Assembly (NCBI RefSeq): GCF_017163755.1
Contig: NZ_JAFIWC010000013.1
Span: 62,001-126,000, forward strand
Length of the DNA stretch: 64,000 nucleotides
Direction: 5' to 3'
From: Xanthomonas sp.
Lineage (GTDB): Bacteria > Pseudomonadota > Gammaproteobacteria > Xanthomonadales > Xanthomonadaceae
A program made the translations under genes and the position numbers. This document shows, in pieces, positions 1 through 64,000 of this stretch; the stretch's first letter is position 1; every line of letters begins with the position of its first letter. The notes beneath the pieces are model-generated. The model searched no databases and was not told the DNA's origin. It saw only the letters and a list, made by a program, of their open reading frames with translations.

Positions 1-348
1 GGCGGGCACGTCCAGTCCCGTCGCCGCTTTCGCCTTGTCCGTATCCGGGCAGTAGTCCGGCCCGTACACCGTCGGATGGCGCGCGGCGAGATCGCACTGC
101 TCGCCGCTGATCGCCTCGATGGTGATGATCTGGGGCTTGTACGCGGCCAGCCGATCGAGCAGGGGATCAAGCGACTGCGGCGGGACACCACCGGAGATCT
201 CGCTCAGGTGGACCGAGCCGAGCACCAGCACCTGGGTGCGCGGCCCGGCCATGTCCTTGTCGAACGCGGTCAGGTCCACCTGCGCTTGCGCGGCAGCGGG
301 AACCGCCAGTGCCAACCACCATCCCAACGCCGTGCATCGCCGATTCAT
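1..348 (-). CDS. Exported DUF5694-like protein, 3' end cut by the window edge
   Basis: The gene starts at the ATG read at 348-346 and runs off the left edge, so only 116 residues are visible. The first 23 residues (MNRRCTALGWWLALAVPAAA, then QAQ) form a typical Sec signal peptide. The mature part has a motif of the type VLVLGSVHLS, then a PQSLDPLLDRL stretch and AISGEQC. I associate this pattern with DUF5694/TraB-like proteins of unknown activity in Xanthomonadaceae. Its first codons recur as a decayed copy near 3057-3165. It diverges from the lipoprotein esterase at 519. Function is unknown; family assignment is from memory. Confidence 0.6.
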   Translation of the reverse strand, partial: MNRRCTALGWWLALAVPAAAQAQVDLTAFDKDMAGPRTQVLVLGSVHLSEISGGVPPQSLDPLLDRLAAYKPQIITIEAISGEQCDLAARHPTVYGPDYCPDTDKAKAATGLDVPA

Positions 349-518
349 GCGCTACTCCGAAGGCTCATGTGGCCAGCAGTGTCGCCGGACGTACACGCTC
401 GCGCCTGTGCCTTTGGATGGTGAGCCGGTGGGCACGCGGGCACCGGCCAATGGTCTCCGTCCCCTCCCTTCTCCTGTGGAACGGACACCATGCAATACTT
501 CGGATCCATGACGCCCGA

Positions 519-1487
519 ATGGGCAAGGGACCGAGATTGAGCAAGTGGTTGTCGCTGGGATGGGGGGCGTTGCTGTTGGCAGGCTGCGTCGAGGCACCGA
601 AGAGCCCCGCGTCCACGCCGCCGGCGCAGGTGGCAGCCGCACCCGCCACGGCGTCTGTACCGGGCGGGCAACGCGGCGAAGGCAAGCCCTACGAAATCGT
701 CGATAGCCAGGTCTGGACGGTGCCCGATCCGGCTACCGGCCGCGATTACCAGGTGTTCGTCGCCATGCCACGGGGCTATGCCGACGACCCCGCCCGCCGC
801 TATCCCGTCCTGTATGTCACCGATGCCGACTACGCCTTCCCGCTGGTGCGGCAGATCGCGCGGCGCTTGAATGGCGAAGGGCCGAAGATCGACGACTTCA
901 TCCTGGTGGGCCTGTCGTACGCCATCGGCGACGACGCCATGCCAAGCCGGCGCCGCGACTACACGCCGACGCCGGAGGACGGGGCGAACTCGCCACCGAC
1001 GCCGACCCATGGCAAGGCGAGCGACTACATCGGCTACCTGCGCGATCGGGTGCTGCCGTTCGTGGCGCAGCGCTACCGCACCGACGAGCGCAGGCGCCTG
1101 TACCTCGGCCATTCCTACGGCGGCCTGCTCGGCACGCAGATCCTGCTGAGCGCGCCGGAGATGTTCGCCGGATACATCCTGGGCAGTCCGTCCTACTGGT
1201 ACGGCGAGCACGCCATGCGCGACCAGGAGAAGGCGTTCGCCGCCACCCACAAGGATTTGCCGGCGCAGGTCTATCTGTACGTCGGCGAGTACGAGCAGAC
1301 CCGCTACGGGCAGAACTACGACATGGTGGACGATGCGCAGGCGATGGTGCGCAGCCTGCGCGCCAGGCGCTATCCCGGGCTGCAGGTGCAACTGGAGGTG
1401 CTCAACGACGAAGACCACCTGAGCGTGGCACCGCGCGGGCTCACCCACGGGCTGAAGTATCTGCTGGGCACCAGGGAACCCCGATGA
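519..1487 (+). CDS. Lipoprotein alpha/beta-hydrolase, IroE/Fes-like esterase
   Basis: The 322-residue protein begins with a lipoprotein signal (lipobox LAGC, residues about 19-22), followed by an Ala/Pro-rich linker, so it is probably anchored in the outer membrane or periplasm. The hydrolase domain carries the nucleophile elbow GHSYGG with Ser199, and a late DEDH motif with His300 as the likely catalytic histidine. The layout fits the esterase family that includes IroE and enterobactin esterases, but the substrate cannot be told. The ATG at 519 is preferred because it gives a clean signal peptide; a TTG at 537 is an alternative. Its stop overlaps the ATG of the M1 peptidase gene (ATGA), so the two are translationally coupled. 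Confidence 0.75.
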   Translation: MGKGPRLSKWLSLGWGALLLAGCVEAPKSPASTPPAQVAAAPATASVPGGQRGEGKPYEIVDSQVWTVPDPATGRDYQVFVAMPRGYADDPARRYPVLYVTDADYAFPLVRQIARRLNGEGPKIDDFILVGLSYAIGDDAMPSRRRDYTPTPEDGANSPPTPTHGKASDYIGYLRDRVLPFVAQRYRTDERRRLYLGHSYGGLLGTQILLSAPEMFAGYILGSPSYWYGEHAMRDQEKAFAATHKDLPAQVYLYVGEYEQTRYGQNYDMVDDAQAMVRSLRARRYPGLQVQLEVLNDEDHLSVAPRGLTHGLKYLLGTREPR

Positions 1488-2869
1488 CACGCCCGACACG
1501 GCGGCCAGCGAGCCGGCACGCGCGCGCGGCATTGGCCGCCCTGGTCGCCGCATCGGCGGCGACGGGCGCGGCGGCGCAGACGGTGGCGCCGGCGCCCGGT
1601 GCGGGCTTCGAGGTCGAACGCTACGCGGTGACCCTGCGCCCCGACCTGGCGACCACCGCCGTGGCCGGCACGCAGACCATCACCTTGCGCGGCACGCAAC
1701 GGGTGTCGCAACTGGTGTTCTCGCCCAACGCCTTGCGGCTGCGCGCGGCGTCCCTGGACGGCCGCGCCGTGGCAGTGGTCAAACACGCCGACGGCATCGT
1801 CTTCGAATTGCCTGCCCCGCTCGAGAAGGGTGCGATCGCCACGCTCCGCTTCACGCTGGAAGGGGTACCCGCCCGCGGCCTGGTGCGCGCCGGCGATGGC
1901 GTCTACAGCAGCTATTTTTCCTGCGACTGGATGGTTTGCCTGCAGGACGCGCCAGGCGACAAGGCGCAGTTCGCGCTCGACCTGCTGCTGCCGGCCGGCA
2001 CGGCCTCGTTGGGCGTGGGCAAGATGTTGCCGCTGCGTCCGCGCGGCGACGGCCTGGTCCTGCATCGCTGGCGCTCCACCCAACCCTACTCGGCCTATCT
2101 GTTCGGTTTCGCCGCGGGAACGTTCGCAAAGGCAACGGTCAAAACCGACGTGGGCGAACTGGTCTACCTGGATGCCACCGGGCGAGGCGACGACCTGGCG
2201 GAGGCGTTCGCGCAGGCGCCAGGCATCGCCCGCTTCCTGGCCGACAAGGCCGGCATCGCGCTGCCCGGCCGCCGCTATACCCAGCTGCGGGTACCGGGGC
2301 AGGAAGCGCAGGAGGCCGCCACCTTCTCTCTTGTCGGCCAGGAGCCACTGGAAGAGGATGCCCAGGCGCCGACCGCGGCATGGATCGTTGCCCACGAGAT
2401 GGCCCACCAGTGGTGGGGAAACCTGGTGACCTGCGCGTCGTGGCAGGACTTCTGGTTGAACGAGGGCATCACCACGTTCATGACCGCAGCGTGGAAGGAA
2501 CACGCGTTCGGGGCAGCCGCCTACCAGCAGGAACTGGCGTTGGCGCAACGTCGGCTGGAGCGCGCCCGCGCGGCGGGATTCGACAAGCCGCTCGCATGGC
2601 CCGGCGCCTATCCCTCCCTCGGCATGCGCCGCGCGGTCCAGTACAGCAAAGGCGCGCTGTTCCTGGCGCATCTGCGCCAGACCCTGGGCGAGCAGGCCTT
2701 CTGGAGCGGCATCCGCCGATTTACCCGCGGCCATGCCGGAACGTCGGTCGGCAGCCGCGATTTTCAGGCTGCGATGGAGCGCGCGAGCGGACAAGACCTG
2801 TCGGACGTCTTCGACGAATGGGTCTACGGCACCGCGCAGCGGCCGCACGCAAATCCCGAGGCGCCGTGA
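1484..2869 (+). CDS. Exported M1-family metallopeptidase, short form
   Basis: The 461-residue protein has an Ala-rich signal peptide (residues 1-32, ending GAAAQ). The zinc site is complete: HEMAH at 304-308 and the third ligand Glu327 in WLNEG, exactly 18 residues after the second His, as in M1 aminopeptidases. The usual GAMEN exopeptidase motif upstream is replaced by a QEAATFS stretch, so the aminopeptidase activity or specificity is uncertain. It also lacks the large C-terminal helical domain of full-length M1 enzymes. It overlaps the upstream esterase gene by 4 bases, which points to a two-gene operon for hydrolysis of imported or extracellular substrates. Confidence 0.8.
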   Translation: MTRPTRRPASRHARAALAALVAASAATGAAAQTVAPAPGAGFEVERYAVTLRPDLATTAVAGTQTITLRGTQRVSQLVFSPNALRLRAASLDGRAVAVVKHADGIVFELPAPLEKGAIATLRFTLEGVPARGLVRAGDGVYSSYFSCDWMVCLQDAPGDKAQFALDLLLPAGTASLGVGKMLPLRPRGDGLVLHRWRSTQPYSAYLFGFAAGTFAKATVKTDVGELVYLDATGRGDDLAEAFAQAPGIARFLADKAGIALPGRRYTQLRVPGQEAQEAATFSLVGQEPLEEDAQAPTAAWIVAHEMAHQWWGNLVTCASWQDFWLNEGITTFMTAAWKEHAFGAAAYQQELALAQRRLERARAAGFDKPLAWPGAYPSLGMRRAVQYSKGALFLAHLRQTLGEQAFWSGIRRFTRGHAGTSVGSRDFQAAMERASGQDLSDVFDEWVYGTAQRPHANPEAP

Positions 2870-3056
2870 GGACCGGCACAGCGGGAGGCGGCACAGTGGG
2901 ACGGAAGTTATTGAAGCGGGATCCCAAGCCGTCCAGGCCGCCGGACGTGCGGCGCTCTTGATTGCGATAGGCCAAGCAGCGCAGAAGATGGCCGCGTAAA
3001 TCGTCTCCGTCCTCCCCGCGCGTCGCTCCCCCACACGTGGCAGCGGGAACTCCCCC

Positions 3057-3165
3057 AGCGACAACCACCGTCCCGATGCCATCGATCGCCGGTTCATGCG
3101 CTACTCAAGCAGGTGCCGCGGGCATTGTCGCCAGATGTCCGCAACCGTGCCTGTGACGTTGGGGA
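3057..3165. repeat. Diverged copy of 311-420 (5' end of the DUF5694-like gene and its upstream region)
   Basis: This stretch resembles 311-420 base for base over roughly 100 positions. Both contain the shared core TTCATGCGCTACTC and a GTCGCC(A/G)GA segment downstream. On the minus strand the copy still begins MNRR, like the gene at 1-348, but then runs into an unrelated reading frame. It is therefore a broken fragment left by duplication or recombination. The whole interval between genes (2870-3292) holds nothing else I can recognise. Confidence 0.6.
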
Positions 3166-3292
3166 CGTGCCAAAGGACATATCGACAACCGGTGGCTCGC
3201 CTCAGCCAGCCGATCCATCCACGCCTCCCATGACCCACCCTCGATTTCAAATGTATGATCCGCCGCACCCAACGCACCGACAAGGAACGTCC

Positions 3293-4246
3293 ATGCCCTC
3301 TTCGTACATCGCGCCACGCGTTGCGGCGCTCGCCGCGCTCCTCCTGTGCGCGACCAACGTATCCGCCTCCCAGCCGAGGCCGATCGATTGCGACAAGGCC
3401 CAGGCCATCCGCCCCGGCTGGACGGCCAAGCAGGTCACCCGGGCGATGGGCAAGCCCTACATCATCCGGTTCTCGCGCGGGGAAATGGCGTATGGCTGGG
3501 CCACCGAGGACGGCAAGGACACGCTCGACGTGACGTTCGAGGTCGCCACCCGCAAACTCGACGCGCGCACCGCGACGGCGGTCGCCGGCAGTTGCGGCGG
3601 CAGGCCGATCGCATCGACGCCTGCGTCGGCGCCGGCACCGGCGGCCGCCGATATCGAAGTCCCCGGGGTTCCGCGGCGTATCGAGTTCGGCGGGACCGCG
3701 TTCTATCTGGGCTACGTCGCCGAATCGGCCGACCGCGCCATGCGCTATGTCGAATACGTCCCGCAAGGCCAGAGCCTGGCCACGTGGCACCGCATGATCG
3801 CGGTGTTCCTCCACACCGATGGCGGCACCCCCGGGTCGAAGCTCGAACAGGCGCGCCAGGTGGCGGTGCAGACCCGCAACCCGCATTTCAAGCAGGTCCA
3901 CGTATCGCCCACCGGCGACGAAGCGGTCGCCGCATTCCCCATGCTTCGCGACGATGCGGTGGAATACCAGGTACCGCGGTGGCGTACGGTACCCGGCGGC
4001 CTGCTGGCGACCGTCCACTTCAGCCGCACCTACCGAAGCGAGGGTGTCGCCGTGGACGCGTACATCGCCGGGGAGGAAGCGAACATTCCCGGCTATCTCG
4101 CTGGGCTGCGCGCATTGCCGTCCATCATGCCGCCGGAGCTGGGCGGCGCCGGGTCGCTGACACTCACCCGCGACGGCAAGGAGAGCGGCGAAGTGCTGGT
4201 ACCTGCAACGGCGTCCGCCGGCCCGGCCGAGCCGCAGGGACGGTAG
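3293..4246 (+). CDS. Exported protein of unknown function
   Basis: The 317-residue protein has a signal peptide (residues 1-24, cut near VSASQ). A small N-terminal domain containing PGWTAKQVTRAMGKPY resembles the SmpA/BamE-type 'how strong is the link between steps' repeat seen in exported lipoproteins, but it is not diagnostic. An Ala/Pro linker near residue 105 separates it from a second domain with no recognised motif. The start at 3293 is supported by an AAGGAA ribosome site 8 bases upstream and by the signal peptide. It stands alone; the genes on both sides are remnants or on the other strand. Confidence 0.55.
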   Translation: MPSSYIAPRVAALAALLLCATNVSASQPRPIDCDKAQAIRPGWTAKQVTRAMGKPYIIRFSRGEMAYGWATEDGKDTLDVTFEVATRKLDARTATAVAGSCGGRPIASTPASAPAPAAADIEVPGVPRRIEFGGTAFYLGYVAESADRAMRYVEYVPQGQSLATWHRMIAVFLHTDGGTPGSKLEQARQVAVQTRNPHFKQVHVSPTGDEAVAAFPMLRDDAVEYQVPRWRTVPGGLLATVHFSRTYRSEGVAVDAYIAGEEANIPGYLAGLRALPSIMPPELGGAGSLTLTRDGKESGEVLVPATASAGPAEPQGR

Positions 4247-4249
4247 CGG

Positions 4250-4578
4250 GAGCCGGTGCGCGACCGCCGAAGCCCCGCAGCGATGCGATACCCCATCTCG
4301 CAGACCAGCAGCGGCAACGTCCAGCGCAGCCACAGCAGGATCGCGATGACTTCCGTGGGCGACGCCAGTTCCATCACGCCCGGGATCCGCATCATCAGCC
4401 GGAACGTGATCAGGGCGAGCGTGACCAGGTAGCTGCGGATCATCCATCGCCAGTGCGACGGCACCCGGCCGCGGCGGATGGCCCGCAGGCCGACCAGGGC
4501 CGTCGAGAGCCACGCCAGGGCGGTGCGGGAGCCGTCATGGTCGAACGCGTAGCGGCGCGGCGGCGCAAGGAGCGGCAC
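4250..4578 (-). pseudogene. Remnant of a DUF2306 membrane protein
   Basis: The reading frame from 4578 downward gives a hydrophobic segment with RRGRVPSHWRWMIRSY, a signature I know from the C-terminal half of DUF2306 membrane proteins, followed by more membrane-like sequence. The N-terminal helices expected in the family are missing, and the frame runs on into the 3' end of the opposite gene (stop at 4093) rather than ending at a natural C-terminus. It looks like a truncated relic, with no convincing start site. Confidence 0.45.
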
Positions 4579-4632
4579 CGCAGGACGACGCTGGAGATGC
4601 CCGCCAAGCCCCCCGCGTACCCATTGTTCCCG

Positions 4633-5505
4633 TCAGCCCTGTCGATCGTCCCGATCGGGCACGGCATCCGCATCCCGCGCTTCGGCCTGGACCGCATCCG
4701 CAAGGCGCGGGAACACTGGCTTGAAACCAAGCTCGTCGCGGATGCGGCGGCTGTCCAGCAGCGCATCGAAGACGCGCGCGCGCTCGGCCTGCGAGCCGTC
4801 GGGCGGGGGCTGGCCTACCGCTGCGAACAACGTGGCCAGGTCGGGCGCCTCGTCGGCGGCGACGTTGTAGATGCGATGCGCCAACGCGGGCGCATCGAGC
4901 ACGCAGGCAAAGGCCTGCGCGACATCCACATGGTGCGCGATCGACATGCGCTGGCCCGGCGGGAAGCCGCGCATCAACGGCACCGCCTCGGCGATGTGCG
5001 CATCGCCGTCGCCATAGACGAACGGCAGGCGGAGCACGCGCACGTCCAGATCCTCCAGCGCGAGCAGCATGCGCTCGGCGGCGAGCTTGCTCAGGGGATA
5101 GGCGTCCACCGGCGCGCACGCGTCGTCCTCGCGGGCCTGGCCGCCGCCCTTGGGCCCGTAGACCAGGCCGGTGCTGGCGAATACGAAGCGTCCGACGGAT
5201 GCGGCGCGGGCGGCATCGGCAAGCTGCCGCGTGCCCAACTCGTTCACGGCATGCGCCTGTTCGGGCGTGGCGCCGCGAAAGAACGCGGCGCAATGGACGA
5301 TGGCATCGATGCCACGCACCGCGGCGTCGAGCGAGGCGGCATCGAGCAGGTCGCCTTCGACCAGCTCCACCTGGTCGCCCAGCAGATGGGCGGCACGCGC
5401 CGCATCGCGCACGAGCGCACGCAGGGGATGGCCACGCCGGGCGAGGCGCTCGACGAGGCGGCTTCCAACTTTTCCGGTGGCACCGGTCACAAGGATTGTC
5501 TTCAT
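4633..5505 (-). CDS. NAD(P)-dependent epimerase/dehydratase (extended SDR)
   Basis: The 290-residue protein opens with the Rossmann motif TGATGKVG (residues 7-14). It keeps the Asp after beta-strand 3 (EGDLLD) and the active-site pattern with Tyr and Lys in YPLSK, preceded by FASTGLVYG. This matches the extended short-chain dehydrogenase family of nucleoside-sugar or aldehyde-modifying enzymes; the substrate is not evident. It diverges from the AraC-type regulator at 5595 with 89 bases between them, so the regulator may control it. Confidence 0.8.
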   Translation of the reverse strand: MKTILVTGATGKVGSRLVERLARRGHPLRALVRDAARAAHLLGDQVELVEGDLLDAASLDAAVRGIDAIVHCAAFFRGATPEQAHAVNELGTRQLADAARAASVGRFVFASTGLVYGPKGGGQAREDDACAPVDAYPLSKLAAERMLLALEDLDVRVLRLPFVYGDGDAHIAEAVPLMRGFPPGQRMSIAHHVDVAQAFACVLDAPALAHRIYNVAADEAPDLATLFAAVGQPPPDGSQAERARVFDALLDSRRIRDELGFKPVFPRLADAVQAEARDADAVPDRDDRQG

Positions 5506-5594
5506 GGAACCAGCGTAGCCTCGGGTATCGGGTGCGCATTGGAAAAATCGGCCAAGGCTTGCGCGGCCGCCAGGCCGTCATCAGAATCGGGCGC

Positions 5595-6365
5595 ATGCAT
5601 ATGCGCTTTGAACGCCATCGCGTCGGGCCAGCCATCGCCGCACCGGCCGGCGTGGCGGAACTGTTCGTACACGAATGCGAGCGCGACCTGCCGCGCGTCG
5701 CCATTCCCGGCCCCGAAATCCATCTCGTCGTCCGCATCGGCGCTTCGGTTCGCAATGGCCTCGATGTCCATGCGCTGGGCATGCGGCAGGAGGCGCATCG
5801 CAAGATCGTTCCCGCCGGGCAACGTACGCTGTTCGCGCGCCTGCACTTGCACACCTACGCAGCGGTGCTCGGCGTCCCTGCCGCGGACATCGCCGGACGC
5901 ATCGTCGCGCTCGAGGACCTGTGGGGCAGGCCCGCCGCCCAGCGGTTGCTCGATCGGCTCGCCGGCGCGCACGACACCGCCACCGCGGCTGCGGTGCTGG
6001 AACATGCGCTCGCCGAACGCATCGCCATGGCGGAGGCGCCCGGCGCCCACGCGCTGCTCGCCTTCGATGCCGCCACACGGCTGGCGAACGCCAGCGTGGC
6101 GGCCGTCGCCCGCGACCTGGGCATGAGCGAGCGACACCTGCGCCGCATGTTTCGCCAAGCCGTGGGCGTCAGCCCGAAGGCATTCGCCAAGCTCACGCGC
6201 TTCCGCCGCGCCCTGAGCGCCGCACGCGAGGAAGGCGGCACCGATTGGGCAGGCATCGCGGTCGCATCGGGCTATTACGACCAGGCGCACCTGATCGCCG
6301 AATTCCGCGCCATCGCCGGCGCCACGCCGCGTGCGCTCCTGGCCGAGCTGCAGGGCGCAGGCTAG
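5595..6365 (+). CDS. AraC-family transcriptional regulator
   Basis: The 256-residue protein has an N-terminal sensing domain of the kind paired with HTH_18 regulators and a C-terminal double helix-turn-helix. The visible HTH pattern is VAAVARDLGMSERHLRRMFRQAVGVSPKAF (shown here as VAAVARDLGMSERHLRRMF), with the second HTH around ASGYYDQAHLIAEFRAIAG. The ATG at 5595 is followed by a second ATG at 5601, and either could be used. It is divergent from the epimerase gene, the classic arrangement for local control. Confidence 0.8.
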   Translation: MHMRFERHRVGPAIAAPAGVAELFVHECERDLPRVAIPGPEIHLVVRIGASVRNGLDVHALGMRQEAHRKIVPAGQRTLFARLHLHTYAAVLGVPAADIAGRIVALEDLWGRPAAQRLLDRLAGAHDTATAAAVLEHALAERIAMAEAPGAHALLAFDAATRLANASVAAVARDLGMSERHLRRMFRQAVGVSPKAFAKLTRFRRALSAAREEGGTDWAGIAVASGYYDQAHLIAEFRAIAGATPRALLAELQGAG

Positions 6366-6671
6366 CGGGCGGGTCGTATCCGAGTGCGCCAGTCCGCCTT
6401 CATCGCGGACTGTCCAGCATGCATGGGATGGGAAGGCGGATAAACCGGACGCAACCCTTCGGAGAAGGACGCAGTCGGGCGCTGCCTGGAGGCATGCCTG
6501 GACTGCAGACGCGACCCACGCGTGCCCCCATAGACGCAGGGCGCGGCGGCCACATCGCGCGCGCGCTGTAGACACCGCATGGTTTCTTCGCGATGTCCGG
6601 ATCGCGTTCTCTCCAGGCTTTTGTATTATCCAGCGCAGGGAGGCAGCCATACGCAGACATGGAGTTCCGCT
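6366..6671. other. Intergenic, no gene seen
   Basis: About 300 bases separate the AraC-type gene from the GntR-type gene. I see no coding region. The last 70 bases are richer in A/T (TTTTGTATTATCC near 6617-6629) and could hold the promoter of the GntR-type regulator. Confidence 0.4.
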
Positions 6672-7298
6672 ATGAGTTCGATCCATTCCAAGAGTGCGTT
6701 CCTGTACGGACAGGTCAGGCGCGCCCTGCAATCGGGACGTTACCTACCAGGGCAGCGGATCGATCCGGCCACGCTCGCCGCGCAATTCGACACCAGCCCC
6801 ACGCCCGTTCGATTCGCCCTGTACCGGCTGGTCGGCGAGGGCCTGATCGCCGATCATGCGCGCGGCGGGCTGCAGGTGCCCTTGCCCAACGAAGTCGCAC
6901 TGCGCGACCTCTACGACTGGATGCAGCGCCTGCTGCTGATGGCATGCGACATCGGCGCCGCGCCGCTGGTGCGGAAGGTCGGAAAACTCGAGATCTCCGC
7001 CGACGACGACGTGGTGAAGCGGACATGGCAGCTGTTCGACGCGATCGCCGCTGCCACGGGCCACCGGTCCCTGCACCACGCCATAACGCAGGCCAACGAC
7101 CGGTTGGCGCCGATACGGCGCGCCAAGCACGGCCTGCTCGAACAGCCGGCCGAAGAGCTAGCCGAGCTCAACCGGCACTGGCAGAAACGCGATATCCCGG
7201 CGCTGCGATCCGGTCTGCTCGAATATCACGAACGCCGCAAGCAGCTCGTCCCGTGCATCGTGGCCTTGCTGAGCGACCGCAGCGACCCCCACCACTGA
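6672..7298 (+). CDS. GntR-family regulator next to the lasso-peptide genes
   Basis: The 208-residue protein has a winged helix-turn-helix at residues about 12-65 (SGRYLPGQRIDPATLAAQFD, then TSPTPVRFALYRLVGEGL), which is the GntR pattern. The C-terminal half is helical, like the FCD/ligand-binding domains of the FadR subfamily, though degenerate. The gene points toward the lasso precursor genes and lies 280 bases upstream of the first one, so control of the lasso operon is a reasonable inference. The start is chosen for the HTH position near the N-terminus. Confidence 0.75.
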   Translation: MSSIHSKSAFLYGQVRRALQSGRYLPGQRIDPATLAAQFDTSPTPVRFALYRLVGEGLIADHARGGLQVPLPNEVALRDLYDWMQRLLLMACDIGAAPLVRKVGKLEISADDDVVKRTWQLFDAIAAATGHRSLHHAITQANDRLAPIRRAKHGLLEQPAEELAELNRHWQKRDIPALRSGLLEYHERRKQLVPCIVALLSDRSDPHH

Positions 7299-7460
7299 GG
7301 CTCGCGCGCCTGCCACCTCGGCTGGCGCCCGTGGAAAGCGGCGTGCACCCCTCATGCCTAAGCGATCAGCACGGCCACGCCCGGGTGAGGCCGGCCGAAT
7401 GCGCCTGTATCGAACGGCGCGGGAGGAACACGGCCCTTGAACGCGGCATCTCAAGATGGC

Positions 7461-7559
7461 TATCACGTAACGGAATAATCTACTCGCTACAAGCAAATAA
7501 TAATTTGAATATACGAATTCCGGCCTCCTACGCTGCGCTCGTCATGGGACGTCCATGAC
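7461..7559 (+). promoter_or_regulatory. A/T-rich promoter region and inverted repeat before the lasso precursors
   Basis: The stretch 7461-7520 is strikingly A/T-rich compared with its surroundings and is the natural place for the lasso-operon promoter. At 7541-7559 lies an inverted repeat with 7-base arms (GTCATGG and CCATGAC) around 5 bases, ending 19 bases before the precursor start. It could be an operator for the GntR regulator or a 5'-UTR hairpin; the sequence alone cannot decide. Confidence 0.5.
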
Positions 7560-7578
7560 GCAACCGAAGGAGACAGAG

Positions 7579-7719
7579 ATGGACACCAACGACAACGCCC
7601 GTGCCAACCTGCCGGATGATGTGGTCGTACTCGGCGTCGCCAGCGTGGAAACCAAGGGTGGACCGCTCGCGGGCGAGGAGATCGGCGGCCCCAACGTCCT
7701 GGGCATTTCCGAAGAGTGA
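7579..7719 (+). CDS. Lasso peptide precursor 1 (xanthomonin-like)
   Basis: This encodes 46 residues: a 26-residue leader ending VETK and the core GGPLAGEEIGGPNVLGISEE. Thr is at position -2 of the leader, the hallmark recognised by lasso proteases and cyclases. Gly1 and Glu7 can form the seven-residue macrolactam described for xanthomonins I and II, whose cores begin with the same GGPLAGEE. The ribosome site AAGGAG lies 9 bases before the ATG. It is the first gene of the A1-A2-B-C series. Family identity is near certain; the exact C-terminal trimming of the mature peptide is unknown. Confidence 0.95.
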   Translation: MDTNDNARANLPDDVVVLGVASVETKGGPLAGEEIGGPNVLGISEE

Positions 7720-7724
7720 AGGCA

Positions 7725-7745
7725 GGGCGCGCCCACGGCGCGCCC
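7725..7745 (+). promoter_or_regulatory. Perfect 9-bp hairpin after precursor 1
   Basis: GGGCGCGCC and GGCGCGCCC pair perfectly around a 3-base loop, 5 bases after the stop of precursor 1, followed by TTT. The U-run is too short for a strong terminator. It more likely stabilises or partly terminates the precursor mRNA so that precursor is made in excess over the enzymes. Confidence 0.75.
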
Positions 7746-7764
7746 TTTCGCCGGGAGATCAACC

Positions 7765-7914
7765 ATGAACGACATGAAGGAAGACGCGCTGCACCTCGAT
7801 GCACCGGACCGGGCGATCATCATGCTCGGTGTCGCCAGCACCGACACCCAAGGCGGTCCGCTGGCAGGCGAGGAAATGGGAGGCTTCACTGCCCTGGGCA
7901 TCGCCCAGGACTGA
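7765..7914 (+). CDS. Lasso peptide precursor 2 (xanthomonin-like)
   Basis: This encodes 49 residues: a 29-residue leader ending TDTQ and the core GGPLAGEEMGGFTALGIAQD. Thr is again at -2. Gly1 and Glu7 would close a seven-residue ring. Position 9 is Met here and Ile in precursor 1, the same difference as between xanthomonins II and I. The ribosome site GGGAG lies before the ATG at 7765. Leader sequences of the two precursors share LGVAS just before the Thr region, the part expected to bind the RRE domain of the B protein. Confidence 0.95.
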   Translation: MNDMKEDALHLDAPDRAIIMLGVASTDTQGGPLAGEEMGGFTALGIAQD

Positions 7915-7924
7915 AGCCACCGGG

Positions 7925-7947
7925 GGGCGCACCCGACCGGTGCGCCC
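7925..7947 (+). promoter_or_regulatory. Perfect 9-bp hairpin after precursor 2
   Basis: GGGCGCACC and GGTGCGCCC pair perfectly around a 5-base loop, followed by a CT-rich tail. It differs in sequence from the first hairpin but sits at the same place relative to the stop codon (10 bases), so structure rather than sequence is conserved. Confidence 0.75.
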
Positions 7948-7963
7948 TCTCTCTCACGGGGGC

Positions 7964-8644
7964 ATGAGCATGACCCACTACGCAATGCGCAACGGCCTGT
8001 CGTTCTGCCGGGTAGGCGAGCACCTGGTCTTCCTCGACATCGACAACGACCGCTACTTTCGCCTGCCGCAGGCGATGGAGCGGGCGCTGCTCGCTCACCT
8101 GGACGGGGATGGGCCTGCCGACCTGGACATAAGCGGATTGATCGCAAGCAACGTCCTCGTCGATGACACCCCAGGAATCGAAGAGCGGCCAAGCATCGAG
8201 CCTGCCGCACGCAGCGCCATGGAGGCCCCCACTCCATCCCGGCGGCTTCGGCCTTCGGAGCTTCTCGAGGTCTTCGCGATCGTGCTGTACACGCGGTTTC
8301 AGCTGAAGTCGTCGACGCTCAGGACCGTCCTTGCTGGCCTCGCGCCCGACAGGCGCAGCTCCGCGTCGCGGGTCATGCTGCCTTCCGAATCGGTCGAGCC
8401 CCGGCTCTCTGAGGTCGCTGCCGCATTCCGGCGGGCGCGTCCCTATGTGCCGCTGCAGATGCGTTGCCTGCTGGATTCCGTCGCGATGGCGAAATTCCTG
8501 CGCAGGCGGCGGCTCGATGCGCACGTCGTGTTCGGCGTCGCGCTCGATCCGTTCTCTGCACATTGCTGGGTACAGGCGGGCGATCTCGTCCTGAACGACA
8601 CGGTCGGCAATGTCAGTTCCCATACGCCCCTACGGGTGGTGTGA
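7964..8644 (+). CDS. Lasso peptide leader protease, fused B1/B2 (RRE plus transglutaminase-like)
   Basis: The 226-residue protein joins two functions. Residues about 1-75 form a PqqD-like RiPP recognition element that should bind the precursor leader. Residues about 110-226 form the transglutaminase-like cysteine protease that removes it, with a visible triad Cys168 (RCLLDS), His200 (SAHCW) and Asp212 (LNDT). Fused B proteins are the rule in proteobacterial lasso clusters. The start at 7964 (ATG, with another two codons later) follows a GGGGG ribosome site. The stop TGA overlaps the ATG of the cyclase gene, so B and C are translationally coupled. Confidence 0.92.
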   Translation: MSMTHYAMRNGLSFCRVGEHLVFLDIDNDRYFRLPQAMERALLAHLDGDGPADLDISGLIASNVLVDDTPGIEERPSIEPAARSAMEAPTPSRRLRPSELLEVFAIVLYTRFQLKSSTLRTVLAGLAPDRRSSASRVMLPSESVEPRLSEVAAAFRRARPYVPLQMRCLLDSVAMAKFLRRRRLDAHVVFGVALDPFSAHCWVQAGDLVLNDTVGNVSSHTPLRVV

Positions 8645-10365
8645 TGTACCGCTACATCGCTTTGCTGGGTGCGCATCGCAGCAGGGCCGCGGACGGCGAT
8701 ATCGATGAAGCGCTTCATCGCCTTGGGCTCCATGCAAAGCTGGCGCTGGATGATATGGCCCTGTATGCCTCGGCGGACACGCCCGTCCTCCGCTTGGCAT
8801 GCGGCGGCGCGCTCATCGGCCACGTCTTCTCGCGCAACGGCGTGCCGGTGGATGGTTCGTACCTATCCGGCCCCCTCTCGGCACACACTCTGGCCGAACA
8901 CCTCATCGACAGGTACTGGGGCGAGTACCTGCTTCTTCATGCGCCGGGCGATACCCACGCCACGACCGTCCTGCGCGATCCATCCGGCGGCGTCGGTTGC
9001 GTCTATTCGCAAGGCGGCGGCTTCATCACCTCCGACATCTCGATCGCAACGCGCATCGGCCTGTACGCCAGGCAGATCGATTGGGACTTCATCCGCGGCA
9101 ACCTCGCCTATCCGCACCTCAAGACCGGCCGCACCGGGCTTTGCGGGCTGCGCGAGCTGCTGCCTGGCTGTCGACTCAACATGCGTGGCGAGCAGAGCAC
9201 CATCGAGCAGGCCTGGTCCCCCTGGGATTTCGTCGCACCGCACTGCCGGCATCGCGATCGGCGCCAGGCAGAGGCCGAGGTCAGAACCGCGGTGACGTCC
9301 ACGGTGCGCCAATGGGCCGACACGGATGCGTCCGTCCTGTTGGAGCTGTCCGGCGGGCTGGACTCGTCGATCGTGGCGGCGTGCCTGCAGAACGCGCACG
9401 CCCGCGTGGCGTGCTGCAACCTGGTCACGCCAGTACCGGGGGCCGACGAGCGACGGTATGCGCTGCAGATGGCCGCTCTGCTGCACAGCGAGCTGCATGT
9501 GCGAACGCTGGGATTCGACGACGCGCACCTGGATTCCCCGCCGCCGCCGCACGCGGTCGCTCCGAGCACGTGGTTCCTCCAGCATGCGTCCAATGCGCTG
9601 AAGGAGGCAGTCGGCGCGCAGCTCGGCGTCAACAGCTTCTTCTCCGGCGGCGGCGGAGACACGGTCTTCTGCTACACCCGGACCGCGGCGCCGGCAGCGG
9701 ATGCGTTTCGCGAACGCGGAATGGCCGCCGCGATCAAGGCGATCCATGACCTCGCCGAGCTCCACCAGTGCACGGTCTGGAAGGCCGGCAGGTTGACGCT
9801 CAGGAAGCTGTTCTCGGCGCCGCGGCCGCCACGCAGGGCCGACGGATCCTTCCTCGCCGCGACGCCGGCGCCCGATCTGCTGGAACCCCATCCCTGGTTC
9901 GTGGCGCCCGACGACGCCCTGCCCGGAGACAGGGAGCGCATCTTCGATCTCGCCGGCACCCAGGTCTTCAGGGACGGGCTGGCCCGTGGCGCGAAATGGC
10001 GGTTGCGGATGCCGTTGCTGTCGCAGCCGGTGGTGGAAGCCTGCCTGAAGGTCCCGAGCTGGATGTGGATAGCCGAGGGCCGCAACCGCGCGATCGCCCG
10101 CGACGCGTTCGCCGACAGCTTGCCCGCCGAGATCCTGCACCGCCGCAGCAAGGGCACCTTCATGAACTACTCCGGCGCGTTCTATCGCAAGAGCAAACGC
10201 CGTATCCGCGAGTATCTGCTGACCGGCCGGCTCCAGGCGCAGGGGTTGCTCGACACCGGTGCCCTGCAGCGGTGCTTCGACCGCGAGCTGGCGCCCCGGG
10301 ACGACGCGTTCATGCGCATCTTCGACCTCTGCGCGGTCGAGAACTGGGTCCGTCACCAGGGTTGA
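8644..10365 (+). CDS. Lasso cyclase (asparagine-synthetase-like C protein)
   Basis: The 573-residue enzyme adenylates the Glu7 side chain of the core so that the Gly1 amine can attack it and close the macrolactam around the tail. The PP-loop SGGLDSS at 236-242 marks the ATP pyrophosphatase fold of class B asparagine synthetases. The N-terminal glutaminase-like domain lacks the catalytic Cys2 (the protein begins MYRY), as expected for a lasso cyclase using an internal amine. The ATG overlaps the stop of the B gene. The next gene is on the opposite strand only 11 bases downstream, with no clear terminator between. Confidence 0.93.
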   Translation: MYRYIALLGAHRSRAADGDIDEALHRLGLHAKLALDDMALYASADTPVLRLACGGALIGHVFSRNGVPVDGSYLSGPLSAHTLAEHLIDRYWGEYLLLHAPGDTHATTVLRDPSGGVGCVYSQGGGFITSDISIATRIGLYARQIDWDFIRGNLAYPHLKTGRTGLCGLRELLPGCRLNMRGEQSTIEQAWSPWDFVAPHCRHRDRRQAEAEVRTAVTSTVRQWADTDASVLLELSGGLDSSIVAACLQNAHARVACCNLVTPVPGADERRYALQMAALLHSELHVRTLGFDDAHLDSPPPPHAVAPSTWFLQHASNALKEAVGAQLGVNSFFSGGGGDTVFCYTRTAAPAADAFRERGMAAAIKAIHDLAELHQCTVWKAGRLTLRKLFSAPRPPRRADGSFLAATPAPDLLEPHPWFVAPDDALPGDRERIFDLAGTQVFRDGLARGAKWRLRMPLLSQPVVEACLKVPSWMWIAEGRNRAIARDAFADSLPAEILHRRSKGTFMNYSGAFYRKSKRRIREYLLTGRLQAQGLLDTGALQRCFDRELAPRDDAFMRIFDLCAVENWVRHQG

Positions 10366-10376
10366 TGTCCACGTCG

Positions 10377-12458
10377 TCATCGAGCGCGCGTCACCGTTCG
10401 CTGCATCAGCCGCCAGCGCGAATACTGCGCCGCCTTCGCGGGCGAAGGGTCCTCGTAGCCCTGCAGCCAGAACCGGAACCAGTCGAGGTTCCGTTCGTAC
10501 GCCGCGAGCTTGTGCCTGGGCTGGAACTTCTGGTGCGGCTCGTTGGGGAACACGTACAGGTCCGCACGCTGCGCGCGGATCAGCGGAATCTCGTAGTCCA
10601 GCGCGTACAAGTACTCCTGCTCGGAGTGCTGGAACAGGATCGGTGCCCGGATCCTGTCGAGCTTGAAGGCCGGGGAGAGCGCCTTCCAGCGTTCCGGCGT
10701 TTCGCCGGGCGCGCCCAGGCCCCACATGTCGCGCAGGCCCTTGAGGAAGCCCTCGCCCTTCATGCTGCCGAACAGGTAGTAGGTGGGCGAGACGACCGGG
10801 TTGGCGACCGATGCGGCGGCGAGCAGGTCCGATTCGGTCGCGGTCCACAACGTCACCGCTCCACCGAAGCTCAATCCCCCCATCCCCACGCGCGTCCGGT
10901 CGACCTCCCCTGCCGAGGACAGCAGATCGATCGCGCTCTCGACCGCGGCCAGCCCCTGCCCATGCCGCTCGACCGCGTCCAGGGTGTAGCCGGGCAACTG
11001 GTTGATGCACAGTGCCGATATGCCGGCCTGCGCCAGCGAGGCCAGCGGCCATTCGTCGCCTGCCCCGCCGCGCACGAAACCCGGGCAGCTGTAGTAGGTG
11101 ACGAACAACGGCGCCGGCGCAATACCGCGTCGTCGTGCCGGATAGTACTGGCCGCTGAACCATCGCCCCTGCGCATCCGCCCAACGCAGCAGGCGCGCCG
11201 GCGCAACGCGGGCCATGTCCAGCGCGAGCGCCACGTTGGGATCGAACAGCACATGGCGCTCGCCGCTTTCCAGATCGATCCGTTCGAGCCGTGGCGGACG
11301 GTCGGCTTCCGCGGTCACGCACACCAAGGCCTCGGCCGATAGGCCGCAGTTCGACGCGGGATCGCGCCCGCCGTTGACCAGTCCCCGCGTGCGTACGACC
11401 TGGCGCACCGCGCCGGACTCGACGTTCCAGCGGAGGATCGACTGCGCCAGGCCCAGGCCGGGATCGGTGATGGTGAACAGCACTTCGTCATGGCCCGGAC
11501 GCCACTGGATGCCGGTGATGGCCTTGCCCGTGCACGCCGCCGACGTACAGTGCACCGCGCGCCGCGCATGCCCGCCGCGGAGCACCGACAGCAGCACATC
11601 GGGCCGGTGCAACTGCCCGCGGCCGTCGCCCACGCGCGCCAGCAGGGCGATGCTGCCGCCACGCGGATCGCGCACGGACTTCCACGGATCGCCATCGACG
11701 CCCGCCATGCCTGCGGCCGGCGCCGGTTCGGCCGCTGCCTCCGGAGCGGCGGCCAGCGCGCGGGTTGCCCCGGTCTGCAGGTCCAGCGCCATCCATCGGT
11801 CCGGCACCTCGGCCAGCAGCGAGGCGCGATCGAACCACACCTTGCCGAAGCGCTGCGTGGCCAGGCGTCCCTCGACGTTGCCGGACCGGAACAGGCCCTG
11901 GCCAATCGGCACGGTTTCGTCGATGTGGATGCCCCGGTCGTACTCGGCCTGTTCGGCCGACAGGACCTCCTCGCGCGTCGCGCCGACGCTGTACCGGAGC
12001 ACGCGCCCGTCCGGGTCCAACACGAACTCGCGCACGTCCGCAGCGTCGCGCGTCACGGGCGCGGCCCCCGTCCCGTCCGCGGCCGCGCGCCAGACGTCGA
12101 TCCTGCCGTCGACCCGCGCGCGGTAGTAGATCCAGCGGCCGTCCGGCGACCACACCGCGCGCGCCGGCAACGCGCCTCCGGCCGAGTCGCGCAACGGCAC
12201 GCCGCCCTCCGCGACCCGCCTGGGCGATGCATCGCCTAGGCCCTGCACGTACCACGCGCTGTCGTAGGTGTTGCGTTCCAGCGCCGCCTGCTCCACCCGG
12301 AACGCCACGCGGCGCCCCTCCGGCGACAGCGTCGGGCCGCCGATGTCGGCCACTTCCAGCAGCCGGCGCGGCGGCACGGCTTCGGCGTGGCACAGGTACG
12401 CAATACCCATCCACAGGGTGGCCGCCAGCAGCAGGCGCCACACGATGCATTTCGACAT
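10377..12458 (-). CDS. Lasso peptide isopeptidase (AtxE-like)
   Basis: The 693-residue exported protein has a signal peptide (residues about 1-26), a beta-propeller-like middle and a C-terminal prolyl-oligopeptidase hydrolase domain. The nucleophile is Ser530 in GMGGLSFGG, the base His642 in NEPHQKF, and the acid probably Glu613 in HSEQE; AtxE2 also uses Glu, as I recall. These enzymes cleave the macrolactam bond of a lasso peptide and open the knot. ATG at 12458 is preferred over 12479 because AAGGGA precedes it. It lies 63 bases downstream of the TonB receptor gene, forming an uptake-and-opening operon. Confidence 0.9.
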   Translation of the reverse strand: MSKCIVWRLLLAATLWMGIAYLCHAEAVPPRRLLEVADIGGPTLSPEGRRVAFRVEQAALERNTYDSAWYVQGLGDASPRRVAEGGVPLRDSAGGALPARAVWSPDGRWIYYRARVDGRIDVWRAAADGTGAAPVTRDAADVREFVLDPDGRVLRYSVGATREEVLSAEQAEYDRGIHIDETVPIGQGLFRSGNVEGRLATQRFGKVWFDRASLLAEVPDRWMALDLQTGATRALAAAPEAAAEPAPAAGMAGVDGDPWKSVRDPRGGSIALLARVGDGRGQLHRPDVLLSVLRGGHARRAVHCTSAACTGKAITGIQWRPGHDEVLFTITDPGLGLAQSILRWNVESGAVRQVVRTRGLVNGGRDPASNCGLSAEALVCVTAEADRPPRLERIDLESGERHVLFDPNVALALDMARVAPARLLRWADAQGRWFSGQYYPARRRGIAPAPLFVTYYSCPGFVRGGAGDEWPLASLAQAGISALCINQLPGYTLDAVERHGQGLAAVESAIDLLSSAGEVDRTRVGMGGLSFGGAVTLWTATESDLLAAASVANPVVSPTYYLFGSMKGEGFLKGLRDMWGLGAPGETPERWKALSPAFKLDRIRAPILFQHSEQEYLYALDYEIPLIRAQRADLYVFPNEPHQKFQPRHKLAAYERNLDWFRFWLQGYEDPSPAKAAQYSRWRLMQRTVTRAR

Positions 12459-12521
12459 GGATGCAGTCCCTTCTCTCAAACCGTCGGCAAGCGGCGCTTG
12501 CGCCGCGCAACCGCCGCGGCA

Positions 12522-14855
12522 TCACCAGTGCTTGGACACGGACAGGCTCAGGAAGCGCCCGATCGCCGAGTAGTTGGTCGAGTCGTACGGCGCCACGTAC
12601 AGCGGCGAGGTGACCCGGTACAGAGGCGGATCGCGATCGAATACGTTGTCGACGGACAAGCCGAACTCCAGCCCGGACCAGGCATCGCCGCGCGGACCGG
12701 TGGCGTAGCGAAGCGCCGCATCGACGGTGGTGAACGAGGCCGACTTCACCCCGTCGATCCGATTGCTCACCCCCCCGCGATAGTTGGCGAACAGCGACGC
12801 CGTGAACCCGCCCTGCTTCCAGACCGCGCCCGCGCGGCTGCTGACCTTCGGCGGGTTGAACAGCGTGCCCGCCAGCGCGTGCGCGCCCTGGGTCGGGACG
12901 GTCTGCTGCGTGCTGTCCAGCCAGTTCGCCGAACCGCGCAGCGTCAATGTCCCCGGCTCCAGTTCCAGCCGATACGACCCCGACAGGTCGACGCCCTGGA
13001 TGTCCTGCCGGGCCACGTTGGCGTACTGCGTGTAGATGATCGCGGCCACCTTGTCGGCCGCGTACGGCGCCCCGACGAAGTTGTAGAACGTGCCGGCACG
13101 TGCGATGACATCCGCCTGCTCCTGCGCCGTCGGCGTGCGGTCGACGAAAGGCGCATAGATCGCATTGTTCAACGCCTGGCTGGAATTGGCGATCGGCTGG
13201 ATCACCCGGTTGCTGTAGTCCACGCTGAACCAGCTCAGCTCCGCCTCCAGGCCGCGCAGTCCGGCAGGATGGTACGCCAGCGACAGCGAGCGGGTGATGG
13301 CACGCTCCGGTTCGAGATCACGGTTGCCGCCATCGAGCACCAGCACCGTCGCATCGGCCGGATACCCGGTGCCGCCGAAGCTGCTCGGGAAGAACAGCCA
13401 GGCATTGCGCGCATAGTTGCGCTCGAACAGCGTCGGCGCCTTGAACGACTTGCCCCAGGACGCCTTCAGCGTGAAGTCGGCGTTGGGGCCGTAGACCACG
13501 CCGAGCTTCGGTGTGGTCACCCCGCCGAACGTGCTGTAGTCCTCGCCTCGCACCGCAGCGGTCAAGGTCAGGCGCTGTACGCCGGCGATGTCCTGGCCCG
13601 GCCCGATCAGCGGCAGGTTGGCTTCCGCGTACGCGAACCTGGCGCTTTCGCGTCCGCGGATCGTGTCGGCTCCCGCGACGTGGTCGACGTTGCGGAACTC
13701 GTTCCTGCGATAGCCGATGCCGAGCGCCAGGCGCGCATCGCCGGCAGGCACGGCGAACAGGGGCCCCTCGGCGCCGAGCTCGTAGCTGCGGCTGTCGTTG
13801 CAGTAGCACACATCGGTGACGGTCGCCGCGCCGGTGGCGAGCACGGTCTCGCGCCGGTACTGCGCGTGTTCGCTGCGGCCGGAGGTGGCGCCGAGCGAAA
13901 GCTTCCAGTCGTTCGGCAGCCACACATCCAGGCTGGGGGAGAGCAACGTCGTGGTGGTTTCCGGCGTGACCCGGCTGTTCCTGCCGCTGGCGTTGTACAG
14001 GTGCAGCTGGTCGCGCTCGGACCGCAGCGCATCCAGGCGCAGCTCGGCGACGTCGCCCAGGGACTGGTGCGCGCTGAGCAGGCCGCTGCGCAGGTCGCTG
14101 CCGGGATACAGGGTCGAAGGATCGAGCAGTTGCGCGCTGTAGCGGCGCTGCTGGCTATGGATGGGATCGACCGAAGCGTCCTTGTAGGTCGCGATGATCC
14201 CGCCGCTGCGCCAGGTGGCGCCGGCGGTGAGGTCGTACTCGCGGCTGGTCATCCCGCCTTGCGTCGCGCGTCCGTAGCGCGTGCCGACGGTCACGCCTTC
14301 GTACTCGCGCTTGAGGATCACATTGCCGACGCCGCCCACCGCATCGGAGCCGTAGATCGCCGACGCGCCGTCGGCGACGATCTCCACCCGTTCCACCGCC
14401 TCCACCGGGATCGCGCTGATGTCCACCGACTGGGTGAAGCCGCCATAAGCCATGCGGCGCCCGTTGAGCAGGGTCAAGGTGGCGTCGGCCCCCAGCCCAC
14501 GCAGGTTCAGGCTCGACCCGCCGGTCATGTTCTGGTTGGCGTTGCCGGCGCCGGCCAGATTCCCGCTGAGCACGCCCGGGTTCTGGCCTCCGGAGAAGTT
14601 CTGCGGAATGCTGCGGATCACCTCGCCGAGGTCGCTGAAATCCTCCTCCTGGATCCGCGCCGCATCGACCGAGATCACCGGCGACGGCACCGCGCCGTCC
14701 TTGATGCGCGTGCCGGTGACTTCGATCGCCTCGAGCTGGGTGGCGGCCGCATCCGCATGCGGTGTCGCCTCCTGGGCTGCGGCCACGCCCGCCGCCCCGC
14801 TGGCGGCGGCGAGCAGGGCGATGGAGATGGCGTTGCGTAACGTGCTGTTCTTCAT
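12522..14855 (-). CDS. TonB-dependent receptor, probable lasso peptide uptake
   Basis: The 777-residue protein has a signal peptide (residues 1-27, ending AAAQE), a plug domain with EAIEVTGTRIKDGAVPSPV and SLNLRGLGADATLTLLNGRR, and a 22-strand-type beta-barrel that ends in an aromatic-rich C-terminus (SLSVSKHW). The start at 14855 is fixed by AAAGGA 8 bases upstream. Its position before the isopeptidase gene, as in astexin-type clusters, suggests that it imports the lasso peptide or the metal-loaded or bound form of it. The actual ligand is not shown by sequence. Confidence 0.87.
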   Translation of the reverse strand: MKNSTLRNAISIALLAAASGAAGVAAAQEATPHADAAATQLEAIEVTGTRIKDGAVPSPVISVDAARIQEEDFSDLGEVIRSIPQNFSGGQNPGVLSGNLAGAGNANQNMTGGSSLNLRGLGADATLTLLNGRRMAYGGFTQSVDISAIPVEAVERVEIVADGASAIYGSDAVGGVGNVILKREYEGVTVGTRYGRATQGGMTSREYDLTAGATWRSGGIIATYKDASVDPIHSQQRRYSAQLLDPSTLYPGSDLRSGLLSAHQSLGDVAELRLDALRSERDQLHLYNASGRNSRVTPETTTTLLSPSLDVWLPNDWKLSLGATSGRSEHAQYRRETVLATGAATVTDVCYCNDSRSYELGAEGPLFAVPAGDARLALGIGYRRNEFRNVDHVAGADTIRGRESARFAYAEANLPLIGPGQDIAGVQRLTLTAAVRGEDYSTFGGVTTPKLGVVYGPNADFTLKASWGKSFKAPTLFERNYARNAWLFFPSSFGGTGYPADATVLVLDGGNRDLEPERAITRSLSLAYHPAGLRGLEAELSWFSVDYSNRVIQPIANSSQALNNAIYAPFVDRTPTAQEQADVIARAGTFYNFVGAPYAADKVAAIIYTQYANVARQDIQGVDLSGSYRLELEPGTLTLRGSANWLDSTQQTVPTQGAHALAGTLFNPPKVSSRAGAVWKQGGFTASLFANYRGGVSNRIDGVKSASFTTVDAALRYATGPRGDAWSGLEFGLSVDNVFDRDPPLYRVTSPLYVAPYDSTNYSAIGRFLSLSVSKHW

Positions 14856-15159
14856 GCTGCGTCCTTTGGTTTTCCCCTGGTTGGCCCTGCCGCCATGCCT
14901 CCATGTCGGCGCTGGATCGAGCAGCGACGGTCCGCACGGGCCGCGCCGGCAGCGGCGACCCATCCCACCGACCGCGAACATCGCCACGCTGCACGGCGTT
15001 AGCGATACGAACAACCGTCGCCCGCGTGAGGCGTGCCGGCGTTCCATCCGGAATGCCGATTCGTCGTCGCCGCGTTGTCTGCTCCCGCTTTTCCCTTCCC
15101 CCTGCCGCCTCCGCACCGCATCGCACCTGCTGCCGGTTCGCGCGAAAGACGTCGCATGA

Positions 15160-15203
15160 CTACGTTTAACGTAGCTGACATGGCGAGACTACGTTTAGCG
15201 TAG
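15160..15203 (+). promoter_or_regulatory. Two palindromic operators before the Cro-type regulator
   Basis: Two nearly identical 15-base palindromes, CTACGTTTAACGTAG at 15160-15174 and CTACGTTTAGCGTAG at 15189-15203, start 29 bases apart. They lie in the divergent region between the TonB receptor (start 14855) and the helix-turn-helix gene (start 15265). The second overlaps a possible -10 (TAGTAT, 15201-15206). They are good candidates for binding sites of the neighbouring regulator. The rest of 14856-15264 holds nothing I recognise. Confidence 0.75.
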
Positions 15204-15264
15204 TATCGAAGTCAAGCCCCGTTCCGGAAGCTTCCGCGTATCGAAGTCCGGGACACGTACGCAG

Positions 15265-15555
15265 GTGGCTGAGAAAAAACCGCTCCCCGTCTACAGCCGC
15301 CGGCTACGCGAGGCGCGGGAGGTCTACGGCATTTCGCAGCGCAGCCTGGGCATCAAGGCCGGCCTGGACGATTTCGTCGCCAGCACCCGCGTCAACCGCT
15401 ACGAGACCGGCGTCCACCAGCCCGACCTGCAGACCCTGCAACGCCTCGCGGCGGCGCTCGAGATGCCGCTGGCCTTCTTCTATGCCGAGGAAGACGAACT
15501 GGCGCGGCTGATCATGGAGTTCAAGCGCAAGGGCAAAGGCAAGAGTCAGGACTGA
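15265..15555 (+). CDS. XRE/Cro-type helix-turn-helix regulator
   Basis: The 96-residue protein is a single HTH_3 domain with the pattern GISQRSLGIKAGLDDFVAST and VNRYETGVHQPDLQTLQRLA, then a short helical, Lys-rich tail. The start is a GTG. Two palindromes just upstream (15160-15203) suggest autoregulation and possible control of the divergent receptor-isopeptidase operon. The atypical insert DDFVAST in the recognition region is shared by a known subgroup of Xanthomonas-type regulators, as far as I recall. Confidence 0.8.
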   Translation: MAEKKPLPVYSRRLREAREVYGISQRSLGIKAGLDDFVASTRVNRYETGVHQPDLQTLQRLAAALEMPLAFFYAEEDELARLIMEFKRKGKGKSQD

Positions 15556-15798
15556 CGAAGCAGGCCGATGCGAAGACGGGAGAGGGAGAGATCCCGATTC
15601 CGTCGGCGCATCCCGTCGGATCGAACACCTGCGCCGGCAGCGCGCATTTGCCTGCGCGCCCGGCGCACCCGCTTCTGCTGGCCCGCTCACCGCGCCTGGC
15701 ATCTCCGCAGCGGCGCTCCGCAAGCAGCGCGGCAGACGCTGCGCCCAACGCTCCCTGCCCGGCTATCATCGGCGCATCACACACTCCACGCGGCGGAT

Positions 15799-16227
15799 AT
15801 GGGCGCGGTCCTAGCCATCCCAGCAATCGTGCTGTTCGCCGCGTGCGGCGTCTATCTCTCATGGCGCGGGCGGCAGAAGGTCGAGCGGACGCTGCGGGAG
15901 AGCTTCGCGCGCCGCACCTTCCAGACAGCCGAAGGCCAGGTGAGTGGCGCGGCGCTGCAGGTGGTCAAGATCAGCCGCCAGACCTCGCGCTACGCGGGGG
16001 ACGATGTCTATCGCCTCGTCCGCGATCCGGTGCCCAACGACGCCTTCTGGTATTGCGTGGGCCCGGGCCGCACCTACTTCCTGGCGATCGCGATCGTGCA
16101 GGCGGGCAATGGCAAGGTCTCGGCCGAGTGGATCGTGCGCCCGCTGAGCGAACAGGCCATGCGTGGCGCGCTGACCGGCGATCGCAAGGCGCAGGCGCTG
16201 GCCTTCGGCACGGCGATCGAAGGCTAG
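15799..16227 (+). CDS. Small membrane-anchored protein of unknown function
   Basis: The 142-residue protein begins with one membrane helix (residues about 4-22) and continues as a soluble domain with the stretch VYRLVRDPVPNDAFWYCVGP. No family is recognised. The upstream 240 bases contain no other convincing gene. Start at 15799 is chosen because it places the helix at the very N-terminus; the ribosome site is weak. Confidence 0.5.
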   Translation: MGAVLAIPAIVLFAACGVYLSWRGRQKVERTLRESFARRTFQTAEGQVSGAALQVVKISRQTSRYAGDDVYRLVRDPVPNDAFWYCVGPGRTYFLAIAIVQAGNGKVSAEWIVRPLSEQAMRGALTGDRKAQALAFGTAIEG

Positions 16228-16276
16228 CGCGACGCAGCCATCGCACGTTGTACCCGCTTTGCCCGCCAGGCTGCCC

Positions 16277-17227
16277 TCAATACTTGAGCGCATCCTCGGT
16301 AGGCGCCAGCGGCGTGAACCGCGCGTTGCTGAAATCGTGCAGCAGGCGGAAGGCCTGTTCGCCTTCGTGCTCGTAGCGCTTGAAGTCGCTCTTGGCGAGG
16401 CGATGGAGGCAGCCGTTCCGCGCGAACACCAGGTCGCCGCCGTCCCAGTCCGCCCAATCGCTGCCCGGCAGACGCAGCAGCGTATTTCCATCGCGGTCCA
16501 GCACGCAATGCTCCAGGTCGTACCACGCCTGGTTCCGGCGGCCGACGGCATGCAGCCGCGCCTCCAATCGCCGGCCGCCGACTCCCGCCTTCTGCGCGAT
16601 CCGCGGCCGGCTGAAGCGATACAGCACATCGTCCTTGAGCCGGCCGGTTTCGCCCTCGCCGCCGTCGATCACCTGCCAGCCGTCGCGCTGCCGCAGCACG
16701 CTGTCGATCGGATCGTCTTCGCCGCCACCGGACCCTTGCCCGAATGGCAACACCCGCATGCCCGGCTTCAGCCGGAAGCCGGCGGGCATCGGGAACGGCT
16801 CGCGGCCCTCCAGCGGCCGATGGTTCAACAGCAGCGTGTGCTCGTCGTCGAACATGCCGCCGCCGCCCCAGCTGTCTCCCTTCGGCCACAGCGCCAGCGC
16901 GGTGAAGAACGGCGGGCGCGAGACCGCGGTCCAGGTGCCGAAGTCGCCGCGCTGCGTGGACGCGAAATAGACCAGCAACCGGCCCGACGGCGAGAGATCG
17001 CAGCGCCGTTCGTAGATGCGGCCCTTGAACCATTGCCCGTGCTCGAAGGTATCCGTGCGCAGGTCCCAGCGGATCAGCTGCACCTGCCTGCTCGGCCCGC
17101 GGCGGAAGACCACGCCCGTGCGGCCCTCGCGCGCGAGCAGCGCGTAGAGCCGGGTGGCCGCGACGCCGCGTTGTCCTTCGTGCCGTATCGTTTCCAAGTC
17201 CTGCCCTCCGGGTGCATCGGCGTGCAC
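16277..17227 (-). CDS. Conserved hypothetical protein, beta-rich
   Basis: The 316-residue soluble protein has repeated Trp/Asp/Gly-rich stretches such as GSDWADWDGGDLVFARNG and DLSPSGRLLVYFAS, which suggest a beta-propeller fold. No signal peptide or catalytic motif is evident. The start at 17227 is an ATG without a strong ribosome site; a later start cannot be excluded. It is transcribed away from the HxlR-type gene at 17335, on the same strand downstream. Confidence 0.55.
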   Translation of the reverse strand: MHADAPGGQDLETIRHEGQRGVAATRLYALLAREGRTGVVFRRGPSRQVQLIRWDLRTDTFEHGQWFKGRIYERRCDLSPSGRLLVYFASTQRGDFGTWTAVSRPPFFTALALWPKGDSWGGGGMFDDEHTLLLNHRPLEGREPFPMPAGFRLKPGMRVLPFGQGSGGGEDDPIDSVLRQRDGWQVIDGGEGETGRLKDDVLYRFSRPRIAQKAGVGGRRLEARLHAVGRRNQAWYDLEHCVLDRDGNTLLRLPGSDWADWDGGDLVFARNGCLHRLAKSDFKRYEHEGEQAFRLLHDFSNARFTPLAPTEDALKY

Positions 17228-17334
17228 CGAACGCGCGCCGGCCGTGCCAGGCGCATTGTGCTATCGGGCACGCGCGATCGCATGAACTCGTGCAGACCCG
17301 CGTTGCGGACCGCACCGCTGCGGGCACGGCAACC

Positions 17335-17706
17335 CTAGGCCGACCGGTTCGCCGAAAAATCGCGCATCGCCTTGAGCACCGGCCGCAGCCGCCGGCCCCG
17401 CTCGGACAGGCGATATTCGACCCGCAGGGGTTTCTCGCCGAAATCGACGCGTTCGACCAGGCCGTCCGCCGCCAGTTCGCGCAGGTGCTGCGTCAACATC
17501 TTCTGCGAGATGCCCGCCAGGGACCGCCGCAGCTGCGCGGTCCGCAGCGAAGGATCCGCATACAGCCGAAACAGGATGGGCAGCTTCCAGCGTCCCTGGA
17601 TCGCCTTCATCAACCCGGTCACGTGCGCGACCGAACCGTCGGGGCCAAGACAGGCCTCGCGCTGCCCGCGGTCGGGCACCAAAAGGTGCGTACTTGTGTC
17701 GTCCAT
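17335..17706 (-). CDS. HxlR-family transcriptional regulator
   Basis: The 123-residue protein shows the winged-helix pattern of the HxlR family: GRWKLPILFRL, then LRRSLAGISQKMLTQHLREL, and RVEYRLSERGRRLRPVL. It lies 46 bases from the divergent short-chain dehydrogenase gene, the standard layout for an HxlR regulator and its target. Unlike redox-sensing members it has one Cys (residue 19), so the signal is not obvious. Confidence 0.85.
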   Translation of the reverse strand: MDDTSTHLLVPDRGQREACLGPDGSVAHVTGLMKAIQGRWKLPILFRLYADPSLRTAQLRRSLAGISQKMLTQHLRELAADGLVERVDFGEKPLRVEYRLSERGRRLRPVLKAMRDFSANRSA

Positions 17707-17752
17707 CGGCCGATCTTACGTTGCGAAGGCACCCGCAGCACAAGGCCCCGCC

Positions 17753-18568
17753 ATGGACCTGGACCTCGACGGCAAGACCGCGCTCGTCACCGGCAGCAGC
17801 AAAGGCATCGGCGAAGCCATCGCCCGGAAGCTCGCCGCCGAGAACGCCGTGGTCGTCGTGCACGGCCGCGACCAGGCGCTTGCCGAGCGGGTCGCCAACG
17901 ATATCGTCGTGCAGGGCGGCCGCGCCCATGCCGTGTCCGGCGACCTGACCGATGCCGACCAGGCGCAACGCCTGGCCGCGGACGCGCAGCGCCTGGTCGG
18001 CCCGATCGACATCCTGGTCAACAACGCCGGGGGCTCGGGCGGCGCCAGGGACAGCTGGGCCACGACGCGAGCGGACGCGTGGGCCGGCGCGTACGACCGC
18101 AACGTACTGGCCGCGCTTCGCATCACCACGTGGCTGCTGCCCGGCATGCAGCGAGCGCGGTGGGGCCGGGTGATCAACATATCCAGCCTCGCCGCCACGA
18201 TGCCTCCGGCCTTCGCACCGGACTATTCGGCATGCAAGGCGGCCATGAACGCCATGACCGCGTCGATGGCGAAGGCGGTGGCCGGCGACGGGATCACGGT
18301 CAACGCCGTGTCTCCCGGGACCATCCACAGCGCCACGCTCGATGCGCGCTTCCGCCAAGCCGCTGCCGAACGTGGCGTAGCCGACGAGGATGCGCCGTGG
18401 GCGCAGATCGAGCAGGCCATGCTCCCGCTGTTCGCGCAGGTGCCCCTCGGCCGGGTTGGTCGACTGGATGAGGTCTCGGCTGCGGTCGCGTTCCTGGCCA
18501 GCGCCGTCGCCGGCTACATCACCGGCATCAACCTGCGAGTGGATGGCGGCATGTCTCCGGGTCTGTAA
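17753..18568 (+). CDS. Short-chain dehydrogenase/reductase (FabG-like)
   Basis: The 271-residue enzyme shows the cofactor motif TGSSKGIG (residues about 13-20), NNAGG, the catalytic Ser in INISS, and YSACK with the catalytic Tyr and Lys. It ends in INLRVDGGMSPGL, typical of classical SDRs. The substrate is unknown. Expression is probably controlled by the divergent HxlR regulator. Confidence 0.85.
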   Translation: MDLDLDGKTALVTGSSKGIGEAIARKLAAENAVVVVHGRDQALAERVANDIVVQGGRAHAVSGDLTDADQAQRLAADAQRLVGPIDILVNNAGGSGGARDSWATTRADAWAGAYDRNVLAALRITTWLLPGMQRARWGRVINISSLAATMPPAFAPDYSACKAAMNAMTASMAKAVAGDGITVNAVSPGTIHSATLDARFRQAAAERGVADEDAPWAQIEQAMLPLFAQVPLGRVGRLDEVSAAVAFLASAVAGYITGINLRVDGGMSPGL

Positions 18569-18941
18569 CGCCGGCGGCATCGCGCGCAGTACGGCCGCGC
18601 TGCGTGCCGTCGCGACCATGCCGGCGGCGCCTGGCGGCCGCCGCCGCTTGCAGCCGAACCGGCCCACAGGCCTGTGCAAGCAGCATCGACAACCGGTCCG
18701 ATTTCTTCGGCGGCGCACAAAACGGCGAGCAACGCGGACCGGAGCGGCGATTACCTGCGCTTTTTTTCCGCGCGCCATCGCCATCGCCGTGAAGCGCATT
18801 CCGCGGCGTGGCACCTGGGGTAGACAAGTCCCGGCGCCCGCGCCGGACCCACCTGTCCATCACAGAAAAACCGGCTTCGCGCTTCCTACAGTCCGCCCGG
18901 TCGCGGCTTCGCCACGACCTTCCATCCACAGGAGAGCGACG
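18569..18941. other. Intergenic, no gene seen
   Basis: This 373-base stretch has no convincing coding region on either strand. It contains a T7 run at 18761-18767 after a weak GCG/CGC pairing, which I do not regard as a clear terminator. The promoter of the protease gene must lie here. Confidence 0.3.
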
Positions 18942-20201
18942 ATGAACCTCGAACGGGTGTGCGCGCGACTGGCGACTGCAGGAACGAACACGATCAAGTC
19001 CCAGGGATTGGGCCTGGCCCTGGCGGCGGCGCTGGCAGGACTGTCCGCAGGCCCGGCCGAGGCGGCGGCGCCGCCGGCGGCGGTGCCGGGCGATGCGCTG
19101 ACGCGGGCGCAGGCGCTGGACCACGACCTGCCCGCCATCGCCGCGGCGCTGGACGTGGACCCGGCGCGTGCGCGCAGCATCATGAACGTGCAGGAGCACG
19201 CCGCCGAGCTGGCCGAGCAACTGCGCACGCGCCATGCCGGCCGGCTCGCGGGCGTGTACATCGAGCACGCCCCGGTGGACCGGCTGGTGGTGCGCCTGAC
19301 CGGCGCGCAGGCGGTGCGTCCGCAGTTCCACACCTTCGGCACCGACACGCTCGAGGTCGCCTTCGAGACCGGCGCGGCGCACACCGTGGCGCAACTGGCC
19401 GCCGGCCTGGAGCGGGTACTGTCGTCCGGACTGCGCGACAAGGCCTCGGGGATCCACGCCGGCTACGTGGACGAACGCGCCGGCGCCGTCGTCATCGAAG
19501 TGGATCCCGACACCCGCAGTCCGGCGCAGCTGACCACGCGGCTCGAACGGCTCGCCGGGGTGCCGGTGCGCGTCGACGCGGCGCCGCGCTCGGTGCCGCA
19601 GGCGGTGTATGGCAGCGGCGTACTGTCCTCGCAGTGCACCACCGGGTTCGCGGTCAACCATGCGGCCAGCAACCAGCATGGCGTGCTCACCGCCGGGCAT
19701 TGCGACACCGGCGCGGCGCAGACCTACACCGGCCTGGATGGCGCCGTGCACACGCTGAACGAGGTGGCGCTGCTGGCCAACGCGAATGCGGACCTGCTCC
19801 GGCTCGGCAATACCGCCGTCGCCTTCGGCGGCTATTTCTATGCCGACGCCTGGCGCGCAGCGACGGGACGGCGCACACGCGGCGCGACGACGACCGGTGC
19901 CGTGCACTGCCACTATGGACAGAGCGGCGGCTACAACTGCGGCAGCGTCCAGTCCACGGTATCCAGCCCCGGCAGCATCTGCGGTCCCAACAACAACCTC
20001 GCCTGCAACGCGGTGTACGTGCGCGTGGCCGGCGCGTCGCTGTTTTGCGCTGGCGGCGACAGCGGCGGACCGTGGTTCACGGCATCGACCCTCGCCGCGG
20101 GCATCCACTTCTCCGGGCCGTTGGCGGGCGGCAGTCCGTGCCACTACACGAGCACCGATTGGGCCTACGACAGCCTGGGGCTCAACCTGCTCTATCCGTA
20201 G
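18942..20201 (+). CDS. Secreted serine protease, alpha-lytic/streptogrisin type (S1E)
   Basis: The 419-residue preproprotein has a signal peptide (about 1-43), a prodomain (about 60-215) and a chymotrypsin-fold domain. The catalytic triad is visible: His253 in TAGHC, Asp284 in NADLLRL and Ser374 in GGDSGGPW, with paired Cys residues around them. The prodomain presumably folds and inhibits the protease until removed, as in alpha-lytic protease. An AGGAG ribosome site precedes the ATG. The lipoprotein encoded 73 bases downstream resembles this prodomain and is discussed there. Confidence 0.9.
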   Translation: MNLERVCARLATAGTNTIKSQGLGLALAAALAGLSAGPAEAAAPPAAVPGDALTRAQALDHDLPAIAAALDVDPARARSIMNVQEHAAELAEQLRTRHAGRLAGVYIEHAPVDRLVVRLTGAQAVRPQFHTFGTDTLEVAFETGAAHTVAQLAAGLERVLSSGLRDKASGIHAGYVDERAGAVVIEVDPDTRSPAQLTTRLERLAGVPVRVDAAPRSVPQAVYGSGVLSSQCTTGFAVNHAASNQHGVLTAGHCDTGAAQTYTGLDGAVHTLNEVALLANANADLLRLGNTAVAFGGYFYADAWRAATGRRTRGATTTGAVHCHYGQSGGYNCGSVQSTVSSPGSICGPNNNLACNAVYVRVAGASLFCAGGDSGGPWFTASTLAAGIHFSGPLAGGSPCHYTSTDWAYDSLGLNLLYP

Positions 20202-20274
20202 CGCCTGGCACCCCCGTGGCCGCCCAGGCAGGGTTCATGGTCGGCCGGTATAAACGGCCGATCTCCCTTCGATC

Positions 20275-20934
20275 ATGGAAAGCACGATGCGAGTACCGGG
20301 AATTGCACTGATGATGTGCCTGGGCGCCACGGGATGCAGCAGGACGGACGACACGGCGCCGAAGCCGGATAACGCGGGGGCTGCGGCTGCGGCTTCGGCT
20401 TCCGCTCCGGCTTCTGCTTCAACTCCGGTTCCGGCTTCTACTCCGCCCCCTGCTCCGGCTTCTGCTTCACCGGCCGCAACGCCGCCGACGGCGCCGCCCG
20501 ATGAGGCCGAGCCGGACACCGGCCCGATCGTGCAGCGGTTGCGCGAGCAGTATGCGGACCGGCTGGCCGGGCTCTACTACGAGCGCGAGCAGCGCCGGAT
20601 CGTGGTCCGGCTCACCGGCGCCAAGCCCGTCGCGCCGCAGACGCACGCCGTCGCCGGCGGCCACCTGCAGGTGGTATTCGAGCCTGGCGCAGCGCATTCG
20701 TTCGCCGAGTTGAACCGCATCATGTCCGACAGCGCCACCAGGATCGATGCGGCATTGCCGACGGCGCACGGCCGCTACGTGGACGAGCGCACCGGCGCGA
20801 TCGTCGTGGCGATCGCACGCGGCAGCGTAGGCGGCAAGGCGAAGGAGACCGAGCTTACGCAAGCGCTCGGGGTGCCGGTACGGATAGAGGTCGAGCCGCC
20901 TGCGGTGCTGCAGGAGCGGCGTGAGACGCCATAG
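20275..20934 (+). CDS. Lipoprotein resembling the protease prodomain
   Basis: The 219-residue protein has a lipobox (LGATGC, Cys about residue 21), a low-complexity Ala/Ser/Pro/Thr linker to about residue 75, and a C-terminal domain. That domain matches the prodomain of the preceding protease segment by segment: RLAGLYYE against RLAGVYIE, RLTGAKPV against RLTGAQAV, FEPGAAHSFAEL against FETGAAHTVAQL, YVDERTGAIVV against YVDERAGAVVI, and ALGVPVRIE against LAGVPVRVD. There is no protease domain. A membrane-held inhibitor or folding helper for the neighbouring protease is a plausible role, but this is inference. Confidence 0.75.
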   Translation: MESTMRVPGIALMMCLGATGCSRTDDTAPKPDNAGAAAAASASAPASASTPVPASTPPPAPASASPAATPPTAPPDEAEPDTGPIVQRLREQYADRLAGLYYEREQRRIVVRLTGAKPVAPQTHAVAGGHLQVVFEPGAAHSFAELNRIMSDSATRIDAALPTAHGRYVDERTGAIVVAIARGSVGGKAKETELTQALGVPVRIEVEPPAVLQERRETP

Positions 20935-21317
20935 CGATGTAAAGAGGCGCATAGCCGCCGCACTGTGCCGCTGGCCCACCTGCGGCCACAGAACGCATCG
21001 GCCACCGAGCCTTCGAGCATGGTCGAGCATGGTCGAGCATGGTCGAGCAACGCTATATCGCTCCGCCGTCTCCAGACCAGTGCACGGCGCAGAAAGGGAG
21101 CGCAATTGAGCGGAGGTGAGCCCGGCAGCCACTGCCTGCTTGTGTAGCTATAGGCCGCCGACAATGTGCAGTGCGGAATCAATCGCATGCCTGTCCGTTC
21201 GGTGCTGGCTTGAAGGAGCTTGGCTTCCGAAGACGCCAGGAATTCCGGCCTGCCAGGGCAATGCCCTCCGCGCATCGGCCGAATCTTCAACCGCTACACT
21301 CCGACACCCAATACTGT
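20935..21317. other. Intergenic with a 10-bp tandem repeat
   Basis: No gene is seen in this interval. At 21013-21049 the decamer TCGAGCATGG occurs three times in tandem plus a partial fourth copy. The region lies at the border between normal high-GC sequence and the lower-GC RiPP locus, so it may mark a boundary of acquired DNA. Confidence 0.6.
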
Positions 21318-23441
21318 CTAACTTGCTCCCACCCCGGCAGGTTCTAGCTCGACCACAGCGATGTGCGCCCCGCCCGGCGCCACGCCACGGGTTACCACGC
21401 GGCCTTTTTCCACCACCAGTACCCGGTCCGCGCTATCGATTGTCTCAGGGCGGTGGGCTACGATGACCTTGGTCAGCTGCATCTGCTTCACCGCCTCGTT
21501 GACCCGGCGCTCTTTGCCGACATCCAAGTGGCTGGTGGCCTCGTCCAAGAACAACAGCCGCGGGTCCCGGTACAGGGCGCGAGCAAGAATGATCCTCTGC
21601 TTTTGCCCGCCCGATAGCGAGCTCCCCATATCGCCTATCAGGCTGTGATAGCCCATGGGCATCGCCACCACCTCCTCGTGAATCGATGCAAGTCGCGCTG
21701 CCCGCTCAATCCGCTCCTGATCCAGGCCCAGGCCGAAGAACCCGATGTTATCGGCGATGCTACCGGCAAACAGCTGATCGTCTTGCATCACTGCACCAAC
21801 CACGTTCCGCAGACTGCGCATGCCCGGGCCATGCAGGTCACGCCCACCGATGAGAATCCGTCCCTCGGTTGGCTTGAGCAAGCCAAGCATCAACTTGACC
21901 AAGGTGGTCTTGCCGCAACCCGATTCGCCAGTGATAGCCACGGACTCGCCGGCTTCGACGACGAAGCTGCACTCCCGCAGCACCCAAGGCTCGCCATCTC
22001 CATAGCGAAAGGAGAGATTCTCGACTTCGATCCGAGTGTCCACGGGTGGCGGAAGCTCGACCTCATCATCCATTTCTTCCGGCTCCGCCAGCGCGATGTC
22101 GGAGAGACGCTCTGCGTGCAGTCGCAACATCCGGAACTCTATCCATGCGTCGACTAAACCACCCACGCGCTGCGCGAACAGATCCTTGTAGGCCAGGTAG
22201 GCTACCAGCATGCCCACTGAAAACACATTGGACATGGCGAGCATGGCGCCAATCCAGATCACTGCAATCCGCTCCGCCCCGAATACCAATTGGCTCGCGC
22301 TGGCATATCCGAGCCCCATCTTGGCGAGGCGCAATTCCTCATTCACCGTATCGACCATCAAGTTGTCGTTGGTTGCGCGCCGCGAAGACTCCTGGCCTGC
22401 GACCTTCAAGCTCTGGATTCCGCGCAGGGATTCCAGCAAATAAGTCTGCTGGCGTGCGCCTGCAGTCAACTGCTGTTCGGTTCTATCGCGTAGCGTCTTG
22501 TACGAAATAGCACGGATGGCGGCATACAATCCGACTGCGGCAAGGGTCACGAGCGCGAGCTTCCACGAATACATCAGCATCAACGTCAACGTAATCACGG
22601 CCATTAGCCCGTCAATGATGGCCTCCAAGAAGCTGGTGGTCAGCACGGTCTTGATTTCCCGCACCGAATTCAGGCGTGAGACGATGTCTCCCAGGTTGCG
22701 TTTCTCGAAGAACTCAAGGGGCAAACACAACAAGTGTCCAAATATGTTCCCCATCCACTGCAGGCCGAAGTGCGAAGACAGGAATACCACGGACCAACCG
22801 CGCAGCAGGTTGATAGCCACCTGTAGCAACAGCGCCAACCCGAAGCCAATTCCAAGCACCGCCAGCATGTCGCGATCCGCCGACACGAGCACCTGGTCGA
22901 CCACCCATTGCATGAAGAACGGGGCGAGCACTACAAAGACCTGCAGCGCCACCGACAGTGCCAGCACCTGCGCAGACGACCGCCACAACCCCCGCACCGA
23001 TCCCGTCAGCCTGGCCAGGCTGATCGACGGCTCCACGTTGCGCGACCTGAATTCAGCAGCGGGGGTCAACTCCAACGCTACCCCGGTGAAGCGTTCGGAA
23101 ACCTCCGGGTAGCCCAGGTGCCGCTCTCCGAGCGCCGGATCATAAACCACGACCTTGGAGCGCCCTGCCCGCACCAGCACCACGAAATGGTTGAGGTCCC
23201 AATGCAGGATGCAAGGCATGGCCAGGCGCGGAAGATCCTCCAACTGAACCCGCAGCGCACGGGCGGAAAAGCCGACCTGCTGTGCTATCTGCACAAGGCG
23301 ATCCAACCGGATGCCCTTCAGCGATAGCGCAAAGCGCCTGCGCAGCTCGGCCAATCCCAGGCGCAAGCCGTGATGGTCGGCCACCATGGCAAGCGAGGCC
23401 AGACCGCATTCGGCAGCCTCTGATTGAAGGATGACTCTCAT
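21318..23441 (-). CDS. Peptidase-containing ABC exporter (C39 type) of the RiPP locus
   Basis: The 707-residue protein has three parts. Residues 1-130 are an active C39 peptidase: Gln6, Cys12 in AAECGLASLAM, His in LNHFVVLV, Asp in VYDPALG. Then come six membrane helices, and an ATPase with Walker A GESGCGKTT, signature LSGGQKQR and Walker B LLFLDEAT. Such transporters cut double-glycine leaders and pump the core out. The likely cargo is the precursor at 25738-25911. Start at 23441 places Cys12 at the usual distance. It works with the HlyD adaptor at 28919. No TolC-like gene is present in the locus, so a housekeeping outer-membrane channel is expected. Confidence 0.92.
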   Translation of the reverse strand: MRVILQSEAAECGLASLAMVADHHGLRLGLAELRRRFALSLKGIRLDRLVQIAQQVGFSARALRVQLEDLPRLAMPCILHWDLNHFVVLVRAGRSKVVVYDPALGERHLGYPEVSERFTGVALELTPAAEFRSRNVEPSISLARLTGSVRGLWRSSAQVLALSVALQVFVVLAPFFMQWVVDQVLVSADRDMLAVLGIGFGLALLLQVAINLLRGWSVVFLSSHFGLQWMGNIFGHLLCLPLEFFEKRNLGDIVSRLNSVREIKTVLTTSFLEAIIDGLMAVITLTLMLMYSWKLALVTLAAVGLYAAIRAISYKTLRDRTEQQLTAGARQQTYLLESLRGIQSLKVAGQESSRRATNDNLMVDTVNEELRLAKMGLGYASASQLVFGAERIAVIWIGAMLAMSNVFSVGMLVAYLAYKDLFAQRVGGLVDAWIEFRMLRLHAERLSDIALAEPEEMDDEVELPPPVDTRIEVENLSFRYGDGEPWVLRECSFVVEAGESVAITGESGCGKTTLVKLMLGLLKPTEGRILIGGRDLHGPGMRSLRNVVGAVMQDDQLFAGSIADNIGFFGLGLDQERIERAARLASIHEEVVAMPMGYHSLIGDMGSSLSGGQKQRIILARALYRDPRLLFLDEATSHLDVGKERRVNEAVKQMQLTKVIVAHRPETIDSADRVLVVEKGRVVTRGVAPGGAHIAVVELEPAGVGAS

Positions 23442-23521
23442 CGTTGGGCCTTCCGATCCATCATCGTCACTTCGCACCTTGCGCTGCTGCTCACTGCCGT
23501 GTCGGCCATGCCCTGCTGCCC

Positions 23522-24655
23522 TCAATCAGGCACGGGCGTTGGCGCGTCACGCTGGATCCGGAACAAGGTCAGGCGCGCCCACGCCACGCCCTGTGCACCG
23601 TTCTCCTGGATGTCGGAAAAGGACACCAGCACCGAGCCGTCGGCCAGCCTGTGCGCGGAGGGCGCAAAAGGATTGAAGTGAAGCCGGTCAGTCAAAAGCT
23701 GTTCAGGACCGAGCGAGCCGTCGATACCCACGGACCGCCGGTACAGATCGAAGCCAACCGGAAAGCGCGCCGCCTTGCCCTTGAATGACGGATACACGTA
23801 GTACACGTCCGTTCCGCCATCCTGACGCGGCAATGCAAAGGCATCATGCACATCGGCCTTGTTCGGCGCCTTTGGTGGCGACAACTCCACCGGCTCGGAC
23901 CACACTGCGCAATCGCGACTGACGCTGTAATACGTCGCCATATAGCCCCCACTGGGGGGCCGCTGAAAGCTGAAGAAGCATCCATCCTTCCCCATGGGCA
24001 CCACGCGCGGATAGGCCACCCGGGACGAAACCAGCTTGATCGACTCGCCCGGCCTATCGCCACCATGCCAGCGTTGCCATTGCGGGCCAGCTTCGTCACC
24101 GCGGAAGGTCAGCATCACGTCCTTTCCCGAACCAACCCATCTTGGAAGCTGGCTGAGCCGGTTGAGCCCCTGCGCATCGCTCAAGCGCTGTGGCGCGGCG
24201 AAGCGGGCACCGTCCGCGCGCGCGCGCCACAGACGCACTGTGCCCAGCCCGGCGTCGCTGCTGGCGAAATAGAGCCAGGTTCCGCCGTTGCTCCTGATGT
24301 ACACCGGGCCATCCTCGACCTCGCCACCAAACGATAGACGCGCTGGCGAGGATACGCTGCGTCCGTCGAGGGACGATATCTGCCACAGCCGCGACGAATC
24401 GATGTCGCCGTGTTGATACTGGGCGTACACCAGCAGGAAGCCACCGTCAGCCATCGGTGTCACCGTCGCCTGACGGTCGACGCCGCCGCTCTGGTGACTA
24501 ACCCAGACGTCCTGCTCGCCTACAGGCAGTTTCACCGCTTGCGGCAGCGGCCTGGCTTCCTCCTGCTTCTGCGCAGGTTGCCGGGCCTGCGTGGCGCCAA
24601 GGACCGAGCACAGCGCCGCGAGGACAAGAAAGGCACACGAAATACGACGTTTCAT
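23522..24655 (-). CDS. Secreted beta-propeller protein of the RiPP locus, unknown role
   Basis: The 377-residue protein has a signal peptide (about 1-24, ATQARQ). It continues with repeated modules of about 50 residues that hold Asp/Gly/Trp-rich turns (DSSRLWQISSLDG, GGTWLYFASSDAGLG, GYMATYYSVSRD), as in sialidase-like five- or six-bladed propellers. I see no sialidase catalytic Arg triad. It starts 16 bases after the oxygenase fusion gene and is clearly part of the operon. Export suggests a periplasmic or surface role, such as binding the product, immunity or an adhesion target; none is shown by the sequence. Confidence 0.65.
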   Translation of the reverse strand: MKRRISCAFLVLAALCSVLGATQARQPAQKQEEARPLPQAVKLPVGEQDVWVSHQSGGVDRQATVTPMADGGFLLVYAQYQHGDIDSSRLWQISSLDGRSVSSPARLSFGGEVEDGPVYIRSNGGTWLYFASSDAGLGTVRLWRARADGARFAAPQRLSDAQGLNRLSQLPRWVGSGKDVMLTFRGDEAGPQWQRWHGGDRPGESIKLVSSRVAYPRVVPMGKDGCFFSFQRPPSGGYMATYYSVSRDCAVWSEPVELSPPKAPNKADVHDAFALPRQDGGTDVYYVYPSFKGKAARFPVGFDLYRRSVGIDGSLGPEQLLTDRLHFNPFAPSAHRLADGSVLVSFSDIQENGAQGVAWARLTLFRIQRDAPTPVPD

Positions 24656-24671
24656 TTCAGTCAACCTCGGC

Positions 24672-25661
24672 TCATGCAGGGTCCGCGCACCAGATGTTGC
24701 ATGCATACTTCACGCCACCGGCGACCGCCATGCCGGCATGCAACGCACTCCCCTCGACATCGCCCCCGGCCGATCGGCGGTTGCGGAACATCAGCAGGCC
24801 GCCCCGTTTTGGTCTTACCCTCAGATCCAGCAGCGGGAACAAGGTTTCCCCGCCCTCGAATCCATCGTTGAGATAGGCCAGCATCGTCCAGCCGCGCGAA
24901 GCGCGATCACCCCGGGCCACGGGCACGTCGTAGTGTGGCGAGAACTTCTCGCCCGCCTCGTACCGTACACATTGAAGCGGTTCGAAACGCTCAGCCTCCA
25001 CGCCTATCAGCGCCGCTGCGCGGCGTACGATGCTGTCGCACAGCGGCCCAGAACAGGAAGCCGACTGGCTAGTGCGGCCGCTGGAACGCACTTCGCTGTG
25101 CAGGCTGCCATCGGCACTGACCATACTCCGACGGAACAAGGGATCGGCCTCACCCACGAGCTGTCGACACTCTTGCTCCGATATGAATTCCTCGACCAGT
25201 CGCAGTGCCAGGTCATGCGACGCACCCCTATCCAAGGTGGCACCTGTCCCGCTCGACCGGTCGTCGCCAAGGGCGAGACATACCCCCGTCCAACGCGCCA
25301 CGAAATCGCTCCATGCTTCCAGCCACCAGCCGTCGCTGCCGTTGTAGCTAAGCACCGATTGCCCGTCGATCCGGGCCACGACAACAAACTCATGCGCTCC
25401 GTTCAGCCGTATCTGCGCCAGCACGGGCAGGCGTCCCAGCCGCAACTGCGTCGCATCGGCGCGGAACCCCAAGGTTTGCACGCCCAGTTCGGCCAACGCA
25501 TCGGCGGCATGCTGCAGTGTAAATTTGTCCCGGTACCAGCGCGGTGCTCCCTTCAGCGCGACCTCGGCCGACGACACGGGCTGACCCGCCATCCGCGCGG
25601 CAACATCGATCACCGCCAGATGGGGGCAATGCTTCTTGAGTATGGAGTGTTCGAGTTGCAT
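24672..25661 (-). CDS. Degenerate C39-peptidase domain fused to a prolyl-4-hydroxylase-type oxygenase
   Basis: The 329-residue protein has two domains. Residues 1-130 align with the C39 peptidase of the neighbouring exporter (HCPHLAVIDVAARMAG, AHEFVVVARIDG, FVARWTGVCLAL) but the catalytic set is broken. Cys12 is kept, Gln6 is Ser, the His column reads His90-Glu91, and the Asp is Asn107. Residues 145-329 form a 2-oxoglutarate/Fe(II) oxygenase with His243-x-Asp245, His308 and Lys318. A dead C39 domain could bind the double-glycine leader and present the proline-rich core for hydroxylation. Start at 25661 follows GGAG. I know of no described enzyme with this layout. Confidence 0.82.
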   Translation of the reverse strand: MQLEHSILKKHCPHLAVIDVAARMAGQPVSSAEVALKGAPRWYRDKFTLQHAADALAELGVQTLGFRADATQLRLGRLPVLAQIRLNGAHEFVVVARIDGQSVLSYNGSDGWWLEAWSDFVARWTGVCLALGDDRSSGTGATLDRGASHDLALRLVEEFISEQECRQLVGEADPLFRRSMVSADGSLHSEVRSSGRTSQSASCSGPLCDSIVRRAAALIGVEAERFEPLQCVRYEAGEKFSPHYDVPVARGDRASRGWTMLAYLNDGFEGGETLFPLLDLRVRPKRGGLLMFRNRRSAGGDVEGSALHAGMAVAGGVKYACNIWCADPA

Positions 25662-25691
25662 GGATCGCCGCTCCCTGCATTGGCGCATCAA

Positions 25692-25721
25692 GCGATGCGA
25701 GCCCTCGCGGGCTCGCATCGC
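25692..25721 (-). promoter_or_regulatory. Perfect 13-bp hairpin between precursor and oxygenase genes
   Basis: GCGATGCGAGCCC and GGGCTCGCATCGC pair without mismatch around a 4-base loop. The hairpin begins 16 bases after the precursor stop and is not followed by a T-run on the minus strand. It is probably an RNA stabiliser or partial attenuator that raises precursor mRNA over downstream genes, as with the lasso hairpins in this window. Confidence 0.75.
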
Positions 25722-25737
25722 AATGTAGCGAGACCGG

Positions 25738-25911
25738 TTAGACGGGTCCCGGCTGGGGGCCTACGCCATCGGTCTTCGGGGTGGTGGATACCGGGGGCAG
25801 AGTCGGAATCCCGTCACCGTCGCCGCCGGCGACCAGTTCCATCTCCTCCTTCGACAGGATGTGACCGAGCACGCGCGATTCCAGGTCCTTCTTCAGATCG
25901 TCATTCTTCAT
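25738..25911 (-). CDS. Double-glycine RiPP precursor peptide with proline-rich core
   Basis: This small gene encodes 57 residues. The 30-residue leader (MKNDDLKKDLESRVLGHI..., ending MELVAGG) is charged and helical with the ELVxGG pattern of C39-processed leaders. The 27-residue core starts DGDGIPTLPP and ends GVGPQPGPV, with VSTTPKTD between. It holds seven Pro, five Ser/Thr, one Lys and acidic residues only at core positions 1, 3 and 18. This suits Pro hydroxylation and a Thr/Lys-to-Asp cross-link by the ATP-grasp enzyme. AAGGAAG precedes the ATG. It lies between the ATP-grasp and the C39-oxygenase genes. It has no Cys, so it is not a thioether RiPP. Confidence 0.85.
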   Translation of the reverse strand: MKNDDLKKDLESRVLGHILSKEEMELVAGGDGDGIPTLPPVSTTPKTDGVGPQPGPV

Positions 25912-26000
25912 GTCGTTGCTTCCTTAGTTTCATGGCGCCGGAATTGACGCCACATATCTGCGCCAGCACCTGGCGCAAATCTATGAAACGCGCGCCTGGC

Positions 26001-27047
26001 TCAGGCCAGCTCGGCGTCCGTTTTTCGATAGTCCTTGATGAACTCTGCAAATCGAATGGGCGCTGCATGGGGTCGATAGCGCCACTGCGGCGATGGATCA
26101 GCGAGAAACTCGCAGAACATGTCCAGTACCGGCAATTCAGGACACCAGTCTTCCAGGAACAGAAACTGTCCGGCCTGGTTGGCTTCGAGGAATGTCCATT
26201 CGCCGTCGCTTCCGACCAGGAAGTCGAAGCCCGCCGAGACTAGCCCAAGACGCTCCATCAGCGCGAGGCAGCGGATTTGCACGTCCTCGGGAACGTTCGC
26301 CCGCTCACAGCACTCGATCGCTCCTTGTACCAAGCGCCAATCCAAGCAATCATGCGAGGACACGTCGATCTTGATGGCCGCGCACTGGCGTCCGAAGAAC
26401 TGCGCGCGTACCTCATATGCGTGCTCGACACGACGCTGGTATATGCCGGGAACGGCACGCAGCACTGGATCGTTCGGCAGATCGGCCTCCCTTACCCGAG
26501 CCGTGTAGGTTGCCCTACGGCGCCCCTCCTGCAACCAGACGTAGCCTTGCAGCGGCTTGTAGATGCAGTCGGCGTGCTGGCCGAGGAATGCGCGAATCTC
26601 AGCGGGATCGTTTCCGATCAGGGTCTCAGGGATGCGCAAGCCAATCTCGACCGCGCAGGTGAGTTGGTGGATCTTGTTTTCCGCCCTGGCCACCGACTCG
26701 ACGGGGTTCACCCATTGAGCGCGCGCCAGCAGCTGATACAGTCCGTCGCGTGCGGCCGAGACTTCGCGACGCATGAACGGCGCGTCCTCATCGGCTACCG
26801 GGCTGGTCTGGATCGACTCGTATGGGCGGCGGTTCCAGACCACGCCGATGGACTCCAGCGATATGGGCCGTCCGCCCAGATCCAGGCGCGTCTGCGATCC
26901 CTGTGCGTCGAAGCGCAGGCTCAATGTATCTGCGCGTGTCAGGTTGTCGCTGCTCAGGCGATGCACCGTGCGACCCTTTACACGCATGGCATATTCCACC
27001 GCCAGCGCATGAAAATCCTCGCTCCCGGCCACGATCAGCAGTTTCAC
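26001..27047 (-). CDS. ATP-grasp RiPP ligase (MvdC/MvdD, graspetide type)
   Basis: The 348-residue protein shows the features of the MvdD-like family. These are an N-terminal pre-ATP-grasp domain with VVWNRRPYES, a central lysine in YKPLQGYVW, and the metal-binding C-terminal motif FLEANQAGQFLFLED, then a PVLDMFCEFLAD tail. Such ligases phosphorylate Asp or Glu side chains and join them to Ser, Thr or Lys in a precursor core. The neighbouring precursor is the obvious substrate. The start is a GTG that overlaps the stop of the preceding oxygenase gene (GTGA), so the pair is translationally coupled. Confidence 0.85.
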   Translation of the reverse strand: MKLLIVAGSEDFHALAVEYAMRVKGRTVHRLSSDNLTRADTLSLRFDAQGSQTRLDLGGRPISLESIGVVWNRRPYESIQTSPVADEDAPFMRREVSAARDGLYQLLARAQWVNPVESVARAENKIHQLTCAVEIGLRIPETLIGNDPAEIRAFLGQHADCIYKPLQGYVWLQEGRRRATYTARVREADLPNDPVLRAVPGIYQRRVEHAYEVRAQFFGRQCAAIKIDVSSHDCLDWRLVQGAIECCERANVPEDVQIRCLALMERLGLVSAGFDFLVGSDGEWTFLEANQAGQFLFLEDWCPELPVLDMFCEFLADPSPQWRYRPHAAPIRFAEFIKDYRKTDAELA

Positions 27048-27628
27048 GGCGCAATCCCCGTGCGGGGGCCGGTATGGCGACGGCCATCAAAGCGATGCCC
27101 GGCCTGCGGACCGTCGACATCGACGTAGTGCAGGAACAGCTGCAGCCAGTTGCCTTCAGCCAGGGGCTCGCGCCAATGCGGAAGATCGGCTCCCTGGAAC
27201 AGCAAGGCATCGCCCACTGCAAGCTCGATCCGTTCCACCTGTCCCTTGCTCTCCAGCAGGATGGGCCACGCCGGAGGTGCTCCTTCATGGCCGACAGTCA
27301 GGGTGAGGCTGTATTCGCAGGAAGCACGATCCGTATGCTTGTCCAGTCGCGATTCCGGCGTGTAGAAGCGCAGGAACGAGTAGGTAGGGAAAAGCCGCTT
27401 TCCGACCAGTTTTTCCACCTCCGGCAACAGGCGCACCAGCAACGCTTCCCCAAAGGCGTCGGAATACCTACCCAAGGAGCAGGTGCTTTGCTCGAGCTTG
27501 AAGTAGTTCCCCGCCATCACATAGCTCTTTGCGTATTCGAAGTAGAGCCACATGATCTCTGGCAAGACGAGTCCCTCCAACTGCACGAAGCGACGCTGCA
27601 TGAAGCTGTGCTTGCGGTCTTCGTTCAT
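27044..27628 (-). CDS. 2-oxoglutarate/Fe(II) oxygenase of the RiPP locus
   Basis: The 194-residue protein carries a probable facial triad, His98-x-Asp100 (DKHTDRASCEYSLTLTVG) and His151 (LPHWREPL), within a cupin-like beta pattern. An Arg/Lys for 2-oxoglutarate is less obvious than in its neighbours; Arg153 is a candidate. A GGGAGA ribosome site supports the ATG at 27628 rather than the in-frame GTG at 27643. It overlaps the ATP-grasp start. A hydroxylase acting on the precursor core is the likely role. Confidence 0.75.
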   Translation of the reverse strand: MNEDRKHSFMQRRFVQLEGLVLPEIMWLYFEYAKSYVMAGNYFKLEQSTCSLGRYSDAFGEALLVRLLPEVEKLVGKRLFPTYSFLRFYTPESRLDKHTDRASCEYSLTLTVGHEGAPPAWPILLESKGQVERIELAVGDALLFQGADLPHWREPLAEGNWLQLFLHYVDVDGPQAGHRFDGRRHTGPRTGIAP

Positions 27629-27648
27629 CAGGCGTTCTCCCACTTGAT

Positions 27649-28239
27649 CTATGGATGAGTAGTGAGAGCGGCCGGAGCGGCGCTCTCATGGGCGGCTGCC
27701 AGCGCAGCGAGCATCTGCGGACGCAGCCCCGCACCTGCTCTCACCTGCGCCCAGTGGAAGAGATCGCGCAAGAAGCGTTGTCCACTGCCTTGTTCGATCA
27801 GGTTGGCGCACTCGATCTCGATGAGGCCGCCTAGCGCCTCGGCTTCTACGGAAATGAGCTCACCGGTGTCTCGATGCCTCAGCACTCCGGTGTCGAAGGC
27901 TTCGAGGAAGGCATCGGGGCGGTTGCTGACGCAGAAGAGGTAAACGAGGCGCTCGGCCTGCGCACCTATCATTCGCACGACCAACGAGCGATCGGCCACG
28001 TCGAGCCGGCGCAATGCGAACACATTGGTGCCGTAGACGCTGTGGAACAGCCCTGCGGCGCCGACCGCGGGCGGGCAGGACCAGGACTGCAGGATGCTGT
28101 ATGTTCCTGCGAGATGCTCCAGCAACGTCCGGCCGGAATGCGGCACCTGGTCCGAACGCAGTATCTGCAGGTACTCCAGCAACTCCGGCGGAAGCTCGGC
28201 TACGGCAGAGGCCATGGAATGTGGGGCGGCCCTGGACAT
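27649..28239 (-). CDS. DUF6817-like helical protein of the RiPP locus
   Basis: The 196-residue protein contains TLLEHLAGTYSILQSWSCPP and AGLFHSVYGTNVFAL. These conserved His-containing helices are what I recall for DUF6817, a helical domain distantly like HD hydrolases and often found near Fe/2-oxoglutarate enzymes. No nuclease-type HD pair is certain. The start at 28239 lies 2 bases after the stop of the preceding oxygenase gene. A role in peptide modification is suggested only by its position inside the operon. Confidence 0.6.
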   Translation of the reverse strand: MSRAAPHSMASAVAELPPELLEYLQILRSDQVPHSGRTLLEHLAGTYSILQSWSCPPAVGAAGLFHSVYGTNVFALRRLDVADRSLVVRMIGAQAERLVYLFCVSNRPDAFLEAFDTGVLRHRDTGELISVEAEALGGLIEIECANLIEQGSGQRFLRDLFHWAQVRAGAGLRPQMLAALAAAHESAAPAALTTHP

Positions 28240-28241
28240 TG

Positions 28242-28850
28242 CTAATGCGCCACCTGGGTCTTGAACACCACGGTGATTCTCAGCTCTGGACATTCGCGAC
28301 TGGGCGAGCGCGCAACGTGCGGGGTCGCTCCGCGGAAGACGGCCACACGGCCGGGCCTGGGATATACCGCGTGGGTAATGTCGCCGGTTTCAGGCACCAC
28401 AAATACGGTCTCGCCGGACCAATTCGGATGCCATACGCCATGGGCGTAGTAGACCACCGTGAGATAGTCGTCCTTGTCTGAGCTGTCGGTGTGCACATAG
28501 CCCTCCACCCCATAGGTGTGAGCGTTGGCATAGACCCGAATGGGCTCTTGCCCGGCCAGCACCGTGTCCGCCAGGCATTTCCACAGTTCGTAGATGGGCT
28601 GGGCCTGGGCATTGCTGGCAAGTTCGTCGAGGCAGCCGGCGCGGCTGCTCTTGTCTCCGCCCGCGAAATGCGCGTGCCAGAATCCAAAGCGGTCATGTTC
28701 CTTCACCGACTTCCAGCCATACGCCCAGATCGGTCGGCGCACCAGTCGCAACACCTCAGTCTGCAGGGCGTCGGGAACAAGATCATCAACCACGTTTACC
28801 CCGCCTAGTGCGGGAATACCTGGCACTTTCGATCGCTTCTTGGTAGCCAC
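28242..28850 (-). CDS. 2-oxoglutarate/Fe(II) oxygenase, P4H-like, of the RiPP locus
   Basis: The 202-residue protein has the complete triad and co-substrate residue: His120-x-Asp122 (GYVHTDSSD), His178 (GATPHVARSPS) and Arg191 (ELRITVVFK). The pattern fits prolyl-hydroxylase-like enzymes. The start is GTG with an ideal AGGAGGT site 7 bases upstream. It is the first enzyme gene after the HlyD adaptor in the transcript. Its presence with two further oxygenases implies several hydroxylations of the seven-proline core, or different residues for each enzyme. Confidence 0.82.
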   Translation of the reverse strand: MATKKRSKVPGIPALGGVNVVDDLVPDALQTEVLRLVRRPIWAYGWKSVKEHDRFGFWHAHFAGGDKSSRAGCLDELASNAQAQPIYELWKCLADTVLAGQEPIRVYANAHTYGVEGYVHTDSSDKDDYLTVVYYAHGVWHPNWSGETVFVVPETGDITHAVYPRPGRVAVFRGATPHVARSPSRECPELRITVVFKTQVAH

Positions 28851-28918
28851 GGAATTACCTCCTCTTGACAGAAAGGAGCTACGTTGGCGCTACTTACGCT
28901 GACGTAACGTTCAACGCG

Positions 28919-30181
28919 TCACAGGGACAAGCCGCCATGGGAGTACAGAGGCTCAAAGATCCACTCGATGAGCCGACTTCGCTCACCGAGGATGTCAGCC
29001 TCCAGCGCCATTCCAGGCTTGAGTTGCTCGGGCTTGCCGTAAGCCAGGATGTCCTGGCGCGACAGAGAAACGGTGACCCGATACATGGGTTCGCTCACGG
29101 CGCCCAGTCCATCCATCAGTGCTGCGACTTCCACGGGACTGAGCGCGCTGCGGCTAATCTGCTTCACCCGGCCTTCCTGATGGCCGAACTTCTGGTACGG
29201 ATACGCCTGGTAGCGCAGCAGCACCTTGTCGCCCGGATCGATAAAGCCGATCGCCCGACTGGGCACCAGCAGCCCTGCTTCCAAACGCCCGTCCTGTGGC
29301 AATACGCTCATCAGCGGCTGCCCGGCTTCCACCGCTTGGCCTGGCTTGAATAGCTGAGTAGCGACCACGCCGCTGACCTGCGCCGTCAGCGCCAATTCGC
29401 CACGTGCGAGAGTCTCAACTTGTTCCTGTTCCAATTGCGCCAGGGCGGTACGCAAGCCGGCTTCGCCGACTTGGCGTTGTACCGGCAGTGCGCGCAGGGA
29501 TTGCTCAAGCTGCGCGATCGAGCGCTCGGCGCCGATGGCCTGGCGCTGCAGCGCCTGCCTATTGCTGACCTGTTCCAGCACCTGGGTCCGTTGCTGCTTG
29601 ATCTGCAACTCACTGACGTAGTTGCCGCTGCGTAGCCGCTGCAGGCGTTCCAACACCTCCTCGTCCAGCGTTACCTGCTGGTTGCGAGTGGTGATTTCTT
29701 CGCGGATCTTTTCAAGTTCGCGACGAGCGTTGGTGAGTTGCTCCACCAGGCCGTTGCGTTGCGCGTCCAGCAAGTCCTGATCTGCGAGACGCGTATCCTT
29801 GAGGCCTTGGGCACGCCGGCGCAGGCGCGCCTCGACTGCGGCCAGTGCGTCCCCGTCGCTGAGCGTCGCCCGTGGCACTGTCAGGACCGCAACGGTCTGC
29901 CCCGCCTCGACACGGCCGCCTTCTGTCACATCGATGCGCGCAATCACGCCCGTTGCGGGCGCCAACACGGTCGCCATGCCGCGCATCGGCATCAGTTGCC
30001 CGACCACGCGGGAGCGCTTGGTGTAGTGACCGAACACGAGAAACAGCACCACCAGGGCCGCCGCGCACAGCGAGAATATCGACAGTACCCATAGGCTAAC
30101 GGGTTGTGCGAGGCAGATGCGGCCTAACCAGCGATTGTGTTTTGCCTCGACAGCTTCCTTGCGAAACAGGCTTTGCGCCAT
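28919..30181 (-). CDS. HlyD-type membrane-fusion protein of the RiPP exporter
   Basis: The 420-residue protein has one N-terminal membrane helix (about residues 31-52), split lipoyl halves (APATGVIARIDVTEGGRVEAG and LTAQVSGVVATQLFKPGQ), and a long coiled coil between (about 100-230). This is the standard periplasmic adaptor for C39 ABC exporters such as the one at 21318. It is the promoter-proximal gene of the locus, and 795 bases without a gene lie upstream. Confidence 0.9.
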   Translation of the reverse strand: MAQSLFRKEAVEAKHNRWLGRICLAQPVSLWVLSIFSLCAAALVVLFLVFGHYTKRSRVVGQLMPMRGMATVLAPATGVIARIDVTEGGRVEAGQTVAVLTVPRATLSDGDALAAVEARLRRRAQGLKDTRLADQDLLDAQRNGLVEQLTNARRELEKIREEITTRNQQVTLDEEVLERLQRLRSGNYVSELQIKQQRTQVLEQVSNRQALQRQAIGAERSIAQLEQSLRALPVQRQVGEAGLRTALAQLEQEQVETLARGELALTAQVSGVVATQLFKPGQAVEAGQPLMSVLPQDGRLEAGLLVPSRAIGFIDPGDKVLLRYQAYPYQKFGHQEGRVKQISRSALSPVEVAALMDGLGAVSEPMYRVTVSLSRQDILAYGKPEQLKPGMALEADILGERSRLIEWIFEPLYSHGGLSL

Positions 30182-30976
30182 CGCTCACGGACTCCATTCC
30201 TTCGCTTGGTCCGAGCTTCTTCCAACAAAGGCCGAATGTCAACCCATGCGATGCGGTGGCCGTTCGGGCCGTTCCAACGGAGAACATCATCTGTCGGCAC
30301 GCTCGGCATCGCGCTATTCGCCACCACGATCAGGCGCTTGTGGCGGGCTCCCGTCACTGGCGATCGTCGCCAACTTCTCGACGGCGTGGTCCACGCTTTG
30401 GCGATACCGCTTGCACGCCACGACGCAGCCGCAGGTCTGCGAGCAGTCCGCGCGGTGCCTCGCACTGCTCGTCTGGCACTGAAGAAGGCCAAGCGTGTCG
30501 GCATGTTTCGAGCGCAGCGCAGGATGGACGTACGAGCCGCAGCGGTCGCCGCGCGCTCTGGATCGGTCGAATGGCAGTCAATGCCGGTATGGCGAAGCTC
30601 GGCCAAGGATTGCATTGACCTGGCCAATGCAGTCTCGCACCCACGCTCCGTAGCAATTCAAGACGCGGTCGGTTTCTGGCTCAGGCGGTTCTTCCTGGTG
30701 CAACGTTTCCCTTTCGCCGCGTTGTTATGGCACGCCGTTGCCATCCGGCAAACCGGGCCAATGTTCCATGGACGGTCGAACCGACTTCGCATCCAACGGC
30801 AAGGCGGCCATGGATGCTGCCACCGCGGTCAATCCACGGTCACTGCCGCTAGAAGCCAAGAAAGGCAGACGACGCGGCAATGGCCCCTACTGACACGCGG
30901 CGCATTTCTTCGCACGCACCGGCCAGACTCCGGGCACTGCTTCGCCGCGAGAATCGAAAGTGCCACCTCGCTGGAA
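30182..30976. other. Long intergenic stretch upstream of the RiPP operon
   Basis: Nearly 800 bases contain no reading frame that I can match to a family on either strand. Frames that stay open look like random high-GC translation. The promoter of the minus-strand operon is expected just above 30181. The length and composition suggest decayed sequence at the edge of an inserted block. Confidence 0.4.
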
Positions 30977-31162
30977 TTAGGCAGGCCCATCGAACAGGAC
31001 GAACATCAGCAGCGCCGCGGCCGCGGACACGCCCACCGCGAACAGGCGAAGCCACCTGCGGCGAACGGTGCGGCGCCGCGTGAGGTCCGGCAGGTCGAAC
31101 CAGTAGCCGCTGTCGCGATGCGAGGGGGAGGATTGGGTTCGCTTCGAGGATCCGGGAGACAT
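30977..31162 (-). CDS. Small single-span membrane protein
   Basis: The 61-residue protein starts at an ATG preceded by GGAG and has a polar N-terminal half rich in Ser/Arg, then a basic patch (RRRTVRRR) and one membrane helix (WLRLFAVGVSAAAALLMFVL). It begins 84 bases after the stop of the MipA-like gene on the same strand and probably belongs to its transcript. No family is recognised. Confidence 0.5.
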   Translation of the reverse strand: MSPGSSKRTQSSPSHRDSGYWFDLPDLTRRRTVRRRWLRLFAVGVSAAAALLMFVLFDGPA

Positions 31163-31246
31163 GGGCAACTCCATCTGGAAGGGCGAAGGCGATCGCGCGC
31201 GGGCCGCCCGTTGGTGCGGCGGCCGCACGCGCGTCACCGCGGCGGG

Positions 31247-32059
31247 TCAGAAGCGGAACAGATAGCCGGCCGAGATGCGGGTCTGCCGCGACTTCTCGAC
31301 CAACGGGCTCTCCTTGATCCCGTCGCCGAACCCGGTGCCGGCGACGTCCACGAAGAACGTGTGCCGCTCGGCGGGGCTGTAGTCCAGCCGCAGGCCCACC
31401 TCGGCATTCACCGTGGCCTTGCCGTCGTAGGCCGGGCGCGCCAGCGTGGCTTCCTCCGGGCGCACCCCGTAGTAGTAGGCCACGTACTTCTCGTCCACCC
31501 ACTCGGCCGCCACGCGCGGCGTCAGGCCGAAGCGGCCCATGCCGAAGCGGTGCTCGGCCTGCACGCGCCCGCGCGCGCCGCCACTCTTGTCCATCGCGTC
31601 CACCAGGTACTCGGCGGACACCTCGGCGAACGGGCTGTTCCACACCACGGCGCCGCCGGCCCACACGCTGTCGTCGCGTTCCTCCATGCCCTGCAGGTAG
31701 TCCGAATCCTCGGGGTCGTAGCCGTCCATGGTGTAGCGCGCCCGCACGCGGAAGCTCAGGTCCTCGCTGCCGTTGATCTTGAAGTCGAACCGTCCGGCGT
31801 TGATCTCCGCCCAGCGGTTCTCGAAGTACACGATCGGCAGCCCCTTCGTTTCCTGGTCGTAGTCGCGGTAGGGTCGGTCGATCACCGCCGCGCCCAGGCC
31901 GATGCCCCAGCGCGACGTCTTCGCCTCCGGCGCCTCGGCCTCCTGGGCCCCGGCCGGCAACGCGGCGGCCAGCCCAAGGGAAAGGACACCGGCCCACCCA
32001 AAACCTGTGCCCGGCGACGATGTGCCTGGCGACGAACGGCGTGATCCCTCATGACGCAT
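31247..32059 (-). CDS. MipA/OmpV-family outer-membrane protein
   Basis: The 270-residue protein has a signal peptide (about 1-38, ending PAGAQE) and alternating beta-strands of a 12-strand barrel, with WGIGLGAAVIDRPYRDYD at the start and a terminal aromatic (ISAGYLFRF). This is the MipA/OmpV pattern. The start at 32059 follows GAGGA. The divergent TetR gene and a palindrome in between suggest repression by that regulator. Confidence 0.8.
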   Translation of the reverse strand: MRHEGSRRSSPGTSSPGTGFGWAGVLSLGLAAALPAGAQEAEAPEAKTSRWGIGLGAAVIDRPYRDYDQETKGLPIVYFENRWAEINAGRFDFKINGSEDLSFRVRARYTMDGYDPEDSDYLQGMEERDDSVWAGGAVVWNSPFAEVSAEYLVDAMDKSGGARGRVQAEHRFGMGRFGLTPRVAAEWVDEKYVAYYYGVRPEEATLARPAYDGKATVNAEVGLRLDYSPAERHTFFVDVAGTGFGDGIKESPLVEKSRQTRISAGYLFRF

Positions 32060-32172
32060 CTTTGAATCCTCGGTAGGGCCGGCCACGGACGGGCCAGCGG
32101 GCTGATATGGGTTGTCCGGTCGGCAAGGCGAACGCTGCGCCCATCGCAACGCGCGAGGGAGCGCAGCCTTAC

Positions 32173-32221
32173 TGACCGATCGGACGGTAGCGATCCTAGC
32201 GCTATACTGACCGAATGGTCA
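32173..32221. promoter_or_regulatory. Palindromic TetR-type operator between MipA and TetR genes
   Basis: TGACCGAATGGTCA at 32208-32221 is an inverted repeat with 5-base arms and lies against a possible -10 (TATACT, 32203-32208). A related half-site pair, TGACCGATCGGA, lies at 32173-32184. The spacing and the divergent genes fit a TetR operator. The remaining part of 32060-32444 shows nothing else. Confidence 0.6.
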
Positions 32222-32444
32222 TTAAAAAATCGGAAACGGTAATTGGGCGTTCAGGCTTTCGCGCCCGCGCCCTGCAGCGCACCAGATGTCCAATGCGCAG
32301 ACACGACGGCCGCCCAGCGGACGGCCGCGGCCGCCGCCTGGGCGGCACCGGCTACACTGGCCGACGGGGGTCGCTTGCCGCGTTGCAGACTCGCCGGCCT
32401 GGGCCGGGCGGGACCGGAACGGCCCGAACGACAGAGGCGACGTC

Positions 32445-33092
32445 ATGACCACGAAGCAAGCGAAGAAGACGCCCGGAACGGCCGAGGGTGCGAAGAAACG
32501 AACGCGGCTGTCCCCGGAGGTCCGCCGCAAGCAGATCCTGGAGGCCGCGCTCGTGGAATTCAGCGCGCAGGGGTTCGCCGCCACCAGCATCGCCATGATC
32601 GCGCGGCGCGTCGGCATCTCCAAGGCCAACGTCTACGTGCACTTCTCCAGCAAGGACGAGATCTTCGAGACCTTGCTCAGGTCGCTGTCCGCGCTGGGAA
32701 GGACGCAAGGCAACTGGCGCCAGATCGAGGACACCCACGACGTCCCCGGCTTCATCGACAACCTGATCGACGCCACCTACGCCGCCCTAACCCCCGAAGC
32801 CCTGGCCATCCTGCGGCTGATGATCGCCGAAGGGCACCGCATCCCCGACGTCCTGACCAAGTGGAACGAAGCCAACGTCAGTGCCCGCGCGGAACGCCAG
32901 GCCATCATCGACGAACAGGTGGCGGCGGGCCGCATGAAGCGCAGCGTGCTCAGCGAATACTTCCATTTCGCCATGACCCCGTTCGTGTACGCGGGCGTGG
33001 CCAAACTGGTATTTGGCGACGCCGCCACCGAAGAGCTGGAGCGGATGAAGGAGGCGCATCGCAAGCTGTTGCATCAGCTTTTGGAGCCATAG
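32445..33092 (+). CDS. TetR-family transcriptional regulator
   Basis: The 215-residue protein has the TetR N-terminal domain: RRKQILEAALVEFSAQGFAA, then IARRVGISKANVYVHFSSKDEIF. A helical C-terminal domain follows. It is divergent from the MipA/OmpV gene with operator-like palindromes between. The ATG at 32445 gives the usual short N-terminal arm before the first helix. Confidence 0.88.
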   Translation: MTTKQAKKTPGTAEGAKKRTRLSPEVRRKQILEAALVEFSAQGFAATSIAMIARRVGISKANVYVHFSSKDEIFETLLRSLSALGRTQGNWRQIEDTHDVPGFIDNLIDATYAALTPEALAILRLMIAEGHRIPDVLTKWNEANVSARAERQAIIDEQVAAGRMKRSVLSEYFHFAMTPFVYAGVAKLVFGDAATEELERMKEAHRKLLHQLLEP

Positions 33093-33191
33093 CCAGCGAG
33101 CTGTACGCGCAGGCAGAAATGACGTAGCAAACGGTAAGTTGATGACGAACTCGGACTGTAGCCGGAAGCAAACCGGCTCGCAGTTGCAGTA

Positions 33192-34232
33192 TCATTCTGC
33201 TAGAAGTTGCGCCCGCAACTCTGCCTCTGACACGTCGGGGCACCATTCGACCTTGACCTTGCCATCAGTGATCCGTACATGCCCACCAATGCGCGCATGC
33301 GGCGGCACAGCCTCGCTGTGGTAATGAAAGTAATCGCTGCCACTATCCATCTCCAGCGACAAGGTAATGCCTTCGACGCTGTGACGCCGGCACAAACCGA
33401 GTAGCGCGCCTTTCTCAGCTGCCAGCGATCCTGCGTCTGTCGGCTCGAAGTAGGCAATCAAGGCCCTTTCCAATATGTATGCCTCATCGCGGCAGTCAAC
33501 CTTACGCGATGTCGCCCCTCCACCGACCATGATGATGCCGAACGGGCGCAGATGCGTAACCACATGCGCGTCCATCACTAGGAAAAAAGCGAATAAGTCA
33601 CGACCTTCTGCACGAGCCCTGTCACGGACGCGCCTATAGCCATCGTGCCCACCCTTGACTCCCTTCCGTGTGTTATTGAATACACGAGTTTTGGGGTTCT
33701 TCGTCATCCCCACATAGTGCACTTGCGATTGTTGGCCCAAATTCCACGAATATTTCTCCAGCAAGTTGTGAATTGACACCGAAATCTTGGTTGCCGACCC
33801 ATCTGCGTTAGACGGCAACTCAAACGTGAGGAACTTGTCCGTCCAGCGGAACTTGCAGCGTAACGGCGCACTGGGCGGCAACAGGCCAAGCAAGGGCAGC
33901 GGCAATACGATTTTTTTCAGATGCCGCTGCGGTCCGAGCTCGACCCATACGATCAAACACTTCCGCCAAAAGCTGTAGCGCGGCGGTCGTCGTGAAGATA
34001 TACGCACACGCGGCCGTGATGCGAGGAAGTAAACAAAGTGCTGCGGCTCGTTTGCGGCTACCTGTGCACAAAGGTGATCGAGTGCAAGTTCCACAGCCTT
34101 GCGTACATTGCCACCCTCGGGCCCTTCATCAACGCAGTCCAGCCACACCAACGTGGTATGGCGCAAACCTACCAGCCATCGTTGCGTGCCCTGAGACAAG
34201 CCATCGAAGAGATCGCCGAAGTATCCACTCAT
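33192..34232 (-). CDS. Protein with a GIY-YIG-like domain, unknown role
   Basis: The 346-residue protein contains VHYVGMTKNPKTRVFNNTRK near the middle and ILERALIAYFEP later, which recall the GIY-YIG nuclease fold (Tyr pair, Arg, Glu). The assignment is tentative because the first motif is VHYVGMT. Composition is less GC-rich than the flanks and more even in codon use, consistent with acquired DNA. No partner gene is apparent. Confidence 0.5.
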   Translation of the reverse strand: MSGYFGDLFDGLSQGTQRWLVGLRHTTLVWLDCVDEGPEGGNVRKAVELALDHLCAQVAANEPQHFVYFLASRPRVRISSRRPPRYSFWRKCLIVWVELGPQRHLKKIVLPLPLLGLLPPSAPLRCKFRWTDKFLTFELPSNADGSATKISVSIHNLLEKYSWNLGQQSQVHYVGMTKNPKTRVFNNTRKGVKGGHDGYRRVRDRARAEGRDLFAFFLVMDAHVVTHLRPFGIIMVGGGATSRKVDCRDEAYILERALIAYFEPTDAGSLAAEKGALLGLCRRHSVEGITLSLEMDSGSDYFHYHSEAVPPHARIGGHVRITDGKVKVEWCPDVSEAELRAQLLAE

Positions 34233-34388
34233 ACATCAGTCCCATTGAACATGGCCAGCAAGTTCTGGATGACTGCGTCCATTTAGCCCCTCCTTCGCAC
34301 GATAGCCATGATATCGGCAGTCATGCCCCTGCACTGACTAAGCCGCTAAGCTTCGGCCGATGCCCGGACCGCATAAAGGACGCACACG

Positions 34389-35885
34389 ATGTCACAGCAC
34401 GCCATCGAGGACCTGGTCGAGAACACGATCCATCTGGTGGATCGCAGCGCATTGGATGGCGCGCGCCAGACGGCGCTGATCCACGGCCTGCTGCAGCTGC
34501 AGGCGCGCTACGACACCAGCCTGACCTGGTTCCGGCTGCCCGCGGTGCTGCTGCGCCACGGCGTGCTGGAACGTACGCCGGTGGAGGCGCTGGCCGATGC
34601 CGGGCTGCGTGCGCAGGCGTTGGCGGCCGATGGGCCGTGCTGGCTCGGGGAGGACGGCGATGCGGGCTACCTGGAATGGGAGGGCCAGGCGCGCGTGCTC
34701 TACCGGCAGGCCGATGCCGGCCCCGCACTGCCGCTGCCCACGCTGTTCCACAGCGTGCTCGCGCTCGCCGACCAGGCCGACGACGCCGAGCTGTTCTCCG
34801 ACTGGTACGGGCTGCTGGTGAACGGCTGGTGGGACGAGGCCTTCGCCGCCGAGGACGGCATGGCGCCCACGCTCGACGGCCTGGTTGCGTCGGACGAGTT
34901 GCAGGCCATCCGCGCGCTGGCCGCGCGCCGTGGGGTCAAGCGCCGGCGCGGCGTGCCGGAGGACTTCGCGCTGCCGCGGCTGGCCGACAGCAGCGAGAGC
35001 GGCGAGGTGGAACGCAACTTCGGCCTGCGCTTCTTCCTGGAACCCAAGCGCACGCCGGCCGCCCTGCTCGCCGCGCGCGACAAGGCGCTGGCGCGGCAGA
35101 CCCGACTGCGCGAACTGATGTCCGCACTGGTCGAGCAGCAGCTGGGCGCCGCGTTGCAGGCCAGCGGATGGTCGCCGGTGCCCGCCGACACGGACCGCCA
35201 ATGGTGCTGGACCCGCGAGCACGACGGCGGCCGCCAGTTCCTCTGGGCCACCCACGACCCCGCGCTGGGCGTGCTGATGGTCCAAGTGGGCCTGCAGCAT
35301 GCGCGGCTGCTGGCCTGGCAGCAGCGCGCCGCCTCCACCGCGCTGCACGACCTGCATTTCGAGGGTGTCGCCGCCGGGTTCCTTGCCCCGGAGGTGCTGC
35401 ACGGCAAGGACATCGGCGCGTTCGGCGGCTGGGTGCTGGACCCGGCCAAGAGCGATACGCAACTGCGCACCTCCATCGACCGCTTGATCGCCGCCCTCCC
35501 CGCGCTGGATGCGAACTACTTCGGCTTCATCGCCCAGCAGTTCCCGCAATCGCTGTTCGCCCGCGACCTCGACACCCTGCTGCACCTGCTGGAAGAAGGC
35601 GACGACGACGGCGTGGTACCGCCCTACGTGCTGTTCGACAGCCCCGACAGCCTGCTGCTGGCCTTCGTCTTCCACCACCTGGACCGTGGCGACGCGGCCG
35701 GCGCCGCGGCCATCGTCGAACGCCTGCACGCACGCCAGGCCGCGCGCACGCGCCTGAGCCCCTGGCACCGCGACCATCTGGTGCCGTTCCTGCGGCAGTG
35801 GGACGCCGGCCGGCGCGACATGCCGATGCCGCCGGTGCTGCATGCGCTGCTGGCCAGTCACCTGCGCGCGCAGGAAGCCGGCTGA
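34389..35885 (+). CDS. Unknown soluble protein of 498 residues
   Basis: The protein has no signal peptide, membrane segment or catalytic motif I recognise. It is predicted helical, with repeated Trp/Leu-rich parts (WYGLLVNGWWDEAF). Codon use is typical of the genome. Its end overlaps the end of the opposite SymE-like gene by 28 bases. The overlap and orientation give no clue to function. Confidence 0.55.
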   Translation: MSQHAIEDLVENTIHLVDRSALDGARQTALIHGLLQLQARYDTSLTWFRLPAVLLRHGVLERTPVEALADAGLRAQALAADGPCWLGEDGDAGYLEWEGQARVLYRQADAGPALPLPTLFHSVLALADQADDAELFSDWYGLLVNGWWDEAFAAEDGMAPTLDGLVASDELQAIRALAARRGVKRRRGVPEDFALPRLADSSESGEVERNFGLRFFLEPKRTPAALLAARDKALARQTRLRELMSALVEQQLGAALQASGWSPVPADTDRQWCWTREHDGGRQFLWATHDPALGVLMVQVGLQHARLLAWQQRAASTALHDLHFEGVAAGFLAPEVLHGKDIGAFGGWVLDPAKSDTQLRTSIDRLIAALPALDANYFGFIAQQFPQSLFARDLDTLLHLLEEGDDDGVVPPYVLFDSPDSLLLAFVFHHLDRGDAAGAAAIVERLHARQAARTRLSPWHRDHLVPFLRQWDAGRRDMPMPPVLHALLASHLRAQEAG

Positions 35886-36307
35886 GCATTCGCCGCACGC
35901 CGCCTTGCCGGCGGCGCGGCATCGGCCGGCATCATCGACAGCACCAGCTCCCCATCGCGCGCAGTGATCTGCAGCTTGCTGCCGATGGCGAAGCCCAGTT
36001 GCTCCAGCCACAGGCCGCTCAGGCGCAGCACGGGGACGAACCGGTCGCCGGTGTGGTCGTGCTTGCCGGGATAGGCGTCGTAGCCGACGGTGCAGTGGGT
36101 GGGCTGGCGCGGCGCGCGCGGGCGGCATCGGCGCAGCGTGGCCTCGTTGGCGTCCTCGATCAGCCCGGCGCGCAATTCCTCGTGGGTGGGCAGCGGCGTG
36201 AGCGGAGGGTCCACGTAGACCCATTGCACCCGTGGTGCACGCCGGCGCGAGGGGCGGGCCGGCGCGGCGGCGGCGGACTTGTCGGCCACGGCGCGGCGGC
36301 GGCTCAT
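35858..36307 (-). CDS. SymE-like toxin (SpoVT/AbrB-type fold)
   Basis: The 149-residue protein contains the SymE signature: YDAYPGK, then DRFVPVLRLSGLWLEQLGF and GSKLQITARDGELVLSM near the C-terminus. Family members are toxins with an AbrB-like fold, controlled in E. coli by the antisense RNA SymR. The ATG is preceded by AGGAGG and overlaps the stop of the small gene upstream (ATGA). A structured leader lies upstream of the operon. Confidence 0.75.
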   Translation of the reverse strand: MSRRRAVADKSAAAAPARPSRRRAPRVQWVYVDPPLTPLPTHEELRAGLIEDANEATLRRCRPRAPRQPTHCTVGYDAYPGKHDHTGDRFVPVLRLSGLWLEQLGFAIGSKLQITARDGELVLSMMPADAAPPARRRAANAQPASCARR

Positions 36308-36576
36308 GGCGCCTCCTGCGGGTCGGCGGCGGGCCAGGCCGGGTGCACGCACTGGCTCAGCGCCAGCTCGATGCGGGCGGACAGGCTGCGCAGGCTGTGC
36401 GGCAGCACGCCGCGCTGGCACAGCAGGTGCTGCGCGTGATCGTCGCTGGCCTGCTCGGTGGCCGCCAATGCGGCCATCCGGTGCAGCACCACGCTGACCT
36501 CGCACAACAGGCCATGCGCGGCGGCCGGCAACAGGTAACCCACTTCGCGGGCCGATGGGGATGATGCGGTTTGCAT
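36304..36576 (-). CDS. Small helical protein coupled to the SymE-like gene
   Basis: The 90-residue protein starts at an ATG preceded by AGGAGGG and ends at a stop overlapping the SymE-like start. It is mostly helical (GYLLPAAAHGLLCEVSVVLH and SLRSLSARIELALS). It reminds me of the DUF3077/DUF6124 group of small Pseudomonas and Xanthomonas proteins, but this is not certain. Tight coupling suggests an antitoxin or accessory role. Confidence 0.55.
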   Translation of the reverse strand: MQTASSPSAREVGYLLPAAAHGLLCEVSVVLHRMAALAATEQASDDHAQHLLCQRGVLPHSLRSLSARIELALSQCVHPAWPAADPQEAP

Positions 36577-36599
36577 GGCAACGCCCTCCTTGGACAAGC

Positions 36600-36815
36600 A
36601 AAGAACCGTCGCCCAGGGCGACGGGATGTCGGGAGGTTCGAAACCGCTAAGAGCCGGCGGGCGTATTTCCCCGAAGGGTGTTGTATTAGCCGCCCTCCCG
36701 ACGCAGGCATCGCATCGGCTTGCGCCCGAGCAGCGGGCACAAAAAACCCACCGGTTTGTCGGAGGTGGGTACCGCTCTTAGAGGAGTTTCGACGCTCCTT
36801 GTAGCTAGAGTGCGA
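36600..36815 (-). ncRNA. Structured leader RNA of the SymE-like operon, C4/P4-CI-like
   Basis: Several perfect pairings cover this leader: GTCGCCC/GGGCGAC at 36608-36622, GTCGGGAGG (36628-36636) with CCTCCCGAC (36694-36702), and ACCCACC/GGTGGGT at 36746-36770. On the minus strand the last is followed by six T (36746-36741), a clear intrinsic terminator upstream of the genes. Two copies of an AGCGGT...ACCTCC..GAC element occur. This resembles phage P4/P1 immunity systems, in which a small antisense RNA controls early termination. The type is inferred; the structure is directly visible. Confidence 0.5.
36741..36770 (-). terminator. Intrinsic terminator or attenuator in the SymE leader
   Basis: On the minus strand the 7-bp stem ACCCACC/GGTGGGT with an 11-base loop is followed by T6. 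It stands about 165 bases upstream of the small gene at 36576, so it acts as an attenuator of that operon or ends a separate small RNA. Confidence 0.75.
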
Positions 36816-36949
36816 CTACCGGGTGGGCGTGTCAATAGTGCGTTGTGGAGATTTTTTGCACTTGAATGCGCTGCTGGCGCACGCAGCGCGGCTACGGAAT
36901 ACTGAGCCTCTTGGGGGGCGGGGAACGCTCGACAGCAGAAGGAAGCGAC

Positions 36950-37750
36950 ATGACGTCACCGGACGAGGCGGTTGCGGTACACGATGACGACGCGCAGCGA
37001 ACCGGCACCACACTCGCGGACTTGCGCTTTCCTTCGCTCGCTGCGGCGATGGAGCGCTATGTGCACGCGACCGACCACAGCCGCGCCGGTCCTGTAGAGC
37101 GCTGGAGTTTCGCGATCGCTCTGCTGGGTGCGAGCGCAGGAATGCTGTTGGGCACCCTACTGGATGGCAAGGCGGGGCTCTACTGGGCGATGGGCGGTCT
37201 TACGGTGGAGCTAGCAGGTGTCCTAATCTCTGTCACGCTAGGCATCAAGCGTGAGCTGCCGAGTTTTCGCCGACCCTATGCCAGCCACGCGGACGAGATG
37301 GAAAAGGAATTCCACTACTACCACACCATCGTCGCGGCGCTGCGGACATTCCCGCTGGAAGATCGGCGCCGCCGCGAAGCCTTCATGCGCGACCGCCGCA
37401 CGAACATGCATGACCGGCTGGGCCTATTTACTGGCGGCATGGAGAGGCTCGGCATCATGCCTGTCCTACTTGCGCTTTATCTCCAGCTCAAGGACTGGCG
37501 CTGGGGCGACTGGGCCGTGCTGAGCAAGATCACCATGATGCAAGGCGCCCTCGCTTTCCTACTGCTGTTTGCGTACTCGCTATCCTGGCATCTCATCCGG
37601 CTGCGTATTCGCGTGCAGTCGTATGAGCAGTTGCTTGCGGAGGCGAATCGGCAGGATAGCGCCTTTAGCACTCAATTGTCGCCATCACAGGTCGAGCAAG
37701 CACTAGCTAAGGTCAGATTCGATTCCTGCCAGAGGATCAGCCAGTCCTAG
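36950..37750 (+). CDS. Membrane protein of unknown function at the island edge
   Basis: The 266-residue protein has about four hydrophobic segments, near residues 61-80 (FAIALLGASAGMLLGTLL), 84-105, 160-180 and 195-215. A helical cytoplasmic part between them (HADEMEKEFHYYHTIVAAL) resembles coiled-coil effector-anchoring proteins but has no named domain. The region has lower GC than the core genes around it. It begins an accessory block that ends at the aceE terminator. Confidence 0.55.
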   Translation: MTSPDEAVAVHDDDAQRTGTTLADLRFPSLAAAMERYVHATDHSRAGPVERWSFAIALLGASAGMLLGTLLDGKAGLYWAMGGLTVELAGVLISVTLGIKRELPSFRRPYASHADEMEKEFHYYHTIVAALRTFPLEDRRRREAFMRDRRTNMHDRLGLFTGGMERLGIMPVLLALYLQLKDWRWGDWAVLSKITMMQGALAFLLLFAYSLSWHLIRLRIRVQSYEQLLAEANRQDSAFSTQLSPSQVEQALAKVRFDSCQRISQS

Positions 37751-37969
37751 TACCCTGCGCCGATGCAGCATCTCGCTCGATTGCGCCCATCAAAGATCCA
37801 GACGTTAGTCACTGCCTCAGCACACCATAAGAATCGGCGACTTAATTGTCTCTACCCTCTTTGTTCGCATTTACCTTAACCTGGCACTTTACTCGGAGCT
37901 GCCGATCGTCGCATTGCTTGAGACTATTAGCCTGCATATTCCTACGAATCTCGCTTGACAAGGACACCA

Positions 37970-38974
37970 ATGGCTAAGACACGCGCCTACACGTCGGAGC
38001 TCGGCAGCGAGACCGTGACTGCGGAGGCCATCGGCAAGATCCGGAACCTCCACTACAACGGGCGGCCTACCGGCCAACGATACTTCAGTACGCATTCGGT
38101 TGGTCAGCGTCGCGCCGTCAAACATGTCATGAAGGAAAAATGCTTCTTCGCCTACGTCGAGGGCGGAGGAAACACCTCGGCTTCCGACGGCGAGACACTG
38201 AACCACCTTCTTTTCAAGGAGGCACTGGCGTCGATAGAACACACCACTCTTTCCTTGTACACGCTGACCACCGGAAAGCCGACGCATTGGCGCAATGTTC
38301 CCGTTCGCATTAAAAAGGCGGAGCCAGAGAAGGCGATCGAACGCACGAATGGATCCCCATTCCGTGCGGACCTCTACATTGAATTTGAGGACGATATGGG
38401 CCTCGCACTGAAGTGGGAGAACCAGTTATATTTAGAGATTCGACACACCCACGCCGTTCAGGCCGAGAAGCAGATGGAGTTGCGGGACCTGGAACGACCG
38501 GTCGTTGAGGTGGAAATTCCCGATCTGTTCACCTACGCGGTCGCGGATGACGAAACCAGCGACGACCAGGAAGAAGCACATCGGCAGCGGATCAAGGCGA
38601 TCCTCGAGAGTAAAAACGGCTTCCTGAAGTGCGTCATTCTCAGTGATCCGAGCTCCAAAACATACCTTCGACGCCTGGCGAGCAAATATCTCAGTAAGAT
38701 CAAATCTCTGGAGGCGGAAAGCACTACGCTTCTCGACTCGCTTGCGGCATCCCAAGAGCAGTTACTCGCATCAACCGAAAAGGCTGCACACTTGTCTTCC
38801 CAACTGCAGGAGAGCCAGCAAGCTGTGGAGCGGCATCTGTCTGACCTGAAACAAGGGCGCCGGGAACTGGAAGACCTTCGGCAGCAAGTGTCAGAACTAC
38901 GACGCCAGCGAGACCGGCTGCTGCTGACATTTAGTGTGCTAGGCGCAGGTCTTGCCCTCCTGATAGCTTGGTGA
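37970..38974 (+). CDS. Nuclease-like protein with coiled coil and C-terminal membrane anchor
   Basis: The 334-residue protein has an N-terminal domain with RADLYIEF, LYLEIRHTHAVQAEKQMEL and VVEVEIPD. This order resembles the D, ExK core of PD-(D/E)XK nucleases of the CoiA-like group, though the ExK is LEIR. A long coiled coil (residues about 245-315) is followed by a single hydrophobic helix at the end (LLLTFSVLGAGLALLIAW). Tail-anchored nucleases of this kind occur in defence islands. An AAGGA site precedes the ATG at 37970. Confidence 0.55.
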   Translation: MAKTRAYTSELGSETVTAEAIGKIRNLHYNGRPTGQRYFSTHSVGQRRAVKHVMKEKCFFAYVEGGGNTSASDGETLNHLLFKEALASIEHTTLSLYTLTTGKPTHWRNVPVRIKKAEPEKAIERTNGSPFRADLYIEFEDDMGLALKWENQLYLEIRHTHAVQAEKQMELRDLERPVVEVEIPDLFTYAVADDETSDDQEEAHRQRIKAILESKNGFLKCVILSDPSSKTYLRRLASKYLSKIKSLEAESTTLLDSLAASQEQLLASTEKAAHLSSQLQESQQAVERHLSDLKQGRRELEDLRQQVSELRRQRDRLLLTFSVLGAGLALLIAW

Positions 38975-39068
38975 TTGGCCGGTTGCGGGTTCACAAGCCT
39001 AAGAATGGAATCAGCAGGACACGCGGGCATTCATCGGCATTCGTCGGCATCGTGGATGCCACCCATCC

Positions 39069-40616
39069 GTGGAGAAGACGACCGCTATCCTCATTAGCCT
39101 GAAACACCAACATGCGCTTGGCAATGGCCGCTTCTGTGTCACATTTTATGGTTCTGCTCGGTCAGTGGCAGCCGAACGTCAAAATCAGCTGGAGGAAGTT
39201 GCAGCGCTCCTCTTTTTCCCGTTAGGCAGCACACATACGGTACATAGGAAGAGAGAGATGGATCCTAAGAAGCTTCGAAAGATTTCGTATCTGCTAAACT
39301 GTCTACGCAATCCGTCACGACTAGAGGTGCATAAACCACCATTTGGCGATGGCGGCTTAATAGACTATCTCTCCCGAGAGATCCGCACACCAGATGGTCG
39401 TGTGGCGCTTCTTACCCGGACGGGCTTGGCGGAGCTGAGAGAGCTCACGCAAATGCTATTTGACGCACACCTGTTTGGCAGTCTTGTTGGGTACGGTGAC
39501 GTCGCCTCCTCTCTACGGTCCATCTACGGAAGGCTGTTGGTGGAGACCGGGCCAGCCTTTACCTCAGTTGATCTAATTGAGTCTATTTGCCAAGACCTCA
39601 AAAATAAAATCGGAAAGCGCAGATTTGCAGTTCCACTTTCTGGCGTTCGCCTCGAGGATATCTCTAAACTCGATCTTGGTCCCGTTTGGCTCGTCAATGA
39701 CCTGCGCTCAACTTTAGCCGAAGCAGGAGAGTCTCCTGTTCGTAGGTACGTCGGTGGCGCGTTAGGGGCAGTGGGATCTGCGACTTGGCTAGTCGGAGAC
39801 ATCGAGGGAACGGTGGACGTGGCGACGGACCGATTTTCGTCGCTGGCTAATCTCTCACTAGGTTTACTGGCTGTATATGGCGCCGTTTCATATGAAAACG
39901 GAGCGACAAATTTCAGGCTTTGCACACAAATGAGTGCAGAGACCACCAGCGCCCGCGGGACTTATTTGCATTGGCAGTTAGATCAACCCAACGTGACCGT
40001 CAACTATCAGCTGCTAAAACACCAGACGCTTCGGATCAACAAGGAGAGTGCAGATAGAATTTACGCCGAGAAGTTATTTGACCGAGGATTTGCTTTGGCT
40101 GCAAGTACTGGTAGCAGTCAACTCGAAAAGGCTGTTATAAGGGCAATCCATTGGTTTTCAGATGCTCAGCGTGATCCAAGCGTGGTGATGCAGTTCGTGA
40201 AGTACTGGAGTTGCGTAGAAACCTTCTTTACGAGTCCAGACAAGGTCGTTCGTTCAGTGTCCAGCGGTCTCGCTACAACTCTGGTTGCCGGCGGCTACGA
40301 GATATATCCCCCCGATGCATATTTCAATTTAAAGAAAAGAATTTCGAAGCTATATATCGCGAGGTGTAAGGCAGTCCACCAGGGGCATCATGATCACGTA
40401 AGCTGGAAAGATGTCAGCGATCTTAGTGAGTGGTGTGCGTGGTTGATTTTAACCATGCTTTCTCTTTTGGAGAGAGGTTATATTTCAACTAAAGAAATAA
40501 GAGTGCAGATTGATAGGCTTGATGCAGTCCTAATCAGAGGACACGGAATGGCGGCCCTAACAAATTCTTCGTCCAGAAGCACAGCTGATAGTTCTACCCT
40601 AAGTAGCAACCCATGA
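39069..40616 (+). CDS. HEPN-domain protein, possible defence ribonuclease
   Basis: The 515-residue protein has a low-GC, AT-rich coding sequence unlike the neighbouring core genes. Its C-terminal part shows AIHWFSDAQRDPSVVMQFVK, then RCKAVHQGH. This fits the R-x4-H active-site motif of HEPN ribonucleases, as in ApeA-type proteins. The first 350 residues have no recognised motif and may form a sensor. The start is GTG at 39069 and is uncertain. It converges on the SIR2 gene with 70 bases between. Confidence 0.6.
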   Translation: MEKTTAILISLKHQHALGNGRFCVTFYGSARSVAAERQNQLEEVAALLFFPLGSTHTVHRKREMDPKKLRKISYLLNCLRNPSRLEVHKPPFGDGGLIDYLSREIRTPDGRVALLTRTGLAELRELTQMLFDAHLFGSLVGYGDVASSLRSIYGRLLVETGPAFTSVDLIESICQDLKNKIGKRRFAVPLSGVRLEDISKLDLGPVWLVNDLRSTLAEAGESPVRRYVGGALGAVGSATWLVGDIEGTVDVATDRFSSLANLSLGLLAVYGAVSYENGATNFRLCTQMSAETTSARGTYLHWQLDQPNVTVNYQLLKHQTLRINKESADRIYAEKLFDRGFALAASTGSSQLEKAVIRAIHWFSDAQRDPSVVMQFVKYWSCVETFFTSPDKVVRSVSSGLATTLVAGGYEIYPPDAYFNLKKRISKLYIARCKAVHQGHHDHVSWKDVSDLSEWCAWLILTMLSLLERGYISTKEIRVQIDRLDAVLIRGHGMAALTNSSSRSTADSSTLSSNP

Positions 40617-40686
40617 ACTGAGCAGAACTGCAGGCATATCCACACCCGTCTAGAATTTCTTTAACACGGCTTAATGATTTATCAGA

Positions 40687-41553
40687 TTACCATTTTTCTG
40701 TTGTCCGCAATTGCGCCCGAACGTCTTCGACATTTTTTACTAAGGCAGCAAGGCCCGATGTCAAAGCAGCATGATTGTTATCTTGACTGTATTTCAAGAA
40801 AGACACATGCATCATCTCTGACGTGACAGTTAGTATCTCATCCGCCACGGACCCTTCCGCCACCGTCATATAGTGGTCAGGAAGTCTCCCATGAGCGAAA
40901 CGAATGTCCTCGAATAGCATGCGTATATCCGGATCGTCAATCCCACATCCAATAAAAAGGAACGTATGCGTGAGCGCCAATGCCTTTAAAATCGCGTAAA
41001 ATAGTGTGTATTTTGTTCTGGCTTCAGCATAATCGAATCGAGTAAATATCACTTCGTCGGGATTATTCGCGGAACCATGAGTCTTAAGAATTAACCGTAC
41101 ATCTCCGCCGTGGAGATAGCTCGCGATGTCGCTGCTTGTATGATCCTTTACTATAACAGAGCCTGCCGAGACGGAGGACGCATGAGTTTCATATATGTTG
41201 TCGAAGTTGGGACTTGCCACAATCGATGAATCTAGATCATAGATATGCCGATGAATATCTGCAGCGCGAAAGGCTGCCTGCTGAAACTCCCGCTGCACTT
41301 TCTGAACAAAGCTACCGGACCCGAGCCGGCGCTTAATGAGCTCACATGCAGTCGGATAGTCTCTCTCATCTATCAATTTAACCAGATCTGGGGGATCATG
41401 AAGCTGCCCTGCGCACATCCTCAAAAATCCCTCCCAAGTCGGGGGGCGATCTCCGCGATCATTGGTTGAATTTCTAGACACTCCAGATCCGATCATTATT
41501 ACGGATCTTCTTCTTGCGATAGCGTTAATTAGATGAGCCGGCCACTCGATCAC
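40687..41553 (-). CDS. SIR2-domain protein, likely NADase effector
   Basis: The 288-residue protein keeps the SIR2 nucleotide-binding pattern: MIGSGVSRNS (about 20-29), SPNFDN (about 113-118), LKTHGS and FIGCGIDDPDIRMLF. Family members in phage defence degrade NAD+ to stop infected cells. The start is a GTG overlapping the stop of the ParA-like gene (GTGA), so both are made from one transcript in coupled fashion. No further domain is present, so the ParA protein may be its sensor or regulator. Confidence 0.82.
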   Translation of the reverse strand: MIEWPAHLINAIARRRSVIMIGSGVSRNSTNDRGDRPPTWEGFLRMCAGQLHDPPDLVKLIDERDYPTACELIKRRLGSGSFVQKVQREFQQAAFRAADIHRHIYDLDSSIVASPNFDNIYETHASSVSAGSVIVKDHTSSDIASYLHGGDVRLILKTHGSANNPDEVIFTRFDYAEARTKYTLFYAILKALALTHTFLFIGCGIDDPDIRMLFEDIRFAHGRLPDHYMTVAEGSVADEILTVTSEMMHVSFLKYSQDNNHAALTSGLAALVKNVEDVRAQLRTTEKW

Positions 41554-42539
41554 TGGACTTGCTCCAAGAAACGTTCGGCGATCTTGTGAAAGAATTCTCC
41601 CGCCTCGCTCACCCTGGTGTATTGTGATCCTACGATCCCATCTTTGGAGTTGAGCTCAAAGATGGGGGCATGAGCCTGCTGAGACAAAGGGACGACACTA
41701 CTCAAAGTAGGGATCTCCCCAAGGTTGACGTCCTCAGGCTCCACTGCAAAGAAAGCACAAAGCTTGTTCATTTCCTCCTTTTGCTTAGTAATAATTCTTT
41801 CGAAAGCGTCAACTGCTTGCCTAACGCCAGAAACGCTTTTGGCACGATACTGCTGCATGACGTACCCAGCGAATTGCAAACTCCACTCTACCGGTTCCCC
41901 TTGAATTTGGAAGGACGTACCTTCATTTCGTGTATGCCTGTCATTTGCATCAGCGAGAGACTGCTTCCAGTTCTGCAACGAGTTAATGATATTCTGGACA
42001 GCCATTAAGCTAAAAATATCCACAGAAAGGGGCATAACAAAAAAATCCACGGCCAAGAGAACCGATCTATTGAGTGCCCCGAGAGATGGTCCCATATCCA
42101 CCAATACATAATCATAGACGTCGAGTCGACCAATTAACTCCCTAATTGCATAGGTGGTTTGAAATCCTCTAGGCTCACCGTTTCGCGTGGCGGACCAGTC
42201 GGTAGAAAGCAAATCTTCACGAATAGATAGTTTGGGATCACCTACGATCAAATCGACGCCAAAGCGTGAGCTTCGTTGGATGGTCGGGATCTGCGTCGGG
42301 TATCCCTGCCCTCTACGAACAGGCTCATAAAAACTATCTAGGCTAAAGTTCGACTCATCCAGCAAGATCTGCTCAAGAGCATCCTCTGGAAGGAGATACG
42401 CGGATGCGTTGCACTGAGGATCCGCATCAATGATGAGAACCTTGGATCCCTTAGTTCGCGCGAGCGAGGCTGCCAAATTGCAAATCAGAGTCGTTTTACC
42501 AACTCCCCCCTTGTTATTGAAGAAGCCAACACTTCTCAT
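41550..42539 (-). CDS. ParA-family ATPase coupled to SIR2
   Basis: The 329-residue protein has the deviant Walker A motif KGGVGKTT (residues 10-17), the ParA pattern LIIDADPQCN, and a VLVDMGPSLG Walker B. It has no ParB gene or parS-like repeats nearby, so it is not an ordinary partition protein. Its stop overlaps the GTG of the SIR2 gene. Low GC and codon use match the rest of the island. A role as the trigger of a SIR2 effector is an inference. Confidence 0.82.
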   Translation of the reverse strand: MRSVGFFNNKGGVGKTTLICNLAASLARTKGSKVLIIDADPQCNASAYLLPEDALEQILLDESNFSLDSFYEPVRRGQGYPTQIPTIQRSSRFGVDLIVGDPKLSIREDLLSTDWSATRNGEPRGFQTTYAIRELIGRLDVYDYVLVDMGPSLGALNRSVLLAVDFFVMPLSVDIFSLMAVQNIINSLQNWKQSLADANDRHTRNEGTSFQIQGEPVEWSLQFAGYVMQQYRAKSVSGVRQAVDAFERIITKQKEEMNKLCAFFAVEPEDVNLGEIPTLSSVVPLSQQAHAPIFELNSKDGIVGSQYTRVSEAGEFFHKIAERFLEQVQ

Positions 42540-42625
42540 ATCTCATCTCCTAGATACGCTTTCACACGTTGTACGACAGCCGGACGAATGACGTCTGAAG
42601 CACTGACATTGCGATTCACATCAAG

Positions 42626-42649
42626 AAAAAAGCGACCATAAGGCCGCTT
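42626..42649 (-). terminator. Intrinsic terminator after aceE
   Basis: On the minus strand an 8-pair stem with one mismatch (AAGCGGCC with GGTCGCTT) and a 4-base loop is followed by six T. It lies 25 bases after the aceE stop and separates aceE from the ParA-SIR2 genes. Confidence 0.8.
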
Positions 42650-42673
42650 CTTCCTTCCGATCTTTGGTAATTA

Positions 42674-45367
42674 TCAAACCCCAACCGGATTCAACTTCTC
42701 CGGATCGATCTTGTACTGCTTGATCGCCCTGGCCACATCCTTCCCGGTCATCTTGCCTTCCTTCGCCAGCGCCGCGATCGCCGCATGCGCGATGTAGTAC
42801 CGGTCCACCTCGAAGAACCTACGCAGGTTCGCGCGCGTGTCCGAACGACCGAACCCATCCGTGCCCAGCACCGTGTAGTGCGTCGGCACGAAAGCACGGA
42901 TCTGGTCGGCAAAGGCGCGCACGTAGTCGGTGGCCGCGATCACCGGGCCCTGGCGGGTTTCCAGCAGCTCGGTCACGTAGGCCTTGCGCGGAGCCTTGGC
43001 TTCCGGGTTCAGGCGGTTCCAGCGCTCGGCGTCGAAGCCGTCGCGGCGCAGCTCGTTGAAGCTGGGGCAGGACCAGATGTCGGCGGTGACGCCGAAGTCC
43101 TTGTCCAGCAGTTCGGCGGCGGCGATGGCTTCGCGCAGGATGGTGCCCGAGCCCAGCAGCTGCACGCGCAGTTCGCCCTTCTTGGGCTTGCCAGCGTCGG
43201 TCAGCAGGTACATGCCCTTGATGATGCCTTCCTCTGCACCGGCCGGCATTTCCGGGTGGGTGTAGTTTTCGTTCATCAGGGTGATGTAGTAATACTCGTC
43301 CACCTGCTCCTGCATCATCCGCTTCATGCCGTACTGCATGACCACGGTGACTTCGTAGCCGAAGGTGGGGTCGTAGCTGCGCACGTTGGGGATCGACCCG
43401 GCGATGACCTGGCTGAAGCCGTCTTCGTGCTGCAGGCCTTCGCCGTTGAGCGTGGTGCGGCCGGCGGTGCCGCCGAGCAGGAAGCCGCGGGTGCGCATGT
43501 CCGCCGCCTGCCAGGCGATGTCGCCCACGCGCTGGAAGCCGAACATGGAGTAATAGATGTAGAACGGCAGCATCGGCACGTTGCTGACCGAGTAGCTGGT
43601 GCCGGCGGCCATCCACGAGGAGATGGCGCCCGGCTCGCTGATGCCCTGCTGCAGCACCTGGCCGGACTGGTCCTCGCGGTAGAACATCAGCTGGTCGGCG
43701 TCCACCGGCTTGTACTTCTGGCCGAACGGGGCGTAGATGCCGATCTGGCGGAACATGCCCTCCATGCCGAAGGTGCGCGCCTCATCGGCCACGATGGGCA
43801 CGATGCGCGGGCCCAGTTCCTTGTCGCGCAGGGCGATGTTCAGGCTCTGCACGAAGGCCATGGTGGTGGAGTAGCTGCGCTCGCCGCTGGACTTGAGCAG
43901 GCGCTCGTACTTGTCCAGGCCGGGCACCTCGAACGACTGGTCGGACTTGCGGCGGCGCTGCGGCAGGTAGCCGCCCAGCGCGGCGCGGCGTTCCTGCAGG
44001 TACTGCACTTCCGGCGAGTCCGGGCCGGGGTGGAAGAACGGCACCTGCTCGGCGTCGGCCAGCTGCTTGTCGCTGATCGGGATGTTGAAGCGGTCGCGGA
44101 ACGCGCGCACGGCGTCGTCGTCCAGCTTCTTGGTCTGGTGGGTGGGGTTGAGCGCCTCGCCCGCCGAGCCCATGCCGTAGCCCTTGACCGTCTTGGCCAG
44201 GATCACGGTGGGCATGCCCTTGGTGTTCACGGCCTGGTGGTAGGCGGCGTAGACCTTGTGCGGGTCGTGGCCGCCGCGGTTCAGGCGCCAGATGTCGTCG
44301 TCGGACAGGCCGGCGACCATGGCCGCGGTCTCCGGGTACTTGCCGAAGAAGTTGGCGCGGGTGTAGGCGCCGCCGAAGGCCTTGCAGTTCTGGTATTCGC
44401 CGTCGACGGTTTCCATCATCAGCTTCTTGAGGATGCCGTCGGTGTCCTTGGCCAGCAGGGCGTCCCAGTAGCCGCCCCACAGCAGCTTGATGACGTTCCA
44501 GCCGCCGCCGCGGAACACGCCTTCCAGCTCCTGGATGATCTTGCCGTTGCCGCGCACCGGGCCGTCCAGGCGCTGCAGGTTGCAGTTGACCACGAAGATG
44601 AGGTTGTCCAGGCCTTCGCGGCCGGCCAGGGCGATGGCGCCCAGGGTCTCGGGCTCGTCGCTCTCGCCGTCGCCGATGAAGCACCACACCTTGCGGTCGG
44701 ACTTCTCGATCAGGCCGCGGTGCTCCAGGTACTTCATGAACTGCGCCTGGTAGATGGCGCTGAGCGGGCCCAGGCCCATCGACACGGTGGGGGTCTGCCA
44801 GAAGTCCGGCATCAGCCACGGGTGCGGGTAGGAGGAGATGCCCTGCCCGCCCACTTCCATGCGGAAGTTGTTGAGCTGGTCTTCGCTGATGCGGCCTTCG
44901 AGGAAGGCGCGGGCGTAGATGCCCGGGGAGCTGTGGCCCTGGACGTAGAGCAGGTCGCCGGGGTGGTTGTCCGACGGGGCGCGCCAGAAGTGGTTGAAGC
45001 CCACGTCGTACAGGGTGGCGCTGGAGGCGAAGGAGGCGATGTGGCCGCCCAGGTCGCCCGGCTTGCGGTTGGCGCGGACCACCGTGGCCATGGCGTTCCA
45101 GCGGATGATCGAGCGGATCTTCCACTCGATGGCCGCATCGCCCGGGCTCTTGGCCTCGTGGGCGGGCGCGATGGTATTGACGTACTCGGTGGTCGGCGAG
45201 AACGGCAGGTAGGCGCCGGAGCGGCGGGTCAGCTCGACCATGTCCTCCAGCAGCTGATGCGCGCGCTCGGGGCCCGCGACATCGATGACGGCCTTGAGCG
45301 ATTCGATCCACTCCTGGGTCTCAGTGGGGTTCGGATCGTTCTGCAGCACCTCGTTCAACCAGTTCAT
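42674..45367 (-). CDS. aceE: Pyruvate dehydrogenase E1 component, homodimeric
   Basis: The 897-residue enzyme decarboxylates pyruvate with thiamine diphosphate and passes the acetyl group to E2. It begins MNWLNEVLQNDPNPTETQEW, typical of the AceE family, and contains the TPP motif GDGESDEPE...NLIFVVNCN and DLLYVQGHSSPGIYARAFLE. Length and order match the single-chain E1 of proteobacteria. GGGAG precedes the ATG at 45367. It is a core gene and marks the end of the accessory island. The E2 and E3 genes are not next to it. Confidence 0.97.
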   Translation of the reverse strand: MNWLNEVLQNDPNPTETQEWIESLKAVIDVAGPERAHQLLEDMVELTRRSGAYLPFSPTTEYVNTIAPAHEAKSPGDAAIEWKIRSIIRWNAMATVVRANRKPGDLGGHIASFASSATLYDVGFNHFWRAPSDNHPGDLLYVQGHSSPGIYARAFLEGRISEDQLNNFRMEVGGQGISSYPHPWLMPDFWQTPTVSMGLGPLSAIYQAQFMKYLEHRGLIEKSDRKVWCFIGDGESDEPETLGAIALAGREGLDNLIFVVNCNLQRLDGPVRGNGKIIQELEGVFRGGGWNVIKLLWGGYWDALLAKDTDGILKKLMMETVDGEYQNCKAFGGAYTRANFFGKYPETAAMVAGLSDDDIWRLNRGGHDPHKVYAAYHQAVNTKGMPTVILAKTVKGYGMGSAGEALNPTHQTKKLDDDAVRAFRDRFNIPISDKQLADAEQVPFFHPGPDSPEVQYLQERRAALGGYLPQRRRKSDQSFEVPGLDKYERLLKSSGERSYSTTMAFVQSLNIALRDKELGPRIVPIVADEARTFGMEGMFRQIGIYAPFGQKYKPVDADQLMFYREDQSGQVLQQGISEPGAISSWMAAGTSYSVSNVPMLPFYIYYSMFGFQRVGDIAWQAADMRTRGFLLGGTAGRTTLNGEGLQHEDGFSQVIAGSIPNVRSYDPTFGYEVTVVMQYGMKRMMQEQVDEYYYITLMNENYTHPEMPAGAEEGIIKGMYLLTDAGKPKKGELRVQLLGSGTILREAIAAAELLDKDFGVTADIWSCPSFNELRRDGFDAERWNRLNPEAKAPRKAYVTELLETRQGPVIAATDYVRAFADQIRAFVPTHYTVLGTDGFGRSDTRANLRRFFEVDRYYIAHAAIAALAKEGKMTGKDVARAIKQYKIDPEKLNPVGV

Positions 45368-45578
45368 AGCGCTCCCGTAGATCGCACGCACGCGCGCGAT
45401 TGGCATTTGTTTTTTGAAGCCTCCAAGTGTAGCGCAACACCCCCGCCGGACCTCGTACGGCGGCGTATGGAACGCAGCGTGCCGTTGTCCGCGGGACAGG
45501 CCGCCGCGCGCCTTGCGCGGCGGCGCCCGGCTGCGCTTATGATCGCAACCGACCCCCGGAGCCGCCGCCATCGCCGCA

Positions 45579-47546
45579 TTGCCGTCACCGTCCGACGTGC
45601 CCGCAGTGCCCTGGCGGCGCAGCCTGCGCACGCGGTTGGTGCTGTCGGGCAGCCTGCTGCAGGCCGCGCTGCTGGCCACGCTGGCGGTGCTGTTCTACCT
45701 GGGCGCGCGCCAGGTGGTGATCGACAACGCGCGCGAGGAAGCCGCCGGCCTGGCGCAGCAGACCGCGCGCAGCCTGGCCGCCACGCTGGGTTCGGTGCAG
45801 GTCAGCGGGCGCACGCTGGCCGCCAGCGCCGCCGGCGTGGGCCGGCAGCCGTTCAACCTGCGCACCCTGCTGCACGCCACCCTGGACGGGGACCCGGACA
45901 TCGCCGGGGCGCTGCTGGTGATCGAGCCGGGCGCGCTGAAGGGCGACGACCGCGGCTTCGCCTGGCACCTGCGCCGCGCGCGCCGCGGCATCGTGGAGCA
46001 GGCGCCCGAGGAGCTGGGTTTCGACTACCGCACCATGCCGTGGTACCGCCGCACATTGGACGCGCCGGCGCCGTGGTGGTCCGAGCCGTACAGCGACGCC
46101 TCCACCGACGGCGAGTTCCTGACCACCTACAACCTGCCGCTGCGCCTGCCCGGCGACGGCCCCGGCATGCGCGCGATCGGCATGGTCAGCGTGGACGTGC
46201 CGGTGCGGCGGCTGCGCGACATCGTCGGCGAGCTGCCGGCCAGCGCCGGGCTGCAGCCGATGCTGCTGTCGCCGGACGGGCTGTTCGTGCTGCACCCTGA
46301 CCCGGCGCTGCGCTTCCGCCGCACGCTGGACGCGCACGTGGCGCGCTCGCGGCCGGACCTGGCGCCGCTGGCCGCCGCGGTGGGCAGGCACACGCCGCTA
46401 CGCTTCGACCACACCGCGCCGGACGGGGAGCGCTACCTGACCCAGAGCGCGGCGGTGGGCGACACCGGCTGGACCTTCGCGCTGTCGGTGTCGGAGAGCT
46501 ACATCGTGGCCGGGCTCAACCGCATCGCGCTGTGGGTGGCGCTGGGCGGCGGCACCGGGCTGCTGCTGTGGTTGTGGCTGCTGCGCCGCTACGCCGCGCG
46601 GCTGGCCGCGCCGATCGAGGACCTGACCAATTCGGCCGAGCACTTCAGCCGCGGCGAGTTCGACTACCCGCTGCGGCACGTGGAGCGCGAGGACGAGGTG
46701 GGGGTGATGGCGCGCGCGTTCGACGCGGCGCGCGGTTCGATCAAGCTGCAGCTGGACGAGATCGCCACGCTGGCGCAGGCGCGGCAGCGCATGCAGAGCG
46801 AACTGTCGATCGCGCGCGACATCCAGCAGGCGATGCTGCCCAGCGGGCGCACCTTCGACAGCGCGCACAAGCACCTGGAAACCTACGCGCTGCTGGAGCC
46901 GGCGACGATGGTGGGCGGGGACTTCTACCAGTTCTTCGAGACCGAGCCGGGGCTGCTGTGGTTCGTGGTCGGCGACGTGTCGGACAAGGGCGTGCCGGCG
47001 GCGCTGTTCATGGCGCGGGCGATGACCGTGCTGGAAGTGGCCGCGCGCCGGCACACGCGCCCCGATGCGATCCTGATCGCCGCCTCGCACCGCATGGCGC
47101 AAGGTAACGACACCTGCATGTTCGCCACCGTGCTGTGCGGGCTGATCGACGTGCACAGCGGCGACTACTGGCTGGCCAGCGCCGGCCACGAGCCGCCGCT
47201 GCTGCTCGGCGCCGACGGCCGCGCGGCGCTGCTGCGGCTGGAGTCGGGCCCACCGCTGGGCATCGAGCCGCAGGACCGCTACCCGGTGGTGCGCGGGCGC
47301 CTGGCCGCCGGCGCCACCCTGCTCAGCTACACCGACGGCATCACCGAGGCGATGGACGCGGACAACCGGCCCTACGGCAGCGCGCGGCTGCTGGCCGCGG
47401 TGCGCGGCGGCGTGGACGCGCAGGCGCAGTGCGCGCGGGTGCTGGACGACGTGCACGCCTTCACCGGCGAGGCACCGCGTTCGGACGACATTACGCTGCT
47501 GGCGATCCGTATGCGCCAGGATGCGACCGAGGAGGACACGGCATGA
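45579..47546 (+). CDS. Membrane PP2C phosphatase with Cache and HAMP domains (RsbU/SpoIIE type)
   Basis: The 655-residue protein has a membrane helix (about 19-40), a periplasmic Cache-type sensor (about 45-305), a second helix (about 315-335), a HAMP domain and a C-terminal SpoIIE phosphatase with VVGDVSDKGVPAALFMARAM and TDGITEAMD. It should dephosphorylate the STAS protein encoded two genes downstream. The start is a TTG at 45579. The stop overlaps the start of the kinase gene. Confidence 0.85.
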   Translation: MPSPSDVPAVPWRRSLRTRLVLSGSLLQAALLATLAVLFYLGARQVVIDNAREEAAGLAQQTARSLAATLGSVQVSGRTLAASAAGVGRQPFNLRTLLHATLDGDPDIAGALLVIEPGALKGDDRGFAWHLRRARRGIVEQAPEELGFDYRTMPWYRRTLDAPAPWWSEPYSDASTDGEFLTTYNLPLRLPGDGPGMRAIGMVSVDVPVRRLRDIVGELPASAGLQPMLLSPDGLFVLHPDPALRFRRTLDAHVARSRPDLAPLAAAVGRHTPLRFDHTAPDGERYLTQSAAVGDTGWTFALSVSESYIVAGLNRIALWVALGGGTGLLLWLWLLRRYAARLAAPIEDLTNSAEHFSRGEFDYPLRHVEREDEVGVMARAFDAARGSIKLQLDEIATLAQARQRMQSELSIARDIQQAMLPSGRTFDSAHKHLETYALLEPATMVGGDFYQFFETEPGLLWFVVGDVSDKGVPAALFMARAMTVLEVAARRHTRPDAILIAASHRMAQGNDTCMFATVLCGLIDVHSGDYWLASAGHEPPLLLGADGRAALLRLESGPPLGIEPQDRYPVVRGRLAAGATLLSYTDGITEAMDADNRPYGSARLLAAVRGGVDAQAQCARVLDDVHAFTGEAPRSDDITLLAIRMRQDATEEDTA

Positions 47547-47986
47547 GGCTGCGGCTGCAGATGGCGCCCGCCCTGGCGACGCTGGCGCAGATGACCGACG
47601 CGCTGGAGGACGCGCTGCTGCGCCACGGCGTGGCGCGCGAGCGGGTGGGCCGCGCGCGGCTGATCGTGGAGGAGCTGGCCTGCAACACGCTCGAGCACGG
47701 CCACCTGGCGGCGGCCGAGCAGGCGCCGGTGGAGGTGACGCTGCAGGTGGACACCGGCGCGCTGGTGCTGGAGTTCTTCGACAGCGGCCCGGCGTTCGAC
47801 CCGCGCTGCGCGCCGCCGCCGGACCTGGACGCGGACATCTGCGACCGCCCGATCGGCGGGCTGGGCCTGCACCTGGTGCAGCAGCTGGCCGACCAGATCG
47901 ACTACCGTCACGACGCCGGCCGCAATGTCGTGCGCATCACCTTGCTGCAGCCCTTCGACCTCGCCCCCCAGGAGTCTTCCCCATGA
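47543..47986 (+). CDS. RsbW-type anti-sigma kinase (HATPase)
   Basis: The 147-residue protein has a GHKL ATPase fold with VEELACNTLEHG (N box), FDSGPAFDP (G1) and PIGGLGLHLVQQL (G2). It fits serine kinases that phosphorylate STAS antagonists. It overlaps both neighbours by 4 bases (ATGA on each side), so phosphatase, kinase and antagonist are produced in coupled fashion. The sigma factor or other target is not in the window. Confidence 0.85.
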   Translation: MRLRLQMAPALATLAQMTDALEDALLRHGVARERVGRARLIVEELACNTLEHGHLAAAEQAPVEVTLQVDTGALVLEFFDSGPAFDPRCAPPPDLDADICDRPIGGLGLHLVQQLADQIDYRHDAGRNVVRITLLQPFDLAPQESSP

Positions 47987-48369
47987 CCACGCTGAGCCTG
48001 CAGATCGACCCGGCGCAAGGCACGCGCCAACGCCTGACCCTGAGCGGACGCCTGGACACGCATACCTACCCGTCGCTGGACGAGGCGCTGGCGCCGCTGC
48101 TGGCGACCACCATCGACACGCTGGTGCTGGACCTGTCGGGGCTGGACTACATCAGCAGCGCCGGGATCCGCTCGATCTTCAAGGCGCGCAAGGTGCTGGC
48201 CACGCGCGAGGGCCGGGTGCTGGTGGTGAACCCGCAACCGCAGATCCGCAAGGTATTCGACCTGGTCAAGGCGGTGCCGTTGAACGAGATATTCACCTCG
48301 CTGCAGGAACTGGACGACTACCTGGACGAGATGCAGCGGCGGGTGATCGAGGAAGGCGGCAACGCGTAG
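47983..48369 (+). CDS. STAS-domain anti-sigma factor antagonist
   Basis: The 128-residue protein contains the STAS core with LDLSGLDYISSAGIRSIFKA, where the Ser after the Tyr-Ile is the usual phosphorylation site. It completes a partner-switching cascade with the two preceding genes. In Xanthomonas such cascades have been linked to virulence and motility, but the output here is unknown. Confidence 0.87.
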   Translation: MTTLSLQIDPAQGTRQRLTLSGRLDTHTYPSLDEALAPLLATTIDTLVLDLSGLDYISSAGIRSIFKARKVLATREGRVLVVNPQPQIRKVFDLVKAVPLNEIFTSLQELDDYLDEMQRRVIEEGGNA

Positions 48370-48419
48370 CCGCGCTGGCGGTTGATCCGGGCTCTGGACC
48401 AGCCGCCTGCCCGCTCGTC

Positions 48420-48624
48420 TGTAGGAGCGGCTTCGGCCGCGACAACCGAGGCCGGCGAATCTTCTGCCTCCGGAAACAGTCGGGGCTGAAGCCCCTCCTA
48501 CAGTGCATCCCATAGCGCACCAGCCGCCTGTCTGCTGCTTTTTGTAGGAGCGGCTTCAGCCGCGACAACCGAAGCCGGCGAATCGTCTGCTCCGGAAACG
48601 GTCGGGGCTGAAGCCCCTCCTACA
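48420..48624. repeat. Two tandem REP-type elements of about 82 bp
   Basis: Two near-identical units lie at 48420-48502 and 48543-48624. Each starts TGTAGGAGCGGCTTC and ends GGCTGAAGCCCCTCCTACA, its imperfect inverted complement. They are separated by a repeated AGCCGCCTG spacer. They are the genus-specific palindromic repeats seen again at 57284. The gap 48370-48828 holds these repeats and the PadR promoter only. Confidence 0.85.
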
Positions 48625-48789
48625 GGGCATCGTCGGCGCAGCCAGTGCGCCGCTTCGCTCCAGCGGCTTCCTGTGCGGGAGCGCACGGGTAGCCGCTTGC
48701 GGTCGCAGACCAGGCGGCGCCCGCTACCTGAACGCATTCCCTTCCCGACACTGTCCCGCGCCCGATCAGCGCTTGCCCCACACCCCGAC

Positions 48790-48822
48790 TTAGATATATC
48801 TTTTCCACAAATTAGACATATC
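48790..48822 (+). promoter_or_regulatory. Direct repeat before the PadR-type gene
   Basis: TTAGATATATC (48790-48800) and TTAGACATATC (48812-48822) are direct repeats 22 bases apart in A/T-rich sequence, ending 6 bases before the ATG at 48829. They probably form the promoter and autorepressor site of the PadR-type regulator. Confidence 0.6.
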
Positions 48823-48828
48823 GAAACC

Positions 48829-49380
48829 ATGCGCCGTCCGCCCGACTCCCCGCCCCGCCCCCACCATCGCCTGTTCGACGAGATCCGCGGCGGACGCGAG
48901 CGCCGTGGCGGGCGCGGCGGGCGCCCGCTCGGCCATGGCGACCTGCGCCTGCTGCTGCTGGCGATGATCCAGGCGCAGCCGCGCCACGGCTACGAGCTGA
49001 TCCGCGCGATCGCCGAGCTGTTCCACGGCCTGTACACGCCCAGCGCCGGCGCCATCTACCCCACCCTGGCGCAGCTGGAGGCGCAGGGGCTGGTGCAGGC
49101 CGACGCCGACGCCGGGCGCAAGCGCTACGCAATCACCGCCGACGGCCTGGCCTTCGTGCAGGCGCACCGCGAGGAGCTCGACGCGGCGGTCGAACGCACC
49201 CACCACAGCGCGCGCGCCATCGCCCGGGCCAACGTGCCGGCGCCGGTGCGCGAGGCGATCCGCCGGATCAAGCACGCGCTGCTGGCTCGCCACGGGCGCT
49301 GGACCGAGGCCGAGATCGCGCGCGTGGCCGCGCTGCTGGACCACGCCGCCGACCGCATGGAGCACGACGAGGATGCGTGA
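48829..49380 (+). CDS. PadR-family metal-responsive regulator (YqjI-like)
   Basis: The 183-residue protein has a Pro/His/Arg-rich N-terminal tail (MRRPPDSPPRPHHRLF) and a winged helix with HGDLRLLLLAMIQAQPRHGY, then GAIYPTLAQLEAQGL. This matches YqjI, the E. coli repressor of the ferric reductase gene yqjH. The same association is seen here: a Fur-like gene and the reductase gene follow in the same coupled operon. Start at 48829 is preferred because the direct repeats sit just upstream. Confidence 0.82.
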   Translation: MRRPPDSPPRPHHRLFDEIRGGRERRGGRGGRPLGHGDLRLLLLAMIQAQPRHGYELIRAIAELFHGLYTPSAGAIYPTLAQLEAQGLVQADADAGRKRYAITADGLAFVQAHREELDAAVERTHHSARAIARANVPAPVREAIRRIKHALLARHGRWTEAEIARVAALLDHAADRMEHDEDA

Positions 49381-49774
49381 GGCCCGCGCCACGGCAGTCG
49401 CGCCGCTGCTGCGCCGCGCAGGGCTGCGCGTCACCGCCCCGCGCTGCGCGGTGATCGCGGCCTTGCGCGCGCAGCGCGCGCCGATCGATGCGATCCGCCT
49501 GCACGGCGCGCTGCTGCGCACGCATCCGCGGCTGAGCCTGGCCACCGTTTACCGCGTGTTGCGCGAGCTGGAACGGCAGGCGTTGCTGGGCGTGTCGGTC
49601 GCCCCGCACGGGCGCATGCAGTGGCGCTGGCGCGAAACCGTCGCCGTGCCGCCGCCGTGCCCCGATCCGGCGCTCGCGCGCCTGGCGCGGCTTGCCGCGC
49701 GCCACGGCTACGGCCTGGTCCCGCTTTCGCCGGCGTCGCACGCCGCGCCCTTTTCCCTGGAGGATTCCGCATGA
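49373..49774 (+). CDS. Fur-family protein lacking the usual metal-binding tail
   Basis: The 133-residue protein has the Fur winged helix (LRVTAPRCAVIAALRAQRAP and RLSLATVYRVLRELERQALL). After it, the His/Cys-rich HHDH and CxxC motifs of Fur/Zur are missing; only short Pro- and His-poor sequence remains. It overlaps the PadR gene by 8 bases and the reductase gene by 4. It may be a degenerate regulator tied to iron control of the operon, or a heme/other-signal variant. Confidence 0.75.
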   Translation: MREARATAVAPLLRRAGLRVTAPRCAVIAALRAQRAPIDAIRLHGALLRTHPRLSLATVYRVLRELERQALLGVSVAPHGRMQWRWRETVAVPPPCPDPALARLARLAARHGYGLVPLSPASHAAPFSLEDSA

Positions 49775-50571
49775 CCGCGCACGAACACCGGATGCTGCGC
49801 CATCCACTGAAGCTGCGGCAGTTGAAGGTGCTGCGCACCCAGCCGCTGACCCCGCACATGCGCCGCATCGTGGTCGGCGGCCCGGAGCTGGAAGGCTTCG
49901 TCAGCGCCAGCCCGGACGATCACGTCAAGCTGTTCTTCCCCAACGCCGATGGCGCGATCGTGGTGCCGACGCTGACCGCCGACGGCCCGGTGTACCCGCC
50001 CGGCGCGCTGCCGTCGCCGGCGCGCGACTACACGCCGCGCCACTACGACGCGCAGGCGCAGGAGCTGACCCTGGATTTCGTGCTGCACGGCGACGGCCCG
50101 GCCTGCCACTGGGCGGCGCGTGCCAACCCGGGCGATCCGCTGGCGGTGGGCGGCCCGCGTGGCTCGTTCGTGGCCGCCGACGATTTCGACCACTACGTGC
50201 TGATCGGCGACGAGACCGCGCTGCCGGCGATCGGCCGCTGGCTGGCGCAGATGCCGGCGCGCGCGCAGGTGCAGGCGCTGATCGAGGTATCCGGGCAGGC
50301 CGACCGCCAGGCGCTGCCGTCGCCGGCGCAGGTGCGCGTGCGCTGGCTGGAACGCAACGGCGTGGACGTGCACAGCAGCCACCTGCTGGAGGATGCGCTG
50401 CGCGATTTCGAGGCGCCGCCAGGCGATGCGTTCTACTGGATCGCCTGCGAATCGGGCCGCGCGCGGATGATGCGCAAGTTCGTCGAGGGCCGGCTCAACG
50501 TGCCCAAGGACTGGATCCGCGCGACGGGGTACTGGAAGTCCGCGCACCAGGAAGCGCACGAACACGACTGA
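49771..50571 (+). CDS. Siderophore-interacting protein, NADPH-dependent ferric reductase (YqjH/ViuB type)
   Basis: The 266-residue protein begins with the FAD-binding pattern LTPHMRRIVVGGPEL and contains RDYTPRHYDAQAQELTLDFV and HYVLIGDETALPAIGRWL, typical of SIP-type reductases. It reduces ferric siderophores in the cytoplasm to free the iron. Overlap with the Fur-like gene makes the three genes one coupled unit. Confidence 0.9.
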   Translation: MTAHEHRMLRHPLKLRQLKVLRTQPLTPHMRRIVVGGPELEGFVSASPDDHVKLFFPNADGAIVVPTLTADGPVYPPGALPSPARDYTPRHYDAQAQELTLDFVLHGDGPACHWAARANPGDPLAVGGPRGSFVAADDFDHYVLIGDETALPAIGRWLAQMPARAQVQALIEVSGQADRQALPSPAQVRVRWLERNGVDVHSSHLLEDALRDFEAPPGDAFYWIACESGRARMMRKFVEGRLNVPKDWIRATGYWKSAHQEAHEHD

Positions 50572-50805
50572 TCCGCTGCCGCGTGGGGCCGGGCGCAGCA
50601 GGCGGCGATGCGAGGGTCTGCCACTCGCCTGCGATGTCTTCGAGTCCGCGCGCCTTGCTCTGCTCGGGCGGCACGCGAGCGACCCGGGCGGCGGCATCGA
50701 GTCGTTGGCCGCGATGCGTCATCGGCGGGTCGCAGCTGAAGCAGCTCATGCAGTGGCGCCAGGCGCGCGGACAACACGGTGCCGGCCAGGCCTTGCCCGA
50801 CCGAT

Positions 50806-50834
50806 AAAAAAAGCCCGCCGAATGGCGGGCTTTT
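50806..50834. terminator. Bidirectional terminator
   Basis: GCCCGCC and GGCGGGC pair around a 4-base loop (50813-50830). TTTT follows on the plus strand and a run of A's precedes it, giving T7 on the minus strand. It lies between the convergent SIP and YceI genes. The rest of 50572-50885 holds no recognisable gene. Confidence 0.88.
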
Positions 50835-50885
50835 GCGTTGCGCGGCGGACGACGGCACTGGGCCGCCGCCCGCCTGGCGTAGGGC

Positions 50886-51515
50886 TTACTTCGCCGCCTG
50901 CAGCGCCTCGGTGGTGATGTGGATCTTCACTTCGTCGCTGACGTTCGGCACGTAGGCGCCCAGGCCGAAGTCGCTGCGCTTGATCGTGGTGCTGGCGTCG
51001 AAGCCGATCGCCGGCACCTTCTTCATCGGGTGCTGGCCGGCGCCGTTGATGGTCACCGCCAGCGTCACCGGCTTGGTCACGCCCTTGACGGTCAGGTCGC
51101 CGACCACGGTGAGCTTGTTGCTGCCGGCCGCGCTCACCTTGGTGCTCTTGAAGCTGGCCGACGGGAACTTGGCCGCGTCGAAGAAATCGCCGCTCATCAG
51201 GTGCTCGTCGAACTTGGCGGTGAAGCTGTTGAGGCCCGACAGCGGCAGGGTCACCTGCACGCTGGACTTGCTCACGTCCTCGGCGTTGTACACCAGGGTG
51301 CCGTCGACGTTGCCGAAATGCGCGCTGGGGTTGGAGAAGCCCAGGTGGTTCCACTGCACCAGCACATCGGTGTGGGTCGGGTCGAGCTTGTAGGTGCCGG
51401 TGGTGCCCTTGACCGCGGCGGCGGCCGGGGCGGCGAAGGCGGTGGTGGCCGGCTGGGCGACGACGACGGCCAGGGCCAGGGCGAGCGGAAGCAGCAGTTT
51501 GCGGGTACGGTTCAT
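50886..51515 (-). CDS. YceI-family periplasmic protein
   Basis: The 209-residue protein has a signal peptide (about 1-29, AFAAP) and the YceI lipocalin-like barrel: TYKLDPTHTDVLVQWNHLGFSNP, DGTLVYNAED, VGDLTVKGVTKPVTL and FGLGAYVPNVSDEVKI. Members bind isoprenoids or amphiphiles in the periplasm. A GGAG site precedes the ATG at 51515. It follows the RutE-like gene on the same strand and may share its transcript. Confidence 0.9.
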   Translation of the reverse strand: MNRTRKLLLPLALALAVVVAQPATTAFAAPAAAAVKGTTGTYKLDPTHTDVLVQWNHLGFSNPSAHFGNVDGTLVYNAEDVSKSSVQVTLPLSGLNSFTAKFDEHLMSGDFFDAAKFPSASFKSTKVSAAGSNKLTVVGDLTVKGVTKPVTLAVTINGAGQHPMKKVPAIGFDASTTIKRSDFGLGAYVPNVSDEVKIHITTEALQAAK

Positions 51516-51604
51516 CGGCAACTCTCCAAAAGGGATCAACGAGGGATGGAACGGCGCCAGGCGCAGGCACGGCGGTGAAGCAGTTGTAGTCGATACGACC
51601 GCGC

Positions 51605-52195
51605 TTAGTCGATACGCGCCGCTTCGTCGAAGCTCAGGCGCGGCGAGCGCGGGAACAGGCCCTTGGGATCGCCATAGCCCAGGTTGAACAGGAAGTTGGA
51701 CTTGATCGCGGTGCCGGGGAAGAAGGCCTCGTCGACCTTGGCGTTGTCGAAACCGGACATCGGTCCCACGTCCAGCCCCAGCGCGCGCGCCGCCAGCATC
51801 AGGTAGGCGCCCTGCAGCGAGCTGTTGCGGAACGCCGACTCGCGCCGGCCTTCGCGCGGACCGTCGAACCAGCTCTTGGCGTCGGCGTGCGGGAACAGGT
51901 ACGGCAGCTTCTCATGGAAATCCTCGTCGTAGCCGACGATCACCGTGACCGGCGCGGCCAGGGTCTTGGCCAGGTTGCCTTCGGACAGCGCCGGACGGAG
52001 CTTTTCCTTGGCCGCGGCGGAGGTCACGAAGACCAGGCGCGCCGGCGAGCCGTTGGCCGCGGTCGGGCCCCACTTCGCCAGGTCGTACAGCGCGCGCAGG
52101 CTGGCCTCGTCTACGGGCTTGTCGAGGAAGGCGTTCTGGGTGCGCGCGGTGCGGAACAGCTGGTCCAGGGCGGCGTCGTTCAAGGCGTCGGACAT
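51605..52195 (-). CDS. Nitroreductase-family malonic semialdehyde reductase (RutE/HadB type)
   Basis: The 196-residue FMN enzyme contains [30 protein letters not shown] and [20 protein letters not shown], a pattern I know from RutE. No other rut gene is near, so pyrimidine catabolism is not certain; a general aldehyde/quinone reductase is equally possible. Confidence 0.85.
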
Positions 52196-52324
52196 AAGGT
52201 TTCCTGTCGAAGAGGGAGGAGGCCGCGGAGGGGTCGGCCGCAGGAGGCGGCCCGTCTCGACGGCTGGGCGGCCAGTGTAGAGTGGTGCGATAGCCGCAAC
52301 ACCCAGCCTCGCTGCAACGGATTA

Positions 52325-53317
52325 ATGCCAAACGTGAAACGATCGAGCGCGCCCTGGGCGATTACCGACGGCCGCGCGGGCAATGTCCGCCAGGCCGAGG
52401 CGCTGGCCGCGGCGCTCGCCGATGCGGCTGCCGGCGAGTCCGCCGCGTCGCTGGTGCTGCAACCGCACATGCCCTGGCGCTGGCTGGCGCCGCGCCGGCT
52501 GCCGGGCGCCGGGCACGGATTGGGCGAGGCGTTCGCCGCGCTGCTGCGGCAGCCGCCGCCGCTGGCGGTGGGCTGCGGCCGCCAGGCGGCGCTGGCCACG
52601 CGGCTGCTGCGCGCGCGCGGCAGCCGCGTGGTGCAGATCCTCGACCCGCGCCTGTCGCCGCGCCACTGGGACCTGCTGGTGGTGCCCGAGCACGACCGGC
52701 TGCGTGGCGACAACGTGCTGCGCCTGCTCGGCAGCCTGCATCCAGTGGACGACGCCTGGCTGGACGCCGCGCGCATCGCGCATCCGGCGCTGGCCGCGCT
52801 GCCGTCGCCGCGCACCGCGCTGCTGCTCGGCGGCCCCGCGCCGCTGGCGCCGTGGACCGACGATGCGGCCGCGGCGCTGTTCCGGCAACTGGCCGCGCAG
52901 GCCGCGGCCCGCGGCGGCAGCGTGCTGGCCACCACCTCGCGGCGCACCCCGCCCGCGGTGGCCGCGGCGCTGCGCGCGGCGCTGGCATCGGTGCCGGGCG
53001 TGGTGTGGTGCGGCGATGCCGATGGCCCCAATCCCTACGCGGGCCTGCTCGGCTGGGCCGAACGCATCGTCTGCACGCCCGATTCGGTGAACCTGCTGTC
53101 CGAGGCCTGTGCCACGCGCGCGCCGGTGCACATCGCGCTGGCCGCCACCGCGCGCGGCCGGATACGCGCCTTCCACGACGCCTTGCGCGCGCGCGGCCGG
53201 GTACATGACGCGGCGCTGGACGATGCGCACCTCGACGCCGCCACCATCGAGCCGCTGCGCGAAACCGCGCGCATCGCCGCGCAGGTGCGTGCGCGGCTGG
53301 GTCTGGACGGCGCATAG
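52325..53317 (+). CDS. ELM1/GtrOC1-family protein
   Basis: The 330-residue protein starts WAITDGRAGNVRQAEALA (after MPNVKRSSAP) and includes VVPEHDRLRGDNVLRLLG and IVCTPDSVNLLSEACATRAP. These are hallmarks of the family annotated as mitochondrial fission ELM1-like, probably bacterial glycosyltransferase-fold proteins of the envelope. The molecular function is not established. Confidence 0.8.
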   Translation: MPNVKRSSAPWAITDGRAGNVRQAEALAAALADAAAGESAASLVLQPHMPWRWLAPRRLPGAGHGLGEAFAALLRQPPPLAVGCGRQAALATRLLRARGSRVVQILDPRLSPRHWDLLVVPEHDRLRGDNVLRLLGSLHPVDDAWLDAARIAHPALAALPSPRTALLLGGPAPLAPWTDDAAAALFRQLAAQAAARGGSVLATTSRRTPPAVAAALRAALASVPGVVWCGDADGPNPYAGLLGWAERIVCTPDSVNLLSEACATRAPVHIALAATARGRIRAFHDALRARGRVHDAALDDAHLDAATIEPLRETARIAAQVRARLGLDGA

Positions 53318-53765
53318 CGAGCCCTGCCGGGTCCGCCGATCGGGCGCGGCTCCAAGCGGCGAGCGCAGCGCGCACCCGGACCTGCGTATCGGCTGCTTCG
53401 CCCAGCACACGGAGGGGTCGCTGCACGAAGGGCAGCCGATCGACCATTTCCGCGACCTCTCGCCGGACGCGTCGATCCAGTCCTTCCGCGACTTCCCCGG
53501 CCTGATGGGCTCGCTGCCTCCGTCGCGAACGATGCGCGTCGCCTGGCGTGACACCTGAGCCGCTCTCGCAAACGCGCGCCTACGCAGGTCACTGCGACGA
53601 CGGAACACGGTCGCAATGGCGGCCGCTGTCATCCGGACGTCAGCGGCGTTGCATGTGCCGTTAACAGTCCTGCAACACCCTGGCGCAGGAAACCGGCATC
53701 GCTCCATACGGCCATGCGCGTGCCCCCGCACCACGTGCGCCGGCCGGTTCCACCTCCCCGCTGCC
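53318..53765. other. Intergenic with possible Pho box
   Basis: No convincing gene lies in these 448 bases. At 53626-53643 there is a CTGTCAT heptamer, then 4 bases and ACGTCAG, matching the two-heptamer form of PhoB boxes (first heptamer perfect, second partial). It lies 140 bases before the TonB receptor start. Confidence 0.45.
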
Positions 53766-56105
53766 ATGGAACCGCCGATGCTCCGTCCCTATCCGCTCGC
53801 CGCCGCGCTGGCGCTCGCCCTGCTGCCCGCCGCCGCGCAGGCCGCCGATCCTTCCGCCGCCACCGCGCCGGCCGACGCCACCGATGCCGGTTCCAGTGCC
53901 GACCGCGACGTGCGCCAGCTCGATGCGGTGTCGGTGATCGGCCAGGGCGAGACCCGCCAGGTGCAGCGCATCGCGCGGCAGGACGTGCCGGTGCTGCCGC
54001 CGGGCACCAGCATCCAGAAGCTGCTCAACCGTATTCCGGGGGTCAACGTGCAGTCCAACGACGCGTTCGGCGCCAACGAGGAGGCGCAGACCATCAGCCT
54101 GCGCGGCTTCAACGGCACCCGCCTGGGCTACACCCTCGACGGGCTGCCGCTGGGCGACAACGCCTACGGCAACTACAACGGCCTGAACATCAGCCGCGCG
54201 CTGATCGCCGAGAACTTCGGCGGCGTGGAGCTGGCCTCGGGCATCGGCAGCCTGGGCACCGCGTCCACCAGCAACCTCGGCGGCACGCTGCAGTACTACA
54301 CCGACGACCCGTCCGCGGTGTTCGGCGGGCGCGTGGCGCAGACCGTAGGTTCGGACGCCAACCGCCGCACCTACCTGCGCGTGGACACCGGCGAGCACAA
54401 CGGCTTTTCCGCCTACCTGTCCGGCATCAGCGCCGAGGCCGACATGTGGGCGCGCCCGGAGTCGCCGACCACCACGCGCCAGTTCAACGCCAAGGGCGTG
54501 TACCAGTTCGACGGCGGCAAGCTGACCGCGTTCGTCGACACCTCGCGCACCTCGCAGGCCGACTACGCCTACCTGTCCAAGAGCGGCATGGCGCGCGGCC
54601 TGGGCTGGGACTGGAACCTGTACGCGCCGGACTGGAACCGCGCGCTGGCCGCGGCCTACTGCGCGCCGGCCACGCGCGACCCCGGCCGCTGCGCCTTCAG
54701 CGGCGGCGTGGACAACATCGACGATGCGTACTACCAGAGCCGCGCGCTGCGCGACGACGACCTGTACTACGTGGCCGCGGACATCCAGCCCAACGACGCG
54801 ATCTCCCTGCACACGCAGCTGTACCACCACGAGAACCAGGGCCAGGGCCACTGGTGGTCGCCGGGCCAGGCGTCCAACCCGGGCACGCCGCAGGCGCTGC
54901 CGATCTCCATCCGCAGCACCAACTACTGGATCAACCGCACCGGCGGCATCGCCTCGCTGGGCTGGGAGCTGGGCCCGCACCACCTGGAGGCCGGGCTGTG
55001 GTACGAGCGCAACCACCACGACGTGGAGCGCAACTTCTACTGGATCGACGGGCCGATCGACGACGACACCTTCCTCGGCGGACCGGACCGGCGCCTGTTC
55101 TCGCAGAACTACCTCATCACCACGCGGCAGGTGTACCTGCAGGGCAACTTCCGGTTCCTCGACGGGCGCCTGAGCCTGGACCTGGGGGTCAAGAGCCCGC
55201 ACACCGAGATGACCGCGCGCGAGACGCCGGGCGTGGCGGTGGAAGCGCCGGTGGCCACCGGCACGCTCAAGGCCAGCGAATCGGCGCTGCCGCAGATCGG
55301 CGTGGGCTACCGCCTGGCCGAAGGGCAGGAGCTGTTCGCTTCCTATGCCGAGAACATCGCCGCGTTCCAGGGCGGCGGCGCCGGCGGCCCGCTGCTGGTG
55401 ACGCAGGCGTCCTTCGACGCCAGCCGCGGCCAGCTGGAGCCGGAGAAGTCGCGCACCTTCGAGGCCGGCTACCGGCTGGTGCGCGACCGCTTCGAAGCCT
55501 CGCTGGTCGGCTACGACGTCACCTTCGACAACCGCCTGCTCTCGCTCAACCCGTGCCCGAGCATCCAGCAGGGCACCTCGCCGGCCTGCACCACGCGCTT
55601 CTTCAACGTCGGCTCGGTGAGCAGCCGCGGCGGCGAGCTGACCTTGATCTGGAAACCCAACGCGCACTTGCAGTGGTACAACTCGGCCTCGTTCAACCGC
55701 TCCACCTACGACGACGACTACGTGCAGAACGGCGTGACCATCCCCACCGAAGGCAAGTACACGGTGGACACGCCCAAGCGCATGTTCGCCAGCGAGATCA
55801 GCTGGAACTACGCCGGCTGGAACGTGAACCTGCGCGGCAAGTACACCGGCCAGCGCTACTACACCTACACCAACGACCAGGGCTTCGGCGGCTACACGTC
55901 GTTCGATGCCGGCGCCGGCTACGATTTCGGCGCGGTGTCGTTCCTGCAGGGGCTGAAGCTGTCGGTGAACGCGACCAACCTTACCGACAAGCGCCACGCC
56001 TCCAACCTCACCGCGTTCGCCAACAGCGACCCGAACGGGCGCCAGCTGGCGTTCCACGCCAGCGCGCCGCGGCAGCTGTTCCTGACCCTGGACGCGCGCT
56101 TTTGA
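53766..56105 (+). CDS. TonB-dependent receptor, paired with a glycerophosphodiesterase
   Basis: The 779-residue protein has a signal peptide (about 1-27, PAAAQAAD), a plug domain with ISLRGFNGTRLGYTLDGLPL and NLGGTLQYYTDD, and a barrel ending LTLDARF. Start at 53766 or 53778 is equally possible. The glycerophosphodiesterase gene starts 41 bases after it, so the receptor may import a phosphodiester or phosphorylated ligand. A possible Pho box lies upstream. Confidence 0.85.
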   Translation: MEPPMLRPYPLAAALALALLPAAAQAADPSAATAPADATDAGSSADRDVRQLDAVSVIGQGETRQVQRIARQDVPVLPPGTSIQKLLNRIPGVNVQSNDAFGANEEAQTISLRGFNGTRLGYTLDGLPLGDNAYGNYNGLNISRALIAENFGGVELASGIGSLGTASTSNLGGTLQYYTDDPSAVFGGRVAQTVGSDANRRTYLRVDTGEHNGFSAYLSGISAEADMWARPESPTTTRQFNAKGVYQFDGGKLTAFVDTSRTSQADYAYLSKSGMARGLGWDWNLYAPDWNRALAAAYCAPATRDPGRCAFSGGVDNIDDAYYQSRALRDDDLYYVAADIQPNDAISLHTQLYHHENQGQGHWWSPGQASNPGTPQALPISIRSTNYWINRTGGIASLGWELGPHHLEAGLWYERNHHDVERNFYWIDGPIDDDTFLGGPDRRLFSQNYLITTRQVYLQGNFRFLDGRLSLDLGVKSPHTEMTARETPGVAVEAPVATGTLKASESALPQIGVGYRLAEGQELFASYAENIAAFQGGGAGGPLLVTQASFDASRGQLEPEKSRTFEAGYRLVRDRFEASLVGYDVTFDNRLLSLNPCPSIQQGTSPACTTRFFNVGSVSSRGGELTLIWKPNAHLQWYNSASFNRSTYDDDYVQNGVTIPTEGKYTVDTPKRMFASEISWNYAGWNVNLRGKYTGQRYYTYTNDQGFGGYTSFDAGAGYDFGAVSFLQGLKLSVNATNLTDKRHASNLTAFANSDPNGRQLAFHASAPRQLFLTLDARF

Positions 56106-56146
56106 ACCTGCGCATCCTGCGCACACTCCGCTGGGAACCGCATGCG

Positions 56147-57250
56147 ATGATGAAGCCGATGACCTGGTTGCTGGGATGTTCGATGGCGTTGTCGGTTACC
56201 GCGGCGCCGGCCGCTGCCCCGGATGCGGACAAGCCGCTGGTGATCGCGCACCGCGGCGCCAGCGCGCTGCGCCCGGAGCACACGCTGGCGGCCTACGCCC
56301 AGGCGATCGCCGACGGCGCCGACTACATCGAGCCGGACCTGGTGGCCACCCGCGACGGCGCGCTGGTGGCGCGCCACGAGAACGAGATCGGCGGCACCAC
56401 CGACGTGGCCGCGCATCCGCGGTTCGCTGCGCGCAAGACGGTCAAGACCATCGACGGCGAGCGCGTGGAAGGCTGGTTCACCGAGGACTTCACCCTGGCC
56501 GAACTGAAGACGCTGCGCGCGCGCGAACGCCTGCCGCAGCTGCGCAGCACCGCGCTGGACGGGCAGTTCCAGCTGCTGACGCTGGAGGAGATCATCGACT
56601 TCGTTGCCGCCGAGGCGGCCACGCGCGGGCGCACGATCGGGCTGATTCCGGAGATCAAGCACGGCAGCTACTTCCGCTCGCTGGACCTGGCGATGGAGGA
56701 CACGCTGCTGGCGACGCTGGCCGCGCACGCCTATACGCGGCAGGCGCCGGTGGTGATCCAGTCGTTCGAGGTGGGCAACCTGCGCTACCTGCACGGCAAG
56801 CTCGGCGATGCGCATCCGAACATCCGCCTGGTGCAACTGCTCGGCGACCCCGACCAGCGCCCGGCCGACCAGCCGGCGGACGCACCGACCTACGCGGCGA
56901 TGGCGGGCAGGCAGGGCCTGCGCGCGATCGCCGGCTACGCGCAGCTGGTCGGTCCCAGCCTGCGCAGCGTGATCCCGCTGGGCGCCGACGGCGCGCTGGG
57001 CGCGCCGACCGCGCTGGTCGCCGAGGCGCATGCCGCCGGCCTGCAGGTGATGCCGTACACGTTCCGCCCGGAGAACCACTTCCTGCCCGAGGCGCTGCAG
57101 GACGGGCGCGGCGCGGGCGCGGCCAACCGCGACGGCAGCATCGCCGAGATCCGCGCCTACCTGGCCGCGGGCATCGATGGCTTCTTCACCGACGACCCGG
57201 CCGTGGGACGCGCCGCGGTGGACGGGGCGGCGGTGTCGCGCGCGCGCTGA
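56147..57250 (+). CDS. Periplasmic glycerophosphodiester phosphodiesterase (GlpQ-like)
   Basis: The 367-residue protein has a signal peptide (about 1-25, TAAPAAAPD) and the GDPD catalytic set: IAHRGASALRPEHTLAAY, DYIEPDLVATRDGALVARHE and LIPEIKHG. The product is glycerol-3-phosphate plus an alcohol. It is coupled to the TonB receptor gene in one operon. Two ATG codons stand side by side at 56147. Confidence 0.9.
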   Translation: MMKPMTWLLGCSMALSVTAAPAAAPDADKPLVIAHRGASALRPEHTLAAYAQAIADGADYIEPDLVATRDGALVARHENEIGGTTDVAAHPRFAARKTVKTIDGERVEGWFTEDFTLAELKTLRARERLPQLRSTALDGQFQLLTLEEIIDFVAAEAATRGRTIGLIPEIKHGSYFRSLDLAMEDTLLATLAAHAYTRQAPVVIQSFEVGNLRYLHGKLGDAHPNIRLVQLLGDPDQRPADQPADAPTYAAMAGRQGLRAIAGYAQLVGPSLRSVIPLGADGALGAPTALVAEAHAAGLQVMPYTFRPENHFLPEALQDGRGAGAANRDGSIAEIRAYLAAGIDGFFTDDPAVGRAAVDGAAVSRAR

Positions 57251-57283
57251 TGGGTTGGCGCTCCGCGCGAAGACACTGTTTCG

Positions 57284-57351
57284 TGTAGGAGCGGCTTCAG
57301 CCGCGACAGGCACTACGGATGCTACCTGTCGCGGCTGAAGCCGCTCCTACA
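57284..57351. repeat. Perfect 27-bp inverted repeat, REP-type palindrome
   Basis: The arms 57284-57310 and 57325-57351 pair perfectly around a 14-base loop. The arm starts TGTAGGAGCGGCTTCAGCCG. Related single arms lie at about 57378-57462 and 57547-57573, and a weaker one at 62001-62028. The interval 57251-57657 contains only these elements and the promoter of the next gene. Confidence 0.85.
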
Positions 57352-57657
57352 GGCGCTTGCGGCGAGATGCCGGCTGCATTGTGGGAGGAGCTTCAGTGCC
57401 GCCATCGTCCGAAGATGTCCGGCCCACCGCTTCGCTCGTCGCGACTGAAGTCGCTCCCACAGGGGGATTTGCGGTGAGCTGGCTGGGTGCGCTGCAGGAG
57501 GCTTCCGCCCAGATACTGTCCGAGCCGTCGAGTCCGCCGCTCCGCTTGTCGCGGCTGAAGCCGCTCCTACAAGGACGCGGAAATCCGCGGGCATCGGTGC
57601 TGGCCGCGGCGCGGCCGCTTCGCGATAATGCGCCGCTTCGCCTCGCCGTAGCCGCCC

Positions 57658-58248
57658 GTGCCTCCATCGTCCCCGCCACCGCCCGTGTTCGCCGCGCCGA
57701 CTGCGCGCGCCCTGCTGCTGGCGGTGCTGGCGATGGGCGCGGTGGTGCTGCTGTCCAACGTGCTGGTGCAGTTCCCGATCAACGACTGGCTGACCTGGGG
57801 CGCCTTCAGCTATCCGCTGGCGTTCCTGGTCAGCAACCTGATCAATCGCCGCTTCGGCCCGCGCGCGGCGCGGCGCGTGGCGTGGTGCGGCTTCGCGCTG
57901 GCGGTGCTGCTGTCGCTGTGGCTGGCCACCCCGCGCATCGCCGCGGCCTCGTGCAGCGCGTTCATCGCCGCGCAACTGCTGGACATCACCGTGTTCGACC
58001 GGCTGCGCAGCGGCACCTGGTGGCGCGCGCCGCTGCTGGCGACGCTGTGCAGCGCCACGCTGGACACGGCGATCTTCTGGAGCGTGGCCTTCGCCGGCGC
58101 GGCGCTGCCGTGGATCAGCTGGGCCATCGGCGACCTGGCGGTCAAGCTGGGCATGGGACTGTTCCTGCTGGCGCCGTTCCGCGCGCTGCTGTGGCGCTCG
58201 GCGCCGCCCGTCGCGGCCGATGCGCCGGCCACGCGGCGACAGCGCTAG
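57658..58248 (+). CDS. YhhQ/VUT-family queuosine precursor transporter
   Basis: The 196-residue membrane protein has about six hydrophobic helices and the family motifs VLVQFPINDWLTWGAFSYPL, FLVSNLINRRFG, and a late DLAVKLGMGLFLLAPF. This fits the VUT/YhhQ group that imports queuosine precursors (preQ0 or preQ1). The start is a GTG at 57658. Gene context gives no further clue. Confidence 0.85.
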   Translation: MPPSSPPPPVFAAPTARALLLAVLAMGAVVLLSNVLVQFPINDWLTWGAFSYPLAFLVSNLINRRFGPRAARRVAWCGFALAVLLSLWLATPRIAAASCSAFIAAQLLDITVFDRLRSGTWWRAPLLATLCSATLDTAIFWSVAFAGAALPWISWAIGDLAVKLGMGLFLLAPFRALLWRSAPPVAADAPATRRQR

Positions 58249-58427
58249 GGCGAGCGATGCGGCGGCGTCCATGGAAGCATGGAATCGCATGATCTTGAGC
58301 TGGAAAGCCCCCTCCACCATAGCGAACGCCCACTCGGCTCGTACGACGCGTTCCGTACAGGAACCCGGCCTGAGCGTTCCGGCGCGCGTGCGCGATCGCC
58401 GCCCACCCGGCCCGCCGTGCGCCCTGG

Positions 58428-61256
58428 CTACGGTCCGCCGCGCCCCGGCTCGAACGCCAGCCCCTTGGCCTGCGCCGCGGCGGTGATCGCCGCGCGCGCG
58501 CGCTCGATCGCGTCGGTGCTGGCGGTCAGGCGCGGGCGCCGGTCCAGCATGCACGCCAGGCCGGCATCGACCAGCGTCGCATGGGCCTGGTGCAACGCCG
58601 CGGCGGTGGGCGCATCGAACCACGCGGCCGCCGCCAGCGCGTCGATCAGTCCCGGGGTGTCGCGCGGCAGCAGCAGGGCCGGCGTCTGCGCCGCGCCGCC
58701 GAGCACGCCGGTCTGCAGCAGGAATTCCAGGTCGACCAGGCCGCCGGCACCCTGCTTGAGATCGAAGCGCGCCGCATCGCTGCGGTCCAGTTCGGCGCGC
58801 ATCCGTGCGCGCATCTTCAGCACGTCCTCGCGCAGCGCGGCCGCATCGCGCACCCGCGCCAGCGTGCCGTCGCGCACTGCGTCGAACGCGGCGCGCAGCC
58901 CGGCGTCGCCGGCCACGCCGCGCGCGCGCACCAGCGCCTGGTGCTCCCAGGTCCAGGCGCGCTCGCGCTGGTAGTCGGTGTAGCTGGCCAGCGAGGACAC
59001 CAGCGCGCCCTTGCCGCCGTCCGGGCGCAGGCGCACGTCGATGTCGTACAGGCGGCCGCCGCCGGTGACCGCGCCGAGCAGCGCGATCACCTTCTGCGCC
59101 AGCCGCGCGAACCAGCGCGTGACCTCCAGCGGGCGCGGTCCGGTCGAGGCCTCCACGCCGGCGGCGTGGTCGTACAGGAACACCAGGTCCAGGTCGGAAC
59201 CGAACCCGAGCTCGACCCCGCCGAGACTGCCGTAGCCGACGATCGCGAAAGCGCCGCCGGGCACCTCGCCGTGCGCCGCGGCCAGCTCGGCGCGCGCCAG
59301 GCGCAGCACCGCCACCACCACCGCCTCGGCCAGCCAGGCCAGCTGGCGGGTGCCGTCGACCGCGCGCTGGCGGCGGTCCAGCGTCGCCAGCGCGATGCGG
59401 AAGCTCAGCGCCAGCCGGGTCTCGTTGAGCGCGCGCAAGGCGGCTTCGGCATCGTCCGGCGCCGTTGCCATCGCCGCGTCGCAGGCCGCGCGCATCGCCG
59501 CGGCGTCGGGCATCGGCCCGGAGACGCGGGTGTCGAGCAGTTCGTCCAGCAGCAGCGGAAACGCCACCAGCCGCTCGGCCAGCAGCGCGCTGCGCGCCAG
59601 CACGTCCACCAGCCGCGCCAGCGCGCTGGGCTGTTCGTCGAGCAGCGCCAGGTAGCTGGTGCGGCGCAGGATCGCCTGCAGCAGGCCGAGCAGCCGCTTC
59701 AACGCCGCATCCGGCTGCGGCGAGCGCGCGGCCGCCTGCAGCAGCGCCGGCAGCACCCGGTCCAGGCGCGTGCGCGCGTTGTCCGACAGCGACCGGACCC
59801 CCAGCGACTGGGCGAAGTCGTGCAGCGAACGATGCGCGCCATCGGCATCGGCGAAGCCGGCCGCGGCCAGCGTCTGTGCGTCGTCGCCGTCCGGCAGCGC
59901 GCGCCAGTACGCCGACAGCGCGTCGGGCGTGGCGCTGGGCACGCGCGGCGCCAGCAGCGCGGCGAACTCGTCGGCCACGCGCGCGCGCTGCGCCGCCAGC
60001 GCCACGCGCAACGCTTCCCAATCCTCATAACCGAGGCCGAGCGCGATGCGCGCGCGCGCCTCCTCGCCAGCGGGCAACACGTGGGTCTGCGCGTCGCCCA
60101 GCATCTGCAGCCGGTTCTCCACCCGGCGCAGGAAGCGGTACGCCTGCGCCAGCGCGGCGCCGTCGGCCGGCGCCACCTGCTGCGCCTGGACCAGCGCCTG
60201 CAGCGCCGGCAGCAGGCGCCGCTCGCGCAACGTCGCTTCGCGGCCGCCGCGGATCAGCTGCAGCGACTGCACCAGGAACTCGATCTCGCGGATGCCGCCC
60301 GGCCCGCGCTTGATGTCGTCGACCATGTCGCGGCGCGCCACCTCGGCGGCGATCGCGGCCTTCATGTCGCGCAGGCCGTCCAGCGCGGTGTAGTCCAGGT
60401 AGCGCCGGTAGACGAACGGGCGCAGCGTCTGCAGCCAGGCCTCGCCGGCCTCGATGTCGCCGGCCACCGCGCGCGCCTTGAGCCAGGCGTAGCGTTCCCA
60501 GTCGCGGCCCTCGCGCTGGAAGTACTGGTCCATCGCCGCGAACGACAGCGCCACCCGGCCGGCAGTGCCGAACGGGCGCAGGCGCAAGTCGACGCGGTGG
60601 CAGAAGCCGTCGGCGGTGGTGTCGTCGAGCAGCCGCGCCAGGCGTTGGCCGAGCCGGGCGAAATAGTCTTCCGCCGCCAGTACGCGCGCGCCATCGGACT
60701 CGCCGCCTTGCGGATAGGCGTAGACCAGGTCGATGTCGGAGGAGAAATTCAGTTCGCCGCCGCCGAGCTTGCCCAGGCCGAACACCACCAGCCGCTGCGC
60801 GCTGCCGTCGGCGCCGCGGACCACGCCATGGCGCACGGCGAACTCGGCCTCCACCGCGTCCAGCGCCAGCTGCAGGCAGCGCTCGGCCAGCTGGGTGCTG
60901 CCGCGCAGCGTGGCGTCCACGTCGTCCAGGCCGAGCACGTCGCGCCACACCAGCCGCGCCGACTCGGCGGCGCGGTAGCGGCGCAGCTGCACCGGCCATT
61001 GCGCCGGCTGCGCCGGATCCAGTTGCGGCGGCGGCAACGGCGCCGGATCCTCGTCGTCGAACCGCGCCAGCAGCGCGGGCTGCCGGCACACCGTATCGAC
61101 GAAGAAATCGCTGGCCAGCGCCGCCTGGCGCAGGCGCCGTTCGAACGCCGGGCTCAGGCGCTGCGCGGCCGGCAGCGCCTGGCGGATGCGCGCCAGGGCG
61201 CGGTCGAGCGTCGCCTGCAGCGGCGCCGGAAGGGAAGCATCGGAGATATCGGGCAT
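58428..61256 (-). CDS. glnE: Glutamine synthetase adenylyltransferase/adenylyl-removing enzyme
   Basis: The 942-residue protein has two nucleotidyltransferase domains, one with [21 protein letters not shown] and one with [20 protein letters not shown], each with the Gly-Gly and Asp-x-Asp set. It adds or removes AMP on glutamine synthetase according to the nitrogen state, under PII control. Start at 61256 gives the family's usual N-terminus. It is slightly longer than the E. coli protein but full. Confidence 0.97.
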
Positions 61257-62200
61257 GCGCGGATTCTGGCATCTGCGCGGCCGCTTGCGCCCCCCCCGCC
61301 TGCGCGCAGCGTGCGATGCGCTTTCGCCGCGCATGGCGCAGGCTGCGCCGCGCGCGTCGGGTCGCGACATCGCGGTTCCGTGCGGAGTGCGCGCTCCAGG
61401 CGTCCCATGTCCGTGGCCCTGGCGCATGGAGGCAGAAGACGGGCGCGCCGGATGACCTGCCGCGGCTCGTCGGCTCGACCGGCCCGTTCGGCGGGCACGC
61501 GTCGATGGCGGCAGCCGTACCCGCGCCCGCCCTCGTCTGCCTACAGGCGCGTTCCGGCGAACAACGGCGGCATGTGCGGATACGCGGCGCAGCGTCCCCG
61601 CTCAACGGTTACGCTGCGCGTTCAAAACGGCGGGCAAAAAAAAGCCCGCTTGCAGCGAACTGCCAGCGGGCCCTGCTCCCTCCCCCACGTCGGGATGCAG
61701 GTCCATCGTGCGGACTCTTGCGGCAACTTGCACGCTGCACTGCAAAATAGTACTCAACGGTTCAGTAGCGCCATGAAACGGTGCCACGCGAGACGCGCGC
61801 GGCCCCGAGAAATATCTCGCGGCGAAACGCCGGTCGGCAACGGTTGCCGAACGCGCTGCCGAATTCGATCGCCGTCCCGGCCAGCACTCGCCAACGCGTG
61901 GTTCGCCCGCCCTCGCCCTGCCGCGCGCGCGCTCACGCACCCGCGGTGCAACTGCATCCGATTCCAGCCGCGACAGCCCACTGGAGTTTGACGGCGGATC
62001 GCGTCGGGGCTGAAGCCTCTCCTGCAACGCAATGGCGGGCGGGGCCGACGTCGCAAGCGGCATGTTCCGCGGAAGCTGCGGCCCGATCTCCGTAGATCGA
62101 GCCTGGGCTGGCCTGCGGCTATCGCGACGAGCGAAGCGGCGGGCGTGCCAGGTTGGAGGGTATCGGCAGAAAGCCTGCCACAAAGGCCACCGGCGATGGC
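61257..62200. other. Long intergenic region with a minus-strand terminator
   Basis: No protein gene is recognised here. Open frames are antisense or random. The only clear element is the terminator at 61636-61671. A partial REP copy lies at 62001-62028. Upstream of the terminator on the minus strand the sequence TGAGTACTATTTTGC (about 61760-61746) could be part of a promoter for a small RNA. Confidence 0.4.
61636..61671 (-). terminator. Strong intrinsic terminator on the minus strand
   Basis: AGCGGGC/GCCCGCT arms (61665-61671 and 61644-61650) are extended by a 4-bp inner stem with a 1x1 mismatch and a CGAA loop. Eight T follow on the minus strand. It is about 530 bases from the stop of the upstream protein, so it either ends that long transcript or a separate small RNA. 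Confidence 0.85.
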
Positions 62201-64000
62201 TCAGCGCGACGGCGACAGCAGGTCCGGTTGCTGCGCATACCACTGCTGCGCGCCGAGCAGATGCCACTGGCGCTGTTCGCCCTTCAGCTCTACTGCCGCG
62301 CCCAGCACGCCCCAGCGCGCGTACAGGCTGCCCTGCGCGCCTGCGTCGGCGACGTGCAGCCGCGCCTGCAGCGACACGCGCTCGTTGCGCGCGTGCAGGC
62401 GGTCCAGCCACAGTCCGTCCTTGCGCCAGCGCAGCTGGCCGCTGGCGTCGAGCTGGCCGGCGTCGGCCAGCTTCAGCAGCCAGGCCGGCGCGTCGCTGCG
62501 CTGCGCGAACAGCGCCAGCAGCGGACCGGCATCGCGCATGCGGATGCTGGCGTTGGCATCGGCCTGCGTCTGCGCCGGCGAGGCGGCGGCGATGCGCCCC
62601 TGCGGCACGCGCAGCGTGGCCCACCAGCCGCGCTGCGCGGCCGCCTCGCCGTAGCGCACGCCGCGCAGATCCAGCGTGGTGCCGCCCAGATCGAAACGCT
62701 TGCCCTGCAGGTCGCCGCGCTTGAGCCGCGCATCCACGTCCAGATCGCCGAGCAGGTCCAGGCCGACGGCCTGCAGGCGCGCCTGCTGTCCGCGCAGGCG
62801 CAGGTTGCCGTGGCCGATCTCGCCGGCCGCATCCAGGCTCAGGTCGCCGCCGAGCCAGCCGCTGCCGCCGAGGATGCGCACCTGCGAGCGCGGCAGGTAG
62901 CGCTGGTAGGCGCGCAGGTCCGGCACCCGCGCCTGCTCGAAACGCAGCCGCACCGCCAGCGACTCGCGCAGCCTGGACAACGCGGCATCGCCGTCCAGGT
63001 CCAGGCGCAGGTCGCGGCCCTGCACGAAGATCGCCTTGGGCTCGGCGAGCGGCGCCAGCGCGAACTGGCTCATGCGCACGTTCAACTGCGCGCGCGGCCG
63101 TTCGCGGCTGCCGACGATGCGCCCGACCGCCTGCGCCTGGCCGGCGATGCGCAGGCGCATGACCTCGGCCACCGCGCGCACCTGCGGCACGTCCAGGCGG
63201 CTGCCGGGCAGCAGCGCGCCGCGCGCCAGCCGCAGGTCCACGCTGGCATCGCCGCCGCCTTCCAGCCGCAGCCACGGCTTGCGCACGAACAGGTCGGTGA
63301 TCCAGTTCAGCGACTCGAAGTGCCAGCGCGCCTGCAGCGTGCCGGACAGCCGCGGCAGCAGCTGTTGCGGCGCGGCGAACGGGATCGCGCGCCCTTCGAT
63401 GCGCAGGTCGGCATCGATCATGCTGCGCGGGTCCACCTGGCCGGGCAGGCGCGCGCGCACGCGGATGTCGCGGTCGGCATCCAGCAACAGGGTCAGCACG
63501 CCGCGGTCGGTGGCGCCGACGCCGGCATGCAGCGGCACCCGCCAGTTGATCCGGCTGCCCGGCTGCAGCTCGCCGCGCGCCAGGCGCAGGTCCGCCTGCA
63601 CATGGCCCAGGCCGGGCTCGGTGCTCAGGTGGGTGTTGTCGCCGGCGGTATCGATGCGCAGCGCCACGCTGCGGCCCTTCATCTGCAGCGTGGCGTCGAC
63701 GATGCCGAGCTTGCGGATGCCCGGCGCCTGCGCGCGGTAGTGGCGCGGGAACGAGAATGCCGTGGCGATATGCGCCTGGTCGAAGACCTGCCGCTTGCCG
63801 TAACGCACGCTGGCCTGGTCGAAGGCGATCTGCGAGGGGAACAGCTCCGACGGCCCGCCGCGCAGCTGTTTGAGGAATCCGACCGTGCCGCTGCCCTTGC
63901 CTTCGATCGCCAGCTCGCCGAAGCGCGCGCGGCGGATGGTGCCGCTGTGGATGGCGTCGAAGCGCAGCGTCCAGCCCTGGTCGCTCTGCGGCGGCGGCGG
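62201..64000 (-). CDS. Large AsmA-like envelope protein, 5' part beyond the window
   Basis: The visible 599 residues are the C-terminal part of a large protein. They consist of long, repetitive amphipathic beta sequence with alternating LRIDTAGD, LRIEGRAIPF, VDLRLARGALLPGSRLD and similar blocks. This is what AsmA-like/translocation-type envelope proteins look like, but I cannot name the family (YhdP and YdbH types were considered). The reading frame is open to the right edge. Confidence 0.65.
   Translation of the reverse strand, partial: PPPPQSDQGWTLRFDAIHSGTIRRARFGELAIEGKGSGTVGFLKQLRGGPSELFPSQIAFDQASVRYGKRQVFDQAHIATAFSFPRHYRAQAPGIRKLGIVDATLQMKGRSVALRIDTAGDNTHLSTEPGLGHVQADLRLARGELQPGSRINWRVPLHAGVGATDRGVLTLLLDADRDIRVRARLPGQVDPRSMIDADLRIEGRAIPFAAPQQLLPRLSGTLQARWHFESLNWITDLFVRKPWLRLEGGGDASVDLRLARGALLPGSRLDVPQVRAVAEVMRLRIAGQAQAVGRIVGSRERPRAQLNVRMSQFALAPLAEPKAIFVQGRDLRLDLDGDAALSRLRESLAVRLRFEQARVPDLRAYQRYLPRSQVRILGGSGWLGGDLSLDAAGEIGHGNLRLRGQQARLQAVGLDLLGDLDVDARLKRGDLQGKRFDLGGTTLDLRGVRYGEAAAQRGWWATLRVPQGRIAAASPAQTQADANASIRMRDAGPLLALFAQRSDAPAWLLKLADAGQLDASGQLRWRKDGLWLDRLHARNERVSLQARLHVADAGAQGSLYARWGVLGAAVELKGEQRQWHLLGAQQWYAQQPDLLSPSR

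Follow-up and report, generated by a model that had tools for sequence, protein, structure and literature searches.

Nine open reading frames (ORFs), all on the minus strand, occupy positions 30181 to 21318 of the window, a stretch of 64,000 nucleotides from Xanthomonas sp. (contig NZ_JAFIWC010000013.1). The ORF list agrees with the original prediction of nine co-directional genes, and with the preferred starts the spacing between genes runs from a 4-base overlap up to 89 bases (Table 1). Likely internal starts were chosen for DUF6817 (28239), the C39-P4H fusion (25661), the 'propeller' gene (24655) and the PCAT (23441). Promoter and terminator scans of the locus gave fewer sites than in shuffled sequences. 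The hairpin directly 3' of the precursor gene has a folding energy of -29.6 kcal/mol against a shuffle mean of -15.7 (z -5.3).

Table 1 Features of the locus, with positions in the window
Feature	Position	Strand	Evidence
HlyD-type periplasmic adaptor of exporter	28919..30181	-	PF13437 5.6e-19; type_I_hlyD 1.2e-37
OX1, FlmC-like Fe(II)/2OG oxygenase, DUF6817 partner	28242..28850	-	PF13640; FlmC
DUF6817 protein	27649..28239	-	DUF6817 family match 7.6e-26; start 2 bases past OX1 stop
OX2, putative third 2OG-type oxygenase	27044..27643	-	HxD...H pattern only; start GTG 27643 or ATG 27628
Graspetide synthetase (ATP-grasp ligase)	26001..27047	-	TIGR04187; PF21068; PDB relatives
Precursor, 57 aa, leader ending ELVAGG	25738..25911	-	ORF; leader resembles those of related precursors
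Predicted core, 27 aa, DGDG start	25741..25821	-	From precursor sequence
13-bp hairpin directly 3' of precursor gene	25692..25721	-	Folding energy vs shuffles
C39-like domain fused to prolyl-4-hydroxylase-like 2OG domain (C39-P4H)	24672..25661 (ORF open from 25718)	-	PF13640 8e-12; PDB P4H 1.7e-15
'Propeller' protein, signal-peptide-like start	23522..24655	-	Sequence
PCAT, C39 peptidase-ABC exporter	21318..23441 (ORF open from 23525)	-	PF03412 1.2e-32; PF00664; PF00005

The locus encodes an ATP-grasp ligase of the MvdD/TIGR04187 type. In family scans this protein matched TIGR04187 (1.4e-62; 211.7 bits, below the curated cut-off of 350) and PF21068 (1.4e-8; 35.2 bits, above the cut-off of 27), and its PDB sequence matches were AMdnB (3.3e-34) and CdnC (4e-28). 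The adjacent precursor has a conserved leader and a core that offers acidic acceptors together with Ser/Thr/Lys donors; it is the single GG-leader ORF noticed by eye within the operon. As first described, the core holds seven Pro and three Asp, the latter at core positions 1, 3 and 18, and Asp18 (D48 of the precursor) is invariant in a four-row alignment. Lack of a conserved precursor in related loci had been named as grounds for rejecting the reading. The outcome favours the reading: six further loci from the genus and family (L014, L015 and L165-L168) have the same leader pattern next to a related ligase, and in L014 part of the core is conserved as well. A TDG-like core segment is present in some related graspetide loci, and in one graspetide locus without the cassette (L017) the core likewise begins with Asp/Gly (DDDDGG). 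A search of close-relative genome contigs with the ligase as query returned no relative. Ligase families, PDB relatives and the shared leader pattern support the assignment of the locus to the RiPPs, and to the graspetides among them, while the ORF and its leader similarity support the double-Gly precursor. The PCAT contains C39, membrane and ATPase domains and matches NHLM_micro_ABC1 (9e-146, below cut-off), and with the HlyD scan this bears out the proposed complete C39 ABC/HlyD exporter.

Three 2OG oxygenases had been proposed. Family matches were obtained for OX1 and the C39-P4H fusion, whereas the label of OX2, given by pattern alone, is weaker. The P4H part of the fusion carries the HxD...H residues and 2OG-binding Lys of a prolyl 4-hydroxylase (H262, D264, H327 and K337, in the numbering of the 348-aa ORF). 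Its C39 part scored 19.6 bits against Pfam C39 (8.8e-4; cut-off 22) and departs from the catalytic set Gln-Cys-His-Asp: the Cys is kept, Gln is replaced by Ser and Asp by Asn, and Glu occupies the His column, the neighbouring residue being His. When the fusion was used as a marker in 297 genomes, the P4H half alone matched in the 77 other genomes among the matches listed. Prolines are the probable substrate of this P4H-like oxygenase, whose C39 domain is degenerate. In OX2 the pattern consists of H103, D105 and H156, and Pfam, NCBIfam and PDB sequence searches were all without a match. As a marker OX2 found matches in 6 of 321 genomes of the class (its own included) and in six plasmid records; in the five genome and four plasmid regions inspected around distant homologues, neither DUF6817 nor the ligase nor the precursor was matched. 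One such region (L066) matches the P4H half and another (L067) carries an annotated 2OG oxygenase. The 'propeller' protein, whose signal-peptide-like start is visible by eye, had no family match in Pfam or NCBIfam scans, and its label is weaker than first stated.

OX1 matched PF13640 (9.8e-6; 26.9 bits against a cut-off of 27) and FlmC (2.5e-20; 73 bits against 240), and its residues H120, D122, H178 and R191 are kept in 21 of 21 aligned rows. Because these metal-binding residues are conserved and the leader matches precursors beside related ligases, the operon is more than a chance arrangement of frames. OX1 and the DUF6817 protein, which was originally listed with no role and is confirmed by its family match, are a recurring two-enzyme unit. 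DUF6817 adjoins OX1 in all six PLSDB records with OX1 (by coordinates, with annotation checked in three), and the two are fused as OX1-DUF6817 in L074, and as DUF6817-OX1 in L150 and, in a single open frame, in L161. Adjacent or fused, and in both orders, the pair lies in microcin-like, YcaO and other contexts. Among 80 DUF6817 relatives, OX1 is next door in the three best-ranked and has no match at 68 loci, including ranks 4 to 8; the ligase was matched at none of the 80, and ligase and pair were met together at the window's locus only. Pair searches in three families, with differing queries and limits and with the starting genome in every count, gave 2 of 249, 1 of 119 and 6 of 299 genomes. 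Beside the starting genome, the set of 299 yielded five: two new loci with DUF6817 next to OX1 (L206 and L208), a Caballeronia already counted (L207) and two OX1 homologues without a DUF6817 match (L204 and L205); the sole new genome of the 249 (L209) also had an OX1 homologue without one.

The DUF6817 domain is spread over several phyla, and the literature searched held no mention of its name. Of 132 listed ORFs neighbouring or fused to it, 116 were scanned, giving 11 matches to PF13640, eight to TauD and three to JmjC_2; no other family, the 2OG/JmjC group and DUF6817 aside, exceeded three matches. Fusions of 2OG domains to DUF6817 are present in L122, L123 and L159, and TauD, DUF6817 and NRPS domains adjoin one another in L103.

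The pair is further associated with Asp-Gly-rich proteins. By a measure picked after the first cases had been seen, and with four own-genome loci, the near-duplicates L149 (as L077) and L207 (as L076), loci below 9 kb and ORFs above 450 residues excluded, such an ORF is present at 7 of 17 pair loci, the other ten having none, against 1 of 121 other loci (Fisher 9e-7). Where the full C39 exporter is present the counts are four of four pair loci and none of 30 others; the exporter of a further pair locus with an Asp-Gly-rich ORF (L115, Rhodoferax) is cut by the contig end, and the locus therefore falls outside this count. Two pair loci were fetched after the measure was chosen, of which L206 fits and L208 does not. 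These partners elsewhere make the DGDG start of the core a candidate target of the pair. Since OX1 works with DUF6817, and the pair's association with Asp-Gly-rich proteins points to that start, a role in proline hydroxylation is improbable for OX1; the presence of a P4H-type enzyme in the locus is supported.

A structure model of DUF6817, compared in a second look with VIA-align, has an HD-like fold. The His-Asp metal motif of PhnZ-type HD diiron oxygenases is absent: at the HD Asp position the seven seeds have Ser (five), Asn (one) or Ala (one), and DUF6817 therefore does not have the canonical PhnZ-type site. A wider set of 58 has 56 Ser, one Ala and one Asn, 57 of its members having been fetched with a pattern that permits only these three residues. 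E96 is replaced by Ala in two of the seven seeds. The oxygenases might all hydroxylate Pro or other core residues, DUF6817 being a regulatory or housekeeping protein akin to alarmone hydrolases and taking no part in peptide chemistry. We consider this unlikely, as alarmone hydrolases require the HD Asp that is missing here, and as the fusions to 2OG domains, the adjacent TauD/JmjC oxygenases and the Asp-Gly-rich partners of the pair count against it too.

We read the locus as a graspetide biosynthetic operon with an added oxidative tailoring cassette, and give this explanation as a whole a probability of roughly 0.6. The gene content, homologies, metal ligands, HD-like fold model, leader conservation and co-occurrence of the pair's members with one another and with Asp-Gly-rich proteins come from the analysis itself; for the pathway we infer substrates, order, every chemical step and bioactivity. 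The leader would hold the 57-aa precursor, and OX1 would place a hydroxyl group on Asp of the DGDG start, probably on the beta carbon. DUF6817, as an HD-fold metalloprotein, would carry the oxidation on; cleavage of a C-C bond to give aminomalonate, the outcome reported for SmaO/SmaX, is one possibility. Pro would be hydroxylated by the P4H-like domain, which the degenerate C39 domain probably anchors to the leader, and some residue of the peptide by OX2. The ligase would join Thr/Ser/Lys to Asp, most likely core Asp18, as an ester or amide, and the PCAT would cut after GG and export the product with HlyD. The DGDG Asp residues could instead be ligase acceptors rather than oxidation sites. It is also possible, if doubtful, that OX1 and DUF6817 act on Asp and give something other than aminomalonate, for example oxidative cleavage of the backbone at Asp-Gly, a keto product, or hydroxy-Asp that is stable and for which DUF6817 serves as chaperone. 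The missing HD Asp argues for chemistry unlike that of PhnZ, whereas the neighbourhood in L103 fits a beta-hydroxy-Asp substrate by TauD/SyrP logic. An Asp-to-aminomalonate cascade in a graspetide locus, reported in PMC13097080, also favours aminomalonate.

Beyond the locus, we suggest tentatively that OX1-DUF6817 is a general, portable machine for Asp oxidation. Its targets would be Asp-Gly stretches in ribosomal peptides and proteins destined for export (graspetides and microcin V-like, Sec-type or other GG-leader proteins), and oxidation would perhaps create a ribosomally encoded tract that chelates iron. In that case DUF6817 would represent a new type of HD-fold oxygenase whose metal site has changed, and the product of the locus would combine oxidised Asp and hydroxyproline with a graspetide macrocycle. 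If so, a domain present in several phyla could be tested as the enzyme that acts second on Asp in such a pair, and tails or starts rich in Asp-Gly would serve to recognise substrates among exported peptides. The window's locus would be compact ground for study, since oxidation of Asp, hydroxylation of proline and cyclisation by the ATP-grasp ligase may come together there on one core of 27 residues, and beside a microcin V-like protein an uptake or metal-binding role of the pair becomes testable.

Graspetide loci of the genus and family share the core genes of the window's locus (HlyD, PCAT, ATP-grasp ligase and GG precursor), the first three of which occur jointly at 10 of 12 places in the genus. 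They differ in the cassette: none of the 52 other ligase loci fetched, some of them short stretches, has a homologue of OX1, DUF6817, OX2 or C39-P4H. This would also be expected had the tailoring genes been inserted by chance, with ligase and oxygenases serving separate products and the graspetide left unmodified by them. That origin is improbable, given that the operon encloses the cassette genes, some placed between HlyD and ligase and the rest between precursor and PCAT, with no gap exceeding 89 bases, and that the one GG-leader ORF noticed there has a core starting DGDG. Among known enzyme pairs, PhnY/PhnZ and TmpA/TmpB have small-molecule phosphonate substrates and a canonical HD metal site, whereas the candidate substrate of the tailoring pair is a peptide and DUF6817 lacks that site. 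A Burkholderia territorii locus (L085) resembles microcin V-like bacteriocin systems, with a GG leader, PCAT and HlyD, and encodes OX1 and DUF6817 at 59% and 50% identity. It differs in having no ligase match and in carrying its Asp-Gly-rich part as a C-terminal tail, where the window's core has a short start, and its MccV match is below the Pfam cut-off.

The words oxygenase, hydroxylase, 2OG and oxoglutarate are absent from the main text of a 2022 graspetide survey (PMC8939145). Graspetide loci with 2OG oxygenases were published in 2025-2026 (groups 15 and 18; PMC13097080). The novelty originally suggested therefore stands in part: the cassette is unusual among the 52 loci, but oxygenase-bearing graspetides had been described, and the locus is a variant of these rather than a new class. 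In group 15, corallotide is a hydroxylated isopeptide, its oxygenase hydroxylating the Lys of the isopeptide once the ligase has acted (PMC13097080). The window's locus shares with it a TIGR04187 ligase and a PF13640 oxygenase; corallotide differs in its long repetitive precursor, beta-lactamase and single oxygenase. In group 18, where NHLM-type transporters are common, SmaO/SmaX convert Asp to aminomalonate at the N-terminus of a linear graspetide precursor, according to PMC13097080. The window's locus likewise combines an oxygenase pair with a graspetide ligase and a core that opens with Asp, a likeness by analogy only, and it adds two more putative oxygenase genes, one of them the C39-P4H fusion.

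Homologues of the graspetide core genes recur in related genomes. Ligase relatives were found in 7 of 20 genus genomes, the source genome counted; our genus comparison covered wide regions around them at 12 other places in those seven genomes, and the family comparison 40 further places, a subset of those matched across 46 of 297 genomes. The HlyD adaptor, the C39 peptidase-ABC exporter (PCAT) and the ATP-grasp ligase occur together at 10 of the 12 genus places and at many of the 40 family places. The leader pattern (S)RVLG..L(S/A).EE...V.GG is found in the precursors of L014, L015, L165, L166, L167 and L168, L014 also having in common with the window core the ending DGVG..P.P, and precursor D48 (core Asp18) is invariant in a four-row alignment. 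Homologues of OX1 (a FlmC-like Fe(II)/2-oxoglutarate (2OG) oxygenase), OX2, DUF6817 and the C39-P4H fusion were found at none of the 52 places (E 1e-3 for the genus, 1e-2 for the family), which include short contigs, two of them under 6 kb. As the core genes recur among the relatives, the leader pattern in six of their loci, and the cassette is not found at the places compared, the locus is, judged from sequence, a typical graspetide operon that has gained an extra cassette.

Nine ORFs make up the operon, transcribed from the minus strand in the order HlyD, OX1, DUF6817, OX2, ligase, precursor (57 residues), C39-like/P4H fusion, signal-peptide-like protein and PCAT exporter. Two bases separate OX1 from DUF6817, OX2 runs four bases into the ligase gene, and the largest intergenic gap is 89 bases. 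Directly 3' of the precursor stop, ahead of the C39-P4H gene, lies a very stable 13-bp hairpin (-29.6 kcal/mol, z -5.3), which could favour excess production of the precursor. The best PDB relative of the ligase is AMdnB (3.3e-34), with CdnC second (4e-28). Because family scans gave no match for OX2, its putative oxygenase label comes only from a short motif; they also gave none for the putative 'propeller' protein, which has a signal-peptide-like N-terminal start. The P4H-like domain carries the expected ligands H262, D264, H327 and K337, and its nearest characterised relatives by PDB comparison are prolyl hydroxylases. In the fused C39 part the Cys is retained; the Gln column is Ser, the His column Glu (with an adjacent His) and the Asp column Asn, and since these three columns are altered, this part is probably a leader-docking domain, perhaps an inactive one. 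Elsewhere in the window, a region with G+C down to 47-60%, against 64-69% in 2-kb steps either side, may be acquired DNA.

Coordinates of features in the window and in loci fetched from other genomes
Feature	Record	Position	Strand
Nine-ORF operon	window	30181 to 21318	minus
Hairpin	window	25692-25721	
Low-G+C region	window	38001-44000	
Microcin V-like protein	L085 (Burkholderia territorii)	5517-5921	
Two proteins with Asp-Gly-rich tails	L206	7671-8539	
Repeated DGDT(G)K-type motifs	L142	15705-16427	
Repeated DGDT(G)K-type motifs	L160	7219-7485	
YcaO/nitroreductase cluster	L084	6344-11709	
DUF6817-JmjC_2/cupin ORF	L138	9734-11527	

OX1 and DUF6817 also travel together outside this operon. OX1 has matches in six plasmid records, each with a DUF6817 match in the adjacent position (annotation inspected for three). 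When 84,980 species genomes were screened with a DUF6817 alignment and a single short pattern, 108 relatives emerged; among the best 80 of these, 12 loci have an OX1 match (L084, L085, L086, L092, L095, L098 (partial), L102, L115, L127, L149, L150 and L161), including ranks 1 to 3 and none of ranks 4 to 8, and no ligase match was found. The two are a single 372-residue protein in L074, which comes from the same taxonomic order as the window; this protein is encoded close to a C39 exporter and to a precursor of the double-Gly type; L150 and L161 carry them reversed within one protein, in L161 as one open frame. Other 2OG-DUF6817 fusions occur in L122, L123 and L159, and the OX1 relatives in L204, L205 and L209 have no DUF6817 match.

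Among 116 scanned of the 132 listed ORFs neighbouring or fused to DUF6817, the partner families included PF13640 (11), TauD (8) and JmjC_2 (3). In L103, DUF6817 lies between TauD and condensation/adenylation domains, and in L099 it adjoins an NRPS. The L084 pair, on a contig titled Pantoea sp., sits inside a cluster with YcaO and two nitroreductase-like genes. A 598-residue ORF in L138 joins DUF6817 to a JmjC_2/cupin oxygenase domain.

The window core starts DGDG directly after GG, and Asp-Gly-rich proteins accompany several pairs. We counted ORFs no longer than 450 residues that hold eight or more GD/DG dipeptides within 30 residues: these occur in 7 of 17 pair loci, being absent from the other 10, versus 1 of 121 other loci (Fisher 9e-7), the loci being phylogenetically non-independent and the measure picked after the first cases were noticed. 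Thresholds of 7, 8 or 9 give identical tables, and 10 gives 5/17 versus 1/121. Where a C39 exporter is present, such an ORF with a double-Gly leader is found in 4/4 pair loci versus 0/30 controls, all graspetide loci from one genus and family. Two pair loci were fetched after the measure was set: L206, with two proteins bearing Sec-type starts (judged by eye) and Asp-Gly-rich tails beside the pair, and L208, with no Asp-Gly-rich proteins. Double-Gly-leader proteins rich in Asp-Gly are encoded in L115, L150, L161 and L074; in L095 the tail is on a protein lacking that leader. In L085, the pair and a PCAT/HlyD exporter adjoin an exported, microcin V-like precursor (PF17508 4.9e-4, below cut-off) whose C-terminal tail consists of Asp-Gly repeats, reminiscent of siderophore microcins, which have modified tails. 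In L142 and L160, proteins with repeated DGDT(G)K-type motifs are encoded a few kilobases away from DUF6817 genes without an OX1 match.

We infer the step order and substrates as follows. By analogy with SmaO/SmaX, reported to turn Asp into aminomalonate (PMC13097080), OX1 would hydroxylate core Asp1 and/or Asp3, and DUF6817 would oxidise its product further; the ligase would then join Thr/Ser/Lys to Asp18, and PCAT would release and export the product.

No paper on DUF6817 was found in literature that omits most subscription papers, and the P4H term was absent among the matches listed for P4H/C39/double-Gly literature, of similar scope. Graspetides with oxygenases are already published, as groups 15 (corallotide) and 18 (SmaO/SmaX) (PMC13097080). 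The window locus belongs to the graspetide kind, as a variant; compared with the locus itself, the more novel part is the general role of OX1-DUF6817.
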